From Proteiniborus ethanoligenes (lineage in GTDB: Bacteria; Bacillota; Clostridia; Tissierellales; Proteiniboraceae): a stretch of DNA of 64,000 bases. Numbering within the stretch: the stretch's first letter is position 1; the number at the start of each line of letters is the position of its first letter. Of this stretch, positions 1 to 64,000 are shown one piece after another. The position numbers and the translations under genes were made by a program. Location of the stretch: positions 1-64,000 of the forward strand of contig NZ_FNQE01000014.1 in assembly GCF_900107485.1 (NCBI RefSeq), read 5' to 3'. The notes under the pieces were generated by a model. The model had not been told where the DNA came from, did not search any database, and worked only from the letters and a program-made list of their open reading frames with translations.

Positions 1-2
1 CA

Positions 3-1917
3 ATCGAGTAGGAGGTAATTAATTATTTTAATTACCGTCCTCTCACACCACCAAGCATACCGTTCGGTACTTGGCGGTTCATTAAGACAGTCTGAATTTC
101 TCATACTGTGAAGTTAAACTTTTAAAACCATGATTAATCAGTTTCTGATTAGTTATGGTTTTATTTAGTATTGGACTTTTGGATATTCTCCAGTAGCTTT
201 TCCTAGTGTTGGCATATTCCCATGCCTTACCTTTAGGAACTCCTAGTTTCATTAGGTTTTTAAATCTAGTTCTGACTAATTTCCATGTCTTCCAGACCAC
301 GGCTCTAAGTCGCCTCCGAATCCATTGGTCCAGCTCCTTTAGTTTGGTCTTCATATCTGCTAATTTAAAATAATTTACCCAACCTACGACTATTTCATTT
401 AGTTTCTTAATTCTATGATTGAAATTCATGCTTACATTTCTGTTAGTTATATTTCTAATCTTTTCCTTAAGTCTGTCATAACTTTTGTCATGGACTCTAA
501 ATTTTATTCCACCTTTTCCATAGTAGAAACTATATCCTAAGAATTTTCTTTTTGTTGGTGAAGATACTGCCGACTTTTCAGTATTTACTTTCAGTTTTAG
601 CTCTTTCTCTAGGAATTTTGTGATATTTTCGAGGGCTCTTTCTCCTGCCCTTTTGCTTTTAACATAAACATTACAATCATCAGCATAACGGCAGAATCTA
701 TGTCCCCTTCTTTCTAGTTCTTTGTCTAATTCATCTAGTAATATATTACTTAATAGTGGACTTAGTGGGCCACCTTGAGGTGCTCCTTCTTCTGATTTAA
801 CCTGCATACCTTTTAACATTATCCCTGATTTTAAATACTTTCGTATTAATTTAAGCACTCTTTTGTCTTCTATCTTTCTTGACACTAGATGCATTAAAAG
901 GTCATGATTTATATTATCAAAGAATTTCTCTAAATCCATATCTATTACGTATCTGTATCCTTCATCGATATATTTCTGTGCTTGTTTTAGAGCCATATGT
1001 GTACTTCTTTTGGGTCTAAAACCATAGCTACTATCTGAAAACTCCTTATCGAATATGGGATTGATTACTTGGTTTATTGCTTGTTGAATCAATCTATCTA
1101 TTACGGTTGGTATTCCTAGGAGTCTTACCCCGCCATTTGGTTTGGGTATTTCTTTTCGTCTTACTGGCTGTGGTTTATATTTTCCACTTAGCAGACTTGT
1201 CTTCAAAGTTTCGTAATGTTCTTGTAGGAAAGGTAGAAGTTCATCTACCTTCATTCCATCAATTCCATGGCTTCCTTTGTTAGATACTACTTTCTTGTAC
1301 GCTTCAAAGATATTTCTCTTATCCACTATTCTTTCGAGTAGATGTTCAGTATTAAATTCCGACTTGGTTTTCAGATTTGACATCGCCGACAAATCACTGT
1401 ACACTCCTTGTTTACCTCGAGTTTCCAACCCTACTTCCACAAGCCAGTCCAAGTCCTTGGTTTTCTGTATTCTTTTCATGTTTGTTGAGATTGCCAATCC
1501 TACTCACCTCCTTAATGTTCAGCCCTTCCAAGGTTATTCATGACTAACCTTGTACTATGGCTTCTGCTGACTTCTGATAGTTCAGCCACACATCACTGCA
1601 TGGGTTACCATTTAGATATTTCATCTTTTAATGGTGTATCTACCAGACCTCCCCAGGTAAGAACGTAAACTTTCACTCCATATATCTGCTACATCTACTT
1701 TCCCTGTTTCGGATAGTTTTGGACTTTGACTTGTTTAGCAGCCTCATCCACAGGGTTAAGCCTCAAATGTAGTTCGTGTACCTCAGACCAGAGCTTTGCC
1801 GCCGACTTCCTTCAGATTCCACCTCACGATGGACACCCTTGTCTTGAGCTAACGGTTGGCACTATCAACCCCCGTATCGGACTTGCACCGACTAGTTTAT
1901 GCCCATGCTGGGCGCAC
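3..1917 (-). mobile_element. Group II intron, class C type, with its maturase gene
   Basis: On the minus strand the element starts GTGCGCCC at 1917, the usual group II 5' end. A structured RNA of about 420 nt follows, then the maturase gene, then a domain V/VI-like end at about 90-3 that finishes CTCGAT. The 5' exon is a perfect 16-bp hairpin (1924-1957) followed by TTTTCTTA, so insertion is about 6 nt behind an intrinsic terminator. Together with a maturase lacking an endonuclease domain this is the signature of bacterial class C introns. The 3' exon lies beyond the window edge, so the 3' boundary is good only to a few bases. Confidence 0.85.
82..1497 (-). CDS. ltrA: Group II intron reverse transcriptase/maturase
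   Basis: 471 aa multifunctional intron protein: reverse transcription of the intron and help with its splicing. The reverse transcriptase domain carries the catalytic YADD motif in the middle of the protein, and a maturase domain (group II maturase-specific, around the KLKELDQWIRRRLR stretch) follows. The chain stops without an HNH endonuclease domain, as is usual for class C introns. The chosen start is TTG, about 9 nt behind AAGGAGG; the next in-frame ATG is six codons downstream. The reading frame is intact, so the intron may still be active. Confidence 0.93.
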   Translation of the reverse strand: MAISTNMKRIQKTKDLDWLVEVGLETRGKQGVYSDLSAMSNLKTKSEFNTEHLLERIVDKRNIFEAYKKVVSNKGSHGIDGMKVDELLPFLQEHYETLKTSLLSGKYKPQPVRRKEIPKPNGGVRLLGIPTVIDRLIQQAINQVINPIFDKEFSDSSYGFRPKRSTHMALKQAQKYIDEGYRYVIDMDLEKFFDNINHDLLMHLVSRKIEDKRVLKLIRKYLKSGIMLKGMQVKSEEGAPQGGPLSPLLSNILLDELDKELERRGHRFCRYADDCNVYVKSKRAGERALENITKFLEKELKLKVNTEKSAVSSPTKRKFLGYSFYYGKGGIKFRVHDKSYDRLKEKIRNITNRNVSMNFNHRIKKLNEIVVGWVNYFKLADMKTKLKELDQWIRRRLRAVVWKTWKLVRTRFKNLMKLGVPKGKAWEYANTRKSYWRISKSPILNKTITNQKLINHGFKSLTSQYEKFRLS

Positions 1918-1960
1918 TAAGAAAAACTAAGACTAAGAATGTTCTTAGTCTTAGTTTATA
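1918..1960 (-). terminator. Intrinsic terminator of the coat-like gene; intron target site
   Basis: Perfect 16-bp inverted repeat at 1924-1939 and 1942-1957, followed on the minus strand by TTTTCTTA. It sits just behind the stop codon of the Met-rich gene on the same strand and directly before the intron 5' end, so it serves as transcription terminator and as intron insertion target. Confidence 0.85.
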
Positions 1961-1982
1961 TGTTCTGTTTTAGATGTATTCT

Positions 1983-2300
1983 CTATTCACTCATGTACAT
2001 TTCCTCATCCATCATTGGCATAATGGGGTACATTGAGTCCATAGGCATCATTGGATAAATTGGGTACATAGGATACATAGGATACATGCAGTCCCCTTCT
2101 TCTCCAGCCATGTCGTATCCCCAATTTGACATACACATCATCATGCATCTCATCATCATTGGATTATTCATTATAGGGCAAGTGCCCATTGGAGGATACA
2201 TTGGATATGTGGGGCATTTTGGTTTTTCTGGATATGTTGGTTTTGGACACTCTTCTGGTTTTGAAGGAGGCATATATCGACCTCTTGGCCTTCTAATCAA
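1983..2300 (-). CDS. Met/Pro/Tyr-rich low-complexity protein, possible spore coat component
   Basis: 105 aa. The C-terminal half is built from short repeats such as YPMYPMYPIYPMMPM, with clusters of Met and a few Cys; the N-terminus is basic and Pro-rich. No catalytic motif and no signal peptide are seen. Tyr/Met/Pro-rich proteins of this size in spore formers are often coat or exosporium components, and spmA/spmB are next door on the other strand, but that role is inference. Start is TTG 9-10 nt behind AAGGAG; an in-frame ATG lies eight codons further on. The low-complexity repeats argue for caution, but gene-like start signals and a dedicated terminator support a real gene. Confidence 0.6.
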   Translation of the reverse strand: MIRRPRGRYMPPSKPEECPKPTYPEKPKCPTYPMYPPMGTCPIMNNPMMMRCMMMCMSNWGYDMAGEEGDCMYPMYPMYPIYPMMPMDSMYPIMPMMDEEMYMSE

Positions 2301-2483
2301 CTCAGTTCAACTCCTTTATTCTAAAATAAATTGCTTAGTATCATTATATGAACTATGTTGTTAACCGTTACTTTTTGTATACTAAAGTTGTAATCCAGAA
2401 CTATCTATAGGCATATACTCTAAATATACCGAGCTATAAAGGACTCTTAACTATATAATTTTAAGCGATTAGAGGTAATTAAT

Positions 2484-3059
2484 ATGCTAAGCTATATTTG
2501 GTTTTTTTTAATATTCACAGGAATAGTAATTGGAGCTTTCACTGGTAATCTCCAGGCTATAAACACAGCTATTGTAGAAGATACCTCTGAGGCTGTTAAG
2601 TTTGTCATAGGCCTTATGGGTGTTATGTCTCTATGGCTTGGTCTTATGAATGTGGCAGAAAGGTCTGGATTGATTAAGAGTTTTAGTAAGCTCCTAGCTC
2701 CTATTACAGGGGTATTATTTCCCGGTATACCTAAAGGGCATCCAGCCATGAGCTCTATAGTCATGAATATGGTCACTAACATGTTTGGAGCAGGTAATTC
2801 TGCAACTGCAATAGGATTAAAGGCTATGGAGGAAATGAATAGCTTAAATAAAAATAAAGCTAAGGCAACTAATGCAATGTGTATGTTTTTAGTAATCAAT
2901 ATGTCTTCAATACAAATTGTTCCTCTTACAGTATTGAAAATTCGGGCAGATACAGGTTCAATGAATGTGACAGAGATCATAGGTACTTCTTTAATTGCAA
3001 CTACAATATCAACTGTTGTAGGTATTTTAAGTGTTAAAATATTAGAGAAAAGGGAATGA
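2484..3059 (+). CDS. spmA: Spore maturation protein A
   Basis: 191 aa integral membrane protein with a nucleoside-recognition (Gate) domain, which in SpmA proteins takes part in spore core dehydration and heat resistance. Family-typical stretches include GLMGVMSLWLGLMNVAERSG and GHPAMSSIVMNMVTNMFGAGN. Several hydrophobic segments run through the whole length. ATG is preceded by GAGGTAA. spmB follows after 6 bp, so the two are co-transcribed, as in Bacillus. Expected to act in the forespore or mother-cell membrane during late sporulation. Confidence 0.93.
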   Translation: MLSYIWFFLIFTGIVIGAFTGNLQAINTAIVEDTSEAVKFVIGLMGVMSLWLGLMNVAERSGLIKSFSKLLAPITGVLFPGIPKGHPAMSSIVMNMVTNMFGAGNSATAIGLKAMEEMNSLNKNKAKATNAMCMFLVINMSSIQIVPLTVLKIRADTGSMNVTEIIGTSLIATTISTVVGILSVKILEKRE

Positions 3060-3065
3060 TTTTGC

Positions 3066-3602
3066 ATGGTTGAAGCATTAAATCTATTATCTATTGCAAT
3101 TATTCCAGCCATCATGAGTATAATATTAATACATGGCTACATAAAGGAAATAAATATTTATGATGCTTTTGTTCAAGGTGCTAAAGACGGTTTTAAGGCA
3201 TCTTTAAGAATATTGCCTTATCTAATTGCAATTTTTCTGGCCATTGGTGTGTTTAAAAGATCTGGTGCAATGGATATCCTAGTTAGTCTTATGGAGCCTA
3301 TTGCCAAGATTTTTGGAATACCAAAGGAAGTAGTTCCTCTAGCTCTTATGCGTCCTATTTCTGGAAGTGGCTCTTTGGTCATAGTTAAGGAAATAATCTC
3401 TGGGTATGGACCTGATTCTTTTGTTGGAAGGGTAGCTTCTACTATGATGGGATCTGCAGAGACTATATTTTATACTATGGCTGTATATTTTGGAGCTATT
3501 GGGATTAAAGATTCTAGACATACCCTATCTGCTGCTCTCATATCCCATTTAGCTTCTATTATTGCTTCTGTGGTTGTGTGTAGCTTTGTGTTTAGAGGAT
3601 AA
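3066..3602 (+). CDS. spmB: Spore maturation protein B
   Basis: 178 aa membrane protein, second half of the SpmA/SpmB pair, with the nucleoside-recognition domain (RPISGSGSLVIVKEII, STMMGSAETIFYTMAVYFG). Length and hydrophobic profile match the family. It starts 6 bp after spmA, with its ribosome binding site (AAAAGGGA) inside the end of spmA. Both proteins are needed together for normal spore core water content in Bacillus, so a shared transport or membrane role is likely. No terminator is seen between spmB and the T-box promoter that follows. Confidence 0.93.
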   Translation: MVEALNLLSIAIIPAIMSIILIHGYIKEINIYDAFVQGAKDGFKASLRILPYLIAIFLAIGVFKRSGAMDILVSLMEPIAKIFGIPKEVVPLALMRPISGSGSLVIVKEIISGYGPDSFVGRVASTMMGSAETIFYTMAVYFGAIGIKDSRHTLSAALISHLASIIASVVVCSFVFRG

Positions 3603-3634
3603 TGGAAAATAAAATGGAAATGAAATATAAACCC

Positions 3635-3663
3635 TTGACATTTTTAAACTATTTATGTATAGT
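3635..3663 (+). promoter_or_regulatory. Sigma-A type promoter of the metG T-box leader
   Basis: TTGACA at 3635-3640 and TATAGT at 3658-3663 with a 17-nt spacer, directly in front of the T-box RNA. Confidence 0.8.
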
Positions 3664-3671
3664 TTTTATTA

Positions 3672-3955
3672 ATATAGTTAAATATATTAAAAAGCGATGC
3701 TGAGAAGAGTAGGCTTGTATGTCTATCTATAGAGAGCTAGATTAGGTGAAAGCTAGCGTTAGATGTTAAGCTGAATATGGTCTCGAAGCTATATAGCTGA
3801 GCTGAATAAGTTAGGCTATGTCGGATTTGTATCCGTTATATTTACAATGGTTTAAAAGAACCTACTAAGGTCTAAGTCGTGAGGCTTAGATAAATTAGAG
3901 TGGTAACACGAGGAAGCAGCCTTCGTCTCTATCTGGAGATGAGGGCTTTTTTTAT
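3672..3955 (+). ncRNA. T-box riboswitch, methionine type
   Basis: Leader RNA that senses uncharged tRNA. Stem I begins near AAGCGATGCTGAGAAGAGTAG. The specifier region reads GAATATGGTC and offers ATG (Met) followed by a purine. The T-box sequence AGAGTGGTAACACGAGG (about 3898-3914) contains the TGGT that would pair with the tRNA acceptor end. It is followed by a 12-bp terminator hairpin (stem halves AGCCTTCGTCTC and GAGATGAGGGCT) and a run of T. A Met specifier fits the downstream gene, methionyl-tRNA synthetase. Exact limits are estimated. Confidence 0.88.
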
Positions 3956-3975
3956 TTAATTAAGCAATAACGATA

Positions 3976-4162
3976 GGGGAACGATGGTTTAACGATAGTT
4001 TAACGATAGTTAAACAATTGTTTAACGATAGTTTAACGATAGTTTAACGATGGTTTAACTACTGTTTAACAATTGTTCAACTACTGTTCAACTACTGTTC
4101 AACTACTGTTCAACTACTGTTCAACTACTGTTCAACTACTGTTCAACTACTGTTCAACTAAC
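3976..4162 (+). repeat. 11-bp tandem repeat array in the metG leader
   Basis: Sixteen units of exactly 11 bp in one phase from 3976 to 4151, plus a partial unit. The first half uses variants of GTTTAACGATA, the second half seven identical copies of GTTCAACTACT (4075-4151). One unit junction forms a perfect 18-bp palindrome, GTTAAACAATTGTTTAAC (4009-4026). The array fills the space between the T-box terminator and the metG ribosome binding site, so it is transcribed in the mRNA leader whenever the T-box reads through. Confidence 0.95.
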
Positions 4163-4186
4163 AACTAATAACAGGAGGTTTTAAAT

Positions 4187-6151
4187 ATGGGTAAAAAATT
4201 TTATGTGACAACGCCTATTTATTATCCGAGCGACAATCTTCATATAGGCCATACATATTGTACTGTAGCTGCAGATACAATAGCAAGATTTAAGAGATTG
4301 CTTGGATATGATGTAAAGTTTCTAACAGGAACTGATGAGCATGGTCAAAAAATTCAAAATGTGGCAAAGGAAAAAGGAGTTGAACCTAAGGAATATTTAG
4401 ACGGGATTGTTTCTAATATAAAGGAGCTATGGAAAACTCTAGATATTTCTTATGATAGGCTTATAAGAACTACTGATGAGGATCACAAGGAAATAGTGCA
4501 AAAAATATTTAGCAAGCTTTATGAGCAGGGGGATATTTACAAAAGCCAATACGAGGGTCATTACTGTACTCCTTGCGAGTCCTTTTGGACTGAAAGTCAG
4601 CTAGTAGAAGGAAAATGCCCAGACTGCAATAGAGAAGTAAAGCTGGCAAAGGAAGAGGCTTATTTCTTTAAGCTTTCTAAATATCAGGATAGACTTTTAA
4701 AGCTATATGAAGAAAATCCAAGCTTCCTACTCCCTGATGCGAGAAGAAATGAAATGCTGAATAATTTCTTGAAGCCAGGACTAGAAGACTTATGTGTTTC
4801 AAGATCTACCTTTGATTGGGGAGTTAAGGTTCCCTTCGATGATAAGCATGTTATTTATGTTTGGATTGATGCTTTGAGCAACTATATCACAGCATTAGGT
4901 TATCTTACAGATAATGATGAGGAGTTTAAAAAGTACTGGCCTGCAAATGTTCATTTAGTAGGTAAGGAAATAGTGCGATTCCATGCTATTATCTGGCCTG
5001 CTATTTTAATGGCCTTAGATATAGATTTACCTAAAACAGTTTTTGGGCATGGATGGATATTGTTTGAAAATGACAAAATGTCAAAATCAAAGGGTAATGT
5101 AATCTATCCTGAGCCTTTAATAGAGCTATATGGAGTAGATGCTTTAAAATATTTCTTGTTAAGAGAATTTTCCTTTGGCCAGGATGGTTCTTTTTCTAAA
5201 GAAAAATTCTTGATTAGAGTAAACTCTGACCTTGCAAATGATTTAGGGAACTTAGTAAGCAGAACAGTGGCTATGATAGATAAATATAATGGTGGAATCA
5301 TACCTGAAGGTAATGTGAGGGAGGATATTGATAATAGCCTAATAGAATTAGGAGTTTCTACAGCCAAGAAGGTAGAAAACCATATGGACAATTTAAGCTT
5401 TGGAAATGCACTTGAGGAAATATGGAAGCTTGTAGGTAGAGCTAATAAATATGTAGATGAAACTACTCCTTGGATATTGGCAAAGGAGGAAGACAAAAAA
5501 GGTAGATTAGATACTGTATTATATAATTTAGCTGAATCTCTAAGAATAGTATCTGTACTCATTAGACCTTTTATGGAAAAAACCTCTAATGGTATATGGA
5601 GTCAGTTGGGAATAGAGCTTGGTCAAGGAACAGATTGGAGTGACCTATGGGAATGGGGAAAATTACCTACAGGTGTCAAGGTTAAAAAAGAAAATCCACT
5701 ATTCCCAAGACTTGATGTTAAGGTAGAGCTCCAAAAAATAAATGAAGCTAACGAAGCATTTATCCAAAAAAGATATGGAAAAACAGAAGAGCCTCAGGGT
5801 AATTCTAAGGAAAATGAAGAGCTCCAAGATTTTATTACTATAGAAGATGTAGATAAAGTAGATTTGAGAGTAGCTAAGGTAGTGTCAGCTGAAAAGCATC
5901 CTGATGCAGATAAGCTTTTAGTTCTTCAGCTAGAGGTAGGAGATGAAAAAAGACAGGTTGTCTCTGGTATTGCTAAGTATTATAAGCCTGAAGAATTAAT
6001 TGGGAAAAATGTAATCCTTGTCTATAATCTTAAGCCTATCAAGCTAAGAGGTGTAGAATCTCACGGAATGATACTTGCTGCAGATAAGGGTAAAAGCCTT
6101 ACTCTAGCTACCGTAATGGATGATATAGGTAGTGGAGCAAAGGTAAAATAA
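4187..6151 (+). CDS. metG: Methionyl-tRNA synthetase
   Basis: 654 aa class I aminoacyl-tRNA synthetase that charges tRNA-Met in the cytoplasm. The HIGH motif appears as HIGH in [15 protein letters not shown] near the N-terminus, the zinc knuckle as CTPCESFW...CPDC, and KMSKS as [13 protein letters not shown]. The anticodon-binding helical domain follows, and the last 110 residues form an EMAP-II/Arc1p-like tRNA-binding domain ([19 protein letters not shown]), as in Bacillus MetS. ATG lies behind AGGAGG. Expression is controlled by the T-box leader. tatD follows after 12 bp in the same operon. Confidence 0.97.
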
Positions 6152-6163
6152 GGAGGAAATATA

Positions 6164-6928
6164 ATGCTTATTGATAGCCATGCACATTTAGATGATAAAA
6201 GGTTTGATAAGGACAGGGATAAAATAATTAAAGATTTAAAAAATCATGGAGTGCAAATTGTAATAAATCCCGGTGCCGATGTTGCGTCATCTGTAAAGGC
6301 AGTATCTATGGCGAAAGAATATGAAAATATATATGCAGCTGTTGGTGTACATCCCCATGATGCTAAAACTATGGATAATACGACCATACAGCTGCTAAGC
6401 TCCCTTGCTAATAATGAAAAGGTTATTGCAATAGGAGAAATAGGCTTAGATTATCATTATGATAATTCACCTCGAGATGTACAAAAAGAATGGTTTGTAG
6501 AGCAAATACGACTTGCTAAAAAGCTCAAGCTCCCAATAATCATACATGAAAGAGAAGCAAGTCAGGATATGTATAATATTTTAAAGCAGGAAACTGATGA
6601 AAACTTAACAGGAGTACTGCACTGCTATTCTGGAAGCCTTGAAATGGCAAGAGAATACTTAAAGATGGGATATTATATATCCTTTGCAGGTCCTATAACC
6701 TTTAATAATGCTAGGATATCAAAGGAGGTTGCTAAAAGTATACCTTTAGATAGGATATTGATAGAAACTGATTCTCCATATTTGTCTCCAGAACCTAGAA
6801 GGGGTAGAAGAAATGAACCTCTTAACGTAAGATATGTGGCAGCTATGATAGCAGAGCTTAGAGGTATTTCATTTGATGAAGTAGCAAGGGTAACAAGTGC
6901 AAATACAAAAAAATTATTCCAGATTTAA
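6164..6928 (+). CDS. tatD: TatD family metal-dependent DNase
   Basis: 254 aa TIM-barrel hydrolase (YabD/YcfH branch). Metal ligands are visible as HAH at the N-terminus, the Glu of GEIGLDYHYD, His of IIIHERE, His of LHCYSG and Asp of ETDSPYLSPEP. Family members have 3'-5' exonuclease or AP-endonuclease activity in DNA repair; the substrate here is not shown by sequence. It starts behind AGGAGG 12 bp after metG, the same neighbour as in Bacillus subtilis, so co-transcription with metG is likely. Confidence 0.93.
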   Translation: MLIDSHAHLDDKRFDKDRDKIIKDLKNHGVQIVINPGADVASSVKAVSMAKEYENIYAAVGVHPHDAKTMDNTTIQLLSSLANNEKVIAIGEIGLDYHYDNSPRDVQKEWFVEQIRLAKKLKLPIIIHEREASQDMYNILKQETDENLTGVLHCYSGSLEMAREYLKMGYYISFAGPITFNNARISKEVAKSIPLDRILIETDSPYLSPEPRRGRRNEPLNVRYVAAMIAELRGISFDEVARVTSANTKKLFQI

Positions 6929-6932
6929 TATG

Positions 6933-6961
6933 TTGACTTTAAATGGAATATATGGTACAAT
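6933..6961 (+). promoter_or_regulatory. Sigma-A promoter of abrB
   Basis: TTGACT at 6933-6938 and TACAAT at 6956-6961 with a 17-nt spacer, about 50 bp upstream of the abrB start codon. Confidence 0.8.
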
Positions 6962-7013
6962 TTAATTTGTAAATTCAAGTCGAATTTTGACATGTAGAAT
7001 AGGAGGATGTAAA

Positions 7014-7253
7014 ATGAAATCAACAGGAATTGTAAGAAAGGTAGACGAGCTAGGTAGAGTTGTTATACCAATAGAATTAAGAAGAACACTTGACATAGCT
7101 GAAAAAGATGCTCTTGAAATTTATGTAGATGGAGAGCAAATTATACTTAAGAAATATGCTCCTGCTTGTATTTTCTGTGGACAAGCTAAGAACATAACTG
7201 TTTTTAAAGGCAAAAATATTTGCCCTCAATGCCAAAACGAATTAAGCAAATAA
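7014..7253 (+). CDS. abrB: AbrB-type transition-state regulator with C-terminal zinc ribbon
   Basis: 79 aa. The N-terminal swapped-hairpin DNA-binding domain is nearly canonical (STGIVRKVDELGRVVIPIEL). The C-terminal part has two CxxC pairs (CIFCG, CPQC), a short zinc ribbon-like end common in clostridial relatives but absent from Bacillus AbrB. Start chosen at the ATG behind AGGAGG; an upstream in-frame ATG would overlap that site. Its own promoter lies upstream and a terminator follows. AbrB proteins repress post-exponential and sporulation genes; here it faces the origin-type gene block as in Bacillus. Confidence 0.92.
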   Translation: MKSTGIVRKVDELGRVVIPIELRRTLDIAEKDALEIYVDGEQIILKKYAPACIFCGQAKNITVFKGKNICPQCQNELSK

Positions 7254-7277
7254 TTTCCCTATAGTATAAAATTGATT

Positions 7278-7309
7278 AAAGAGATTCTTTATGTAAGAAT
7301 CTCTTTTTC
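7278..7309. terminator. Bidirectional terminator between abrB and rsmI
   Basis: 12-bp stem AAAGAGATTCTT / AAGAATCTCTTT with a 5-nt loop and T runs on both sides, placed between two convergent genes. Confidence 0.9.
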
Positions 7310-7319
7310 GCATTTTAAT

Positions 7320-8159
7320 TCATATTTCTATGCTTTCCTTATACACTTCATTTTTAGCTATTCCTCTCTCTTCAGCTACTTTTTTTACTGCATCTTTTTT
7401 TGACATGCCTTCATTAATATACATGTTCAAATGAGCCTTTATGGATATTTCCCACTCTTTTTCCTCTATATCTTCTTCCTTAGAGTTGCCTTGAATTATT
7501 ACTACAAATTCGCCCTTTGGCTCTTCCTCATTATATTTGTCTATTGCCTCTTTTACACTTCCTCTAAAAACCTCTTCATACTTTTTAGTTAGCTCTCTAC
7601 ATAAGGCTATATTCCTATCTCCAAGGACCTCAAGCATAAGGTCTAACAATGCTTTTATTCTATATGGGGATTCATATAATATTATAGTTCTTCTTTCTAA
7701 CTTTATATTTAATAATGCTTCTCTTCTTTCTTTACCCTTAGATGGCAAAAATCCTTCAAATACAAATTTCCCAGTAGGTAAGCCTGATAATACTAATGCT
7801 AAAATTGAAGCTGTAGCTCCAGGAAGTGCTGTAACTTCTATATTGTTTTCGATGGCTAGTTTTATCAAATCCTCTCCAGGGTCTGATATGCCTGGCATTC
7901 CTGCATCTGATACTAATGCAATGCTTTCTCCATTTAATATTTTTTGTATTATTACTTCTCCTTTTTCTCTTTTATTATGCTCATGGTAGCTAGTAAGAGG
8001 CTTTTTAATCTGGAAGTGATTTAGGAGCTTTATAGTATGCCTAGTATCTTCTGCTGCTATAAGGTCTACTTCCTTCAATGTGTTTAATACTCTTAAGGTT
8101 ATGTCTTCTAAATTGCCTATAGGTGTGGGGCAAATATATAGTTTACCTATATCTCTCAA
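7320..8159 (-). CDS. rsmI: 16S rRNA (cytidine(1402)-2'-O)-methyltransferase
   Basis: 279 aa SAM-dependent tetrapyrrole-methylase-fold enzyme that 2'-O-methylates C1402 in the ribosomal decoding centre. Diagnostic stretches are TPIGNLEDITLRVLN, AAEDTRHTIKLLNHF and DAGMPGISDPGEDL. Start chosen at TTG (8159), 6 nt behind GAGGTGAG; a longer frame upstream would run back through the ribosome binding site and into the methyltransferase gene before it. It lies 7 bp behind that gene, as yabC follows yabB in Bacillus. Confidence 0.94.
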   Translation of the reverse strand: MRDIGKLYICPTPIGNLEDITLRVLNTLKEVDLIAAEDTRHTIKLLNHFQIKKPLTSYHEHNKREKGEVIIQKILNGESIALVSDAGMPGISDPGEDLIKLAIENNIEVTALPGATASILALVLSGLPTGKFVFEGFLPSKGKERREALLNIKLERRTIILYESPYRIKALLDLMLEVLGDRNIALCRELTKKYEEVFRGSVKEAIDKYNEEEPKGEFVVIIQGNSKEEDIEEKEWEISIKAHLNMYINEGMSKKDAVKKVAEERGIAKNEVYKESIEI

Positions 8160-8166
8160 GGATGTC

Positions 8167-8916
8167 TCACCTCTTTTCCATTCCGTATATTTTATATATT
8201 TCTTCTGTATATGTACCGTCATCATTATATACATAAAGTGGTTTTTCAAATTTCAGCTCTGGTTTAGATGCTTTTACGCTCTTGATGAGTACTAGATTAG
8301 GCTTATCCTCTACTTTTGGATGTACAAATCTAATCTTCTTTGGTTCAAGCTTATATTCTCTTAGCAAGCAAAAGATGTCCACTATCCTATGAGGTCTATG
8401 TACCATAAAAAAGCTTCCATTATGCTTTAGTAATCTACTCCCTGTCCTTATGACATCCTCTAGGGTGCAAGTTATCTCATGTCTAGATATAGCCTTTTTA
8501 TCTTCTGGATTTATTATACCTCCTCCTTGAAGCATGTAAGGGGGATTTGAAATTACTGTGTCAAAGATATTTATGCCTAGCTTTTCGGGAGCATTATTTA
8601 AATCCATGTTTATTATCTGGATACTGTCCTCAAGGTTATTCATTTCTACAGTTCTTTTAGCCATTTGGGCAACTTCTTCTTGTATTTCTATTCCATATAT
8701 TTTTTTAACCTGATTTTTTCCCCATATGAGAAGTGGTATAATTCCAGTGCCTGTGCCTAAATCCACTATAGTTGCATTTTTTCTTATTTCACAAAAGCTT
8801 GACAACAGAACAGCATCCATTCCAAAGCAAAAGCCATCTGTGTTTTGAATTATTTTAAGCCCTTTTAATTTCAAATCATCTATTCTTTCATTTTCTTTCA
8901 ATACTACATTTTTCAT
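8167..8916 (-). CDS. tRNA1(Val) A37 N6-methyltransferase-like SAM methyltransferase (YabB type)
   Basis: 249 aa class I methyltransferase. SAM motif I reads VDLGTGTGIIPLL, and the catalytic NPPY motif of N6-adenine methyltransferases appears as VISNPPYMLQGGG. The family (TrmN6/YfiC) methylates A37 of tRNA-Val; specificity is inferred from family and synteny with Bacillus yabB. ATG at 8916 is preceded by GAGGAG; a further ATG five codons upstream overlaps that site and is less likely. Confidence 0.88.
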   Translation of the reverse strand: MKNVVLKENERIDDLKLKGLKIIQNTDGFCFGMDAVLLSSFCEIRKNATIVDLGTGTGIIPLLIWGKNQVKKIYGIEIQEEVAQMAKRTVEMNNLEDSIQIINMDLNNAPEKLGINIFDTVISNPPYMLQGGGIINPEDKKAISRHEITCTLEDVIRTGSRLLKHNGSFFMVHRPHRIVDIFCLLREYKLEPKKIRFVHPKVEDKPNLVLIKSVKASKPELKFEKPLYVYNDDGTYTEEIYKIYGMEKR

Positions 8917-9017
8917 AAAACCGCTCCTCATTTTATCATTTGATAAACAATCTATATTAGTATTATATCATTTTACTTAATGATACAACAAAAGCTTCTA
9001 TCAGAGTATTTGGTAGC

Positions 9018-9047
9018 AAAAAAAGACCCTTTCAGGTCTCTTTTTTA
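9018..9047. terminator. Terminator behind the ferredoxin gene
   Basis: AGACC / GGTCT hairpin with T runs on either strand; it lies just behind the ferredoxin stop codon. Confidence 0.75.
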
Positions 9048-9055
9048 AGTATTTA

Positions 9056-9316
<261 letters not shown>

Positions 9317-9323
9317 TTAACAT

Positions 9324-10226
9324 TTAATCTTCTTTCATAAGCTTTTCTAATTCTTTAATGTCCTCTACGTCATCTATTTGCAGGTTAATGTCATCTTCCT
9401 TAGGTAAAGCCGGCTTTTCTATTTCATTTATATCGTTGATTGAAAAAGGTATTAGCTCTTCTGTATTATCTGGTAACTTAACCTTCACCTTAGCCATCTC
9501 AAGAAGGGTATTTGTTTCTATAACTACACCTTTTCCTTGTGGTGTCTTTACTATTGAGCCTACACATGGAAGTCTTTCTAATATTTCCTCATAAACCTCA
9601 TGCTCGTACTTTAGACAGCACATAAGCCTTCCACATATGCCTGATATTTTTGTTGGATTTAATGATAGGCTTTGTTCCTTTGCCATTTTAATAGATACTG
9701 GAGCAAATTCACCTAAAAATGTAGAACAGCAAAGTGAACGTCCACAAGGGCCTAATCCACCTATCATTTTTGATTCATCTCTTACCCCAATTTGTCTTAG
9801 TTCTATTCTTGTCTTGAATATAGCTGCTAAGTCCTTTACAAGCTCTCTAAAGTCAACTCTTCCATCAGCTGTAAAATAAAAAATTACTTTGTTATTATCA
9901 AAGGTATATTCCACATCTATTAGCTTCATATTTAGGTTATGGCACTCTATTTTTTTAAAGCATATATCAAATGCTTCTTTTTCCTTATTCACATTCTCTT
10001 GATGAGTATTTATATCTTCAGCAGTAGCTACCCTTAGAACCTTTTTCAGCGGAGGAACTATTTCCTCCTCCTTTACTTCTTTTATGCCAACTACAGCTTG
10101 ACCAAACTCTATGCCTCTAGCAGTCTCTACTATTACATAATCATCCTTTAATATATCTATATTATCAGGGTCAAAATAGTATATTTTCCCTGCTTTCTTA
10201 AATCTTACTCCTACAACAGTTACCAT
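9324..10226 (-). CDS. ricT: RicT/YaaT, PSP1-domain regulatory protein
   Basis: 300 aa. The PSP1 domain carries the conserved cysteines, CGRSLCCSTFLGEF and CGRLMCCLKYEHEVY. In Bacillus RicT forms the Y-complex with RicA/RicF, binds Fe-S clusters, and affects RNase Y mRNA processing and sporulation phosphorelay. Its ATG overlaps the holB stop region by 7 nt, so translation is coupled. The C-terminal 40 residues are acidic and variable. Synteny (holB before it) matches Bacillus. Confidence 0.93.
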   Translation of the reverse strand: MVTVVGVRFKKAGKIYYFDPDNIDILKDDYVIVETARGIEFGQAVVGIKEVKEEEIVPPLKKVLRVATAEDINTHQENVNKEKEAFDICFKKIECHNLNMKLIDVEYTFDNNKVIFYFTADGRVDFRELVKDLAAIFKTRIELRQIGVRDESKMIGGLGPCGRSLCCSTFLGEFAPVSIKMAKEQSLSLNPTKISGICGRLMCCLKYEHEVYEEILERLPCVGSIVKTPQGKGVVIETNTLLEMAKVKVKLPDNTEELIPFSINDINEIEKPALPKEDDINLQIDDVEDIKELEKLMKED

Positions 10227-11209
10227 ATTTCTACCTCCTGGATTTTTAAAAGCATTACTTCGATTGCAAGCTGATAATTTACATTTGCATGAATATCATC
10301 TTTTGTTTTTACTACTGTATCTATTATATCATTAATTTTCATTCTTGATAGATTTTTACATTGTGAAATAATTATGTCAATTTTATCCCTATTAATTATA
10401 AAATCTATATTCTCAGTTTCCTTATATACAATTAAGTCTCTGTACCATATTAAAACAATATCCATGATTTCGTCAATATTTTCTTTGTTCTTTTCAAAAA
10501 AATCACTTCCAAAATAAACCTTTAGTTTATCTCCCTTAGTAACAGTATCTAAAATTTCTATTGTTTCATCTCTAAGGCTTTTAAAGCTGTCAGACTTTGA
10601 TAATTCTATTGCTCTTCCAACAATTCCATTTGAAAATGAGGTTATAAATCTAGCTTGTTCTTCTGTTTTGTCATAAATGCTTATTAATGCCTTTTCTATT
10701 ATGGTCTTATCTACTGAGTTAAATTTTATTAATTGACATCTGGAAACTATGGTAGGGAGCAGACTATAGCTGTTTATTCCTAGTAGTATTAGTACAGCAT
10801 ATCTAGGAGGCTCTTCTAAGGTTTTAAGAAAGCTATTTTGAGCAGATTGTGTCATCTTATCTACATGGTCTAAAATATAAACTTTCCTATCTGATTCTAA
10901 CGGTATTTTAATGATTGATCTCTGAAGCTCGTCTATTTGCTCTTTTTTAAATGAATTCCCATCAGGATATTCTATATGAAAATCAGGATGATTTCCTGAA
11001 TCAAACTTAATACAGGATGAGCATTTATTGCATGGGCTATCCCCACCCCTTTGGCATAATAGGGTTTTAGCTAGACTCTTAGCAAGTCTTTCTTTTCCAA
11101 TGGATTTAGGTCCTTCAAAAAGGTAGCTATGAGATACTAAATCATTTCTTATTGCATTTTTTAAGCCCTCAATAATATTTTCATGACCTATTATATCTTC
11201 AAAATCCAT
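10220..11209 (-). CDS. holB: DNA polymerase III delta' subunit
   Basis: 329 aa clamp-loader subunit of the AAA+ family. Visible are IIGHENIIEGL, the P-loop variant FEGPKSIGKERLAK, the zinc module CQRGGDSPCNKCSSC, and the SRC motif (IVSRCQLI). It works with DnaX and HolA to load the beta clamp. Start chosen at the ATG behind GGAGG; a GTG four codons earlier lies on top of that site. Overlap with ricT downstream and 11 bp to yaaR upstream indicate one operon. Confidence 0.94.
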   Translation of the reverse strand: MDFEDIIGHENIIEGLKNAIRNDLVSHSYLFEGPKSIGKERLAKSLAKTLLCQRGGDSPCNKCSSCIKFDSGNHPDFHIEYPDGNSFKKEQIDELQRSIIKIPLESDRKVYILDHVDKMTQSAQNSFLKTLEEPPRYAVLILLGINSYSLLPTIVSRCQLIKFNSVDKTIIEKALISIYDKTEEQARFITSFSNGIVGRAIELSKSDSFKSLRDETIEILDTVTKGDKLKVYFGSDFFEKNKENIDEIMDIVLIWYRDLIVYKETENIDFIINRDKIDIIISQCKNLSRMKINDIIDTVVKTKDDIHANVNYQLAIEVMLLKIQEVEIW

Positions 11210-11220
11210 AAAAACCTCCA

Positions 11221-11673
11221 CTACATATATATATCAAGGATTAAACCTCTTATATCGTCTAGTCTCTTTAATATTTTAATATTATCCTTTTCTTGAGATA
11301 ATACATCTTTAGTTAGTGCTTCTAGCTCCTGATCTACTTTTTTTATAATTCCATATACTCTATGTCTGCCTCTGCTGTCAAGAAAGCTGTCCTTCTTAAA
11401 TTTGACCATGGAATCTACTGACTCTTTCATAAATTCAGAAATAAGCTTTTTATATGCTAAAACCTCTTTGATTGTAATATTTTTTGATAGGCGACTGGCC
11501 TGCTTGTCTATTCTTTGGAGCAGGTTTTCTAATCTCTCTTTTGCTGTAAGCTCGTCTGACCTCTTCATCTCTTCTGAAAATGTTAATCTAGAAGTGCCTT
11601 TCTTGTTCCCTCCCTGGTTGCTTAATATATCAACAGATTGGGTTGATTTGTTCATTATATCGTTTATCTTCAT
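11221..11673 (-). CDS. yaaR: YaaR family protein (DUF327)
   Basis: 150 aa, predicted mostly helical and charged, with the family-typical segment RGRHRVYGIIKKVDQELEALT. Function is unknown in all organisms; position between the DarA genes and holB is conserved in Firmicutes. Start chosen at ATG 7 nt behind AGGTGAG; a GTG four codons earlier overlaps the site. No signal peptide or membrane segment. Confidence 0.88.
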   Translation of the reverse strand: MKINDIMNKSTQSVDILSNQGGNKKGTSRLTFSEEMKRSDELTAKERLENLLQRIDKQASRLSKNITIKEVLAYKKLISEFMKESVDSMVKFKKDSFLDSRGRHRVYGIIKKVDQELEALTKDVLSQEKDNIKILKRLDDIRGLILDIYM

Positions 11674-11685
11674 AATAGATCTCAC

Positions 11686-12015
11686 CTATACTTTCTCGAA
11701 TCTATTTATATCTACTACAAATATGGTTGCACCTCCAACCTGGACCTCCACTGGGTATGCCATGTATACTCCAGAAGACCATGCAACAGGAGGTGGTGGC
11801 GTAGTGATCATCTTTCGAGAGCTGCATAATTCTTCAATTATTTTAATCACATTATCTACTTCTTCTTTTTTTACACCTGTCAATATAGTTGTATTACCTG
11901 ATTTTAAAAAGCCTCCTGTAGATGCTAGCTTAGTAACACTATATCCTGTTTTCATTAATTTATCAACAAGTTTTGAAGCATCGTCATCTTGAACTATGGC
12001 TATTACAAGTTTCAT
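11686..12015 (-). CDS. darA: Cyclic di-AMP receptor DarA (PstA-like), copy 1
   Basis: 109 aa PII-like protein that binds cyclic di-AMP as a trimer. The family signature MKLVIAIVQDDDA and the strand TGYSVTKLASTGGFLKSGNTT are clear. The variable B-loop region is Pro-rich (TTPPPPVAW). It starts behind GGAGG. An adjacent upstream paralogue has the same frame and about half-identical sequence. The downstream target of DarA is not known in Firmicutes generally. Confidence 0.92.
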   Translation of the reverse strand: MKLVIAIVQDDDASKLVDKLMKTGYSVTKLASTGGFLKSGNTTILTGVKKEEVDNVIKIIEELCSSRKMITTPPPPVAWSSGVYMAYPVEVQVGGATIFVVDINRFEKV

Positions 12016-12054
12016 TGATTTGCCTCCCTTCACATTGTATTAGGATAACTTATT

Positions 12055-12381
12055 CTATATTCTTTCATACCTATCTACATCTAATATAAATACTGTTGCT
12101 CCTCCTATTTTTATATTATACGGATATGGAATAAATGTGTCTTCTACTACTGGAATTGTAGATACTGTAGCTGTAATGTCCCTTGGCTTACATACTTTTT
12201 CTATTATTTTAACCACATCTTCAACTCTTTCATCATCTACTCCTATTAGAAGAGTTGTATTGCCAGACTTTAAGAATCCACCTGTAGATGCTAGCTTAGT
12301 AACTCTAAATTCTTCTTCTGTAAGCTTTGAGATTAAATTGGTAGTGTCCTCATCTTGAATTATGGCTATTACAAGCTTCAT
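12055..12381 (-). CDS. Cyclic di-AMP receptor DarA paralogue, copy 2
   Basis: 108 aa second PII-like c-di-AMP receptor, 39 bp upstream of the first. The ligand-pocket strand VTKLASTGGFLKSGNTT is identical in both, so both should bind the nucleotide. The B-loop differs fully (TVSTIPVVEDT instead of the Pro stretch), which is where PII-like proteins contact partners. Most Firmicutes have one copy here. Tandem duplication with divergence of the loop suggests two partners; mixed trimers are possible. Confidence 0.9.
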   Translation of the reverse strand: MKLVIAIIQDEDTTNLISKLTEEEFRVTKLASTGGFLKSGNTTLLIGVDDERVEDVVKIIEKVCKPRDITATVSTIPVVEDTFIPYPYNIKIGGATVFILDVDRYERI

Positions 12382-12384
12382 GCT

Positions 12385-13020
12385 TTATTCCTCCTTCTTT
12401 TTTTCTAACAAATTGTCTACTATAGCTCTAACCTGTTCAAAGGTATTCTCCTTTGTTTTAGTAGCATCTATTACTTTAATTTTACCCTCATAGATTTCTA
12501 TCAAACTTAGATATCCCTCATATACTTTCTGATGGAAATCTAGCTTTTCTCGTTCTAATCTATCGCCTTGGTTTCTTCTAGTTTTCCTTTTGAGTGCAAT
12601 CTCTGGTGATATATCAAAAAATAATATTAAGTCAGGCTCTACTCCTTGGATAGCAAAATCGTTTATGGCTTTAATCTTATCTACTCCAAGCCCTCTACCT
12701 ATGCCTTGGTATACAAGGCTCGATAAAACAAATCTATCACAAATAATTATCTTACCTTCTTCTATAGCTGGTGCTATTTTCTGTGAAACATGCTGTGCTC
12801 GTGAAGCAGCATACAAAAGTGCCTCTGTTACATTAGACATACTTGTGTTTTTGCTATCAAGTATAATCGTTCTTATGTCTTCACTTATTTTTGTTCCACC
12901 AGGCTCTCTAGTAGTGACTACATCCTGCCCCTTTTCCTTTAAATATTCTGATAGCAATCTGGTTATTGTGCTTTTCCCAGAACCATCAGGTCCCTCTAAT
13001 GTTATGAAAATCCCTTTCAT
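12385..13020 (-). CDS. tmk: Thymidylate kinase
   Basis: 211 aa dTMP kinase making dTDP for DNA synthesis. P-loop EGPDGSGKST, the DR(F) motif CDRFVLSSLVYQG, and the lid segment RKTRRNQGDRLE are present. Start chosen at the ATG 9 nt behind GGAAAGG; an ATG three codons earlier touches the site directly. It lies 4 bp upstream of the second darA copy, the same order as tmk-yaaQ in Bacillus. Confidence 0.95.
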   Translation of the reverse strand: MKGIFITLEGPDGSGKSTITRLLSEYLKEKGQDVVTTREPGGTKISEDIRTIILDSKNTSMSNVTEALLYAASRAQHVSQKIAPAIEEGKIIICDRFVLSSLVYQGIGRGLGVDKIKAINDFAIQGVEPDLILFFDISPEIALKRKTRRNQGDRLEREKLDFHQKVYEGYLSLIEIYEGKIKVIDATKTKENTFEQVRAIVDNLLEKKKEE

Positions 13021-13056
13021 CTTTATCATCCTTTCCCTAAGCTCTTACACGTTGGT

Positions 13057-14475
13057 CTATTTAACTACCCTTATCTTCTCTCTATTATAATCTAAAAAGC
13101 CTAATATTTGCATATTATTTTTCTTTAAGGCCTGGATATATTGAATAATTTCCTCTGTTATAATCTCACCAGGACATAGTATTGGAATACCAGGAGGATA
13201 AGGTATGATAAAGTCCGCCGCTATTCTGCCACTGCTTTTGATTAGTTCTATTTCAGTTTTATCACTATAAAAGCCATCTTTTAAGGTTGTATGTAGCTTT
13301 GGTTTAATCTGCCTTATATCTATTTTATTCTGGTCTTCTTCAATATAGGAGTACCTTTTACATATATACTCAATAGAATATGCAAGTTTTTCTAGGTCCT
13401 CATCCTCGTCTAATACGGAAGTTAGTGCAACTCCATAATAATAATCGCTCATTTCTAGCTGTATATTATATTTTTCTCTTAACATATCTTCTACAGACTT
13501 TCCGGTGACACCATGAACCTTAAGAAGTATTTTTGTATTGTCAAAGTCATGGATTTCGTTATTCTTTGAGTCTTTGTTAAGTATAGTAAGGTTTTGAATA
13601 TCCTTCATATATGATGTCCATTTTTCAATATTGTCCAGTAAGCATCCTAGCTTGTACTCTCCATGCATTTCCATATAGGCTACTGCAAAATCTATGGAGG
13701 ACATAAGTATATAGGATGGACTTGTGGTTTGTAGCATAGAAATAAAGGTTCTTAATCTGTGAATGTCTACTCTATCTGAGCCTACATGTACTATGGAGCT
13801 TTGGGTAAATGCAGGTAAGGTTTTATGTGTGCTTTGTACTACTATGTCTGCTCCTGCTTCTAATGCAGATACAGGGAGTCTTTTGCTAAATTTTAAATGG
13901 CTTCCATGAGCCTCATCTACTATTAAAATCTTATTATGCTTGTGTACTATCTCGGCTATCTTCTTTATATCTGAGCATATTCCATAGTATGAAGGATAAG
14001 TAATTATTACAGCTTCTATTTCACTATCCTCTGTAAGCTCCTTTTCTATATCATCTGGATTTAGTGTTGTAACTATATTATATTCATGACTATATCTAGG
14101 ATATATGTATTTTGGTGTTATCCCTCCAAGTATTAGTGCATTGTATACTGCTCTATGACAATCTCTTTGTATTAAAGCCTTGCCTCCTGGCCTAATGCAG
14201 GCCATAATTGCTGCATGTAATCCGCCAGTAGTTCCATTTACTGAATAAATGCTTTCCTTTGCTCCAAAAGCTTTTGCTGAAAGCTTTTGACTTTCATAGA
14301 TTATGCCCTCAGGATTATGAAGATTATCTGTCCCTCCTACTTCTGTTACGTCTATATATGGTATTAGACCTCCTAAAAAGCTTAGACTATCTTTTCCCTT
14401 ATGTCCAGGCATATGAAATCTTGTATTGTTTTCTAAAATATATTTTTTTAAACCATTTATAATTGGTGTGTTCAT
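13057..14475 (-). CDS. Orn/Lys/Arg decarboxylase family PLP enzyme (YaaO type)
   Basis: 472 aa fold-type I PLP enzyme. Characteristic are MPGHKGKDSL, the cofactor-binding VDEAHGSHL, and the PLP-lysine motif QSTHKTLPAFTQ. A short C-terminal domain follows (PPGIPILCPGE). Size matches the small biodegradative-lacking branch found next to tmk in Bacillus (YaaO). Substrate (arginine, lysine or ornithine) cannot be read from sequence. It could feed polyamine synthesis. ATG behind AGGAGG. Confidence 0.9.
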   Translation of the reverse strand: MNTPIINGLKKYILENNTRFHMPGHKGKDSLSFLGGLIPYIDVTEVGGTDNLHNPEGIIYESQKLSAKAFGAKESIYSVNGTTGGLHAAIMACIRPGGKALIQRDCHRAVYNALILGGITPKYIYPRYSHEYNIVTTLNPDDIEKELTEDSEIEAVIITYPSYYGICSDIKKIAEIVHKHNKILIVDEAHGSHLKFSKRLPVSALEAGADIVVQSTHKTLPAFTQSSIVHVGSDRVDIHRLRTFISMLQTTSPSYILMSSIDFAVAYMEMHGEYKLGCLLDNIEKWTSYMKDIQNLTILNKDSKNNEIHDFDNTKILLKVHGVTGKSVEDMLREKYNIQLEMSDYYYGVALTSVLDEDEDLEKLAYSIEYICKRYSYIEEDQNKIDIRQIKPKLHTTLKDGFYSDKTEIELIKSSGRIAADFIIPYPPGIPILCPGEIITEEIIQYIQALKKNNMQILGFLDYNREKIRVVK

Positions 14476-14535
14476 AGCATTCCTCCTGATGTATTATTTC
14501 TACTTTTAGAGTCAATTTCCTTTATTTTAATTAAG

Positions 14536-14571
14536 TAAAAAAGATATAGAGTCTGCCTCTATATCTTTTTT
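14536..14571. terminator. Terminator behind csfB
   Basis: Hairpin AAAGATATAGA / TCTATATCTTT with 7-nt loop and flanking A and T runs, immediately behind the csfB stop. Confidence 0.85.
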
Positions 14572-14573
14572 TG

Positions 14574-14759
14574 TTAACTGTATTCAATTATGTAATTAAG
14601 CCAAGTTTTTTTTATTATTGATTTGTAATATTCATATTCTATGTCATCTATATCTGTTTTTGATATTCTATTTAAACAATTCGTACATAAATGTGCTCCC
14701 AACAAGTTAATTCCGTCTTTTTCTATTCCATTGCATATCTGGCATATGTTAGGGTTCAT
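14574..14759 (-). CDS. csfB: Anti-sigma factor Gin (sigma-G inhibitor CsfB)
   Basis: 61 aa small zinc-binding anti-sigma factor. Two CxxC pairs, CQIC and CTNC, form the treble of Gin proteins, and the gene lies upstream of the yaaO homologue as in Bacillus. Gin inhibits sigma-G before engulfment is complete (and sigma-E later in the mother cell). Begins MNPNICQICNGIEKDG at an ATG behind a purine-rich site. A terminator follows. Confidence 0.85.
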   Translation of the reverse strand: MNPNICQICNGIEKDGINLLGAHLCTNCLNRISKTDIDDIEYEYYKSIIKKTWLNYIIEYS

Positions 14760-14993
14760 TAGACCAACTCCTTAAACTAGTTTATCTTAATTATTGCCCT
14801 TATATTATATTCTATTCGCATTGCATGGCCATTGTTCTTGATTTTATTCATATGACCTAAGATTCTCTAAAGCTAGTACAGCTACAGGCTACCAAAGCTA
14901 TACACATGGAACTAATATAAATAATTTACGTCTAAAATCATAAGAAAGTAGACTTATCCTATGGCAAATTATATTAAGGAGGTATTTACAGAG

Positions 14994-15662
14994 ATGAAGA
15001 ATAAAAAAATTATTGTGTTTTTCATGATAATGGCTCTAAGCATATCATTATTTACTGCTTGTTCAAGAGGGAAAAGCACATCTGCTACTATAGGAAATAT
15101 TGATTTTGAAATGGTAGGTTCAGATGCTTTAACAGATAGCCAGCTGGAAGAATGGTTTAATGAAAATTACAAGAAGGAGGATTTATCTTCTTTTAATTTT
15201 AAGGATTACACTTATATCTTAGTAGGTGCTGGTGAAAAGCCTTCTGGAGGGTACTCTGTGGAGATTTCTTCAGTAGTAGGAGAAGAAGGTTCTATTATAA
15301 TAAATGGTCAGGTTAATGCTCCTAAGCCTGATGAAATGGTTACTACAGCCTTAACCTATCCTAATGCCTTAATTAGAATTCCCAAGGATTCTAGAAGCAT
15401 AAGCTTTGGTGAATTTACAAACACATCTATTGTAGAAGATTCTGATGAAGCTATGGAGGAAGAAGGAGTTTTTGTTGGTCTTGCAGATAGTAATTCCTGT
15501 GAGATAATTGTAAATAATGAACCTTTAGTTTATAGGCTGTCTGATGATGTTAAGGAAACGGTAGCAGAATTAAATCAAAATGACCAGGTTAAATTCTCTT
15601 ACAACTTGAATGAATATGACCAGATGGTTATTATAAGTATACAAAAAATAAAAGGTGAGTAA
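14994..15662 (+). CDS. Lipoprotein with PrcB-type C-terminal domain
   Basis: 222 aa. The N-terminus is a lipoprotein signal peptide with lipobox LFTAC (Cys about residue 26). Residues about 65-135 resemble the PrcB C-terminal domain (YILVGAGEKPSGGYSVEI, YPNALIRIP), a domain of secreted protease-complex proteins; function here unknown. Start chosen at the ATG 10 nt behind AAGGAGGT rather than a further upstream ATG that lacks a site. Expected on the outer face of the membrane. Monocistronic; a hairpin follows. Confidence 0.75.
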   Translation: MKNKKIIVFFMIMALSISLFTACSRGKSTSATIGNIDFEMVGSDALTDSQLEEWFNENYKKEDLSSFNFKDYTYILVGAGEKPSGGYSVEISSVVGEEGSIIINGQVNAPKPDEMVTTALTYPNALIRIPKDSRSISFGEFTNTSIVEDSDEAMEEEGVFVGLADSNSCEIIVNNEPLVYRLSDDVKETVAELNQNDQVKFSYNLNEYDQMVIISIQKIKGE

Positions 15663-15680
15663 TTCACCTTTTATTTTTAC
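15650..15680. terminator. Terminator between the convergent lipoprotein and membrane protein genes
   Basis: AAAAGGTGA / TCACCTTTT hairpin overlapping the lipoprotein gene end, followed by ATTTTT on the plus strand. Confidence 0.75.
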
Positions 15681-16168
15681 TCTAAGCTTTTATTTATAAC
15701 CTCTAGCATTTTTTCTGTAGGCTTGAAGATAAACCTATATTTTTTTGACTCCCTTTCAAATTCTCCTGCGTAGTACTCGTCATGTTCTCTAGAGCATACA
15801 AATTTGTAGGTCAATGCAATTTCTTTATCCTTTTTTTTCACTTCTTTATAAGGCTTTAAGCTAGTTATCTCGTCTAGCTTGAGCGTTAAAGCTATGTTTC
15901 TTTTTTTCCCTATTATTCTTTCAAATACTAGTGTATCCTCTTCTATTGAGTATACAAAATGTGACATTAGCTTCATGATTATTAGAGTACAAATCCCAAT
16001 GGAAGCAATGAGTACTACTACACTTGCAATACCAGCATACTTTTCGCCTAAATAGTTACATAAGGTTATTAAATAGTTTATGAAGATTATTCCTAGTAGT
16101 ATAGATAAAACGATCTGCCAAAAGGGTCTTTCTTTTTTTTCTACAACTACTATTGATGAAATTCTCAT
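15677..16168 (-). CDS. Small membrane protein of unknown function
   Basis: 163 aa. Two hydrophobic segments (about residues 18-40 and 45-70) are followed by a soluble C-terminal region of about 90 residues with beta-like composition, ending in KYRFIFKPTEKMLEVINK. The layout resembles bacterial PH-like/YcxB-type membrane proteins, which is a weak guess only. ATG behind GGAAAT. Convergent with the lipoprotein gene; no operon partner. Confidence 0.65.
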   Translation of the reverse strand: MRISSIVVVEKKERPFWQIVLSILLGIIFINYLITLCNYLGEKYAGIASVVVLIASIGICTLIIMKLMSHFVYSIEEDTLVFERIIGKKRNIALTLKLDEITSLKPYKEVKKKDKEIALTYKFVCSREHDEYYAGEFERESKKYRFIFKPTEKMLEVINKSLE

Positions 16169-16431
16169 ATAATTATTTCCTTTCTAACATAGATTTTTGT
16201 CATGTGTCAGTTTCTGATTCTCTATATTGAAAACAATTTAACTTATATACTATAATACATCCTTTCTACTATGCTTTTCAAGACTTAGTATAGTAACTAC
16301 AATAAATATTTTACATTTTTCCTTATTATTAGTTCTTATTATCTATATAAAAACACATTTTTTATGATATAATGTAAAAACAAAGACTTATTTTATATTG
16401 TTTTGTAAATTTTTGTAATGGAGATGATAAT

Positions 16432-16611
16432 ATGAAGGTCATCCTATTGAGTATTTTGCTAATTCCTGTCTTAATATTTCAGATTTTTATTTTCGTAGAT
16501 ATTATTAGTACTATTAAAGTACCTACAAACTCTGCACCGGTAGGTATGGGAAGGATTCATTTTAACAATGAAAAATCTTCAAAGAAGTCTAGGATAAGAG
16601 TAGTTAAATAG
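16432..16611 (+). CDS. Small single-span membrane protein, 59 aa
   Basis: Starts MKVILLSILLIPVLIFQIFI with one membrane segment of about 22 residues and ends in a basic tail (SKKSRIRVVK). ATG is 9 nt behind TGGAGATG. A strong hairpin terminator follows 3 bp behind the stop. No family recognised. The ribosome binding site, membrane segment and terminator make it a likely real gene. Confidence 0.6.
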   Translation: MKVILLSILLIPVLIFQIFIFVDIISTIKVPTNSAPVGMGRIHFNNEKSSKKSRIRVVK

Positions 16612-16613
16612 TT

Positions 16614-16642
16614 ATAGCCCAGGATAATCCTGGGCTATATTT
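16614..16642. terminator. Bidirectional terminator before L25
   Basis: Perfect 10-bp stem TAGCCCAGGA / TCCTGGGCTA with a 3-nt loop, at the convergent ends of the 59-aa gene and rplY. Confidence 0.9.
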
Positions 16643-17274
16643 TATTCTTCTTCTAAAATACTTTTTTCACTCTCATAAATAGGTACTTCTGTTTCTTCTT
16701 CAGGCTCTTCAACCTTACTACTAGCAGTTAAGGATACTATTACTTCACTTAGCTCAGTAAATATTTCATAGTTTTCATCTTTTGCAATATCAAGATCAGA
16801 AAGAACTATGTTTTGACCAAAATCAAGAGAAGATACATCTACTGCTACATATTGAGGTATATACTTAGGCAAGCATTGTACCTCTATTTCCATTAGCTGC
16901 TGCTCTACAACTCCTCTTGTTGCCTCTTCTACTGATTCTCTTCCTTGAATAGCTATTGGTACACGGATTCTAACCGGTACATCTGCTGATAGTCTTTGGA
17001 AGTCTGCATGTAATACTGTGGCCATTACTGGATCTCTTTGAACTTCTTTAATTAATGCAGATACTGCTTCTCCCTCTAGTTCAATTTCAATTCTTCCAGT
17101 TTCCCCATACCGGTTAAGAAGTTTGTTTAATTCTAGGGTTTCAAGCCTAATGGTTTGTGTGTCTTCACCATGGCTATATATAACTCCAGGTGTATATCCT
17201 GAAGCCCTAAGCTTTTTTGAATTTATTCCACCTAATTCTTTTCTGTTTTCCGCTTTTATTTTTGGTACTCCCAT
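16642..17274 (-). CDS. rplY: 50S ribosomal protein L25, general stress protein Ctc type
   Basis: 210 aa. The N-terminal L25 beta-barrel that binds 5S rRNA (KAENRKELGGINSKKLRASG, TPGVIYSHGED) is followed by the TL5/Ctc C-terminal beta domain (PVRIRVPIAIQGRESVEEATRGV). The end is acidic (EEPEEETEVPIYESEKSILEEE). ATG behind AGGAGG. Single gene between two terminators or gaps. Confidence 0.94.
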   Translation of the reverse strand: MGVPKIKAENRKELGGINSKKLRASGYTPGVIYSHGEDTQTIRLETLELNKLLNRYGETGRIEIELEGEAVSALIKEVQRDPVMATVLHADFQRLSADVPVRIRVPIAIQGRESVEEATRGVVEQQLMEIEVQCLPKYIPQYVAVDVSSLDFGQNIVLSDLDIAKDENYEIFTELSEVIVSLTASSKVEEPEEETEVPIYESEKSILEEE

Positions 17275-17399
17275 TAAAATTCCTCCTTTAGTTTTTATGG
17301 TATATATATATTAAACCAGAAATTTAAGAAAATTTCAAATGAGGCTAATTTCGGATTGTTTTTTTATGCTTTAGATATGTAATTCAGCTCTTACAATAT

Positions 17400-17672
17400 C
17401 TATAATATATATTGCAATACGATAAGCAGAATAACCCCTGGAACTCCTAAAAATCCTGCTATAAGTGCTGTTACAGGATTAATAGCTACTGATATACCTA
17501 CAAATCCTCCTAAAAGATTTACTAGCAGCAAAAGGATTCCTCCTGTTATTCCATTAATAATTAATTTTAATAAATATTTAATTGGAATTATAAGAAGCCA
17601 TCCTAAGAAATATAAAAGGATTAGCCCACCTGCGTAAGCAAGTATTACACTGATTTCTATTCCCAATCCCAT
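17400..17672 (-). CDS. bofA: Pro-sigma-K processing inhibitor BofA
   Basis: 90 aa, almost entirely hydrophobic, with two to three membrane segments and the conserved end GVPGVILLIVLQYIL. BofA holds the SpoIVFB protease inactive in the outer forespore membrane until the forespore signal arrives. Neighbour of the yaaL homologue as in Bacillus. ATG behind GAGGTGAG. Confidence 0.9.
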   Translation of the reverse strand: MGLGIEISVILAYAGGLILLYFLGWLLIIPIKYLLKLIINGITGGILLLLVNLLGGFVGISVAINPVTALIAGFLGVPGVILLIVLQYIL

Positions 17673-17781
17673 TTTCTCACCTCTATGTATGGAATATTAG
17701 CTCTTCATAAAAACAATAGGAATATTATCTTTCATAATATTCCTGTTGTATTTCTAATATATGGAGTTTTGAGGACAAATA

Positions 17782-18096
17782 TTACAAGCTATTATTTAAA
17801 TTTTCTGCTCTTATACCCTTTTCTCTTGCGTTCTTCAGTAAATAAAGATATTTTGTTCTAGAAGCCTCCATATTATGTATTGCGTAATCTATTAGTCCAG
17901 GCTCTACTACACTTTGAAAATACAGTTCTGCATTTTCCCATTCCTCAAGAGCTTTATTTAGTTCAGTTAGAAGCCTTTCATCTTCAGTTATTTCATTTGT
18001 TCCTAAATTATTTTTTAGTTTACTAAAAAAGCTATTAATATTTACATTCATCCCCATAGTCTTTACTGTTTTGTTTTTCGATTTATCCACATTCAT
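17782..18096 (-). CDS. yaaL: YaaL family protein (DUF2508)
   Basis: About 104 aa, helical and charged, with the DUF2508-like core ELNKALEEWENAELYFQSVV. Function unknown. Upstream of bofA as in Bacillus (recR-yaaL-bofA), although recR is not present upstream here. Start is uncertain: ATG at 18096 is only 1 nt behind GGGG, while the GTG at 18090 has a normal 7-nt spacing. Confidence 0.78.
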   Translation of the reverse strand: MNVDKSKNKTVKTMGMNVNINSFFSKLKNNLGTNEITEDERLLTELNKALEEWENAELYFQSVVEPGLIDYAIHNMEASRTKYLYLLKNAREKGIRAENLNNSL

Positions 18097-18270
18097 ACCC
18101 CTTTCTTTCAAGCTTTACGGTATGATTATTAACTTTTTGTGGATAAGTTATACATTTTTGCATATAGTCTATAGTATTTGATTATCTATCTTTGGGTATA
18201 CATATAATGCATATATAAATTATAAAAGGAAGGGTATCCCTTCTTTTAATTGGAGAAAGGAGGTTGGCTA

Positions 18271-18606
18271 ATGAATGAGCTTTCATCAAAAAAATGTATT
18301 CCCTGTAGCATTGGTGCTGAGCCTCTAACAAAAGATGAAATAATCCAGTTTCATAAATCTCTAGATAAGGAATGGAAGGTAATTGATTATCAAAGATTAG
18401 AAAGAAGTTATAAATTTAAAAACTTTAAAGAAGCCTTAGATTTTACTAACCAAGTGGGTGAACTAGCAGAAAAGGAAGGCCATCACCCTGATATTTACCT
18501 TTCATGGGGAAAGGTCCTAGTAAAATTGTGGACTCACAAAATAAATGGGCTCCATGAAAATGACTTTATTTTAGCTGCAAAAATTGACGAGCTTACTAAG
18601 GCTTAA
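18271..18606 (+). CDS. Pterin-4a-carbinolamine dehydratase
   Basis: 111 aa. The active-site motif is EGHHPDIYLSWGKVLVKLWTH with the two His typical of the family. The enzyme dehydrates 4a-hydroxytetrahydropterins; some bacterial members have other roles in pterin metabolism. A short Cys-containing N-terminal extension (KKCIPCSIGAEPLTKDE) is present, common in this bacterial branch. Start chosen at the ATG behind AAAGGAGG. Confidence 0.92.
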   Translation: MNELSSKKCIPCSIGAEPLTKDEIIQFHKSLDKEWKVIDYQRLERSYKFKNFKEALDFTNQVGELAEKEGHHPDIYLSWGKVLVKLWTHKINGLHENDFILAAKIDELTKA

Positions 18607-18631
18607 GAAACAAGGGATAGAATACTACCTT

Positions 18632-19717
18632 TCAATCAAATAAGGAAAGCTGTTCTAATTTTAATGTAATAAGATTAGATGCAGTTAAACCTATTAGTCT
18701 AATATCTTGTGTTAATCTAATTTCGTCTAGAAGATTAACTGCCAGCTCAAATATATCATTATAGCTACTAATATAGTTGTTTAAGGTTTTACTTTTTGTT
18801 TGAGTTCTAAATTGGATATCCTTTATCTTTAATGTTATTGTCTTGGCTTGAAGATTTTTACTTTGTAGGGATGCTTCTATCTCTAATGCAAATCTATGAA
18901 GATAGTCTTTAAGTATTTCTTTATCCTTTGTGTATTTTGAAAAGGTACGTTCTGTCCCTAGAGATTTTCTTTCACGAGTTGTATTTACCTCTCTCGAATC
19001 AATACCACGGATTCGATTATATATTTCTATGCCTGATTTCCCAAAAAATTCTACCATAAATTCTTCTGAAAGCCTCATCAAATCTTCGACTGTATATATG
19101 CCTATGTTATTTAACCTTTTTGAAGTTTTTTTCCCGATTCCGTAGACAGATTTAACTGGAAGTGGTAATAAAATACTAGGCACCATGTCTTCTGTAATAA
19201 TTTTTAACCCATTAGGTTTATTCCAATCTGAGGCTAGCTTTGCTAAGAACTTATTATAGGAAATACCTATGGACATGGTTAAGCCAGTTTTTTTCATTAC
19301 CTCTTCTTTTATTTTTTGGGCTATTTCAATAGGATTTATTTCTATGTTTGAAACATCTAAATAAGCCTCATCTATAGATAAAGGCTCGACTAAATCAGTA
19401 ATACCGTATAAAATATGGAAAACCTGTCTGGAAACCTCCTTGTACCTCTCCATTCTAACAGGCAGAAAACACGCCCTTGGACATTTTTGTTTAGCCATAA
19501 AAATAGGCATGGCAGAATGAACTCCGTATTTTCTAGCTATGTAGTTTGCAGTAGTTACTATGCCATGATTGCTTAAGCCTCCTACTATAATAGGTAAGCC
19601 CTTTAATTTAGGATTATCATGCTCTTCAACAGATGCATAAAATGCATCCATGTCTACATGAATAATATGGAGTTTCTCAGCTTGACCTAAGTATTTAGAA
19701 GTATAGATAGGAATCAC
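18632..19717 (-). CDS. dinB: DNA polymerase IV (Y family)
   Basis: About 361 aa translesion polymerase. Catalytic motifs HVDMDAFYASVEE and LSIDEAYLDVS hold the three acidic residues; a little-finger domain follows, and the last residues QLSLFD form a beta-clamp-binding peptide. The start is unclear: the only canonical codon upstream of the motif is the GTG at 19717, which overlaps AAGGAG; an in-frame TAA is two codons before it. Initiation at the following ATT or ATC would restore normal spacing. Confidence 0.95.
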   Translation of the reverse strand: MIPIYTSKYLGQAEKLHIIHVDMDAFYASVEEHDNPKLKGLPIIVGGLSNHGIVTTANYIARKYGVHSAMPIFMAKQKCPRACFLPVRMERYKEVSRQVFHILYGITDLVEPLSIDEAYLDVSNIEINPIEIAQKIKEEVMKKTGLTMSIGISYNKFLAKLASDWNKPNGLKIITEDMVPSILLPLPVKSVYGIGKKTSKRLNNIGIYTVEDLMRLSEEFMVEFFGKSGIEIYNRIRGIDSREVNTTRERKSLGTERTFSKYTKDKEILKDYLHRFALEIEASLQSKNLQAKTITLKIKDIQFRTQTKSKTLNNYISSYNDIFELAVNLLDEIRLTQDIRLIGLTASNLITLKLEQLSLFD

Positions 19718-19787
19718 TCCTTAATAAAGCCTATTTTATACTTATATTATAATAGAACATAAGTTCTGTGTAAAGCTTAAGAATAAT

Positions 19788-19817
19788 TAAAGAGCCTAGA
19801 ATAATCTAGACTCTAAA
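19788..19817 (-). terminator. Terminator behind the BlaR1-like gene
   Basis: Stem AGAGTCTAGA / TCTAGGCTCT with loop TTAT and TTAATTATT after it on the minus strand, at the gene end. Confidence 0.7.
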
Positions 19818-19818
19818 G

Positions 19819-22125
19819 CTAATCTTTTCGTGAAAATTCAACCTTCCATATACCATCTTTATTCTTTGCTAATCTAAAGTTAATTCTGCTTCCTGGTGAA
19901 TTTGAAGGATCATTTTTTATTTTAATATCCTCCCATGATAATGTTGCTCTTGTACGGTCTCTAAAATAATCTATTTCTATATTTACGGGATTCTCAAAGT
20001 ACCTACTAAAATCTATTTCCTCTTCTTTCTTACGCATGGCTATGTGTTCTTTTTTATCCCAGCCAAATTCTGTATCTTCTTTGGTGTATAATTCCCACTG
20101 TGCTTCAAAATTGCCTTCCTTATGGCAATGAAGATAAAGCTTTAATATACTTATGACACTTAGTCCATTTAGCTCTTTTTCATCAAAATTTTGTATAAAT
20201 CTTTCATATGCTTCTTTTTCATTGTCATTAAGAACTAAAAAACCTCCCCTGCCTACAACTGGCAATGGTCTATAATCATCTATACTAATGTATTGAACAA
20301 GTCTATTGTCTACTCTATAGGATATGGTTATGGTATAATCCCCTGCATAATAATATGCCTTAGGATGAATATCCCCTTCTGGGTCCTTCCATTCCTCATC
20401 ATAGACTTGCCATCCGTCAGGCTCACCTAAAACACCCATTACCATATCTGTAGTCATGGCTCCTGCTTTAATGCCATAGCTTTCTCTTGTATCTATTCTA
20501 CCTATGGTTCCATAGGTATAGCTGTTGTCGTTTTTCATATATCCATCTGTATAAAATACTACATCCTCATATGCTAAATAAAGTCCTCCATATAGATAGC
20601 CTATGTCTAGTGGCTCTCCCCAATTTTTAACTACTTCCTCCGCTGGAGAATTTAGCCCAAATTCTACTCCATCTACAAAGCCTTCATATGCTGATTTTAG
20701 ATTTTCATTATATGCATATCTATCATTACCAGGCTCTATAATCTCTATAGATTCCCTTATCTTAGAGGCTGCTTCAGTAGTCCTTTCATAGGATTTTTTT
20801 AGCTCCTCATTATCATGGGGATATGCTATATCCGTTGGATACGCCCACCCAAAATAAAACTTATTATTTTCGCCTATATATTCTAAATTATATATAGAAT
20901 TTAGCTCCTCTAAATCATCTCTAGTAATTCTCTCCTTTTGATATGCTTCAATTCTAAATACTGTTCCTATCTTGTCATAAGGATAAGCTCCGTAAACATC
21001 TTTGTTGATGAAAAATACTCCACTGCTTTCCTCAAGGATTTTAAATTTATCAAATATTTTTTTATCCATAGTAAGTACAAATCCAAAGTTTTCATTTCTA
21101 TATATTATCTGTTCTTTTTTATTAGTCAATGTGAATATAGTTGTAGCTCCTAGAAGTATAATTGCAATCGGTGTAATCAGAAGCTTTGGCTTTTTGAACT
21201 TCATAACATTTTTAACTCTAGCTTTGATGTTGCTTTCACCAAAGAAAAGAAAGTTTCCCTGCAATGTATGGCTTTGCTTATCTGCAATATTTATTAAAGA
21301 GCTAGCATAAGCTTTTCTAATATCATCTTCCCAAGCCTTTACTACCTTCTCGTCACAGGATAGCTCCATGTCTTCGTTAAAATACTTAGCAGATAGCCAA
21401 ACTATAGGGTTAAACCAATGAATACAGATTGCAATAGACCAAATTAGCTTAAGTATATTATCAAATCTTCTAATATGATGTATTTCATGTGCTAGTATTT
21501 GCATCGATTCACTAGTATGGATATTATCTACCATGGAAGCTGGTACAATAACTTTAGGCTTTAGCAATCCATATACTAATGGGCTTTGAAGCAAATCTAA
21601 TGAGTATATACTAATATTTCTATTAAGCTTCATACTTTTCTTTATATGGCTTATATCAATATCTTTGATTATAGTTGCTGTATCCAGCACTTTTGATGCA
21701 TTATAATATCTTATGATGCTCCTTATGATTAAGAATATCATACCTAGAACCCATATAATGCTTGCACCTAGAAAAATTATTTGAAGCTGACTATTTGGAG
21801 TAACAGTTGCTGCAGCATTTCCTTGAGAGATAGTAGTGCTATTTGATACTACATTATTTATGTTATTTTGCATTGCCTCTGTTTCTATATTCCTGCTTAC
21901 TCTGCTTATTATAGTTGTTGTATTAGGCATAAAGTTAAATAAGCTCAAGCTTGAAGAAAAATTTATAGGTAAAATCAGCCTAAATAATACAATGAACCAT
22001 AAATAATATGAAAAGCTTTTCGGAAGATATTTTCCTAGAGCATTTCTGATTACACCTATAAATAATGCAATTATTGAAGCTATAATGCTCATGCTAATAA
22101 TTGTAAAAAAAATACTCTCAAGCAT
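19819..22125 (-). CDS. BlaR1/MecR1-like M56 membrane metalloprotease with unusual sensor region
   Basis: 768 aa. The N-terminal membrane domain has the gluzincin motif HEIHH (about residue 213) and the SCDEKV motif of M56 peptidases that cleave BlaI-type repressors. After a further membrane segment (about 318-335) the outside part is not a penicillin-binding domain: no SxxK-type serine motif is seen. It contains a region resembling DUF4309 (about 470-625) and a last part with charged repeats. It pairs with the BlaI-like gene 12 bp upstream. The inducing signal is therefore probably not a beta-lactam. Confidence 0.85.
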   Translation of the reverse strand: MLESIFFTIISMSIIASIIALFIGVIRNALGKYLPKSFSYYLWFIVLFRLILPINFSSSLSLFNFMPNTTTIISRVSRNIETEAMQNNINNVVSNSTTISQGNAAATVTPNSQLQIIFLGASIIWVLGMIFLIIRSIIRYYNASKVLDTATIIKDIDISHIKKSMKLNRNISIYSLDLLQSPLVYGLLKPKVIVPASMVDNIHTSESMQILAHEIHHIRRFDNILKLIWSIAICIHWFNPIVWLSAKYFNEDMELSCDEKVVKAWEDDIRKAYASSLINIADKQSHTLQGNFLFFGESNIKARVKNVMKFKKPKLLITPIAIILLGATTIFTLTNKKEQIIYRNENFGFVLTMDKKIFDKFKILEESSGVFFINKDVYGAYPYDKIGTVFRIEAYQKERITRDDLEELNSIYNLEYIGENNKFYFGWAYPTDIAYPHDNEELKKSYERTTEAASKIRESIEIIEPGNDRYAYNENLKSAYEGFVDGVEFGLNSPAEEVVKNWGEPLDIGYLYGGLYLAYEDVVFYTDGYMKNDNSYTYGTIGRIDTRESYGIKAGAMTTDMVMGVLGEPDGWQVYDEEWKDPEGDIHPKAYYYAGDYTITISYRVDNRLVQYISIDDYRPLPVVGRGGFLVLNDNEKEAYERFIQNFDEKELNGLSVISILKLYLHCHKEGNFEAQWELYTKEDTEFGWDKKEHIAMRKKEEEIDFSRYFENPVNIEIDYFRDRTRATLSWEDIKIKNDPSNSPGSRINFRLAKNKDGIWKVEFSRKD

Positions 22126-22137
22126 GTTACATACCCC

Positions 22138-22494
22138 CTAATCCAATTTATTGACTATTTTTTTTAGCTCTTCTATATCTTCTTTAGATAGGTTTTCTTT
22201 TTGTAAGAAGCTTGCAAAAAATGATTTAATAGAGCCTCCATAAACTTTATCTATTAGCTCTTCTGTTTCTACTCTCTGGGCTAATTCTCTCCCCACTACT
22301 GCCCTGACAATTGAATCTTCATTTGAAATTATTCTCCTATCTACTAGTCTTCGTATAACCGTATATGTGGTTGATTTTTTCCATCCTAATTTCTCCCTTG
22401 CTAACTTAACTAGGTCCGAACTTTTTATAGGCTCGTTATCCCATAATATTTCCATAAATTTATACTCTGCATGGAATATTTTTATATCATCCAT
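22138..22494 (-). CDS. BlaI/MecI family transcriptional repressor
   Basis: 118 aa winged-helix repressor. The recognition region reads KKSTTYTVIRRLVDRRII, as in BlaI/MecI, and the C-terminal helices form the dimer and cleavage region. First gene of a two-gene operon with the M56 protease. A promoter with an inverted-repeat operator lies immediately upstream. Cleavage by the partner would relieve repression. Confidence 0.93.
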   Translation of the reverse strand: MDDIKIFHAEYKFMEILWDNEPIKSSDLVKLAREKLGWKKSTTYTVIRRLVDRRIISNEDSIVRAVVGRELAQRVETEELIDKVYGGSIKSFFASFLQKENLSKEDIEELKKIVNKLD

Positions 22495-22509
22495 AAGATT
22501 ACCTCCTTC

Positions 22510-22566
22510 GGTCTAACTCATTAAACCTATTTGTTTTAGTTTATTCTATTAGACCAAATTTGTCAA
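22510..22566 (-). promoter_or_regulatory. Promoter and operator of the BlaI/BlaR1-like operon
   Basis: On the minus strand TTGACA (22566-22561) and TAAACT (22543-22538) are 17 nt apart. An inverted repeat GGTCTAA ... TTAGACC (22555-22549 and 22516-22510) has one arm in the spacer and the other just before the ribosome binding site. It differs from the classical TACA/TGTA operator of BlaI. Confidence 0.75.
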
Positions 22567-22602
22567 CATTATTTTGAAGTTTTTGGTGATTTGTTAAAGG
22601 CA

Positions 22603-22638
22603 AAACAAAAACTAGGCAATATTACCTAGTTTTTATTT
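22603..22638 (-). terminator. Terminator of the M20 hydrolase gene
   Basis: AAAACTAGGTAATATTGCCTAGTTTT-type hairpin followed by TTGTTTTG on the minus strand, overlapping the gene end. Confidence 0.8.
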
Positions 22639-23813
22639 AACCAATCTATTGTGCCTTGCAATACAAGTGCTACTCCCTTCCACAGTTGACTTTCATCTAT
22701 GTCGAATTTAGGATTGTGATGTGGGTAGTATTGCCCATCTATTTCTCTAGGGTTGCTTAAATAGAAAAAGGTGCCTGGGGCTTCCCTAAGAAAAAACGAC
22801 ATATCCTCAGCTCCCATTACGGGTGTTTTCATTTCTACTATATCTTCTTCGCTTACTATTTTTTTAGCTGATTCTACAAAGGTTTTTGTGAATTCCTCTG
22901 AATTTACCAAGGCTGGATAGCAATATTCGTATTTATATTCGTAGCTTCCTCCATGTGCCATGGTTATGCCTTTTACTATTTCCTCTATTCTCTTGGCGAT
23001 TCTATGTCTAGTGCTTTCATTTAAGGTTCTTATTGTTCCTTGAATTTCTACTATATCAGGAATAATGTTATGATTAAAGCCTCCTTCTATCCTTGTTACG
23101 GATACTACTGCAGGCTCTACTGGATTAATTTCTCTACTTACTATGGTTTGTAGTGCTAATACTACCTCTGAGGCTATTACAATTGGATCTATGGATTGGT
23201 GAGGATAGGCTCCATGGGCTCCTTTGCCCTTTATTTTAATATGCATTACATCTACTGCTGCCATCATTGCTCCATAACATACGCCTATTTTCCCTGTTGG
23301 TATGCCTTTCCCTAGATTTCCTAGATGAAGTCCCATTACTGCATCTACCTTTGGGCTCTCCATAGCCCCTTCTTCTATCATAGGCTTTGCTCCTCCTGGA
23401 TATTCTTCTCCTGGCTGAAACAACAGCTTTACATTTCCTCTAAATTTATCTCTATTTTCATTTAGTATCTTAGCTGCTCCAAGTAATATGGCTGCATGCC
23501 CATCATGTCCACATGCATGCATGTTTCCGTTTGTAGACTGAAAATCTAGTCCTGTTTCTTCTTTAACTGGAAGCCCGTCAATATCCGCTCTTAAGCCTAT
23601 GGTCTTTCCTTTACCATTGCCCTTTATAAGACCTACTATTGCGTTACCCTTTACTAGTGTATGGTACTCTATCCCCATTTTATCTAGTTGGGCTGTGATA
23701 TATTTTGCAGTCTGTGGCAAGTTTAGTCCTACTTCTGGTATTTGATGAAGCTCTCTTCTCCAATTTATTATTTCATTTTCTATATTTTTTGCTCTGTCAA
23801 TTATATTAAGCAT
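22626..23813 (-). CDS. M20 family amidohydrolase (N-acyl-amino acid/IAA-conjugate type)
   Basis: 395 aa zinc peptidase of the M20D type. Metal ligands appear in MHACGHDGH, the catalytic Glu in QPGEEYPGG, and the C-terminal His in YPHHNPKFDID. Such enzymes hydrolyse N-acyl amino acids, hippurate or related amides in the cytoplasm; substrate not visible. ATG behind AAGGAGG. Single gene with its own terminator. Confidence 0.9.
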   Translation of the reverse strand: MLNIIDRAKNIENEIINWRRELHQIPEVGLNLPQTAKYITAQLDKMGIEYHTLVKGNAIVGLIKGNGKGKTIGLRADIDGLPVKEETGLDFQSTNGNMHACGHDGHAAILLGAAKILNENRDKFRGNVKLLFQPGEEYPGGAKPMIEEGAMESPKVDAVMGLHLGNLGKGIPTGKIGVCYGAMMAAVDVMHIKIKGKGAHGAYPHQSIDPIVIASEVVLALQTIVSREINPVEPAVVSVTRIEGGFNHNIIPDIVEIQGTIRTLNESTRHRIAKRIEEIVKGITMAHGGSYEYKYEYCYPALVNSEEFTKTFVESAKKIVSEEDIVEMKTPVMGAEDMSFFLREAPGTFFYLSNPREIDGQYYPHHNPKFDIDESQLWKGVALVLQGTIDWLNKN

Positions 23814-23984
23814 TTATGTCCTCCTTCTTTTAAATTATGAGTTTTTAAGGTATCTAGTACAAAATAACCCTTACCTTTGTATATATTTATAATATTACTG
23901 TAATTAATTCTCTCTTTTGATTGGATTTCCTTGTTTGCAAAATATTTTATTACTATGAGTAAAGAAATTTTGTGGCTATTACTA

Positions 23985-24018
23985 GATATAAAACAAGATC
24001 GATACCGAAGTACCGACC
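23985..24018 (-). terminator. Terminator of the chemoreceptor gene
   Basis: Nine-bp stem GGTCGGTAC / GTATCGATC closed by a TTCG tetraloop, followed by TTGTTTTA on the minus strand. Confidence 0.85.
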
Positions 24019-24038
24019 CTGCTTTATAAAATATAGTA

Positions 24039-26117
24039 TTATAGTCTGAATCTATGAACTAATTCATCTAATCTCTTTATTGTTCTTGTTAGATTTTCAG
24101 TATTATTAGCTACGGTCTCCATTGTAGCCGCCTGCTCCTCCATAGAAGCTGATAGTTCTTCTGTAGAAGCTGCAGTCTCTTCAGTTATAGAAGATATACT
24201 TTGTATAGCTAATATCACTTCTTCTTTTTCTTCATCTACTTTATTTAAGTTTTCTCCTAACTTTTCTATAGCTTCCATTACAGATACAAGAGATGAATAT
24301 ATTTCTTCAAAGGCTTTTTTAGATTGCTCTAGGGATTCATTAGCATCCTTGAGGGCCCCTTCTGATGTATCCATATTGTCTTTAGTTGTGCCTACCTCAT
24401 GCTGTATGGATTTTAATATATCCTCTATGCTTTTAGTAGCACGTCCTGTCTCTTCAGATAATTTTCTTATTTCCTCTGCTACTACTGCAAAGCCTCTACC
24501 AGCTTCTCCTGCTCTAGCTGCTTCTATAGCTGCATTTAATGCAAGAAGGTTAGTCTGCTCCGAAATATCCATAATTGTATTTAGTATATTCCCAATTGAC
24601 TGGGATTTATCTAAAAGTGAATTCACATTTTCTGAAAGAATACGAGAGGACTTAACTGTTACATCAAACTTGTCCACCATACTATTCATAGCTTTTGAAC
24701 CTTCTTCGTTTATCCTTTGTGCCTTCATGGAGTTCTCTACAACTATTCCCCCATGCTCTACTGCTATCTTTATTTCTTGAGCTAACCTATTTAATTTCTC
24801 TGAGCCTGTTTCTGCATCTTCAGCTTGTTCCATAGAAGCTTGAGCTAGCTCTTCTACAGTCTTAGCTACATCATTTATAGATTGGCTAGTTTCTGAAGTA
24901 GCTAAGTTTAGACTCTGAATGTTTTCTACTACGTCTTCAGTAGTATCATTTATAGTTCTTAATATTTTTCTTATCTCTTCCCTTAATACTGCAGTTGCTT
25001 TAAGTATAGAGCCTACCTCATCTTTTCTGCTTAATATAGCTTTTATTTCCTTAGTTTCTTCTATATCAGTTAAATCTAGCTTTGAGGTGGTATCTAATAT
25101 TCCATTCACCAGAACTATTGGGTCGGAAATCCTCTTTCCTAATACAAATGATATGATTGTTGCTAAGAGAGCCGAAATTAATATAACTCCTATAATAATA
25201 TATACAGTCATAAGCATATCTTTTAGTATTTCATGTCTAGGAATAGTTAAAATCAAAGTTTTTCCGTCTATTAGCTTTGAAAAAACCATTATTTTTCTTT
25301 CACCAGCAAATACAGTGTCTATTACCCCTGTTCCCTTTTCTTCTATTTCATCTACAATATAGCTGTATTGTCCATTGTTTATAGTGTTTAAATTGCTACT
25401 TTTGTCTAGAGTAGGATGAATTAGATAATCATAATCCCTGTTAAGCATGAATGCATATCCTGTTTCATATAGCTTTATATCTTCAACTCCCTTTATAAGC
25501 TCTCCTGCCTTCATGTCTGCACCTATTACACCAATAGTCGTACCATTAACTACAATTGGCATTGAGTAAGTCATTACATTTGAGTTTGCATTGTTGACAT
25601 AAGGGTCTCCCCATGCTGCCTTTCCTGCCCTCACAGCATCGTAATAAAAAGATGCTGATGGATCATCAGGGCTTTTTCCTGCAATATTGGTAGGAATTGA
25701 ATGCATAAGCTTACCGTTGTCATCAACTGCTGCCCATATCCCTTCGGATCTACCTGTGTATTTTGGATCAAAAACTATGTATAGTCCTGCACATTTGTCA
25801 GTCTCTCTAGCCATTCTTTGAATTATAGGGCTTAGAATTGTATTAGAATAAGTGGCTAAATAACCTGGTTCCCTTAATCTAGCTACCTCAATAGTTCCAT
25901 CTACTATTTGATACATGCTAGATAAAGTGTTTTCGAGAATATGTAAATCTTCATTAAAACCTTTAGAATAAACATCCCCAGTTGCATAGAGACTAGTTTT
26001 AGCTTCTTTTTCAATTACTTCCATGCTTCTGAACATACTTGTCACTCCAACAAGCAGTGACATAGTAATAGAACAAATTAATACAGTAAGTACTATTCTT
26101 GTACTAATCTTTTTCAT
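24039..26117 (-). CDS. Methyl-accepting chemotaxis protein with dCache sensor
   Basis: 692 aa. Membrane segment at about 10-30, a periplasmic-type double Cache sensor (about 35-310, with [15 protein letters not shown] and [16 protein letters not shown]), a second membrane segment at about 315-337, a HAMP region, then a long coiled-coil signalling domain with the hairpin tip [20 protein letters not shown] Cache sensor usually binds amino acids or organic acids. Start chosen at the ATG behind AGGAGGGG; a longer frame upstream lacks a site. Confidence 0.93.
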
Positions 26118-26329
26118 TTTTCCCCTCCTTAACAAGGTAATATTAATCATAATTCCACAGTTAATAAACAAACTATACTTTTTTCGACAATAAATGCTAT
26201 TGTTTATAGAATTATTATACATCATAATAGAACAAAAAAATATATTTGTCAAAGAGATAACAAATATATTTTTCTATTATTGACAATACTTAAGCAATAT
26301 TTTTTTTTAAAATGCATATGATGTATAAT

Positions 26330-27859
26330 TTATGAAATATGCCATATATTTACTCTGTTTTTCCCTTGTTCTTTTGACTTGTATAGTGCATCATCTGCTC
26401 TCTTTAAAACATCATTGTAATCATTATCAGTATCTTTAAAATAAGAAAAACCTATGGAAATGGTTATGCTGAAAGTCTCATTTCCCGCTGGAATCTCTAA
26501 TGAAGCAATTCCATCTAATAATTTTTCACCAAATTCCATTATATGCTCTTCTCTTAATCCTGGGAATATGCCTACAAACTCATCCCCACCCCAGCGAATT
26601 AATTGATCAGAGCTTCTTATAATATGATTTATTGTCTTAACAATTTCAATAAGGACAATATCTCCCGTTTTATGACCATAATTATCATTTATATGCTTAA
26701 AGCCATCAATATCAAGCATCATAATAGCTGGTTTTTCTCCTGTTAACCTATATTGCTTAAAAAGAGCATTTAGATTCATCTCTCCAAATCTTCTGCTAGA
26801 TGCCTTAGTTAATGTATCTATGTTAATTTCTTTTTCTAAGGATTTAGTTGAATTCAATAAATGCTTCTTCTCTATTAAATAAAGTATTGTAAATCCTATT
26901 AATAAAACTATTAAAATGTATCTTAATAATCTTATTATAGACTCACTAGATAAGGAATGGATTTCATTATTTACTTTTTCTGTGTAAGCACCAATATCAT
27001 CTAAATGAACACCCATGGCTACTATCCAATCATAATCCTTATAAAGCTTTGCATAAGTAATCTTCTCTGAAACTTGAGAACTATTTAACTTTTTAAAATA
27101 ATAAGTAAAAAATAGCTCCCCATTTTTCTTTATCCCTTCTAGTTCTTCTAAATAAGGCAATTTACCTTTGATATCTTCCATATCTGTAGATAAATAAGTT
27201 CCCTCTGTGTCCCTTAGGTTTGGATGAATCCTTCTAATTGCGTAATCTTTCCCACCTCCATAGTTAATTACCTCGTTCACCCATATGTAAGAATCATTAG
27301 AAAATTCTCGATTTCTTATTGTGTCTCCAATTTCTTCTTTTACAATTTCATCTATATAAGACTTACTAACTCCAAAGATACCTTGTATGCTGCCTTTTTC
27401 AATTACAGCGTGAGAGGAGAGTAAGGACTTTAAGTCCTTCACAGTACTGTCTATGGTTTTTATATGTAGTCCAGCAGAATCATATAATACTTCTCCTGTT
27501 TTATTGTCCCATAAAAAGGCTGTCCACATTTTAGGATTTAAGTCGTCATTAAATCTATTTATGAAAAATTGTATGAATTCTTCATCTGATAAATCTAATT
27601 CTTCTTGAAACCGCCTTAGTCTAGCTTCTGTGTTTTTCTTATAATTTTCATGCTTAATTTCTCTTAATCTATCTATTTCAAAAAATATATTATTTACTGT
27701 ATCTTTTAGAAAGTCTTTTTTCAAATTTATTATAGTCTTTTCAGTTTGCTCTAAATAGATTTCTTGAGTCTTTTCATGGGATAAAAGATGAAGATATATG
27801 ACTACTAAACATATTATAGTAGCAGCTGCAAATGTAATTATTTTGTGTTTGTTTTTCAA
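26330..27859 (-). CDS. Cache-GGDEF diguanylate cyclase
   Basis: 509 aa. N-terminal membrane segment (about 8-25), an outside sensor of about 280 residues with the Cache-like stretch KLYKDYDWIVAMGVHLDDI, a second membrane segment (about 312-332), and a GGDEF domain with intact active site RWGGDEFVGIFPG and metal-binding MLDIDGFKHINDNYGH. It should make cyclic di-GMP in response to an outside ligand. No RxxD inhibitory site is obvious. Start TTG about 10 nt behind GAGGGA. Neighbour of a chemoreceptor but separately transcribed. Confidence 0.9.
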   Translation of the reverse strand: MKNKHKIITFAAATIICLVVIYLHLLSHEKTQEIYLEQTEKTIINLKKDFLKDTVNNIFFEIDRLREIKHENYKKNTEARLRRFQEELDLSDEEFIQFFINRFNDDLNPKMWTAFLWDNKTGEVLYDSAGLHIKTIDSTVKDLKSLLSSHAVIEKGSIQGIFGVSKSYIDEIVKEEIGDTIRNREFSNDSYIWVNEVINYGGGKDYAIRRIHPNLRDTEGTYLSTDMEDIKGKLPYLEELEGIKKNGELFFTYYFKKLNSSQVSEKITYAKLYKDYDWIVAMGVHLDDIGAYTEKVNNEIHSLSSESIIRLLRYILIVLLIGFTILYLIEKKHLLNSTKSLEKEINIDTLTKASSRRFGEMNLNALFKQYRLTGEKPAIMMLDIDGFKHINDNYGHKTGDIVLIEIVKTINHIIRSSDQLIRWGGDEFVGIFPGLREEHIMEFGEKLLDGIASLEIPAGNETFSITISIGFSYFKDTDNDYNDVLKRADDALYKSKEQGKNRVNIWHIS

Positions 27860-27939
27860 TTTTATCCATTCCCTCTTTATTTGTTTTTATTTTAGTACTA
27901 GGTTAATACTAATTATAATAAATTTGGGCCATAAATGCC

Positions 27940-28030
27940 ATTTTTTTCGAAGTGTGTTATCTAATATTTAATAGCACCGCTTTCGCCAACATGTAAATAG
28001 CTAGCTTTGCTGGACACACTCCTAATCAAA
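27940..28030. repeat. Degenerate copy of an intergenic palindromic repeat
   Basis: Contains TAGCTAGCTTTGCTGG, shared with the clearer element at 28381-28460. Otherwise no structure is seen in 27860-28080 apart from it. Confidence 0.45.
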
Positions 28031-28089
28031 AAAAATAAGCTAATTGATTAGCTTCTATAGCTGTTTCTTCAATGTCTATATCAATGTGT

Positions 28090-28217
28090 GTTCATCAAAC
28101 AAACTCCTTTCCTTTTTCAAATAAAGTTCTATTAGAATTGAGGATTAAGGGAGAAGGTTTAAGGAGAATCCTATCCATTTCTCCTATCCATTTTCTTTTC
28201 CATTCAATCTTCCAATA
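28090..28217. repeat. Dispersed repeat R1, first copy
   Basis: About 128 bp with TTCATCAAACAAACTCCT, TTTTTCAAATAAAGTTCT and CCATTTCTCCT(A/C)TCCATTTTC. The same elements recur in the same direction at 31389-31668. No coding potential is supported. Confidence 0.75.
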
Positions 28218-28380
28218 CGTCATCATCAACCGAAATACAATTGTACTTTTTAGGCCCACATTCACTATACCACTTATTTTCTTCAAAGAAATCTATTATT
28301 CCAAAGTCATGCTTAGCCAAACTATCACCCCTTGCAAATTTATATGGCCTTTCTTAATACATATTTTATAAATGATGTTC

Positions 28381-28460
28381 ATCAAGCGGGAGGTCAAAGA
28401 CCTCCCCTACAACCTCTAGTATCAATATGTAGGGGCTAGCTTTGCTGGCCCGTTACAACA
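28381..28460. repeat. Palindromic intergenic repeat (REP/MITE-like)
   Basis: Two small palindromes, GGGAGGTCAAAGACCTCCC and GGGGCTAGCTTTGCTGGCCC, flanked by the inverted pair CCTACA / TGTAGG. Typical of dispersed non-coding repeats in Clostridia. Confidence 0.7.
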
Positions 28461-28569
28461 TCATATAAATCTACTTATGTGCATCATATTATATAATTCA
28501 TCTGCCGATCTATCAACTAATAATCCCCTCTTATTCAATTTTCTTCTGTCAGCACCTAAATTACCCTCT

Positions 28570-28907
28570 GTCATCTATGATTTTAGTCCATTTTTAAGGG
28601 GCAAAAAACAGTGTTTTTTCACTGATTTTTGCCCCTATTTTTGTCCTTCAACCAATATCTAATGTGTCTAAACCCTATCATTTCTCCTCTAAACTGTAGT
28701 ACGTTACCAGAATTATACTCTAAGTCGTAGCTTGCTGCCAATCACATCTTGCTCTGCTCGTGTTCTTGGGTAAGTCTGACATCGGGCGTAAATTGCTTTC
28801 TTCAGTCATTTCACTCCCTTCACAGTTCGTGTTACGATTTTAACGTGCCTTGAATCGATGATTATGATGTCGTAGAGAGATAGTAACCCCTTGGTGGTAA
28901 GATATAT
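28570..28907. repeat. Dispersed repeat R2, first copy (interrupted)
   Basis: Shares about 70 percent of bases with 31114-31330: TGTTTTTTCAC(T/C)GATTTT, TACGTTACCAGAATTATAC, TATGATGTCGTA and CCCCTTGGTG. This copy carries about 130 extra bases between the two inverted arms (roughly 28722-28856). No gene is supported in 28461-28936. Confidence 0.65.
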
Positions 28908-28936
28908 TTCACAATTTAAGTGATATAAAAATGAAG

Positions 28937-29263
28937 CTAATTAATTAGCTTCAACAACTGTTCCTTTAATATCTTTATATCCATATCAATAATTTCCCAT
29001 ATTAGATTTAAATTTACACCTTCATAGTCATGGACTATACGATTTCTTAATCCACGCATTTTGAACCAAGGAACCTCATGATGTTTTGAAAGATATTCTT
29101 TATCAAGTTTATTAACTAATTCACCTATTTGACTTAAATTAAACACACAAGCTTCAACCATCATACTATTATTTCTAAATTCAGTATAATCTACATCATT
29201 GGTATATTTTAATATAGAGTCGATATAGTTAATTATCTTTTGAATAATCTTTTGATTTTTCAT
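28937..29263 (-). CDS. hepT: HepT toxin, HEPN ribonuclease
   Basis: 108 aa. The HEPN catalytic motif Rx4HxY is complete (R73-NRIV-H78-D-Y80 in RGLRNRIVHDY). In HepT/MntA systems the RNase is neutralised when MntA adds AMP groups to the Tyr of this motif. It overlaps the antitoxin gene by 35 nt in another frame and starts behind GGAGG. The Tyr is conserved, so AMPylation control is expected. Confidence 0.9.
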   Translation of the reverse strand: MKNQKIIQKIINYIDSILKYTNDVDYTEFRNNSMMVEACVFNLSQIGELVNKLDKEYLSKHHEVPWFKMRGLRNRIVHDYEGVNLNLIWEIIDMDIKILKEQLLKLIN

Positions 29264-29561
29264 ATATAACTATACCTCCATTTTCTATTTCCTGCATTAT
29301 TAAAGAATCTTGCTCAATATGAGACCTATCAATCAAATCTATATCTATTTCTAAAGCATTAACAAGTATTTCTAGTAATCCAACAAAATCAAGTCCTCTT
29401 AACTTTCCATTTGTATCAATGTATAAGTCTATATCACTACTTATTGTGACATTACCTTTTGCATAAGACCCAAATAGTATTGCCTTATTTATAGGATAAT
29501 TTTCAAATATGGGAGCTGTTTTTTCCCTTATAGTTTCAACTGAAATGAAATTAGACTTCAT
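29229..29561 (-). CDS. mntA: MntA antitoxin, minimal nucleotidyltransferase
   Basis: 110 aa. The nucleotidyltransferase motif GSx10DxD is complete (G31 S32 ... D43 I D45 in FGSYAKGNVTISSDIDLY). It should AMPylate and so silence the HepT toxin encoded downstream. ATG behind AAGGAGG. First gene of the pair; order antitoxin-toxin is usual. Confidence 0.9.
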   Translation of the reverse strand: MKSNFISVETIREKTAPIFENYPINKAILFGSYAKGNVTISSDIDLYIDTNGKLRGLDFVGLLEILVNALEIDIDLIDRSHIEQDSLIMQEIENGGIVIYEKSKDYSKDN

Positions 29562-29689
29562 AGTCCTAAGCCTCCTTAGTTATTTAACTATACATTATAT
29601 ACTGATTATATCATAATTTATTTATCAATTGAACATCTACTCAAAAATATGCTAAACTTAAATAACTTTTACATTTTTTACTTACTTCC

Positions 29690-30215
29690 TTTTGCTTCTA
29701 TTGAAATATTTTTTCATGATATTTTCTCTGCCTAACTTTTCTGTTTTAATAAACTCTAAGACTTCATCACTCGCATATTTTTTATTTTGATACATACTCC
29801 CCTAAAAATGTTTCATCAGCTACTTGATGATAATATTCAAATTTATATAACCATTCTTTAAGATTGATTAATTCTTTCATTGACTTAGATTTTTCTTCAA
29901 AGGATGCAGAATGGAACTTTTCCATTTCTATCAGGTAAGACATTTGAAAATCTTTTATCAATACTGCCTTCCATATAAGAATTTAGCTTTGTTGTAATTT
30001 CCATTCCTAGATCATTAGATACTTCCTATTTCTCCTTTGTTGAAAATTTGGCACCATAACCATGAGCTGCTTTATTAACCCCAAGGATGTTCCATACATA
30101 AATAACTTTTACATTGTTCTCATGCTCTCTTTCTGGTTCTAGGCATAAAAAATGGCCAAGTTTATTTGGGTCTTTAATTACCAAAACTTCGCCAGCATAC
30201 AGTCTATATTTAATT
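29690..30215 (-). pseudogene. Remnant of a decayed gene of unknown family
   Basis: Coding-like pieces are visible in different minus-strand frames: about 60 codons starting KYRLYAGEVLVIKDPNKLG and ending AHGYGAKFSTKEK before a stop, then a piece with GMEITTKLNSYMEGSIDKRF, then MKELINLKEWLYKFEYYHQ. They are separated by stops and frameshifts and the first has no start codon. I do not recognise the family. The rest of 29562-30394 shows nothing. Confidence 0.5.
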
Positions 30216-30394
30216 TTAATTTATATAAGAATAGATGTATTAGAATTTATTATATTCTAATACATCTATAATATTTATTTTGCAATTTCTTTAAGCATTA
30301 CCTTATACTTATTGCTGAGTATAATAAACATAATATATCGAAAGAAGAATTCCAAATATAGTTTTATATCTTATAGATTCATAATATTTTTCCC

Positions 30395-30970
30395 TTATAA
30401 ATCAAAGCTTTTTGGATAAAGTTCAATATTTAATTCTTTTCCTATTGCCATAGCCCATTGTCGAAAACCAAATGCTACAGATGTAATGATATTATCCGTC
30501 TTTAAATATTTTTCAGGTACAACTTCATCGCAGGACTCTTCCCATCCAATCATGTATTTCATGTCATCATCTGTAAAACCTTCCTCATATAGATCGGATT
30601 TTTCCACTCCTATCATAAAAGGTTTTTCTTTTAAATATCCAAGTTTTAAGAGTAATATTGGAGCAATCGAAATAGCACCAATTAATGTGCCAGCATCATA
30701 AAATTTACTTACAAATTCTTGAGACGATTCATCTTCTACCATGCCTTGAGCATCAGTAGCACCTGTTATCAAAAGTGAATCATATTCATCTACATTTAGC
30801 TGTTCAAAAGTATTATCTGCAATTACAAGCATACCTTCTTCTGTTCTAATTGGCTTTAATTCTTTTGCAAAATAGACTACAGGTTTTTCAGCCATTTTTA
30901 ACATCTCTAAAGCTACAGTAAGTTCAAATAGGCAACATGTATCATATAGTAGAACCGCTGTTTTCTTCAT
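30395..30970 (-). CDS. DJ-1/PfpI superfamily protein with Ser at the nucleophile position
   Basis: 191 aa with the DJ-1/PfpI fold outline: KKTAVLLYDTCCLFEL, the middle segment YDSLLITGATDAQG, and the nucleophile elbow. Where the family has Cys in AxCxxP, this protein has Ser101 (GAISIAPILLL). Cysteine-based chemistry is therefore unlikely, although Ser could act in some relatives. ATG behind AAGGGGG. Stands alone between repeat regions. Confidence 0.75.
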   Translation of the reverse strand: MKKTAVLLYDTCCLFELTVALEMLKMAEKPVVYFAKELKPIRTEEGMLVIADNTFEQLNVDEYDSLLITGATDAQGMVEDESSQEFVSKFYDAGTLIGAISIAPILLLKLGYLKEKPFMIGVEKSDLYEEGFTDDDMKYMIGWEESCDEVVPEKYLKTDNIITSVAFGFRQWAMAIGKELNIELYPKSFDL

Positions 30971-31113
30971 ACTCTTTTCCCCCTTAAAACAATATTTTTT
31001 AAGTAATTCTATTCCACATTACATTGTTAATGTTCATCTATAGTATATAATTTCCCCCCATTTTATCAACCAAATTCACCCATTTATCTTCTAAATATCT
31101 CCAGTTATTCAAT

Positions 31114-31335
31114 GTCATCTGTTAAACACCCTATTTTCAAGTGTCAAAAAAGGGTGTTTTTTCACCGATTTTCGACCCAAATTTCACCCTTAAACCACTA
31201 TATGTTGTGGTCAAAGTCTATTGTTCCCCCTCAGAACCACAATACGTCATCAGAATTGTACCTCCAACGTGGGTTGAGAGTACAATAATGATGTCGTAGG
31301 TTTATATTACCCCCTTGGTGATAAAGTGTGTGTTT
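31114..31335. repeat. Dispersed repeat R2, second copy, with 19-bp inverted arms
   Basis: Uninterrupted copy of R2. Inverted arms lie at 31243-31261 and 31280-31298 (TACGTCATCAGAATTGTAC against GTACAATAATGATGTCGTA, 15 of 19 pair). A second hairpin AAACACCCT / AGGGTGTTT lies at 31125-31159. Probably a small non-autonomous element. Confidence 0.65.
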
Positions 31336-31388
31336 CAATATATATTCTCTTGCAATATCTTACATTAGAATTAATCTATTTATAAATG

Positions 31389-31668
31389 TATTCATCAAAC
31401 AAACTCCTCACCTTTTTCAAATAAAGTTCTCTCACCAACACCCCCCAAACCCTTGAAAACACTGACCTGTTTTTTCGTCCCTTATTTCCCACTTATGCCC
31501 TTTTCCCTTGAATCTGCTCTCTAAAGTCCTTACATTTTGAAGTTTTTAGGGCAAAAAATGAAAATAAAGTTCTATTAGGATTGAGGGTTTAGGGAGAAGG
31601 TTTAAGGGGAGTTTTATCCATTTCTCCTCTCCATTTTCTTTTCTATCTTATCTTCCAATCCATTGATT
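31389..31668. repeat. Dispersed repeat R1, second copy (interrupted)
   Basis: Same elements as 28090-28217, but about 130 bp lie between two copies of AAATAAAGTTCT (about 31419-31430 and 31560-31571), as if a segment was gained here or lost in the other copy. No gene is supported in 30971-31917. Confidence 0.65.
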
Positions 31669-31719
31669 TATCTGGCTTTTAGCCTTACATCCTTTTTTTC
31701 TTCTAATAAAAATTCTAAT

Positions 31720-31770
31720 AAAAAAACCATAGTTCCTAGGCATTCCTTATACCTTTTCCCTATGGTTTTA
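31720..31770 (-). terminator. Terminator of the four-gene nuclease operon
   Basis: AAAACCATAG / CTATGGTTTT stem with TTTTTT after it on the minus strand, about 150 bp behind the last gene of the operon. Confidence 0.7.
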
Positions 31771-31917
31771 TACAACAACTTTATTTACATTTTAAAATGA
31801 ATTTGCATAATGATAGGACTTTATTTGATGGAGACATAGATACAGGAACAAGGGGTAAGAAGCAAGGGAATAAGGATACCATTATATACAAATTTATTGC
31901 TGATTTCAGATTATCTT

Positions 31918-32661
31918 TTATTTATATAGATTTTTATACCAGCATTCTTTTCCTTCCCGTTTTATTTCAATTCTATCATATTCAATTGATTCTCCGACTA
32001 AATATCTCCATACTTCAACATCATCAAGTATTCCATCGTATCTTCTTATAAAAGTTTCTACTAGACTTTCTCCTTTTTTATTAAAATCATCTTGGAAAAC
32101 TATAACTTTTCTTTCAGCAATTATTCTAGAAAGATAAAAGACTGCTTCTATTGCAGTTGATATTTTAGCAGAAGGAAAATTATCATCCTTTGTCCAAGTA
32201 TAACTTTTACATTCCGCCACAATGGAGTTGTCCAATGAAACCAAATCAAACTTATGAACTTTATTAGCACCTACAATTAATGGCTTTTCATAGAAACTAT
32301 CCTTAAGTTTTCTATTTAAATATAATCCCACTCTGTTTTCAAATTCATCAAAAGGGAGCCTTGAAAAAACGCCATTATTATTTGTGTTTTGTAGATTCGA
32401 GCGATGATTCTGACTGTTTACTTCATGATTTACCACTTTGTTATTATACGTATGACCAATACCATTTACTATTTTAATCTTTTTACAGCATGAACATTCG
32501 CCTTTACAACGGTTTATCATATCTTGCTTAAATAATTTATTACAAACAGCATTAATAGTTTGACGTGGTTCGATGCTCAACAATTTTGATAAACAGTCAT
32601 CACATAAATTTTTATCTGTTCTACCTAAATAATTTGTAATTACTTCACTGTACTTATCCAT
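31918..32661 (-). CDS. Putative PD-(D/E)XK nuclease with zinc-binding N-terminus
   Basis: 247 aa. The N-terminal third has Cys pairs (CDDC, then CSCCKK) that could bind zinc and includes a possible helix-turn-helix segment (PRQTINAVCNKLF). Residues about 130-155 read KFDLVSLDNSIVAECKSY, which fits the D...ExK core of PD-(D/E)XK nucleases. No exact family recognised. Last gene of a four-gene operon with other nuclease-like proteins; start behind AGGAG. Likely defence function is inferred from company. Confidence 0.6.
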   Translation of the reverse strand: MDKYSEVITNYLGRTDKNLCDDCLSKLLSIEPRQTINAVCNKLFKQDMINRCKGECSCCKKIKIVNGIGHTYNNKVVNHEVNSQNHRSNLQNTNNNGVFSRLPFDEFENRVGLYLNRKLKDSFYEKPLIVGANKVHKFDLVSLDNSIVAECKSYTWTKDDNFPSAKISTAIEAVFYLSRIIAERKVIVFQDDFNKKGESLVETFIRRYDGILDDVEVWRYLVGESIEYDRIEIKREGKECWYKNLYK

Positions 32662-32763
32662 TCTATATCTCCTCTTATAGGATAATCTCTATTTTTTGAA
32701 ATCTTAGTATATAAAAAAGTCTATTTATCAATAAGATAATGGAACAATAAAAAATATGTCTAA

Positions 32764-33570
32764 CTAATAAGTAGGCTTACCAATGGTACTTTTTGCACTA
32801 TCGCATAAATTATCATAATGCAGTAAAAGAATTTTATGCTTATCTACATATCTTCGTTTTTCTTTATATGTTTTTAGATTGAAAGCATCTCTTCTTCCAG
32901 CAACAACTGCATAGTGTATTCTTGTTTTATCAAGGCTAAAAAATTCATTAGGCAACTGTTCATTTGGGTTCTTATATTTTTGAAAAGTTTCTCTGAGTGA
33001 CACATAATTTGACTCAAGCCATTCATCCCAATCAAATACCTGTTTTATACCTTTTCTAAAAGTATCTCCTAAATTTCCATCTTTTAAGGTGATTTTTCCA
33101 TATGGATTTTCTAACTCAACAAAGACGAACTCATATCCACCTGAGTTTTTTCCTATGAGTAGGTAATCTACTTTGTATGAATTTCCCAACATAAACTCTG
33201 GTATAATAAATGCATCATGATGCCCAAAGTTATAATTTGATTTTAAAATAGAACCAATTATAAAATATGCTTTATTATTCTTAATAAACTTTGCAATATC
33301 ACTCTCAATAATGTTTTCATTACTTAAAAAATCGTAGAAATTAGAAATACTAGTCTTAAGCATATCTTCATTTTTTAAATCTTCTATATCCAAGTAGTTA
33401 TTAGGAAATATACTTAAATAATGTCTAACTGCTTTGGGATATTTCCTAAACATTGATTTTCTAATATTAAATTTTCCTGTAGTCTTTACCACTTCTTTTT
33501 TCTTAAGCATTTCCCATTCATTTATCTCATCTTCGGTTAATTTAGTATAATCTCTATCATAAATCCTCAT
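32764..33570 (-). CDS. Shedu-like (DUF4263) nuclease-fold protein
   Basis: 268 aa. The C-terminal half (about 90-260) has the outline of the SduA/DUF4263 nuclease domain: IIPEFMLGNSYKVDYLLIG, then EFVFVELENPYGKI, then KGIKQVFDWDEWL. The core reads D...ELE, so the usual Lys of ExK is Glu here. Shedu is a single-gene anti-phage system in which the SduA nuclease cuts or binds DNA. ATG behind GGGAGAG. Third gene of the operon, 75 bp behind the preceding one. Confidence 0.65.
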   Translation of the reverse strand: MRIYDRDYTKLTEDEINEWEMLKKKEVVKTTGKFNIRKSMFRKYPKAVRHYLSIFPNNYLDIEDLKNEDMLKTSISNFYDFLSNENIIESDIAKFIKNNKAYFIIGSILKSNYNFGHHDAFIIPEFMLGNSYKVDYLLIGKNSGGYEFVFVELENPYGKITLKDGNLGDTFRKGIKQVFDWDEWLESNYVSLRETFQKYKNPNEQLPNEFFSLDKTRIHYAVVAGRRDAFNLKTYKEKRRYVDKHKILLLHYDNLCDSAKSTIGKPTY

Positions 33571-33645
33571 AGTTACTCTCCCAATATAATCTTATATTAA
33601 TTAGTTATATAAAGTACTAATCTATTGTTGTTTAAGATTTTAACT

Positions 33646-34239
33646 TTACTCAATTTCTAGATTAAAATTACTTCTATCAATTTGGGACTCTAAAATGTTA
33701 TACATAAAAATAAGCGAAAATTTTACTCCATCTTTCTCAGTTAAAATATCTTTAAGAAAGATTTTTTTATTCATACTATATTCTGTAGGGAAATTAATAC
33801 TTATATATGTCATTCTCTTATATTTTTGTTCCCAAAACCTATATTTAAACTCTTCTTTAAACTCATATTTCGTTAGAAATTGGTCTATAAACTGTGGTTT
33901 ATTAGAATATAAAGTAATTAGCGATTTCATAACCCAAATATCATCCCATTTATCAAAGTATGGAAAATGCAGTAATACGTTTCTAATAAATTTAAACAAG
34001 GCTTTACCTACATCACTAAAATTTGGTCTTTTTTGATTTTTGATAATCCATTGTATAGGTGGATATTTCAATAGTTCAAAATACGTTGCAAATATTTCTT
34101 TTATTTTAAAAAGTCGATATTCATCTTCTTTAAACCAAAAATCATCATTTATCATTTCTTCAAACAAGTCATAAAACCTGTTATATCCTATGGTTAAAAA
34201 TTCTTTTTCATCTTCATTAGGATGTTTCTTTACTTCCAT
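33646..34239 (-). CDS. Unknown protein, HEPN candidate
   Basis: 197 aa, mostly helical with many aromatic residues. Residues about 87-96 read IRNVLLHFPYF, giving an Rx4H motif as in HEPN ribonucleases, set inside helical sequence. This is a suggestive match only; no family is recognised. ATG behind GGGGGAGATGA, 28 bp after the HNH-like gene. Low GC like its neighbours. Confidence 0.5.
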   Translation of the reverse strand: MEVKKHPNEDEKEFLTIGYNRFYDLFEEMINDDFWFKEDEYRLFKIKEIFATYFELLKYPPIQWIIKNQKRPNFSDVGKALFKFIRNVLLHFPYFDKWDDIWVMKSLITLYSNKPQFIDQFLTKYEFKEEFKYRFWEQKYKRMTYISINFPTEYSMNKKIFLKDILTEKDGVKFSLIFMYNILESQIDRSNFNLEIE

Positions 34240-34267
34240 TCATCTCCCCCCATATATAAAATGGATA

Positions 34268-35131
34268 TTATGATTTTCTATCTTTCATCATTTGCTCAAA
34301 TATCTTGCTATTTATAAACTCCTCTTTATTTTCTATTATATTTTTAACAATTTTCTCTTTCTGATGTGAATTTAACTTCAACTGTGATTCATTTATTTCT
34401 TTCATCCATTCAAAGAACTCTTGTCCAACTACACTTTTGATGTACTGATTTTTCGCTCTAATTATTCCCCTGCAATTATATATTTCTGTGTTCTCCCAAT
34501 ATTCTTCTGAATGCATTTTATATATTGTAATTAGAATTATTCCCATAAGGTTTGATATACTCATGTATGTTTTTCTTTTAGAATTATAAAACGTATGACC
34601 TCCTTCACTTCTGCTAAAAGCCACATGCGGATTCTGTTGTTTAAACTCTTTATACGCCTCTCTAATATCTCCAAAGAAAAATATATGATTTTTAATATTA
34701 CCCATGTCATTTCTTTTTTTCATAAGATAGTCTCTCATAATCTTTTCACTATCTATGAGAACATGTAAATCATCAATTTGAATATCTCCGACTTTTACAA
34801 AATTAGTTATATCTAAATATAGATTTCTCCAACTTACTGATGTAATAAAATAATAAAGCCATTCATCATATTTAAATTCTTCTTTATTATCTATTAAATA
34901 TGGATAGAAAACTTTGTTTGCAAAAAGTGTTTCTGCACTATTAAATCTTTCTTCGCAATCCTTACATAATAGATAGTATTTCTCCCCATCTTGCACAACC
35001 TTATTAGGATTATCAGTTCTTCTAATATTTCCAACAGATGTTTTCTTTAAATATCGGATTACAAATTTAGGAATAATGTGACTTAATTGGAGTTCCCTTT
35101 CCCTATAACATAAAGCACATTTACCTATCAT
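34268..35131 (-). CDS. HNH-like zinc protein, possible nuclease
   Basis: 287 aa. The N-terminus reads CALCYRERELQLSHIIPKF and, 45 residues later, LLCKDCEERFN: two CxxC pairs around a SHIIP motif, the layout of HNH/treble-clef endonucleases of the type often found in defence loci. The C-terminal 200 residues are unknown and end in a basic, helical segment. First gene of the operon. ATG behind GAGAGA. Nuclease activity is inferred from the motif only. Confidence 0.6.
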   Translation of the reverse strand: MIGKCALCYRERELQLSHIIPKFVIRYLKKTSVGNIRRTDNPNKVVQDGEKYYLLCKDCEERFNSAETLFANKVFYPYLIDNKEEFKYDEWLYYFITSVSWRNLYLDITNFVKVGDIQIDDLHVLIDSEKIMRDYLMKKRNDMGNIKNHIFFFGDIREAYKEFKQQNPHVAFSRSEGGHTFYNSKRKTYMSISNLMGIILITIYKMHSEEYWENTEIYNCRGIIRAKNQYIKSVVGQEFFEWMKEINESQLKLNSHQKEKIVKNIIENKEEFINSKIFEQMMKDRKS

Positions 35132-35198
35132 ATCTCTCTCATTCCCTTAAAACATTTTTTACATTTAAATAAAAGTTTTATTTATATCATAAGTATTT

Positions 35199-35404
35199 TA
35201 TAGTAATACCTTCAGCGAGAACCCCAATCAAAGTTCAGTCCTATTATACCAAGATTTATAGAGAGTCCCGCATATCTATGGAATTTAATAATATTAAATA
35301 TGTTATTTAATTTCATAAGACATCCCTCCTTTAGACTCATATTAGAGTTCATATGGTTCTCGCAAGGTCTATTAGAATCCTCGCTCAAGGTATTAATTCT
35401 GTGT
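35199..35404. repeat. Imperfect inverted repeat around a 34-codon gene
   Basis: TCTCGCTGAAGGTATTACTA on the minus strand (near 35199-35222) matches CCTCGCTCAAGGTATTAATT on the plus strand (near 35384-35404), and a shorter exact pair GCGAGAACC / GGTTCTCGC lies at 35215-35223 and 35353-35361. Confidence 0.6.
35212..35316 (-). CDS. Small peptide gene, 34 aa
   Basis: Encodes a peptide starting MKLNNIFNIIKFHRYAG and ending GLNFDWGSR, amphipathic with a hydrophobic middle. The ATG is 8 nt behind a near-perfect AAAGGAGGG site. The last codons form one arm of an inverted repeat whose other arm lies in the 5' leader, so the mRNA could fold start against end. Role unknown: signalling peptide, toxic peptide or leader peptide are all possible. 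It lies between the probable cargo operon and tniQ. Confidence 0.5.
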   Translation of the reverse strand: MKLNNIFNIIKFHRYAGLSINLGIIGLNFDWGSR

Positions 35405-35412
35405 GTTTGCAA

Positions 35413-35605
35413 ATAGATTGTAAATCTACTTAAATCGCAACTCTATATTAAATCCGTTTCAACTTTACATTTTTCATACATTTTCATTGATAATATCTTT
35501 CACTTTGCTTTCAAATATTAGTCCAAAACGCATCTATATAAAATATTCGCCATTTACCCATAATTTCCTCCATTTACCTTCAAATAAGTCTATTATTTGG
35601 GCTTT
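35413..35605. other. Gap without a gene, between the small peptide gene and the tns terminator
   Basis: AT-rich. Shows short repeated words (CCATTTACC twice at about 35551-35578, TTCA-ACTTTACATTTT and ATCTTTCACTTTGC-type stretches). Such clusters could be TnsB binding sites of a transposon end, but I could not pair them with the other side. Confidence 0.3.
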
Positions 35606-35652
35606 ATAAACAAAAGCCACATTAAGGAATTTTTTATCCTTATATGTGACTT
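35606..35652 (-). terminator. Terminator of the tns operon
   Basis: Minus-strand stem AGTCACATATAAGG / CCTTAATGTGGCTTTT around an A-rich loop, followed by T-rich sequence, just behind the tniQ stop. Confidence 0.7.
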
Positions 35653-35656
35653 TACC

Positions 35657-37366
35657 CTAAAATTTAAAATTGCAATCATATCCTCTGTTATTTAATATCT
35701 GCTTAATTTCCTTATAAATCCCTTCCATGTACCTTGGCTTAACACATGCTGTTTCTGCTATATTCCATAATGTTATTTCTTTTCCCTGCCTTTCTAATTC
35801 TTCAATGCCCCATTTTATTTTTCTTATATGGAATTCTTCTAGACTTTCTAATTCTGAGTCTATATATGCCTTTGTCAATGAGAGTTTCTCCTTCCTTTTA
35901 GAGAGCCAGCCGCTAATCCCTAACTTGCCTCCTATAGTTGACCATGTTATCCTTTCAGGCTTGCCTTCCTTCATTTCTTTTATCACTTCCTTAACTTTAG
36001 GAAGCAATTCAGCATCTCTTTTATCCCAATCAACAGTGTTAACTACTGTTTTTATTCTGCGATAGTTTTCTTCCATCCATTCACTATCATATCTTTTCAG
36101 CCATGCATAAACTCCATCGTTATTTTTACGAATTTGGCTACTACTTTTATCAGGATATTGAGCATGGAGTTCAAGCCACTTTTCCCTTAACCTTTCCCTT
36201 TTCATTCTAAATTCTTCTGTATCAGTAAACTTGCTGTGAAGATATTTTCCACCACCATTAAATTTCCAAAACTCTTCTACTCCTAACCTATCAATAGCCT
36301 TCCTAATTGTTTTTGTAGATGACTTTAATATATCTGATATTTCTCGGATTGATAGTCCTGACTGGGTAAGTTCTATCAACCTCTGGTCCCACAGTTCCTG
36401 ATAAGCATCAATGTTTTTTTCATCTTCATTATTAGAGCCAAGTTTTGTATTAAATAAATCAGCCACTGGAATTCCGAGAAACCTCGCTAATAATAGATAC
36501 CTTATTGAATAGGTTGTCCTATCATTATTTCTAACCATATCAGGTAGCCAACCTCCGCTATTAACTGATACAGGGGATTGAACAAGTGCCAAGTATTCAT
36601 GACCATAGAAATCCACAAAGTCTTGTTTTAACTTCTTTTGGTGAATATAATTGTTCATCCTAGCATAGCCTTTTTCAATCAACTTAACTCGAAACTGATT
36701 TCTAAACCACTCAGTCTTCTTAAATCCAAATTGATTATTTAGAAGTATTTCTACATCTCCTGCCATCCAAAGCATCTTCTTCATCAAATAATTTGAATAA
36801 CTTATTTCTTTTTCTACAATACAGTTCTTACAAGATGCGCTAATAAACCTCTGTCTATTTCCTGCCCTTATGAGTTCTGTGCTGTTATAAAGGGGTATCT
36901 TATGTTTTAAACATACAAATACCCCTGTAACCTGATGGCTTCTGTGCCAATATGGCTCTCCAAATCTTTCTATGTCCTCTTTAAAACACTCAGGACAAAA
37001 TCGAAAGTATTTATTTAAATTGATAGAATTTGATATTAGACCTATCCTCATGTAGGAAACTGCCCCTTCACCATTTTTCATAGTTTCAATTATCTTTTCA
37101 GCCCTGTCTCGTGGGATAAATGCTGCAAGATAAGGAAATAAGGTATGCTTATAGATAAAATATTCTGCTGTATATTTTGTACTGATAGGCATATTTTCAA
37201 TTAATGCATCTAATTGTGTAGACAGTTCCATAACTGCTATACAGTTCCTTGTTCCGAATAAATCCTCAAAATTATGGATTTCTTTTATATTACCACTTCG
37301 TATACAGTATCGTGCCAGCGTACTATATAATATTTCGTCTGGATAAGGTGTAGGAAAAAAGTTCAC
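35657..37366 (-). CDS. tniQ: TnsD/TniQ target-selection protein of a Tn7-like element
   Basis: 569 aa. The TniQ domain occupies the N-terminal 200 residues, starting FFPTPYPDEILYSTLARY and with the zinc motif FCPECFKEDIERFGEPYWH ... H...CLKH. A long C-terminal part with helix-turn-helix-like segments (LTQSGLSIREISDILKSSTK) should bind a specific target site, as TnsD does. Its GTG start shares one base with the tnsC stop codon, so translation is coupled. Length agrees with a full TnsD rather than the short TniQ of CRISPR-linked elements. Target gene unknown. Confidence 0.9.
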   Translation of the reverse strand: MNFFPTPYPDEILYSTLARYCIRSGNIKEIHNFEDLFGTRNCIAVMELSTQLDALIENMPISTKYTAEYFIYKHTLFPYLAAFIPRDRAEKIIETMKNGEGAVSYMRIGLISNSINLNKYFRFCPECFKEDIERFGEPYWHRSHQVTGVFVCLKHKIPLYNSTELIRAGNRQRFISASCKNCIVEKEISYSNYLMKKMLWMAGDVEILLNNQFGFKKTEWFRNQFRVKLIEKGYARMNNYIHQKKLKQDFVDFYGHEYLALVQSPVSVNSGGWLPDMVRNNDRTTYSIRYLLLARFLGIPVADLFNTKLGSNNEDEKNIDAYQELWDQRLIELTQSGLSIREISDILKSSTKTIRKAIDRLGVEEFWKFNGGGKYLHSKFTDTEEFRMKRERLREKWLELHAQYPDKSSSQIRKNNDGVYAWLKRYDSEWMEENYRRIKTVVNTVDWDKRDAELLPKVKEVIKEMKEGKPERITWSTIGGKLGISGWLSKRKEKLSLTKAYIDSELESLEEFHIRKIKWGIEELERQGKEITLWNIAETACVKPRYMEGIYKEIKQILNNRGYDCNFKF

Positions 37367-39048
37367 TATATCACCCCCTTGGCGAAAATATCATCTTCAA
37401 AACTTACAATATGTCCTGATTCTTTTATAGCCTCATACGCACTTTTATTATCCTTTTTGCCCTGTTCAACAATGCTTCGAATATCAAATGAGTTTACAGC
37501 ATTTCGCCCTGATTCTCTTTCTTCCATTTTACCTGTTCCTTTTTTCCCTATCCCCCCTACTTCTTCATCCTTAAGTTGTTCTATCACACCTTTTACCATA
37601 TCATCTGCACCTAAGTCTTGGTTTTTAGAAAACATAGTATCAATTATTTTTTGTGCCTTTTTAATATCTACACCTAACTCAACAAGTTTTATCAGTGCCT
37701 CTTTTTTTACCCCTATAGAGCCCTCTTGCCTTAGTTTTTTTTGTTCTTTCTTTATCTCCTTAGCCCGCAAGTCCAGGTTAATAGATTCTCTCGTCCGAGT
37801 TAAATAATCTGTATAATCAATATCCGCCATATAGATATCTTCATATTTAATAATTTCTCTCATATTATTCGTCTTTAATGCAGTAATCATTGGCTGAATT
37901 AGTTTTAAATTCTCTTTTGCTACCTTTTTAATAATTTGTGGAGTTATCTCTTCCTTTCCTGTTGATATAGCATGGGCTTGAGCAATAGCATAAACCTTTT
38001 TTAATAAATCAGGTATCCCCTGGGTTTCTTCATATAAAACATTACTTATTTCAGGGGTAAGGAGCGTTTCTTTCCTCATCCACTGGTAGTGCCATATAGA
38101 ATCTACTAATAAGTCCCACACCCCATCTCTTTGAATCCTATCGCATACCATATCGCCACCGAGGCCTGACCCTCTGCGTGCCTGTCTGAAGTCTCCCTGA
38201 AGGACTTTGATTGCTTTTGGGGTTCCCACTAAAATAACTGGTACCCCTACATTATTTACGAGGTTTACAAAGAAATTTAACATCTTTTCACTTCCACCAG
38301 ATTTGGCCATACTTAAATGTTGTATCTCATCAATAACTAAAATGCCTAGAGCACAATTTCTTACCACCTGATTCATGACGGTCATCATCACATCAACAGT
38401 TGGTCTTGTCCTCATTACTTTTTCATGATAATTGGTTCCAAGAAGCCTGTCTATTTCAGCAAAAAACTCGTATAAGAGTCCCTTAATTGAGCCGTCATGG
38501 GGGCATTCCAATTTCAGATATACTACCTGATACATCGAAAAAGGAATTTCTTGATATTCAGAATGCACAATTATCTGAGGATATAAAGTTAGTACCCTAT
38601 TAAGAGAAGAAGTCTTTCCCAAACCTGATATTCCTATCAAAGAAAATCCTAGTGAAGTTGAATAAAAATCTTTATTATTTATTAGGTTACTAGTATTCTC
38701 ATGATAATCTCTGTAAAACCCTTGAGCCAGTTTGCTGCTAAATGGATTCCGGGAAAGGTATCCTTGCCTTATTGCACGAGAAATCTTTCTTTCAAGTTCT
38801 ATGCTCATAGGGAGGGGCTGAAAAACCTGAAATAATCTGTCTACCATATGAATACGATAGTGACTGTCCAGCAATCTTTCACTTTTATTAAATTCGGGAT
38901 AAAAAGCCAATCTTTCAATTGCCTCTTGGGCGGAAAGGAGATTAGGAAGAGATTCAATAAATGGATTGCCTTTATAATCTGGAATTATCTGCTCTATATA
39001 CTCTGCCTCTACTGCTATACTACCATTCGGTATTATCACTTCCTTCAT
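37366..39048 (-). CDS. tnsC: TnsC-like AAA+ regulator ATPase
   Basis: 560 aa. Walker A GISGLGKTSS and Walker B ILVIDEIQHL are intact; sensor-type segments follow (PVILVGTPKAIKVL). The N-terminal 110 residues and acidic, Lys/Glu-rich C-terminus flank the AAA+ core and should contact TnsAB and TniQ. TnsC passes the target signal from TniQ to the transposase. Starts inside the end of tnsB (29-nt overlap). Confidence 0.92.
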   Translation of the reverse strand: MKEVIIPNGSIAVEAEYIEQIIPDYKGNPFIESLPNLLSAQEAIERLAFYPEFNKSERLLDSHYRIHMVDRLFQVFQPLPMSIELERKISRAIRQGYLSRNPFSSKLAQGFYRDYHENTSNLINNKDFYSTSLGFSLIGISGLGKTSSLNRVLTLYPQIIVHSEYQEIPFSMYQVVYLKLECPHDGSIKGLLYEFFAEIDRLLGTNYHEKVMRTRPTVDVMMTVMNQVVRNCALGILVIDEIQHLSMAKSGGSEKMLNFFVNLVNNVGVPVILVGTPKAIKVLQGDFRQARRGSGLGGDMVCDRIQRDGVWDLLVDSIWHYQWMRKETLLTPEISNVLYEETQGIPDLLKKVYAIAQAHAISTGKEEITPQIIKKVAKENLKLIQPMITALKTNNMREIIKYEDIYMADIDYTDYLTRTRESINLDLRAKEIKKEQKKLRQEGSIGVKKEALIKLVELGVDIKKAQKIIDTMFSKNQDLGADDMVKGVIEQLKDEEVGGIGKKGTGKMEERESGRNAVNSFDIRSIVEQGKKDNKSAYEAIKESGHIVSFEDDIFAKGVI

Positions 39049-41182
39049 CCATCATCACCTCTTTCTGTTTTTGAAACAGCAATTGCAGGGTATCCATCTC
39101 TTCGGTTTCTTTTTCTTCTTTGTTGGCTTTAAAATATTGATTATCATTGCCTAAATCAAAAGCCTCTTCCAGCCTTCTTACGGACTTTTCAGCCTTCCTA
39201 TTCTCCCTAATGTTCTTTACTCTTTGTCTATCACTTCCTACTGTACTCGTCTCATTTTTATAGTCTTCTTCTGCTTGCTGAACTATGTCTTCTATTTCAG
39301 CAATTAACTGAGTCTTGGCTTGTGCTACATTATCTTTGCTCTTTTCCTGCTGCATTTTTTCTACTACTAATAAGTATTCTATTTCTTCAAATGCCTTATC
39401 TTTATATCTGCTGTTAGCATCTACCAAAAAACATTTCTCGTATTCATTAGGGTTATCATTATAGACATAGATATATTCCATATTACGTGGGTCATAACTT
39501 ATTTTAATTTTCCGTGTTCCCTTGGTTCGTGCATCAGCAAACATTCCGTTTTTTAGCATAGACTTTGCTGCATAATACATATCTTTATACCTAATCCCTT
39601 TTGCAGTCACAGTGGCTGTATCAGAAGGCATCAGTGCTAGTTTTGCAGCATCCTCTGGAACTGTTCTAAGTGTCCCACCTCGATTTGCAATACCCCAGTT
39701 CCAAAGTTCTATTGGAATACAGGAAACATTATCTTCAACCATATCTTCATCACGCTTATAGTAATCCAAATGATAATGATTATTGTGGTATAAAATGCAT
39801 TTTATCATTATCTGAGTAAATTGAAATAAATCCAGTTTTGCTTTTATCCTATAGTCTTTATCCCCTCGTTCCCTTCCATCTAAATCCACAACACCTGGCA
39901 CAAATGGCTTTACTCGCTCATTTGTAAGTCCAAAGAACCTTTCAACTGCTGATTTCAGGTCTGCTCGATAAGGTGGTGTATTTTGAACTTTTACATTTAG
40001 AGTATTTATAAGGTTATCAATATTTCCTCCTTCTAGTTCTCCACGGTCTGCTATTATAGTTTCTGGAAGATGGTGTACAGGCCAATCCTTCTCCCCTATT
40101 TCAATACCATACTGCTTACAAAACTCCACTTTATTCATGGTTGCGTTTAAAAGCGCCATCATGGCTCCTGCATAAGAACCTGTTTCTAATCCAATATATA
40201 GACCGCATATTAGTCTACTGAACTTGTCAATTACTGCATAAATGGCTGGTCTACCTATAACCCAGTTTCTGTTGAATCTTGATACCAAATAAACATCACC
40301 CACCTGGCAATCTATTTCGAATTTTCCCGGCTGAAATACTCCATCTAAAGAACTGCCTATTATAGGTCGATACTGTTTTTGATACTTTTTATTGCTGTAT
40401 CTGCTAGTTATCTCTTTTTTTATATTTCGCTCCTTCTCAAACCAATACCTAAACTGCCCAAAGGATGGAATTTCCGCCTGAGGCTTTATAATTGGTATCT
40501 TAACTCCATTTTCTTCTTTAAAACCATCCGAAAAATATTCTTTTCTCATGAGTTCATAAGTCAATGTTAAAGAATTTTTTGCTGTGGTATAGTAGTATTT
40601 ATTTACAGCAATACGAAAGATTCTTTTTATTTCCTCAGTAACATTTACCCCTTCTCCTATAATAGACTGATTAGTTCTAGGTCTTCCTCTTTTCACATTT
40701 CCAGCCTTTCTCTCTTTGCCCTTTGCTCCACAGTTTCGGTAATCTGGTAATAAAGCGTTGCAAGTTTTTCCCCTTTTCCAGTACCTTTTTAAATATTCCA
40801 GAATCCATGATTCACTTAATCCACAGGTTTCGGAGGCTCTTTTAATTAACTTCCCTCTAAAAGCAGATTGAAAAATATCTGGCTCCTTATCTACCATATC
40901 CCTAATTACTTCCCACGCCCTATCCCTAATTTTCTTATGTTTTTCAGGTATATCTTGTTCCTTTAACACAACTATAAATTCGTCATCATCTTTTATTTCT
41001 GCCTTCCCTCCAGCCAATGCATCTTCTATATCCTTCTGTCTTCGAATATAAGGAACTTTATTTTTATTTACATCTATTGTGTAGGCTATTTCATCATCCA
41101 TCCACAGAAGTCTCTCAATGTTAGTACTTTCAGTCCCATCTTTCCATTCTAGTAAGGAATTAACCGTATACCTTAACATCAT
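39020..41182 (-). CDS. tnsB: TnsB-like DDE transposase
   Basis: About 720 aa. The RNase-H-fold triad is complete: Asp in FEIDCQVGDVYLVS, Asp in TIIADRGELEG, and Glu in SAVERFFGLTNERVKPF. N-terminal helix-turn-helix regions (IKRASETCGLSESWILEYLKR) should bind transposon ends; a C-terminal beta-barrel and coiled tail follow. It cuts and joins the 3' ends. Start chosen at the ATG behind AAAGGGGG; it overlaps the end of tnsA by 23 nt. Confidence 0.93.
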   Translation of the reverse strand: MMLRYTVNSLLEWKDGTESTNIERLLWMDDEIAYTIDVNKNKVPYIRRQKDIEDALAGGKAEIKDDDEFIVVLKEQDIPEKHKKIRDRAWEVIRDMVDKEPDIFQSAFRGKLIKRASETCGLSESWILEYLKRYWKRGKTCNALLPDYRNCGAKGKERKAGNVKRGRPRTNQSIIGEGVNVTEEIKRIFRIAVNKYYYTTAKNSLTLTYELMRKEYFSDGFKEENGVKIPIIKPQAEIPSFGQFRYWFEKERNIKKEITSRYSNKKYQKQYRPIIGSSLDGVFQPGKFEIDCQVGDVYLVSRFNRNWVIGRPAIYAVIDKFSRLICGLYIGLETGSYAGAMMALLNATMNKVEFCKQYGIEIGEKDWPVHHLPETIIADRGELEGGNIDNLINTLNVKVQNTPPYRADLKSAVERFFGLTNERVKPFVPGVVDLDGRERGDKDYRIKAKLDLFQFTQIMIKCILYHNNHYHLDYYKRDEDMVEDNVSCIPIELWNWGIANRGGTLRTVPEDAAKLALMPSDTATVTAKGIRYKDMYYAAKSMLKNGMFADARTKGTRKIKISYDPRNMEYIYVYNDNPNEYEKCFLVDANSRYKDKAFEEIEYLLVVEKMQQEKSKDNVAQAKTQLIAEIEDIVQQAEEDYKNETSTVGSDRQRVKNIRENRKAEKSVRRLEEAFDLGNDNQYFKANKEEKETEEMDTLQLLFQKQKEVMMDEGSDNTEW

Positions 41183-42017
41183 TATTTCCCCCTTTGTCAC
41201 TTATTTCAGGTATGTAAACTGATTTTCCTGTTTGGCTAAGATTTATAGGCTTATCCATATCTAAAACTATCCTTTTCTCTGCAACTAAACGTTTAAATAA
41301 TAGTAATCCCATTCCGACATCCAGTGAATAGTCTTTTTCAAATCCTGCTATAATGTTCTTTATGCTCTGCTTATTATCAATAAATCTGTATAAAATACCG
41401 TCAAACAAGTCATCAAACTCAGCCTTAGAAAGACCGTTGCAGTCATCAGAATTCATCACTGAATGAACCCATTCTATATTTTTTGCCCTGACATCATTAA
41501 TGTCCTTATTTGTCACAATGCCCCAATCAATTCCTTGAGCCTTCCAGTACCTCCTTTCAATTTCCAGTTTCTCGATTGTACTCTTTTTAGACAATTCCGA
41601 AGCATATTTTATGCTTCTTGCAGTAAAACTCTTTTTTCCATCAGAGTTCAATAGTGTAATCAAAAATGTAGTAGTTAGTATATAAGGCTCCTTGGTTTTC
41701 CTGTCTATAAACTTACCAAGTCTTAAATCCGATGTATCTTTTAACACTACTTCTAAATCTATAAGGGGATAATGCTCTCGAATATCGATAACTTTTTCTT
41801 CCCAATCTAATAAATAAAAATACTTTAATTGCGTATCTGAAAAAAAATGATGTATTCTTTGAGTTGTCCACCCAAAAACTCTTGTTACCCTGCCCATACT
41901 AGGGAAATCCTGCACAGTTAGCCAAGGCTTATATTCCTTCCCTTCTCCCTGACCCCTGCCTTCCTTTATCCATCTATTTAATTTGTTTGAATCCCAATCA
42001 TTGCTTCTTTTAGCCAT
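41160..42017 (-). CDS. tnsA: TnsA-like protein with altered catalytic site
   Basis: 285 aa. Very close to Tn7 TnsA in layout: IKEGRGQGEGKEYKPWLTVQ, HHFFSD, WEEKVIDIREHYPLI, and IEKLEIERRYWKAQGIDWGI. The family nuclease site is Glu63, Asp114 and Lys132 in Tn7. Here the Glu63 position is Gln63 (codon CAA at 41831-41829), the Asp114 position is Thr117 (ACA at 41669-41667), while the Lys (Lys137) remains. The protein probably cannot cut the 5' ends yet keeps its structural role. ATG behind GGAGG. Confidence 0.9.
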   Translation of the reverse strand: MAKRSNDWDSNKLNRWIKEGRGQGEGKEYKPWLTVQDFPSMGRVTRVFGWTTQRIHHFFSDTQLKYFYLLDWEEKVIDIREHYPLIDLEVVLKDTSDLRLGKFIDRKTKEPYILTTTFLITLLNSDGKKSFTARSIKYASELSKKSTIEKLEIERRYWKAQGIDWGIVTNKDINDVRAKNIEWVHSVMNSDDCNGLSKAEFDDLFDGILYRFIDNKQSIKNIIAGFEKDYSLDVGMGLLLFKRLVAEKRIVLDMDKPINLSQTGKSVYIPEISDKGGNNDVKVYG

Positions 42018-42049
42018 TGAATTACCTCCGATACTTTAAAATTGCAAAT

Positions 42050-42106
42050 AAAAAAATGCCACTGACCTCAAGGCATCTTTAAGATGTCTGTGTCAATGGC
42101 ATTTTA
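42050..42106 (-). terminator. Hairpin with T-run upstream of tnsA
   Basis: Outer stem AAATGCCA(T/C)TGAC / GTCA(G)TGGCATTT with an inner hairpin (GACATC / GATGCC-like), followed on the minus strand by TTTTTTT. It looks like an intrinsic terminator reading towards tnsA and may block read-through from outside. Confidence 0.6.
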
Positions 42107-42239
42107 ATCCATTCGTTCTGTGTACTTTAATTTTATCATATAACAACTTTATTTTAAACGTTAAAGTTTAATTTGAAATAGGTTATAGTGGCCAAGTAAA
42201 ATTCTATGTATTACTTGCACAAGGAGGCATTTAAGTATC

Positions 42240-42425
42240 ATGAAAGGAAGTATTTTTAGAACTATAAGATTGCTTATACTAGCAAACATATTCTTAATAC
42301 CTTTTGTTGTAACCATTCAAAACATTGTTATACGCTTTGTTATAGGCTTATTCATAGGTTTTTCATTTATTGCATTACTGTCATTCACAAGTAAAATACA
42401 AAACTTATATGAAAAAGATGATTAA
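42240..42425 (+). CDS. Small two-span membrane protein, 61 aa
   Basis: Two hydrophobic segments (about 8-26 and 30-47) with a short charged tail (KIQNLYEKDD). ATG is preceded by AAGGAGG at about 12 nt. A terminator follows. Function and family unknown. It lies just outside the probable right end of the Tn7-like element. Confidence 0.6.
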   Translation: MKGSIFRTIRLLILANIFLIPFVVTIQNIVIRFVIGLFIGFSFIALLSFTSKIQNLYEKDD

Positions 42426-42430
42426 AGTAA

Positions 42431-42474
42431 TGAGAAAGGCATTAGCAGGACATAATCCCCTAATGCCTTTTCTT
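42431..42474 (+). terminator. Terminator behind the 61-aa gene
   Basis: AAGGCATTAG / CTAATGCCTT stem followed by TTCTTAT. Confidence 0.8.
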
Positions 42475-42599
42475 ATATTTAGCGGAGGGTGTAGCCTTTA
42501 ATATTGAAATTTATGGTATAATCCTAAACCCCTTATCCTTTAAACCCTTTGCCACTACCCCTACAGTTCCCGCTGTTTTATTAAAGCGAAGAGACAATT

Positions 42600-43058
42600 T
42601 TATATAAGAGGTCTTCCATTTCCTTTTAATTTTTCATTAAACTTATCCATTACTGTTTTATACTTCTCTAAATTCTTTTGTTGCTTTTTAATATCTATAC
42701 TAGAATTGTACATATATATATGTGAGAATAAAAAACTTATATCATCACGCTCTAACATAGCATAGTCTTCGTATAATTCCATATTATCCTTTATTACTTT
42801 TTTAATTCTCTTGCATTCTCTTCTACAGTTTTGGCCATCCTCTACTAGCCCCCATTCATTCTCATTCATAAGTTTTTCTTCATTTCCTTTTAAAAAACTT
42901 ATGAATTCATCAAGGAAATTTATCAAAACCTCTACTTCTGTTCCATCCAAATATATCTTTTCTTTTCTATCTTTAATACAAAAACCGTCAGAGGATTTTT
43001 GCTTATGCTCAATCTTTTTTAATCTAAAATTGTCTAGGCTCACTATATTATTTTCCAT
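42600..43058 (-). CDS. Unknown helical protein, 152 aa
   Basis: Begins MENNIVSLDNFRLKKIEHKQK; the rest is charged and helical with a possible coiled coil at the end (DIKKQQKNLEKYKTVMDKFN). No family recognised. Start chosen at the ATG 9 nt behind GAGGT. Neighbours are other unknown accessory genes. Confidence 0.55.
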   Translation of the reverse strand: MENNIVSLDNFRLKKIEHKQKSSDGFCIKDRKEKIYLDGTEVEVLINFLDEFISFLKGNEEKLMNENEWGLVEDGQNCRRECKRIKKVIKDNMELYEDYAMLERDDISFLFSHIYMYNSSIDIKKQQKNLEKYKTVMDKFNEKLKGNGRPLI

Positions 43059-43221
43059 TTTTAACATACCTCACTTTTTTATTTATTTACTTTTAGCATA
43101 ACACGAAATTTTTCTAGAATTGCCAAAAGCGTAGAATAACATTAAGATTATGTTACAATTGTATTAATTCTAACTTATAAAAAAATATTGGCGAACAAAT
43201 CGCCAACATTCCAAACCCCTA

Positions 43222-43662
43222 TCAACTCAAAGCAGTCCTATTTTCTTGATAGTTATTAATGTAATCTCTATATTCCTTTATATCCTTTTTATTCAGCATA
43301 GAATATATGCTTTCTATTTGCCATACAAGGTCCTCATATTTCTTATTGTGTATGCCCATTAATTGTAAATTTAAGTGTACACACTCCCTAAAAACTAAAA
43401 ATTCTGCTATATTTAGTTCAAGTATAATTTCCTTCCTATTGTACGGTTCAGCCATTAAAATAAGTAATTTAGTCATTATCATCTCTGTATTGGCGATATT
43501 TTCATGGATTGCAAAGTCATCTATAACTCCCTCTTCATATCTTAAAATTTCTAGATGCCTATTTATCTGCCGTAGCAATGATAATAACAATTCCTTGGGA
43601 ATCTTAATCTTAATATTTACCTCATTAAACTTAGAATAAATTTCTTCTGGTTTTAAATGCAT
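43222..43662 (-). CDS. Unknown helical protein, 146 aa
   Basis: Mostly helical, no Cys clusters, no membrane segment and no recognised motif. The segment HENIANTEMIMTKLLILMAEPYNRKEI recalls four-helix HEPN-like folds but lacks the Rx4H motif. ATG behind GGGAGGG. A weak inverted repeat upstream of 43200 may end it. Confidence 0.5.
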   Translation of the reverse strand: MHLKPEEIYSKFNEVNIKIKIPKELLLSLLRQINRHLEILRYEEGVIDDFAIHENIANTEMIMTKLLILMAEPYNRKEIILELNIAEFLVFRECVHLNLQLMGIHNKKYEDLVWQIESIYSMLNKKDIKEYRDYINNYQENRTALS

Positions 43663-43814
43663 AGTATAAGCCCTCCCTATATTATAAAATTCCTATTTCT
43701 TAAACTCTATATAATATAAAGAGGGCTGCATATTCTTATCAAGTTTCATTTCATCTTTTATTATTAATTTAAAAATAGTTATGTTTTTAATCACACAAAT
43801 TAATCAACTTAATA

Positions 43815-44243
43815 TCAACACCACTCTAACATATTGGTTGATATAATCTTGGGTATCAAACCGACTCTACCATTGTTTGTAATTTTAATATTTTCTCTAC
43901 CTCTATAATATTTATAATTACTTGTGTTCTCAGACGGTTTACAGTATGTAATTAATAATGATTCTACATCATCTAATTTCTTTGAGGAGAACTTTTTACC
44001 TGGTTCAAATGATAGCACTCCAAATCTAATAAACAGTTGTCCCCGATAAACATGTAACCAATCTTTAGCATGTTCATTGATTCGGTAAACAAAGGGTCTT
44101 TCAGTTTTCCCAATATATTGAAGTGTCTCATTATTACCGAATACTCTATATATTGCATAAATTCCTGTTTTATTTACTATACTATATTTATCAATATTAT
44201 GTAGTTTGTATGGCCCATGCCAAGTTATCGTGATTTCTTCCAT
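43815..44243 (-). CDS. GIY-YIG nuclease-domain protein
   Basis: 142 aa. The GIY-YIG core is plain: TGIYAIYRVFGNNETLQYIGKT, then the Arg-containing helix VYRINEHAKDW, with the late metal-binding Glu in DDVESLLITYCKP. Single-domain proteins of this type are small nucleases in repair or defence. It lies behind the Gabija-like pair on the same strand. Start chosen at the ATG behind GAGGTGAG. Confidence 0.8.
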   Translation of the reverse strand: MEEITITWHGPYKLHNIDKYSIVNKTGIYAIYRVFGNNETLQYIGKTERPFVYRINEHAKDWLHVYRGQLFIRFGVLSFEPGKKFSSKKLDDVESLLITYCKPSENTSNYKYYRGRENIKITNNGRVGLIPKIISTNMLEWC

Positions 44244-44480
44244 TTTTTGCTCACCTCGCAATTTATCCCTGATTGTTCTTAACCAATCTATTTTATTCAA
44301 AACAATCGCTTAGTGCGGTTTCTAATTCAGATATGATGTTATGTTTAATATAAGTTGTTCATTTTTTAGTCCCTAATAGATAGGGTAATAATAAATGTAG
44401 GTGTCGAGACACATACTTTTCATTTTCATCTGTCTACACTGGTAATATATCAGAGATAAAATATCATTGTTTACAGTGAA

Positions 44481-44583
44481 CTAATCTTTTATTCTTATCT
44501 CATCCCTGGCTTCTTTTATAGCAACATACAATAAGTTTTCCTCTCCACCAATATGTCCACAATTAATTTGGTTAGCGAGTACT
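44481..44583 (-). pseudogene. Fragment of a UvrD-type helicase C-terminus
   Basis: One minus-strand frame reads ANQINCGHIGGEENLLYVAI then KEARDEIRIKD and a stop. It parallels the end of the adjacent gajB (EENLLYVALSRVKEKLVVF), the motif VI region of UvrD helicases. A stop lies just upstream, so only this tail remains. The rest of 44244-44632 shows no gene. Confidence 0.6.
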
Positions 44584-44632
44584 CATTTGGTGAACACAAA
44601 ACCTAAATAATAATAAATATTATATAACCAAT

Positions 44633-46402
44633 TTAAACTACCCAGTCAAATACTACTAATTTCTCTTTCACTCTGCTAAGTGCTACATAAAGCAAATTTT
44701 CTTCTTTATTAATGGCTTCTCTATCTATTAAATAGACATAATCAAACTCTCTTCCTTTTGATTGATGTACATTAAGGACATATATCCCTTTTAATTCTCT
44801 AAATGCCTTAAGATATTGATATTGTAAAAATATATCCATGATTTTATCTTCTGAGTAACTACTGAACTTTAAAACTTTTTTTACTAAAGACATCAAATCA
44901 TAATTTATTTGCAATTCACTACCATTTATTAACTTTATACTATTGCATAGACACTTATAATAGTTATTATCTACCATTGCTTCCTCAACATAACTTCTAA
45001 TAGTTTTAAGTATATCTAAACGTACTCTCTTTAAACTATTGAATGACACATCATCTAATTTATTACGATTAATTGAACCTATATTGCTGTCATCAACAAC
45101 GGCAAAAATATATTTAAATATCTCCCTACATAACTCATCTTCGTTTATCTTACTTTGTTGTTTCCGCATAAATTCAATTAAATCACATACAACATTATGT
45201 TCATCTTCATTATTATTGATAGTCTGAGAATTAATATTAAACTCTTCCTTTAAGGCTTTCTTTAATAAATTTACTTGTTCATTCCCTCTACATAAAATAC
45301 CTATGGATTTGTTTTTCCTATCTTTATACTTTGGTAACTCATGAAATACTCTATATTTTAAAACCGCAAACATATGATTTTTTATTTCCTTGGAATAAAT
45401 ATTTTTTCCTCTCACTTTGACTTTTATATACTTAATGTTTTCAGAAGAATTAAAGTTTTTTATGTTATGGGTTCCTTCTCTGACCTCTTTAAGTGTATTT
45501 TCTATATCCTTACGGCTTTTAAATCTCATTACTTCGAGAAGTTCTTTTTGTTTAATTTCACCCATATAGTTATTCAATAAATTATTTAATCTTTCCGAAG
45601 ATGCACCTCTCCATCCATAAATCATTTGTTTAGAATCAGCAAAAAATATGGCGTTATTATTCATGCCAATCAATTTTTTTATTATCTTATCTTGTAAATC
45701 GGAAGAATCTTGGTATTCATCCAATATAATAAGATTATATTTATTTTGGATAATATTTAGCAGTGCCTGCGATTTTTGCAATAATTTCCACATATAATAG
45801 GCTATATCTGAAAAACCTATATAACCTTCTCTATTCATTTCTTTTATTATATCCTTGATATCTTCCTTGTAGGGAATAAGTTTTTTAACAGTAGGTTTCA
45901 CGTTTCCCTTATAAGTTAAAGGTCTAAAATCTCCTTCTAGCAAAGACTCAGCCCATTCGTATTGTTCCTTATCATCTCCATCGTACTCTGGTATGAATGA
46001 AAGTTTATTCTTAAATGCCTCTCTCCGTTGTTTTGTTGACATAATAATTAAATTTTCTTTTAATCCTAAATATTGACTATAAGCCCATACATATTTTTGA
46101 AAAAAAGAGTGAAAATTAGTTATTTCAATATATTTATCCCAATTGACATCACGAGAACCCAATATATCTAACTGCTTTTCAATTTGCGCTTTTGCGTTTT
46201 TAGAAAAGGTTAATATTAATACTTTTTTATTATACAGGGGATTAGTTTTAATATTAAAATATGTATAATTTATAGCAGTTGCAACTGCCGTAAATGTTTT
46301 GCCAGTTCCAGGAGGTGCTTCAACTAGCAATACTCTATTCCTTGAATTATTCTGAGTAAAATAATTAATAATATATTCTTGCTCTGGGTTTGGTTTAATC
46401 AT
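44633..46402 (-). CDS. gajB: Gabija helicase-like protein GajB
   Basis: 589 aa UvrD/PcrA-like superfamily 1 protein. Walker A VEAPPGTGKTFTA, motif II LDEYQDSSDLQ, motif III FFADSKQMIYGWRG, and motif VI LLYVALSRVKEKLV are present. In Gabija, GajB senses DNA ends and works with the GajA nuclease in anti-phage defence. Start chosen at the ATG behind GAGGTGA, 1 nt after the gajA stop; a longer frame is possible. Length is close to known GajB. Confidence 0.85.
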   Translation of the reverse strand: MIKPNPEQEYIINYFTQNNSRNRVLLVEAPPGTGKTFTAVATAINYTYFNIKTNPLYNKKVLILTFSKNAKAQIEKQLDILGSRDVNWDKYIEITNFHSFFQKYVWAYSQYLGLKENLIIMSTKQRREAFKNKLSFIPEYDGDDKEQYEWAESLLEGDFRPLTYKGNVKPTVKKLIPYKEDIKDIIKEMNREGYIGFSDIAYYMWKLLQKSQALLNIIQNKYNLIILDEYQDSSDLQDKIIKKLIGMNNNAIFFADSKQMIYGWRGASSERLNNLLNNYMGEIKQKELLEVMRFKSRKDIENTLKEVREGTHNIKNFNSSENIKYIKVKVRGKNIYSKEIKNHMFAVLKYRVFHELPKYKDRKNKSIGILCRGNEQVNLLKKALKEEFNINSQTINNNEDEHNVVCDLIEFMRKQQSKINEDELCREIFKYIFAVVDDSNIGSINRNKLDDVSFNSLKRVRLDILKTIRSYVEEAMVDNNYYKCLCNSIKLINGSELQINYDLMSLVKKVLKFSSYSEDKIMDIFLQYQYLKAFRELKGIYVLNVHQSKGREFDYVYLIDREAINKEENLLYVALSRVKEKLVVFDWVV

Positions 46403-46403
46403 T

Positions 46404-48296
46404 TTATTCACCTCGCACATTCAGAATACAAGTATATCCTTCTCTAACGCTTGCACACTTTTTGCAAATATCATCATGTACGAGTGAAGGATTAACTACT
46501 TTATGAACTATACATTTTTTAGATTGTTTACAAACACGATTACTATCTACATATACGCCTATCAGTTTAAACATATTTTTAAATGCTACAGGCAGAAAAT
46601 CTTTAATTTTTCTATCTTGTGCTTCACATACTAAATATGAAGCAACATATTTAGCATTAGATACACCTGCAAGATTAATATGTAAAAACTCTCTTTGAAA
46701 TTCTTTAATCTCATTATCGTCTAAAAAACTAATCATTTGTCCCAAACTCTTAGATTTCTTTATCGCTTCTATATTATTATATTTACCTTTAAGAACATCA
46801 CTTTTTGATGAATCTGACGTGAATGGTTTCAAATAATTATCTTTATAATCTTTGAATTTATAAATTCCTTCAAAAAGTTCCTCCCAGCAATCCTGAAAAA
46901 CTTGCATACTTATTATTGAGGTTTCATAGTCTTTTGGTAAAATTAGAATTAAACATTGAACCTTATTTTCTACAAAATCATTTAGTAAACGTTCAATATC
47001 ATCATCGTTATCAATTAGACATATGCAAGGAATATTGCACTCACTAAAGAATTTTGCATATTTATAAACTTCATTCTTCCCTCCTCCTCTGATTAAATCC
47101 ACTCCATTATATTCTAAACCTTTACTATATTCTTTTGAAAATATCGGAAGTCCTAATAATTCTGAATCACCTTCCACTAATAAAACACCTTTGGAAAATA
47201 AACCTGATATTAACTCTCTTTTAGCAAACCTCTCAATTTTCCTCTCAAATGCATTATCAACACATTGTGATGAAGGAAGACAACTAATTTTCCCATCTCT
47301 CATTAAAAAAATATCCTCAAACTCATGCATTTTTGCTACTTCAATTGAATGAGTCGTTAAGAAGATTTGACCTTTTATAGTATCAGTAACATTTTGGATT
47401 ATTTTCCGTTGCATAAAAGGTTCAAGGTTTTGCTCTGGCTCTTCTAAAAATAATATTCCTGTTTCTTTTAACAATTCTCCTAGAGCAATTAACAACATTA
47501 AATTTTTAATGCCTCTAGACTGATATTTAATTGGTATGTATTTTGTTGCATTCTTATTTTTAAAAACAAGGCTAAATGCTTGTAAAGTTTTTCTTTCAGT
47601 TAATTCAGTGGCTTCTAGACTTATAGCCGCTTCTTCATCTGATATCAAATTAAAATCAGCAAAATCCTTACCCAAATTATCCAATGCCGTCTTAAAATCT
47701 GGGTCTTGCATTAAGCAAGGAGCAGTAGTATCATTAAATTCTTCAATTGCGTTTTGTATTAACACATTCAAATTATCATGATACATAAACCTTGATAATA
47801 CTGAATTTCTAACGAAAGAAAGTTCTTTAAGCGGGTCTCTATCTGACTCTATGTATTTAAAATTAATCAAACCTTTATGTGCTTGTCTTAACGGATGTTC
47901 TCTCCCATTTGAAAAAATACTATGTATTGCTTTCTTATCAGGTCCAGCCTTAAACCTTGTAATTAAAACTAGTTCTTGTCCATTTTCACTAAAGTTATCG
48001 TTTTCATCAACATGTTGAAAATATAATTCTCCATCATCTTCAATGAATTCTTCCAAATCCTTGAACCATACTTCAATTAAAATAGAATTAGATGTGTCCC
48101 TATCATAATATTCTATTTCTGATAATGCTTTATTGTACCATTGAATATATGGATTGAGTAAATAGTCTAATGCCGTTGCCAATGTTGATTTTCCGCACCC
48201 ATTAGGACCTATTAGCACATTAACATTTTTATTTGGTTTCCATTCTAGCCTTTTAATATTCCTAAAATTTTCAATTATTATTTTATATATATACAC
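46404..48296 (-). CDS. gajA: Gabija nuclease-like protein GajA (OLD family)
   Basis: 630 aa. ABC-type ATPase with Walker A GPNGCGKST (residues 30-38) and Walker B GILFLEEPEQNLEP, then a TOPRIM domain with LLVEGDSE and CLIDNDDD. The last 45 residues hold six Cys (KQSKKC ... ICKKC ... YTC), a possible zinc module not standard in GajA. OLD-type nucleases followed by a UvrD-like helicase define Gabija. Start is GTG 6 nt behind GGAGGG. Confidence 0.88.
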   Translation of the reverse strand: MYIYKIIIENFRNIKRLEWKPNKNVNVLIGPNGCGKSTLATALDYLLNPYIQWYNKALSEIEYYDRDTSNSILIEVWFKDLEEFIEDDGELYFQHVDENDNFSENGQELVLITRFKAGPDKKAIHSIFSNGREHPLRQAHKGLINFKYIESDRDPLKELSFVRNSVLSRFMYHDNLNVLIQNAIEEFNDTTAPCLMQDPDFKTALDNLGKDFADFNLISDEEAAISLEATELTERKTLQAFSLVFKNKNATKYIPIKYQSRGIKNLMLLIALGELLKETGILFLEEPEQNLEPFMQRKIIQNVTDTIKGQIFLTTHSIEVAKMHEFEDIFLMRDGKISCLPSSQCVDNAFERKIERFAKRELISGLFSKGVLLVEGDSELLGLPIFSKEYSKGLEYNGVDLIRGGGKNEVYKYAKFFSECNIPCICLIDNDDDIERLLNDFVENKVQCLILILPKDYETSIISMQVFQDCWEELFEGIYKFKDYKDNYLKPFTSDSSKSDVLKGKYNNIEAIKKSKSLGQMISFLDDNEIKEFQREFLHINLAGVSNAKYVASYLVCEAQDRKIKDFLPVAFKNMFKLIGVYVDSNRVCKQSKKCIVHKVVNPSLVHDDICKKCASVREGYTCILNVRGE

Positions 48297-48609
48297 CTCT
48301 ATCCCTCCAATGAATATTTAATTAATGAGTCCGCTAAACCAGTTACGCAAATCAGGAAACTGTTTCATATTACCCTAACCCCACAAAATATATTTATAAC
48401 TTATATAAATTATAGGACAAACTTCATAATTTTTCCACAAAACTTGTCAACAAAATATAAGTTCTTTTTCCAGTTCTCTTTAAATCTAAATAAAAACACC
48501 CATATAATCGTCCATTATCCCATAAAAAATTGGAAACAAAACTTTAACACTCTCTTGAAACCCTTATCCAATATATTTTATAGTATTAAAAACTATAGGA
48601 AGGATGTTG
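48297..48609. other. Divergent intergenic region between gajA and the recombinase gene
   Basis: A possible gajA promoter on the minus strand reads TTGACA (48450-48445) with TATGAA (48428-48423), 16-nt spacer. Nothing else stands out; no gene is supported. Confidence 0.35.
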
Positions 48610-49518
48610 ATGATGGAATATAATAAGGGATTAACTGAAAGCAATTTTTATATTGATGAATTTGCCACTTATTTGATGAGCATAGACAAGTCTGATTCCA
48701 CAATAAAAACTTATATCGAGCATGTGCAGGCATTTGCGAAATGGTTTAAAGAAACCAATGACATAAATTTTGACCCTATTGTAGTAACTGAAATTGATAT
48801 CAGAGATATGCGTTCATATCTACAGGGAACAAGGCATTTGAAAGAAACAACCATTAATTTAAGATTGGCCAGTCTGAAAAGTTACTTTGAATTTCTTGAA
48901 GGAGAAAAATATATAAAAAATAATCCTGCCAAAGCAATTAAAAAAATAAAGATTCAATCACCTGCTACACCCAAGTCTTTGGATGAACAGACCTACCGTG
49001 CCTTACGCCGTCATATATACCGTGGGGGTAACAAGGCTCATATTGCCATGTTTGAGATTTTTACAAGATGCGGGGTTAGAAATTTTGAACTCATAAATAT
49101 CCGTATTACTGACATTGATATAACTGAACGAAAAGGAAACTTAAAAGTAATAGGAAAGCAAAATAAAGTGCGTCATATCCCCTTGCATAGGGATGTTCGG
49201 GATGCAATTAACAACTGGATGGCAATAAGAAAAAACGTTAAAACAGAATGTGATAATCTGTTCATATCCGAACGCAAGACCCCTTACACTAGGTCAGGAA
49301 TCTGGAAGATTTTCAAAAAATACTGTGCACAAATAGGGATTACTGATGTAACTATTCATTCTTTTAGGCACTATTTTTGCAGAACACTTCTCAAAAATGG
49401 GGTTGATATTTCTATAGTTGCTCAACTTGCAGGTCATGCTTCTGGTTATGTTACGGCACAAGTATATACTATTCCAAGGCAAGAAGAATTGGAGGCAGCA
49501 ATAAAAACATTAGTTTAG
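48610..49518 (+). CDS. Tyrosine recombinase (integrase family)
   Basis: 302 aa, XerC/D-like. N-terminal SAM-like core-binding domain (KSDSTIKTYIEHVQAFAKWF). The catalytic domain has Arg in CGVRNFEL, HxxR in HSFRHYFC, the GHAS motif, and nucleophile Tyr in AQVYTI. Integrates or resolves DNA, probably of the element that also carries the primase gene downstream. Start chosen at the ATG 6 nt behind AGGAAGG. A terminator follows. Confidence 0.9.
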   Translation: MMEYNKGLTESNFYIDEFATYLMSIDKSDSTIKTYIEHVQAFAKWFKETNDINFDPIVVTEIDIRDMRSYLQGTRHLKETTINLRLASLKSYFEFLEGEKYIKNNPAKAIKKIKIQSPATPKSLDEQTYRALRRHIYRGGNKAHIAMFEIFTRCGVRNFELINIRITDIDITERKGNLKVIGKQNKVRHIPLHRDVRDAINNWMAIRKNVKTECDNLFISERKTPYTRSGIWKIFKKYCAQIGITDVTIHSFRHYFCRTLLKNGVDISIVAQLAGHASGYVTAQVYTIPRQEELEAAIKTLV

Positions 49519-49522
49519 GATT

Positions 49523-49554
49523 TAAAAAGCAGGCATCATTTGCCTGTTTTTTAA
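49523..49554 (+). terminator. Terminator of the recombinase gene
   Basis: CAGGCA / TGCCTG stem with TCATT loop and seven T. Confidence 0.85.
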
Positions 49555-49650
49555 ATCTATAATACTTCTTATTTTCTATTATCATATAGATTGTTACTAT
49601 TGCAAAAGGTATTACTGCTAGCCATCTATACCTGCTATTAAGCAGTCCTT
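49553..49650 (-). pseudogene. Fragment related to the small membrane protein gene at 52292
   Basis: Shares TTACTATTGCAA(A/G)AGGTATTACTGCTAGCCATCTATA-type sequence with 52320-52390, within the coding part for VTGYIVIE of the 66-aa membrane protein. Only the middle remains and no start is seen. Confidence 0.55.
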
Positions 49651-49672
49651 TTCTACTTGCTTCATAATTTCT

Positions 49673-49730
49673 AAAAGGAGAAACAATAAGAACCTAACTA
49701 TGCGTATAGGTTCTTATTATTTCTCCTTTT
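49673..49730. terminator. Long hairpin H1 upstream of the primase gene
   Basis: 23-bp stem with one mismatch around AACTATGCGTAT. The left arm contains GAGAAACAATAAGAACCT, shared with H2 at 51910-51960. T-runs on both sides make it a bidirectional terminator. Confidence 0.85.
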
Positions 49731-49899
49731 TATAAAAAAGTCTATGTAAAAATTTGATTTCAATAGCACAACAAATATAATGCTAAAAAATAAACAATGG
49801 AGTCGCTAATCAAGACGGGAAACACCTTATTAAAAACGGAGAGTTATAAAAATACTACGGAAAATGCCTCAATGTAAACGGAAAACATAATATCTAGTG

Positions 49900-49924
49900 A
49901 CTCCTCTGAAACGGAGGAGTTTTG
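49900..49924 (+). promoter_or_regulatory. Hairpin that hides the ribosome binding site of the primase gene
   Basis: ACTCCTC (49900-49906) pairs with GAGGAGT (49914-49920), which is the Shine-Dalgarno sequence; TTTT follows. It could act as a translational lock or as an attenuator. The stretch 49731-49899 shows only repeated ACGGA words and no gene. Confidence 0.65.
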
Positions 49925-51901
49925 ATGAATTCAAGAATTAACTATGAAAATCGTAAAGCATTAGGCATAACAGATTTTGAATTTTTATCCCTATTTAAAA
50001 AGGAGAATGAAAAAATATACTTTAGGCTCATTCAGGAGGAAAAGCATATAGCAAAGAACTTTGACTGTCTTCTTACTTTAGATGAGGAGTTAGAATACCC
50101 TCTTATGCAAAAAATAATTCAAAAATATCAGAGACAAGGCTATGGAGTCTATTTTGTAGTAAACAGTGGTGGACAAAAAACAGATTCTATTAAAAGGGTA
50201 AATGCACACTTTATTGATATGGACTTTGGAAAGGTTCCAAAAATTATTAACGGAGAACTCTTTAAAGATTCTGAAGGAAAGATTGTATATGAATATAGGA
50301 ACAAAGAAGAAATAGAGAAATATAAGATTGCTTTTCTGAAGAAATTAGAAAATTTTAAACTAATTCCAAATGCTATTGTAGAAACTAAAAACGGCTTTCA
50401 TGTATATTGGCTGCTTGACCCTGATAAGCCAGAAAGTTTAGATGTTTTTACTCCACTCCAGGAAAAACTTATTGACTATTTCTCCGCCTTTGAAGAAAGA
50501 AAAGAGCATGCTGATAGCAGTGTAAAGGATATAAATAGAGTTTTAAGGCTAATAAATTATAAACATTTAAAGAATCCAAAAGACCCATTTACTATAAAAT
50601 GTATATACCTAAATACAGAAATAAAATATACTCAACACGATATTGCAAGTGCCATAGGTTGTAATATCATTGAGTTGATTAATGATGCTAAAAGTCTTGA
50701 ACTAAAACCCGCTGCTACGAGGGCTAAGACCAGCAACTTGCAAAAAGGAAACCATAAAGTTCATTCTACTCCAGTCTTACAGTATGAGGACTTGATTCCA
50801 TTTTTAAAACAGCAGGACTTAATAAGTTATCTAGGTATTGATGCAAAATCTAATGCGAACTTTAAATGCATATTCCATAACGACAACAACCCCAGTGCTG
50901 TCATAAAAAATGGCGGTGGATATTACAAGTATTTTTGTAATTCTCCTACTTGTATTTGCCATAATGCTGGGAAAGGCATGGATATTATTGATATAGTTAA
51001 AATTAGAGAAAACTGCGACACTTCAACTGCTATAAGAGAGTTAATTGAATATTTTCATATTAAATTGAAGGATTCAACTTGGATAAATAAACAGAATAAA
51101 AGATTTGAAAATAACATTATGCTTTTAAGTCAACTTTATGAAAGAAAAAACGAATTTCCAAACCTAAACCGTATCATTAGGTTTGGTTACCCTCTACTAT
51201 TAGATATTCTTGAAATTGGTAAAAAAAATATTGTTAACCGTTTCTTTAATGCAAATGGAGAAAGCATATTTTTCTTTTCTAATCGATATCTTGCAGCAAA
51301 AAGGAATAAAAGCGTCGTGAATACAAATAAATACATTAACTTATTTTGCACCTTAGGATTACTCAACAAAATCCCATATAGCCATGTAAATAAAAACTTA
51401 AGAGCAACTGCTATTCAAATTTCCAAAGATAATAGTCAAAACGGAATTTCTTTCTATACTATTTCTGACTATAATGAGGCTTTTAAAACAGCAGATGAAA
51501 GAGCATCCATCATGCTTAAATATAAATTTAGCATCATGGGTATGAGCAAAAAATATTTGGAAAACTGTTTTGGAGAAGAGTTTGCAAATAAAATCTATCA
51601 TGTAAATGTGAAAGATACCGAGAAAAGCAAAAGCATAAGAGATGCCATAGAAGTATTCATACTGCAACAAATCAAAACCTATGGTTACTTCACCAAAGAT
51701 ATGGTTATGGATTATAAACTAAAAGTGGACAACCATTATATAAGGCGTGGAGCAAAAGAATATGAATTTAGGAAGGTTTTACCTGATGTCATTCAAAAAT
51801 ACGACCTGATATATGTGAAGGCTAATAAAAACATTAATCAAAAACTAGGTATAGACACTAAGAAATATCTACTTATTCAAAATAGCCTATTAGACAAATA
51901 A
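49925..51901 (+). CDS. Replication protein with AEP-type primase and zinc finger
   Basis: 658 aa. The N-terminal part matches RepB/AEP primases: AHFIDMDFGK with the metal-binding acids, then KNGFHVYW and SSVKDINRVLRL. Residues about 315-355 form a CHC2-like zinc finger (CIFHNDNNPSA ... FCNSPTCICH). The C-terminal 280 residues are unknown, with a possible winged-helix end. Suggests a plasmid or integrative element origin. ATG 5 nt behind GGAGGAG, which sits in a hairpin. Confidence 0.8.
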   Translation: MNSRINYENRKALGITDFEFLSLFKKENEKIYFRLIQEEKHIAKNFDCLLTLDEELEYPLMQKIIQKYQRQGYGVYFVVNSGGQKTDSIKRVNAHFIDMDFGKVPKIINGELFKDSEGKIVYEYRNKEEIEKYKIAFLKKLENFKLIPNAIVETKNGFHVYWLLDPDKPESLDVFTPLQEKLIDYFSAFEERKEHADSSVKDINRVLRLINYKHLKNPKDPFTIKCIYLNTEIKYTQHDIASAIGCNIIELINDAKSLELKPAATRAKTSNLQKGNHKVHSTPVLQYEDLIPFLKQQDLISYLGIDAKSNANFKCIFHNDNNPSAVIKNGGGYYKYFCNSPTCICHNAGKGMDIIDIVKIRENCDTSTAIRELIEYFHIKLKDSTWINKQNKRFENNIMLLSQLYERKNEFPNLNRIIRFGYPLLLDILEIGKKNIVNRFFNANGESIFFFSNRYLAAKRNKSVVNTNKYINLFCTLGLLNKIPYSHVNKNLRATAIQISKDNSQNGISFYTISDYNEAFKTADERASIMLKYKFSIMGMSKKYLENCFGEEFANKIYHVNVKDTEKSKSIRDAIEVFILQQIKTYGYFTKDMVMDYKLKVDNHYIRRGAKEYEFRKVLPDVIQKYDLIYVKANKNINQKLGIDTKKYLLIQNSLLDK

Positions 51902-51909
51902 TTGCTAAG

Positions 51910-51965
51910 AAGAGAAACAATAAGAACCTAACTATGGGGTTGGTTCTTATTGTTTCTCTTTTTGA
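51910..51965. terminator. Long hairpin H2 behind the primase gene
   Basis: Perfect 19-bp stem AAGAGAAACAATAAGAACC with loop TAACTATGGGGTT, then TTTTT. Nearly the same sequence as H1. Confidence 0.85.
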
Positions 51966-52055
51966 TAAATTCATCATACATGATTCCATAGCCTTAACGG
52001 CAGTTATTTCACCCGATTCCCATCGCTTATATGTTTTTTCAAAATTATCATCCAT
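51957..52055 (-). pseudogene. Tail of a resolvase-like protein
   Basis: MDDNFEKTYKRWESGEITAV followed by KAMESCMMNLSKRE looks like the C-terminal helix-turn-helix tail of serine recombinases (FxxVYxxWxSGEITAxxAM). The frame then runs into the hairpin H2 and reads nonsense. Either a fragment or a tiny stand-alone DNA-binding protein. Confidence 0.45.
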
Positions 52056-52130
52056 CTGTACACTATTAAAATATATTGCAAAATATAAATTCAACCTTTT
52101 GAAATGCTATTTAAATACCTTATTACACAG

Positions 52131-52154
52131 TTTCAAAAAGTACACTTTTTGAAA
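52131..52154. repeat. Short perfect palindrome
   Basis: TTTCAAAAAGT and ACTTTTTGAAA around AC; it lies behind the 26-aa frame. Confidence 0.6.
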
Positions 52155-52167
52155 TATGAAAAATATG

Positions 52168-52248
52168 CTATTTCCTTCTACACATGAACCAAATAGAGGC
52201 AATGCCAGCAACGGTAACACAAAAAATCATGGCAATTGTTAAATACAT
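52168..52248 (-). CDS. Tiny membrane peptide, 26 aa (candidate)
   Basis: MYLTIAMIFCVTVAGIASIW then FMCRRK: one membrane span and a basic tail, the build of small toxic or regulatory membrane peptides. ATG is 11 nt behind AGGGGGGA. Adjacent to a 66-aa membrane protein gene on the same strand. No family recognised. Confidence 0.4.
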   Translation of the reverse strand: MYLTIAMIFCVTVAGIASIWFMCRRK

Positions 52249-52291
52249 CAATTCGCCAATCCCCCCTAATAAAATAGAGATAAGGTTTCCC

Positions 52292-52492
52292 CTATCCCTG
52301 CTGTTTTATCATTTTCCACTCTTTTCTATTTTCTATGACGATATAACCTGTTACTATTGCAAGAGGTATTACTGCTAGCCATCTATATTCGAAAAACATT
52401 TTTTGATATAAATAGAAAATCAAGAAAAACGTTGCAAATCCAATTGCTGTAGGTATTAATATATTAAAAATTATATTCAATTGTTTCTTCAT
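52292..52492 (-). CDS. Small two-span membrane protein, 66 aa
   Basis: Starts MKKQLNIIFNILIPTAIGFA; two membrane segments and a charged tail (ENRKEWKMIKQQG). ATG is preceded by AAGGAGATGATTTAGG. Function unknown. A broken relative lies at 49553-49650. Confidence 0.6.
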   Translation of the reverse strand: MKKQLNIIFNILIPTAIGFATFFLIFYLYQKMFFEYRWLAVIPLAIVTGYIVIENRKEWKMIKQQG

Positions 52493-52795
52493 CCTAAATC
52501 ATCTCCTTACCTTTTTATAATAATTGTAGCGCGCATAGAAATATTTGTCAGGTCCCTTTTAATAAAATGTAATTTATTTGTAACAATCTTATTAATTTTT
52601 GTCTCTTCAGTTTACTTTGAATCCCTATATACATGAGCCTTTGGCCTTTTTAACTAATATACATATATAATAGGGATTTAGAAAATAAAGGATTATAGGG
52701 TAGTAAGAGAAATATGGTTTAATGGAATACTTTTGGTCTTAAATGATATAACCCCTAACCTTGATTTCGTCGTCTAAATTTTCTTTCAAAAAAAT
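52493..52795. other. Gap without a gene
   Basis: AT-rich sequence with no supported frame, RNA or repeat. Confidence 0.5.
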
Positions 52796-52860
52796 AAAAA
52801 GCACATTCTCCTTTAATAATGCCAGAATAAACCCGCCCGTATAAAGAGAATATGCTCTCC
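52796..52860 (-). terminator. Branched hairpin with T-run
   Basis: Minus strand: AGCATATTCTC pairs with GAGAATGTGCT around a loop containing GGGCGGGTTTATTCTGGCATT, then TTTTTATTTTTTTG. Resembles the hairpin at 56483-56550. It lies downstream of the PIN gene operon. The flanks (52861-52980) hold nothing else. Confidence 0.6.
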
Positions 52861-52980
52861 GTCTGTGTCACTAATGCTATTGTAGCGAATATACAGAAGA
52901 AAACTATTATATTGTAACAATTACCATTTTCATCCGACCTAATTCCTTTAACCCATATCCCTTATTACATATACCTTCCC

Positions 52981-53547
52981 CTATATGCCCAAATATTTTT
53001 TCCAACCATTTCTCTCAAATCTTATAAAGGCCTTTCCATATTGGTCTTCAAAGGTATCCCCAGTCGGACGAGTTAAATTATCATTAATTTGATTAAAAAT
53101 ATCTTCTGCCTCACTTTTTGTAATCTCGCCAAAATACACACATAAAGCCAAAATATTATTGTGTGTCAGGGTAATGAACTCATCTAGCCACTTAAATTCA
53201 GTATAATTATCTGATATTATTATTGGAATTCTCAACGCCTGAGCATATCCTGCACATTCACTTTCTCCTGGACCGATTACCTTTTTCTTATCTTCAATAA
53301 TACCTCTTGCAAGTATATTTACAGATATATCTTTCTTCCTATCTACTACCTTAAATATGCTCCCATCTTTATGAATGGCTTGATTAATTACACCATAACA
53401 CTTGCCTGCATTTTTCTTTATTTCAATATCATACACAAATTGTGGAATGATGATTTCCTCAAATAAAAGTTCTAAAACATCCAATCTGTTAACTCTGGCT
53501 AAATTAATTAAAATATCTGCATCAGAAATGGCTCCTACGTACCTCAT
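52981..53547 (-). CDS. PIN-like domain protein, possible toxin nuclease
   Basis: 188 aa. PIN-fold acidic residues appear at SDADILINL, GPGESECAGYA and IIISDNYTEF. PIN proteins are Mg-dependent RNases, often toxins. It is the third gene of an Xre-ImmA-PIN operon, 1 nt after the ImmA stop. Family not recognised more closely (near DUF3368 by look). ATG behind GAAGAGGA. Confidence 0.7.
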   Translation of the reverse strand: MRYVGAISDADILINLARVNRLDVLELLFEEIIIPQFVYDIEIKKNAGKCYGVINQAIHKDGSIFKVVDRKKDISVNILARGIIEDKKKVIGPGESECAGYAQALRIPIIISDNYTEFKWLDEFITLTHNNILALCVYFGEITKSEAEDIFNQINDNLTRPTGDTFEDQYGKAFIRFERNGWKKYLGI

Positions 53548-53548
53548 T

Positions 53549-54340
53549 CTAATAATCCTCTTCTAGGGGATACTCATATCCGAATTGCCCTGGAGTCAGT
53601 CCGATAAATTCAAGACTATTTTTCATGTTCTTATATGAAATATTCCCTCTTTCGTAATTACTCTTTACAAATTCTATATATTCTGTAGGTACATACGTTT
53701 CTTTTGATGGAATTATCAGTTCAATGCTATAGCCTTCCCGCTTGGTTAGAGATTGGAGTTGCTCCATGTTTTCCAGTGAGCAGATATCTACAAGTTCCTC
53801 ATATTTGTTAATAGAGCATAAATCAAGTTGGATAAGTCTTTTTAACATAGCCTTATAACTTACTTTAAAATAATTGTGCATTCTAACGATATGCCTTGGT
53901 AAAATACTGCATTTATCTACATTAACAATTTTATAAAATACTTCTTTTACATAGTCTTCAGGCATTAAAAATTCAGAAGCAAATACATTTGCTTTCATAT
54001 CTTCTGCTTTATGCTTTTCATCATCTAAAAGAATCTTTTCTTTTTTCAGGATATCGGCATTATAAATAAGATGATATAATTCATGGGCACCAGTATAACG
54101 TTCATGTCCCAAAGTAAAATTACTATTTAAATAGACAATAAACTGTTCCTCAAAATAAGTGCTAAACCCTGATAATTCATCTGTATCCAAGGGCTTTCTT
54201 ATCAAAAATGCAGCCTCCGATAGAATGTCAAATATATCGGAAAGCCCTTTTCTAGCAAACTTTATTCTCGTTTCTTCTGCTAAGTCTTTAATTTGCAGTC
54301 TGAAGGATTCTTCTGGGAGATTCAAATTATTCTTTGGCAA
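53549..54340 (-). CDS. ImmA/IrrE family metallopeptidase
   Basis: 263 aa. Zinc motif HELYH in TGAHELYHLIYN, with the third acidic ligand region NVFASEFLMPEDYV. Such proteases cleave Xre-type repressors. Start chosen at TTG (54340), 7 nt behind GGGAGGAG; an earlier ATG overlaps the xre gene and has no site. Translationally close to both neighbours. Confidence 0.88.
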   Translation of the reverse strand: MPKNNLNLPEESFRLQIKDLAEETRIKFARKGLSDIFDILSEAAFLIRKPLDTDELSGFSTYFEEQFIVYLNSNFTLGHERYTGAHELYHLIYNADILKKEKILLDDEKHKAEDMKANVFASEFLMPEDYVKEVFYKIVNVDKCSILPRHIVRMHNYFKVSYKAMLKRLIQLDLCSINKYEELVDICSLENMEQLQSLTKREGYSIELIIPSKETYVPTEYIEFVKSNYERGNISYKNMKNSLEFIGLTPGQFGYEYPLEEDY

Positions 54341-54342
54341 TC

Positions 54343-54726
54343 TTAACACTCCTCCCATAGTGGCTTTCTCTCTTGTGGTTTAAACTCCCCAGCATATATT
54401 TTCTTTTGATAAATAAACACCTTTACCATATCCTGAAGTTTTTCTACTTCTTTAATCGTTTTCTCTGAAAAGTTTTTCTTCCTGAATAATGTAACCAAAT
54501 CATCATCATCTTCAAAAAGGATGTTTATATCTATATTCAGAACTTTGCATAGAGCATTTAACTCCACAGCCGATACAGTCCTGTTGCCGTTTTCTATTTT
54601 GCTTAATGTTTCTCTGCTCATATTAACATCTTGTTTAGCAAGTCTCTCTACCACTTCTACTTGGCTTAATCCCCTTGCTTCTCTAACCGCCTTTATTTTT
54701 AATCCAATAGGAATATCCTTTGCCAT
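54343..54726 (-). CDS. Xre-family transcriptional regulator
   Basis: 127 aa. Helix-turn-helix at about 10-65 (GLSQVEVVERLAKQDVNMSR, ETLSKIENGNRTVS). C-terminal part is helical and may be the protease target. It is first in the operon with ImmA and PIN genes. A perfect palindrome covers its promoter, so it represses itself. ATG behind AAAGGAGG. Confidence 0.9.
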   Translation of the reverse strand: MAKDIPIGLKIKAVREARGLSQVEVVERLAKQDVNMSRETLSKIENGNRTVSAVELNALCKVLNIDINILFEDDDDLVTLFRKKNFSEKTIKEVEKLQDMVKVFIYQKKIYAGEFKPQERKPLWEEC

Positions 54727-54741
54727 CTTTAAATCCTCCTT

Positions 54742-54811
54742 TGTAATATTATATTACATTAGTATTTGTTTAGTGTCAATATCTTATCCATTTATGTAAT
54801 ATTTTATTACT
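54742..54811 (-). promoter_or_regulatory. Promoter and two operators of the Xre-ImmA-PIN operon
   Basis: TTGACA (54779-54774) and TAATAT (54756-54751) with a 17-nt spacer on the minus strand. Operator 1, TGTAATATTATATTACA (54742-54758), covers the -10 box; operator 2, TGTAATATTTTATTACT (54795-54811), lies upstream. Confidence 0.8.
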
Positions 54812-54934
54812 ATAATATTGAGTTATACGCCATGAATTATTTTATTAATTTTAAAACTTTTACCTCAAATAATTTGATTTCTCGTGTACCTATGGCTATA
54901 ATGCTTCAAATTTCCGTAAAGGGGTGGCGTAATA

Positions 54935-55231
54935 ATGATAAATCTAGAAGTTTTGAGATTGGAACTAAATTACCTACAACAGATTGTGAATAGGATATTA
55001 GGAAATATGGATGCGAGGAAATTAGGTAAAGCAATCACAGCATTAGTCACTTGTTTTCTTAACCCTGCTTCCTATGATTCCTTTTCCCTGTCCCATCTCC
55101 AAACAATTGAACAATATCTAAATCAGATTCAGCAAACCCTAGATTTAGATGATTATCAACTCCTGATAAATAATATTCCTACCATTAGAACCTTTATTGA
55201 AAAAATAAAAACTGAAATCCCAAAATACTAA
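54935..55231 (+). CDS. Unknown helical protein, 98 aa
   Basis: Starts MINLEVLRLELNYLQQIVNR; all helical, acidic and basic residues mixed, no motif. Divergent from the Xre operon and may share its operators. ATG about 10 nt behind AAAGGGG. A hairpin ending AAAGCCTTTTCTTTT follows (CCTCATG... region, weak). Confidence 0.5.
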   Translation: MINLEVLRLELNYLQQIVNRILGNMDARKLGKAITALVTCFLNPASYDSFSLSHLQTIEQYLNQIQQTLDLDDYQLLINNIPTIRTFIEKIKTEIPKY

Positions 55232-55295
55232 AAACATGAGGCTTTGCAGGATATCTAACCTTATCCCCAAAGCCTTTTCTTTTGTCCTAATTTTC

Positions 55296-55562
55296 CTATT
55301 TCCCTTGTCCCTTTTTTATAAATTCGTATAAATCCGTATTATCCATCTTTTCAAAAGCGATAGCCTTTTCAATATTAGTTAAAACTACCTGTTTGCTCTT
55401 GATTTCACCAATCAAAGTATACCGAAAGTCATCATTGTATGCAATAATAAAATCCTCTATTCCTTTATCTATTTCCATAGACTGTAACTGTTTCAGGATG
55501 CTATCTCTATTTAATTCATATTTATCAACCAATTCGGCACATTCAATTATTACCTTATTCAT
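55296..55562 (-). CDS. Unknown protein, 88 aa
   Basis: Begins MNKVIIECAELVDKYELN; no motif recognised. Start chosen at ATG 9 nt behind GAGGAG; an ATG eight codons earlier has no good site. Convergent with the 98-aa gene. Confidence 0.5.
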   Translation of the reverse strand: MNKVIIECAELVDKYELNRDSILKQLQSMEIDKGIEDFIIAYNDDFRYTLIGEIKSKQVVLTNIEKAIAFEKMDNTDLYEFIKKGQGK

Positions 55563-55704
55563 ATTACCATATCTCCTCTTCCACATATTACATATCTTAT
55601 TATATTATATGAAATTACTATCTCTAAATCAAATTAGAATAAATCTTTGTGATTTCCTCTATAACTATACTTAACCCTTATTCCTTCTACTTCTTAATAT
55701 ACTG

Positions 55705-56433
55705 TTAAACAAATGCAATATCAAATTTCCCATCTTTATATTGATATACTTTATCTGAGACCTTATTCGGGTCTTTATCTACCATAATTAGTGATTCCAT
55801 AATTTTTATATATTCAGGTTGATATTTAGCCACAACTAACGCAGTTGAAGAAGGAATTGCAAAGAGATAATCCTTCCCTACTTTCCTTTTTATCTGTTTT
55901 TGTAATGAATCACTAAGTAAAAATGATGCATTATAATCAGTAGAATATCGCAAGCAAAATATATTGAGCGTATCATCCAGTCGTACCAGTATGTTAGAAA
56001 GTTTATTTAGGTTCTCCCATGCTCTCTTTTTTATTTTATCAAAATCCACATCATCACTTTCCAGCACAAATCTAAACACTTCCCCTTCGTCTGATACATA
56101 TAGTGTATCTATATCGGTAAAGGCTTGCTCCCTACAAAACCTTAAATCCTTTTCGCCTTTCCCGAAATCCCTACTTTTAAGCAAAGGAAATACATTATTA
56201 TAATCAACCTTAAATTTATATTGATTCAATACCTCGTATGCAATATCTATATATAACTTCTTTACACTTTCATAATCCGCAACCTGATATTCTTTGTACA
56301 TGCTTGCAATCGGTAATTCTGCATGGGTTACCCCTGTACCCAAGCGAATATATTTTTCTTTTACTTCCACCTCGGGAAATTCCATCTTAAAATCTCTTGT
56401 AATTTTTTCTGTAAACTCCTCAATTCTAAGCAC
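55705..56433 (-). CDS. DUF1444-like protein
   Basis: 242 aa. The C-terminal half (SLQKQIKRKVGKDYLFAIPS, ALVVAKY) and the central (FPLLKSRDFGKGEK) resemble YtpQ/DUF1444 proteins, whose function is unknown. GTG start 6 nt behind AGGAGGG. No catalytic motif seen. Confidence 0.6.
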   Translation of the reverse strand: MLRIEEFTEKITRDFKMEFPEVEVKEKYIRLGTGVTHAELPIASMYKEYQVADYESVKKLYIDIAYEVLNQYKFKVDYNNVFPLLKSRDFGKGEKDLRFCREQAFTDIDTLYVSDEGEVFRFVLESDDVDFDKIKKRAWENLNKLSNILVRLDDTLNIFCLRYSTDYNASFLLSDSLQKQIKRKVGKDYLFAIPSSTALVVAKYQPEYIKIMESLIMVDKDPNKVSDKVYQYKDGKFDIAFV

Positions 56434-56482
56434 ATTATCCCTCCTTAAATCATATTCCCTTAATCCTTAATCTTGATAAACC

Positions 56483-56550
56483 AAAAGGCATACCTTCCTT
56501 TACGTTTAATTCCAGTTATGAAACTGGCCGTAAAGGAGATATGCCTCCAT
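56483..56550 (-). terminator. Branched hairpin, second of its type
   Basis: Minus strand: AGGCATATCTCCTTTACGG pairs with CGTAAAGGAAGGTATGCCT, with an inner hairpin CCAGTTTCATAACTGG, then TTTTGGTTT. It lies between two minus-strand genes. Confidence 0.7.
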
Positions 56551-56564
56551 TAGTGTTTTTTCTT

Positions 56565-57080
56565 CTATAAAATAACTATTCTACGATATATTATTTCTTC
56601 TACTTGATTTGAAATATCGTGCTTTTCTAAATAATCTTCCACGTCTTGAACTATCCAAATGCTCTCAGAAGCCTCTTTTAATATGCTTCTGTCCATTGAT
56701 GGTATGTAGGTGAATATATCTTCTACAGTGCCATCCATAAAAATTTGTGTGCAACATGTAGTTTGGGGTCCTAAGTACATTCCACGCCTAAAGTATCCTT
56801 CTGTGTAAGGAACATTTCCTTTGTTATATAATTGTCCTTTACCATGAGCATGAAGTCCCCATATTCCCCCTATATATTTAACATCCCCATTTTTATAGGG
56901 TATCGCTACAGTTGGAACCACTCCTCCATAAAACTCTTTGTTAAACTTTCTGCATGCTAGAAAAAATTCTAACTGCTCATCTGTTACTTTAATACTAAGA
57001 CCATTCCTACGTTTTGCACAGTCGCCTGATAATACTTTGTTAATCCCTAGCACCTTATCACCTATTTTTTCTTTCATCAT
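56565..57080 (-). CDS. Unknown protein, 171 aa
   Basis: Contains NGDVKYIGGIWGLHAHGKGQ and two adjacent Cys (TTCCTQ), otherwise featureless. No family recognised. ATG behind AAAGGAGAG. Monocistronic between two gaps. Confidence 0.5.
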   Translation of the reverse strand: MMKEKIGDKVLGINKVLSGDCAKRRNGLSIKVTDEQLEFFLACRKFNKEFYGGVVPTVAIPYKNGDVKYIGGIWGLHAHGKGQLYNKGNVPYTEGYFRRGMYLGPQTTCCTQIFMDGTVEDIFTYIPSMDRSILKEASESIWIVQDVEDYLEKHDISNQVEEIIYRRIVIL

Positions 57081-57432
57081 CTAAATCTCTCCTTTTAAAA
57101 ATACTATGTTTTCAATTAATATGGAGTCAATACCCTCCATATGTACTTTCTGTTAAAGGAAAGTTGATTACATAAATAGGTCAAGGTCGCTATGGATATA
57201 AGTTTGCTCTAACTTGTCGAGACCGTGAAAGATTTAGTTATCAAGGTTCTTAGTTTCTTTTGTATATACAGTAACAAGAAAATATTACCATAGTATTCTA
57301 TGGTATGCAAGTCTCTAGGGGGTATTTGTTGTTAACTTGTAATATTTTGAAATAATGGATTATACATTTGCAAATGCAACGCTACCCCTTTTACCCTTAG
57401 AACCTATGATTCCCTCATAATCCCGTATTATG
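57081..57432. other. Gap without a gene
   Basis: Holds a small hairpin TACCATAG / CTATGGTA (57286-57305) and otherwise no supported feature. Confidence 0.5.
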
Positions 57433-58959
57433 TCATTTTCCTTGCATTGTTTTCTCTATTTCTTCAACTAACTCACTTTCAACAAGTTCTAAATTTGTCT
57501 TACCAATATAACCAAATTTAATATTTTTATTTCTTATATGGTTTATAAATCTATAGTAAGTTCCATGATTCATATAGCCAGTAAAGAAGAAAATAAAATC
57601 AATATTTTTTAAAGTATTAATATCAAAGTTCTCATTGAACCCATCTATTGTTAAAATCTGAGGATATTGCTCTTTAATTTTCCTTCTCCATTCAGTAGCA
57701 CCTCCAACAATTAGAATTCTATATTCTTCTAGGTATTCATTTAGCGTTTTTACCTGTTTTTGCGGAGTATATTCATTTTTAATAGAGAATAGCATTTCTC
57801 TCAATTTATTAATTTCATCATTGTAGACTGCTTTCTTCTCTGTTCTTAGTTCTTTTTCTAAATCTTTAATCTTCTTATTCAGTTGATTAATTAATTTTTC
57901 ATATCGTTTCTTTACCTTATTAATTTCAGATATTTGGCTGTTTTTAGTTAAATTAATCTCTTGATTTAAAGACTCTATTTCCTCATTTAATCTCTGATTT
58001 TCCTTTTGTAATTTATCATTATTGTTTTCAAGCATCTCTAAATTTAGGTATAGGGTTTCTTTATTATTCTTAAAAAATGTTTCTTTTACGTCTTTATAGG
58101 CTTTTAGTAGGGATTGTATAATAATTCCGTTAATAAGGACGTTTGTTGTACGTTCTAAATTTTTATCAGAATAAAGTAGCAAATAAGCCGTAATTATTTT
58201 GTCAATATCCTCCTCATTTAGCACAATATCGCTTAGTAGTGCACTAATACTCATTCTTTCAAACTCAAATATAAGGGACATTATTGTCTGGTACTTTTTA
58301 ATTTCTTCATCCTGTGCATTAAAAATATCTTCAAATCCCCTCCACCTGCCCTTATTTGCTTCAATCCTCGACTTAATACTGTCAATAGTTTCCCGTTTAG
58401 AATTTATTAACGGCTCGATGTCTTTAACAGTAAAAGATTCTGTCTGCATTATTTTCATTGTATCAATATAAGAATCTACAAACTCCTTCTGCATATTATC
58501 TTTTATTTTATGATTTAATTTCAATACAGCATAAAATATAATATTCTCATATGCCTTATACTCAGTAGGCGTTTTGACTGTATCGCGTAATTCTAGCAGC
58601 ATCATAGCCACATCTATGAATTGGTTCCTGCTTAAACTGGAATATATTGTAGGATAATGTTTTGCTATTAAATTCATTACCTTAGAGCATACAGATGCAT
58701 CTTCCTCCGCGGCTAAAATAATTCCCAATGCTTTTTTAGCATAAAATTCTCTTTCTATCCCTGCCATAGTAATAGCCACATGATGGTACGCATTGGATTC
58801 TTTTGCCTTCCTGTAGAAATTATATTTATCAGTTTCATAAATAGTTTCTATTTCTTTTTTCATCTCTTCTTTATATATAAATGCTGCTGAAACATGTGCC
58901 AAGATTCCATTATATGCTCTAGCATCTTTTTCAATATCTACTACTTCACTTATTAACAT
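57433..58959 (-). CDS. Coiled-coil protein with DUF2325-like C-terminus
   Basis: 508 aa. Residues 1-280 are helical and unknown, about 285-385 form a strong coiled coil (NNDKLQKENQRLNEEIESLN), and the last 100 residues resemble DUF2325 (RILIVGGATEWRRKIKEQYP, FFFTGYMNHGTYYR). DUF2325 proteins are often found in plasmid and island contexts; function unknown. ATG behind GGGAGG. Could act as a scaffold. Confidence 0.6.
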   Translation of the reverse strand: MLISEVVDIEKDARAYNGILAHVSAAFIYKEEMKKEIETIYETDKYNFYRKAKESNAYHHVAITMAGIEREFYAKKALGIILAAEEDASVCSKVMNLIAKHYPTIYSSLSRNQFIDVAMMLLELRDTVKTPTEYKAYENIIFYAVLKLNHKIKDNMQKEFVDSYIDTMKIMQTESFTVKDIEPLINSKRETIDSIKSRIEANKGRWRGFEDIFNAQDEEIKKYQTIMSLIFEFERMSISALLSDIVLNEEDIDKIITAYLLLYSDKNLERTTNVLINGIIIQSLLKAYKDVKETFFKNNKETLYLNLEMLENNNDKLQKENQRLNEEIESLNQEINLTKNSQISEINKVKKRYEKLINQLNKKIKDLEKELRTEKKAVYNDEINKLREMLFSIKNEYTPQKQVKTLNEYLEEYRILIVGGATEWRRKIKEQYPQILTIDGFNENFDINTLKNIDFIFFFTGYMNHGTYYRFINHIRNKNIKFGYIGKTNLELVESELVEEIEKTMQGK

Positions 58960-59088
58960 TTTAACCTCCCAAAATCTTTATGTACTAATAATTTGCCTTT
59001 AGAAAATAAAAGTACGGTAAATACACCCAATTCCTTGTGTCAAATTAACTCCCACTTTTTAAATTGCTACCTAAACCCAATATTTCTC

Positions 59089-59670
59089 CTACTCAGTAGG
59101 TTCTATAATTTCTAATTTAAAATTCCATCCTTCACAAGACATCATCATTCTACCTAGTTCTTCCAGACTATATTCCTGTCCGTCTATAATAAATTTTGGT
59201 GTTCTATCGTCGTATCTATCATCCCATTCAATACGCCCTTCTACTAGATTCTCTTTAAAAGAGATAAGTTCATATCCTTGGAATACTTCTCTTTTTATGT
59301 ACTTTTGTGATAATCCTTTTTTTATCTTTTCATAAAGCCTCTTTAAAGCATCATTTGAATCTTCTTCAAACTCTTGATGTATTTCAAAGGAATATCCTAC
59401 TTTATCTTCCTCAATAAATTCTATAGTCTCCCAACATATACCTGTGGGGTGAATCTTCTTTCCTATTTGAAAGCAGTGGTCTATACCATCACAATCTTTA
59501 AAAATTGCTTCATTTTCAAAATCCTTATAGTCTTCAACTCCGAGCATATCGGCCATATATCTGTTGTAGCAATCTTCACATATAGACTGAGACGGCTCAC
59601 CTTCTTTTATAGTTAAAACTACCATGCCATACCCGCTAGAGTCTTTTCCACACCATTGACACCTTTCCAT
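59089..59670 (-). CDS. Unknown protein with zinc-ribbon N-terminus, 193 aa
   Basis: The N-terminus CQWCGKDSSG ... ICEDCYNRYM has two CxxC pairs like a treble clef. The C-terminal 130 residues are unknown (GRIEWDDRYDDRTPKFIIDG). ATG behind GGAGAAGG. Part of the gene train behind hsdR. Confidence 0.55.
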   Translation of the reverse strand: MERCQWCGKDSSGYGMVVLTIKEGEPSQSICEDCYNRYMADMLGVEDYKDFENEAIFKDCDGIDHCFQIGKKIHPTGICWETIEFIEEDKVGYSFEIHQEFEEDSNDALKRLYEKIKKGLSQKYIKREVFQGYELISFKENLVEGRIEWDDRYDDRTPKFIIDGQEYSLEELGRMMMSCEGWNFKLEIIEPTE

Positions 59671-59699
59671 AGACCTTCTCCTTAGTTATTAATTCTTTA

Positions 59700-60665
59700 T
59701 TACTTTAGTTTAAAAACGGCAATATAATCGCTTTTAAATCTTTCTTTGTCTTTTTCAGAAACCTTCATAAAACATTTATCTTTACCTTTTTCATAAGAAA
59801 CGTGAGGACTTAAAAGTGAATCATTTTGTCTTGAATAATGTACTAAACGGTTGCTTATATAATTTAAAGGTGAATATCCTTTCTTGTTCTCACTATTCAT
59901 GAAGGCTGAATCTAATCGTTCCAGCAAATCTTTCTCATTATCTTTTATATAATCATAGAAGTCCAGAACCGTAAATTCATCTAGTCCCATTTTATTTATT
60001 ACTAATTCTATTTTTTCATTAGAAATTTGTATTTTAACATCCTTATTCTCGTTTTTTGCATACATTTGTGCTTTATATCTTTTAAATAAATTACCTCCAA
60101 TTATCTTTCTATCACTTCCAAAAGCCCAATAATCAATGCTGCTGATTTCCCACGGATAATACTCATTTCTTCTCTTTAATTGGTCCAAAACAGTATCCCC
60201 TAAATCTACCTTGCTCTTTTCAATAGAAACAAATGCAATCGGGATATCTTTACTTATGGCATATTGTTTTACATCATGCCAATTATGCTTATACTTATTT
60301 CCACCATTTGTATAATTAAGCATAACTAACAGTCCAAAACTAATCCCGTCATAATCTTCTGTATTCCCGATATAAGAAGCAATTGAATCTATCTTCTCCA
60401 AATATTTAGATACTAACGTTTCAACCTCAACTACTATAAATGGTTTATCACCTTTGCATAATATGATATCTGCATTCTTTTGTCCTTTTCTTCCCTTACC
60501 TACAAAAGGTGAAGGGACACCATCCAACACAGAATGGTCAGGGGACTTTTTAATCCATTCGCTTGACAAAAATCCAATAATAGAACTATGGGAATTGCCA
60601 TACATACTAGTGATAATATCCCAATTAAATTCCTTAATAATGTTTTCTATAAAAAGAGAATTCAT
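59700..60665 (-). CDS. Unknown protein with PD-(D/E)XK-like core, 321 aa
   Basis: The segment GQKNADIILCKGDKPFIVVE VETL (about 61-84) fits D...ExE of restriction-type nucleases; the middle is unknown, and the C-terminal 100 residues read like a winged domain (LDEFTVLDFYDYIKDNEKDL). The same D...ExE pattern occurs in the Shedu-like protein at 32764. ATG behind AGGACAGGGATGA. Located behind hsdR. Confidence 0.5.
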   Translation of the reverse strand: MNSLFIENIIKEFNWDIITSMYGNSHSSIIGFLSSEWIKKSPDHSVLDGVPSPFVGKGRKGQKNADIILCKGDKPFIVVEVETLVSKYLEKIDSIASYIGNTEDYDGISFGLLVMLNYTNGGNKYKHNWHDVKQYAISKDIPIAFVSIEKSKVDLGDTVLDQLKRRNEYYPWEISSIDYWAFGSDRKIIGGNLFKRYKAQMYAKNENKDVKIQISNEKIELVINKMGLDEFTVLDFYDYIKDNEKDLLERLDSAFMNSENKKGYSPLNYISNRLVHYSRQNDSLLSPHVSYEKGKDKCFMKVSEKDKERFKSDYIAVFKLK

Positions 60666-60706
60666 ATATTATCATCCCTGTCCTTATTATATTTAGTAAT
60701 AACCAT

Positions 60707-61330
60707 TTACTTCATGGCTTCTTCTATATGATAAAGTATTTTACTCAATAAATAGTCTGCTGTGATACCTTTTTCTATGTAGTCTGGCTCCGTTGCAATT
60801 GTTATGATTTTAGCCTGACGAATCAAATGATAAAAGACTTCTTTCTTATTGGGATTGATAGACTTGGCGGTTCGAAAAAAATCTAAATCAATATCTAATA
60901 TGTAATTTGGGTGATAATCTACAGGAATCTCATTAAGACAAATAGATAAATCATCATCTTCAATACAATTATCCGATAGAATTCGTTCATAGTTATTATC
61001 CTGAGCCATTCCCAAATACTTATTATAAAAGTCTTTAGGTATATAGTAAATTTTATCATTTTCAGGGTCGTATTTATCATCAACACATTCAAAACTTATA
61101 ACAAAAGCCTTCGATATAATACCTTTTTTCGTAGCAAAATCAATATGTTCATCATTGTTTAATTTCTTTATAAATGATAAATCATCGATATTAGAATCCT
61201 GAAGCATATCAATAGCCATTTGATTGGCTTTATCAAAGTCATAAGTATGTCCTGTATTTTCACATTTGTCACAGCAATAATATCTAAATGCTAGTAAAGT
61301 ATCTGTATGCTGGTCCAGTGTAATAAGCAC
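60707..61330 (-). CDS. UPF0489-family protein, 5' end uncertain
   Basis: At least 207 aa. ITLDQHTDTLLAF and YILDIDLDFF are the metal-site-like motifs of UPF0489. In-frame sequence upstream of the GTG at 61330 continues the family N-terminus (KVFIEEQHQYVLKHWIDYYK) back to about 61438, but that stretch has no ATG, GTG or TTG. A GGGAGGGGG site lies just before an in-frame ATT ATT ATA. Translation may start at ATA or ATT, or depend on the upstream gene. Confidence 0.65.
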   Translation of the reverse strand: MLITLDQHTDTLLAFRYYCCDKCENTGHTYDFDKANQMAIDMLQDSNIDDLSFIKKLNNDEHIDFATKKGIISKAFVISFECVDDKYDPENDKIYYIPKDFYNKYLGMAQDNNYERILSDNCIEDDDLSICLNEIPVDYHPNYILDIDLDFFRTAKSINPNKKEVFYHLIRQAKIITIATEPDYIEKGITADYLLSKILYHIEEAMK

Positions 61331-61424
61331 TGGCGGAAATAGTTCCCTCTTATAATAATCTATCCAATGCTTTAAAACATACTGATGTTGCTCTTCTATA
61401 AATACTTTTTTACCTTTTATATTT

Positions 61425-61940
61425 TTATATATAATAATCCCCCTCCCATTGATAAATTCTAGTAATAATAATCTTCTTTATATTTTCAAGAAAAATTTCA
61501 TCTGGGTACCACGCTTCCGTATACGGTATATAAACTTCCCTATAACCCACTTCAGTTCTTGCTGCACCATTTTCAATGAGATTGCAATATAATTCTTTCT
61601 TCAAAATCAAGTAAACAACTTTGTTTTGAAATTGAGTTGGATGTAAAAAATAATATTTATCCAAAGTATCATAAATAATATCTTCTTCTTTATTCCTTAG
61701 GTCAAATAAACAAATATAGCCTCTTTTCCTTCCATAACTATTCTCAGATTGTGAGTATGAGTACTTAAATTTTTTATCAGCATTTGAAATCACTTTACCA
61801 TCTTTTAATATCTGACAAAGATTTTCTACAGAGGTAACATGGAAAACCTCATTTTTAAGTAACGGTAAAATGTCAGATTCAAGGCGTGAACTATGAATAT
61901 CGATATATGTAATCTTTTTTGATATTTTACATCTTTCCAT
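61425..61940 (-). CDS. Unknown protein, possible ADP-ribosyltransferase fold, 171 aa
   Basis: VFHVTSVENLCQILKDGKVIS and a late Glu in YREVYIPYTEAWYP recall DarT-like/DUF4433 ADP-ribosyltransferases. Match is weak; catalytic residues cannot be fixed by eye. ATG 6 nt behind AGGGGC. It overlaps the putative start of the UPF0489 gene and follows hsdR by 56 bp. Confidence 0.45.
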   Translation of the reverse strand: MERCKISKKITYIDIHSSRLESDILPLLKNEVFHVTSVENLCQILKDGKVISNADKKFKYSYSQSENSYGRKRGYICLFDLRNKEEDIIYDTLDKYYFLHPTQFQNKVVYLILKKELYCNLIENGAARTEVGYREVYIPYTEAWYPDEIFLENIKKIIITRIYQWEGDYYI

Positions 61941-61996
61941 AGCCACGCCCCTATCTATTAAAGTAATTTTGTACGGTTTTTCCTCAATATAATTAA

Positions 61997-64000
61997 CTAC
62001 GCCCTGCTGTTTAACTTCTCATAAGTTTCAACCAGCATATATTCCATAAGAGCATTTTTGAACTGCTCATCATCCAAAACACGGGTAAAGAAGGATTGGT
62101 TCTGGTCCATCCTATCAATAACTTTATTGATAAAAACTTTCTCAAAAGCAAACCTAAAATCATCAATAGTATTTGTTTTAGCCTTTTGAACCAAATCCTC
62201 ATCAGCGGCAAAATCCTCTTTAATCTGCTCCACAGATAACTGGTCGGCTTTTGTAAAATCCGTTCCAAACCGATTATTAAGTCGCTGAATAATACTTGAA
62301 AGATAATCTTCCTGTTCTTCTTTTACTCCTGTTCCTGCAAATTTTACAGGTGTAACTGGTACATTTTCATCATCAGAAGTTAGAGAAATACTCCCTTCAA
62401 ATGTCTTTTTTGCAGCATAATACTCCAAAGCAATTTCATCTGCTAGGTGAATAGTAGAACCTTTTTCCTTTGGCAGTTTTTTAAGTAGATATGTTAAGTA
62501 TACATATAACTTATGGAGTTCCACATCTTCAAAAGGCGTGATTTGAAGGATGAAGGAATAAAGTCTTATGAATTTCGTTGCTTGACTACTAAAATCCTCT
62601 TTATGCTGTTCATCCAACTTTTTAAACCTTTCTACGGCTATATCTATCAAATGGTTTAATATTACCCTGTCTTTAGAAGTCTTTTTGTCCTTTGGCTTAA
62701 AGTATATATGAATAAACCTATCCAGTTCTTCTTTTAAATACACGCCAGAGGGATTTAGCATAGTTTCAATATCATAAAGAAGATTGGGCTCTGTCACTTC
62801 TTCTACGATAGTTGCCTGATAGTAGGGTTTGAAGGCTTCCTGAATATCCTCTGCCTTATTTACAAAGTCGAGGATAAAGGTATCCTCTTTTCCCCCGCAG
62901 GTTCTGTTAAGCCTTGATAAAGTCTGTACTGCTTTAACTCCCGACAACTTTTTGTCTACATACATGGTATGTAAAAGGGGCTGGTCAAAGCCTGTCTGAT
63001 ACTTTTCCGCAACTAACAGCACTTGATATTCATCAGTGGCAAAGCGGTCTGGAAGTTCAGACTCCTTAAATTTGTTCATACCACTTTCAGTATAATCTAC
63101 TTCATCATCCTTTACGGTTCCTGAAAAGGCTACTAAGGTTTTCATATCTCTGTAGCCTTTCTTTTTGATATATTCATCAAAAGCATGCTTATAGCGTACA
63201 GCATGAAGCCTAGAACTGGTCACAACCATTGCCTTGGCTCTTCCCCCTATTTTATTTCTGGTTACATTCTTAAAGTGTTCTACCATGATTTCAGTCTTTT
63301 GAGCAATGTTATGGGGATGAAGGCTTACATATCTTGTAAGTGCTTTTGTGGCCTTAGCCTTATCAAAAGCAGGGTCATCTTCTATTTTCTTTGCCAGTTT
63401 AAAGTAGGTTTCATATGTAACATAGTTTTGAAGTACATCTAGTATGAATCCTTCTTCAATTGCCTGTCTCATAGAATATAAATGGAAGGGATGGGGTAGT
63501 CCATCTTCACCTATGGTTCCAAACATCTCAAGGGTCTTTGCTTTAGGTGTTGCCGTAAAGGCAAAGAAACTGATATTAGGCTGTTTTCCCCTTTTCTTTA
63601 TGACCTTTAATATCTCTTCATCTGGGTCGTACTCTTTGCCTTCTAAATCTTCATCTAGTTTTGCTGCTTCTTCAAGACTACTTACTGATAGCACTTCCCT
63701 TAAAGAAGCCATATTCTCTCCTGCACTGCTAGAATGGGCTTCATCGATAATTACTGCATAGTTATGATTTTCTAATTCCCCAACCTTTTCAATAATAAAT
63801 GGGAATTTTTGCAGGGTAGAAATAATAATTCTTGTCCCACCCTTAATGGCATCGGCCAATTGATTGGAGTCTTTATCTATTTTTTCAACAACCCCATGTT
63901 TATGCTCTAATTGATAAATGCTGTCCTGCAACTGCCTGTCCAAAACCCTTCTGTCGGTAATAACAATCACAGAATCAAATACAGGATTATCCTCATCATC
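61997..64000 (-). CDS. hsdR: Type I restriction endonuclease subunit R, 5' end cut off by the window
   Basis: At least 667 codons; the frame is open to the window edge. Present are VIVITDRRVLDRQLQDSIYQ, the DEAH box IIDEAHSSSAG, motif III FFAFTATPKAKTLEMFG, and motif VI QTLSRLNRTCGG, all of the translocase of HsdR; the nuclease domain would lie N-terminally, outside. It works with HsdM and HsdS, expected upstream beyond 64000. The C-terminal helical domain ends YMLVETYEKLNSRA. Confidence 0.95.
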   Translation of the reverse strand, partial: DDEDNPVFDSVIVITDRRVLDRQLQDSIYQLEHKHGVVEKIDKDSNQLADAIKGGTRIIISTLQKFPFIIEKVGELENHNYAVIIDEAHSSSAGENMASLREVLSVSSLEEAAKLDEDLEGKEYDPDEEILKVIKKRGKQPNISFFAFTATPKAKTLEMFGTIGEDGLPHPFHLYSMRQAIEEGFILDVLQNYVTYETYFKLAKKIEDDPAFDKAKATKALTRYVSLHPHNIAQKTEIMVEHFKNVTRNKIGGRAKAMVVTSSRLHAVRYKHAFDEYIKKKGYRDMKTLVAFSGTVKDDEVDYTESGMNKFKESELPDRFATDEYQVLLVAEKYQTGFDQPLLHTMYVDKKLSGVKAVQTLSRLNRTCGGKEDTFILDFVNKAEDIQEAFKPYYQATIVEEVTEPNLLYDIETMLNPSGVYLKEELDRFIHIYFKPKDKKTSKDRVILNHLIDIAVERFKKLDEQHKEDFSSQATKFIRLYSFILQITPFEDVELHKLYVYLTYLLKKLPKEKGSTIHLADEIALEYYAAKKTFEGSISLTSDDENVPVTPVKFAGTGVKEEQEDYLSSIIQRLNNRFGTDFTKADQLSVEQIKEDFAADEDLVQKAKTNTIDDFRFAFEKVFINKVIDRMDQNQSFFTRVLDDEQFKNALMEYMLVETYEKLNSRA

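Follow-up and report, generated by a model that had tools for sequence, protein, structure and literature searches.

A clade of Tn7-like transposons that retains TnsA without its catalytic Asp: candidate replicative transposition with putative element-borne resolvases

A TnsABCD locus with an altered TnsA

The DNA analyzed here, a 64,000-nucleotide stretch of the Proteiniborus ethanoligenes genome (the window), contains the tnsABCD genes of a Tn7-like transposon, its putative left end, and a tyrosine recombinase gene with candidate recombination sites (Table 1). The TnsB triad, the TnsC ATPase and the TniQ/TnsD selector that characterize Tn7-like elements are all present. A first-pass annotation of the sequence had described TnsB, TnsC and TniQ as apparently intact, and the searches agree: TnsB has its D-D-E residues, TnsC matches AAA/TniB and TnsD contains both the TniQ and TnsD domains. 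Across the TnsB proteins compared, 37 of the 38 distinct rows keep the triad; the exception is G262, whose row is truncated ahead of the first D.

Table 1 Features of the transposon in the window
Feature	Position	Strand	Description
Left end	31387–31842	not assigned	TGT terminus, repeated AAATAAAGT-type sites, inverted arm
tnsD	35657–37366	minus	TniQ and TnsD domains (over Pfam cut-off); selects the target, probably the 3′ end of recR
tnsC	37366–39048	minus	AAA/TniB ATPase (over Pfam cut-off)
tnsB	39020–41200	minus	DDE transposase; D297, D385 and E420 intact (ORF numbering)
tnsA	41160–42017	minus	285 aa, ATG start; E63Q, D114T (residue 117 here), K137 kept
Candidate recombination site	48435–48541	not assigned	CCACAAAA/CAACAAAA/GAAACAAAA-type repeats upstream of the recombinase
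XerC/D-like tyrosine recombinase	48604–49518	plus	304 aa; R-K-H-R-H-Y intact; candidate resolvase
Serine resolvase C-terminus remnant	51972–52055	minus	28-residue match (86% identity) to the intact serine enzyme of G029
res-like palindrome	52131–52154	not assigned	Matches the first subsite upstream of the intact G029 serine resolvase

The catalytic residues of Tn7 TnsA, which we take to be E63, D114 and K132, provided the reference for the active site. In a phmmer search against solved structures, the window TnsA matched Tn7 TnsA (1f1z, 1t0f) with an E-value of 7e-43. The nearly gap-free alignment to residue 63 proposed in the first-pass annotation was reproduced; it runs without gaps through this residue and further. 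The aligned pairs (window/Tn7) are Q63/E63, T117/D114, S135/Q130 and K137/K132, and the codons, read directly from the DNA, are CAA for Gln63 and ACA for Thr117. Both carboxylates are thus lost and the lysine is kept, exactly as had been annotated, leaving Q, T and K in place of the Glu/Asp/Lys triad of active TnsA. The fold is that of TnsA, a PD-(D/E)XK core followed by a C-terminal domain, according to Pfam, where both the N and C domains exceed the cut-off, and Foldseek, where the top three matches of an AlphaFold2 model are the TnsA chains of 1t0f and 1f1z (E ~1e-17). The model (mean pLDDT 75, with residues 1–9 and 12–44 below 50) retains helix 61–72 and strands 115–123 and 129–137.

The altered residues are shared with close homologs, the comparison that the first-pass annotation had proposed as a check. 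Q63/T117 is common to the window, seven of 13 aligned relatives and a second genome of the same genus, G015 (98%), and these eight relatives are at 78–99% identity. None of the close homologs has Glu/Asp at these positions, a finding that, according to the first-pass annotation, would have refuted its reading had it been made. TnsA and TnsB are both under purifying selection: in comparisons of the window with eight relatives, dN/dS is 0.058–0.145 for TnsA and 0.045–0.156 for TnsB, the values for the three most distant relatives being rough because dS exceeds 1.3.

Element ends, target site and variable cargo

The extent of the element was delineated by comparison with Clostridium homopropionicum (G001, locus L002) and G015, where the element lies on one contig. 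The DNA that the window shares with both starts at position 31387 and continues, with gaps, to contig position 77178, past the window. The elements span ~54.6 kb in G001 and ~56 kb in G015 (54–56 kb overall among relatives). In G001, G015, G006 and G009, the right end lies just beyond recR and the element is bounded by 5-bp duplications (CTTAT, AAATC, GCAAA and CAAGT, respectively). The duplications and the recR-side ends indicate that these elements move and that recR is the probable target of TnsD. Each of the four is a simple insertion, an outcome that either a cut-and-paste or a replicative pathway can leave. No right end was found on the contig of the window; the left end of the window, preceded by ATAAA, and a recR-side right end on contig C11, followed by TAAAA, neither pair nor form a duplication. 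G014, a genome of the same genus with no TnsA match, was considered as an empty target site and rejected, since the end of another element occupies recR. That end (contig C28, L125, ~3020–3300) is of a different Tn7-like type, which suggests that recR is a common hot spot.

Upstream of tnsA, positions 43746–48447 form a slot for variable cargo. In six loci, homology to the window ends at 43746–43749, immediately after TCAAGTTT, and it resumes at 48399 and 48430 in G001 and G015, beside the site upstream of the recombinase. The slot in the window holds GIY-YIG-like, GajB-like and GajA-like (Gabija) genes, the match of the GIY-YIG-like ORF (43815–44300; Pfam E 0.005) falling under the cut-off. 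A homolog of SduA of the Shedu defense system (32764–33570; PADLOC E 3e-122) also lies within the element and recurs in L002 and L011.

A single clade of TnsA proteins without the catalytic Asp

An initial scan yielded 14 distinct loci with TnsA. Further matches were found among 100 relatives (a match in 10), 398 genomes of the phylum (12), 249 genomes of the order (12), 20 genomes of one family (5) and 13 genomes of another order (1); these sets overlap, and those of 100, 398 and 249 all contain the window's own genome. A scan of viral contigs found no relative, and plasmid relatives, all below 60% identity across 506 records, were excluded. The resulting alignment comprises 44 rows including Tn7, and the tree was built from 43 rows after removal of the two catalytic columns; residue counts and tree omit the second G015 tnsA copy, which is split by a stop codon. 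In G029 and G023, the copies with Q/T have ORFs of 278 and 269 aa, from stop to stop, that read through the domain, and they were counted as ordinary rows.

At residue 117, Asp is present in 15 rows and absent from 28 (Thr in 19, Ser in eight and Asn in one). All 28 Asp-less proteins form one clade (support 99/97) nested among Asp-bearing TnsAs, so the Asp was lost once. Within this clade, position 63 changed between Glu and Gln at least three times, which agrees with the carboxylate having become dispensable; one copy, on contig C33 of G010, combines Q63 with N117.

Other changes accompany the loss of the Asp. Position 82 is Gln and position 103 is Pro in all 15 Asp-bearing rows, whereas His82 and Phe103 are each found in 26 of the 28 Asp-less rows; Lys137, D78 and E81 do not vary across the alignment. 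The pocket thus seems to have been remodeled rather than randomly decayed. The first-pass annotation had named other acidic residues filling the metal site as an observation that would speak against its reading. The only acidic gain seen in the Asp-less clade is at residue 73, where Glu or Asp occurs in 26 of 28 rows versus two of 15. An Asp near residue 105 was rejected as a new acid because many Asp-bearing rows have it too.

Site-specific recombinases near tnsA

The tyrosine recombinase of the window lies within the stretch common to G001 and G015, where the DNA is ~95% identical. A search for resolvases among relatives, also proposed in the first-pass annotation, gave a positive result: of the 20 Asp-less elements that could be scored, the window included, 15 have a tyrosine or serine recombinase close to tnsA, versus none of 13 Asp-bearing elements. 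Recombinases were sought with PF00589, local HMMs and tblastn, and serine enzymes also with PF00239 in 20 genomes; as the local HMMs were trained on the same set, they could miss very divergent recombinases. Eight of the 28 Asp-less rows (G002, G003, G004, G005, G062, G008 and the second copies of G006 and G009) were left out of the count because their contigs end 0.2–6.2 kb upstream of tnsA. Also outside it is the split second copy of G015, for which a tyrosine integrase of 441 aa is encoded 4 kb upstream.

Tyrosine recombinase genes are found upstream of tnsA, at distances of 18 bp to 12 kb, in G006, G009, G029, G023, G387, G658, G007 and two of the three G010 copies. Serine enzymes are encoded 130 bp upstream in the third G010 copy, 9.7 kb upstream in the E/S copy of G029 and 6.2 kb downstream in G167. 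The three Asp-less tnsA copies of G010, on contigs C26, C33 and C32 (L043, L094 and L095), each have a different recombinase 18–130 bp upstream: a 203-aa tyrosine enzyme, a 303-aa tyrosine enzyme and a serine enzyme. In the Asp-bearing elements, neither a recombinase nor a nearby PF00239 match was detected in the 8–20 kb read on either side. In five Asp-less elements of two subclades (G196, G666 and G669; G097 and G074), the stretches read, which in G196 and G669 lie between the end-like repeats, contained neither a recombinase nor a remnant of one.

Fisher's exact test gives p = 2.9e-5 for 15 of 20 versus 0 of 12 (the Asp-bearing total became 13 on addition of G269), a value that, given a single loss of the Asp, reflects one independent contrast. 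The diversity of the recombinases, in which tyrosine and serine enzymes interchange, is the stronger argument. The tyrosine enzymes, two sets of close relatives apart, share 16–48% identity, and they occur in either orientation. All 13 tyrosine enzymes retain R-K-H-R-H-Y.

Candidate recombination sites and a serine resolvase remnant

Repeated sequences resembling resolution sites are located upstream of several of these genes. The res site of Tn3, recombined by TnpR, has three inverted subsites, and six alternating half-sites upstream of the G029 serine enzyme likewise form three inverted subsites. The inverted and direct repeats upstream of the recombinases of G387, G658 and G006 resemble the irs site of Tn4430 TnpI, with its two inverted and two direct subsites, the layout of which is given in a passage of PMC7157771. 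In G387 and G658 there are four copies of TTATGTAGC, exact or nearly so, in the order direct, inverted, direct, direct; in G006, TCCACAAAAC occurs four times, with one pair 13 bp apart. The window repeats, at 48435, 48448 and 48534, keep the 13- and 86-bp spacing of G006 without its inverted copy, and their copy number alone is within chance, being matched by 24 of 60 shuffles. When 16 upstream regions were tested in this way, six (G658, G387, G006, G007, G010 C26 and the G029 serine enzyme) were reached by 0–2 of 60 shuffles, and the remaining ten, including that of the window, were not unusual. Tn4430 and Tn3 encode a transposase of an unrelated family, and the window's own candidate site is weaker.

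The window also holds a res-like palindrome and the C-terminal remnant of a serine resolvase, the latter adjoining the same small membrane-protein ORF as the intact G029 enzyme. Both are present in G001; G015 has the protein part alone. We infer that the lineage formerly had a serine resolvase and now depends on the tyrosine recombinase. Such turnover with retention of function agrees with a cointegrate model.

Comparison with known systems

The element resembles Tn7 (TnsABCD, attTn7) in its tnsA-tnsB-tnsC-tnsD order, domains and fold, in ends with repeated transposase-type sites and, in the relatives, in 5-bp duplications located immediately downstream of a conserved gene. It differs from Tn7 in the absence of E63 and D114 from TnsA, in its target (recR instead of glmS), and in the recombinase and very long region between tnsA and the right end.

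According to passages of PMC8649781, loss of tnsA in Tn5053/Tn402-type branches is accompanied by gain of a resolvase; these elements are predicted to copy and paste and carry a serine or tyrosine resolvase, as most of the scorable Asp-less elements carry a recombinase, but here tnsA is retained under purifying selection and only its active site is gone. The same source mentions, citing experimental work, that cut-and-paste is abolished by point mutations at catalytic positions of tnsA. In a passage of PMC8188705, the D90A mutant of a CAST TnsA, in which the equivalent Asp is removed, gives >95% cointegrate reads; that is a laboratory mutant, whereas the change in the window is natural, double (Glu and Asp) and accompanied by recombinases. 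A passage of PMC13345079 describes locking of the TnsB active site by TnsA with TnsC. Our search of the open-access literature found no description of a natural, retained, catalytically dead TnsA in the text it covered.

A proposed model of replicative transposition and its alternatives

Cut-and-paste transposition of Tn7 depends on TnsA, and laboratory mutants showed that such elements turn to copying when a single Asp is changed. The Asp-less clade, which spans clostridia and relatives, suggests that evolution made the same switch yet kept TnsA. In the model that we propose, TnsA would no longer cut DNA but would still be required in a structural capacity, as the partner of TnsB and TnsC. 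TnsB alone would cut and join the 3′ ends; the 5′ ends would remain joined to the donor, and replication of the intermediate would yield a cointegrate. A site-specific recombinase carried by the element would then resolve the cointegrate into two simple copies. In the window, the resolving enzyme would be the tyrosine recombinase and, earlier, the serine resolvase of which the remnant is left.

This combination of a non-cutting scaffold, replicative transposition and resolution by the recombinase is the probable one, as judged from sequence comparisons and the published passages on the CAST mutant, on tnsA loss with resolvase gain and on TnsA, TnsC and TnsB. The first-pass annotation had offered copying and a scaffold role as two readings, which probably hold together. 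Counting against the model are the one independent contrast behind recombinase presence, the five of 20 Asp-less elements in which no recombinase was detected, the unexceptional repeats upstream of the window's recombinase, and the Q82H and P103F changes alongside that of the Asp, which a rebuilt active site would explain as well.

Several other explanations were weighed. We give almost no credence to a sequencing error or a decaying gene. Broken copies do occur in the clade (the second G015 tnsA is split, and tnsC of the first G015 copy is broken), but the same residues recur in separate assemblies of several genera, in full-length ORFs at the low dN/dS given above, and the shared residues and purifying selection led us to reject both possibilities. 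Cutting of the 5′ ends by another enzyme is very improbable, be it a nuclease of the cargo or of the host or an intact TnsA acting in trans. G001 and G005 each hold a second, Asp-bearing TnsA, so help in trans is possible there, but only one TnsA-N match was found in the genome of the window; the GIY-YIG-like ORF was rejected as a substitute nuclease because it belongs to the variable cargo and was without a match in the 14 other loci searched. It is also improbable, if less extremely so, that the metal site has been rebuilt, for example from H82, E81 and K137, so that TnsA still nicks and the element still cuts and pastes. The near-fixed H82 and F103, the invariance of D78, E81 and K137 and the strong purifying selection would suit such a site, and the model strands would place residues 82, 117 and 135 side by side. 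Against it, no carboxylate pair has been gained, residue 73 being the sole acidic gain, Gln replaced Glu63 at least three times once the Asp had been lost, and one G010 copy has the Q63/N117 combination.

It is possible, though doubtful, that TnsA is dead and transposition replicative but that the recombinases are cargo or cargo-exchange enzymes, with cointegrates resolved by host homologous recombination. The tyrosine recombinase borders the variable cargo slot and may serve cargo exchange: homology with G001 and G015 breaks beside its site and six loci share the opposite break. The Asp-less elements in which no recombinase was detected point the same way, and the integrase of 441 aa close to the split tnsA of G015 resembles an ordinary one. 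Weighing against a mere cargo role are the lack of any recombinase in the 13 Asp-bearing elements, the three inverted subsites of the G029 serine resolvase with irs-like layouts elsewhere, and the proximity of the recombinases to tnsA in the three G010 copies.

Returning to the scaffold-and-resolvase model, on balance we lean towards its extension to the entire clade, in which a whole Tn7 branch would have changed its transposition mechanism through one lost active site. TnsA would be a remodeled, selected pseudo-nuclease that assembles the transpososome, the 5′ strands would stay uncut, transposition would be copy-and-paste, and unrelated tyrosine and serine resolvases would afterwards have been captured and exchanged repeatedly to complete the reaction. 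If this is true, the clade represents a natural intermediate between TnsA-bearing cut-and-paste elements and tnsA-less replicative ones, and makes the scaffold role of TnsA testable separately from cutting. It would also bear on Tn7- and CAST-based insertion tools, for which cointegrates are an unwanted product.

Additional features of the locus

Upstream of tnsA lie two small ORFs that are also present in other loci, one at 43222–43662 (six of 14) and one at 42600–43067 (four of 14); neither has a Pfam or NCBIfam match. A primase-like ORF (49922–51901) is flanked by near-identical palindromic sites in direct order (49664–49736 and 51898–51969), and this stretch is absent from G006, which gives it the look of an inserted cassette. 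Around the elements there are units of ~450 bp, single or in tandem, with a left-type end on one side and a right-type end on the other, both in the window (28087–28216 and 31387–31842) and inside the right end of G001, G015 and G006; they resemble leftovers of tandem insertions or mini-elements. Near the start of the window, the ORF at 82–1497 by eye resembles a group II intron reverse transcriptase.
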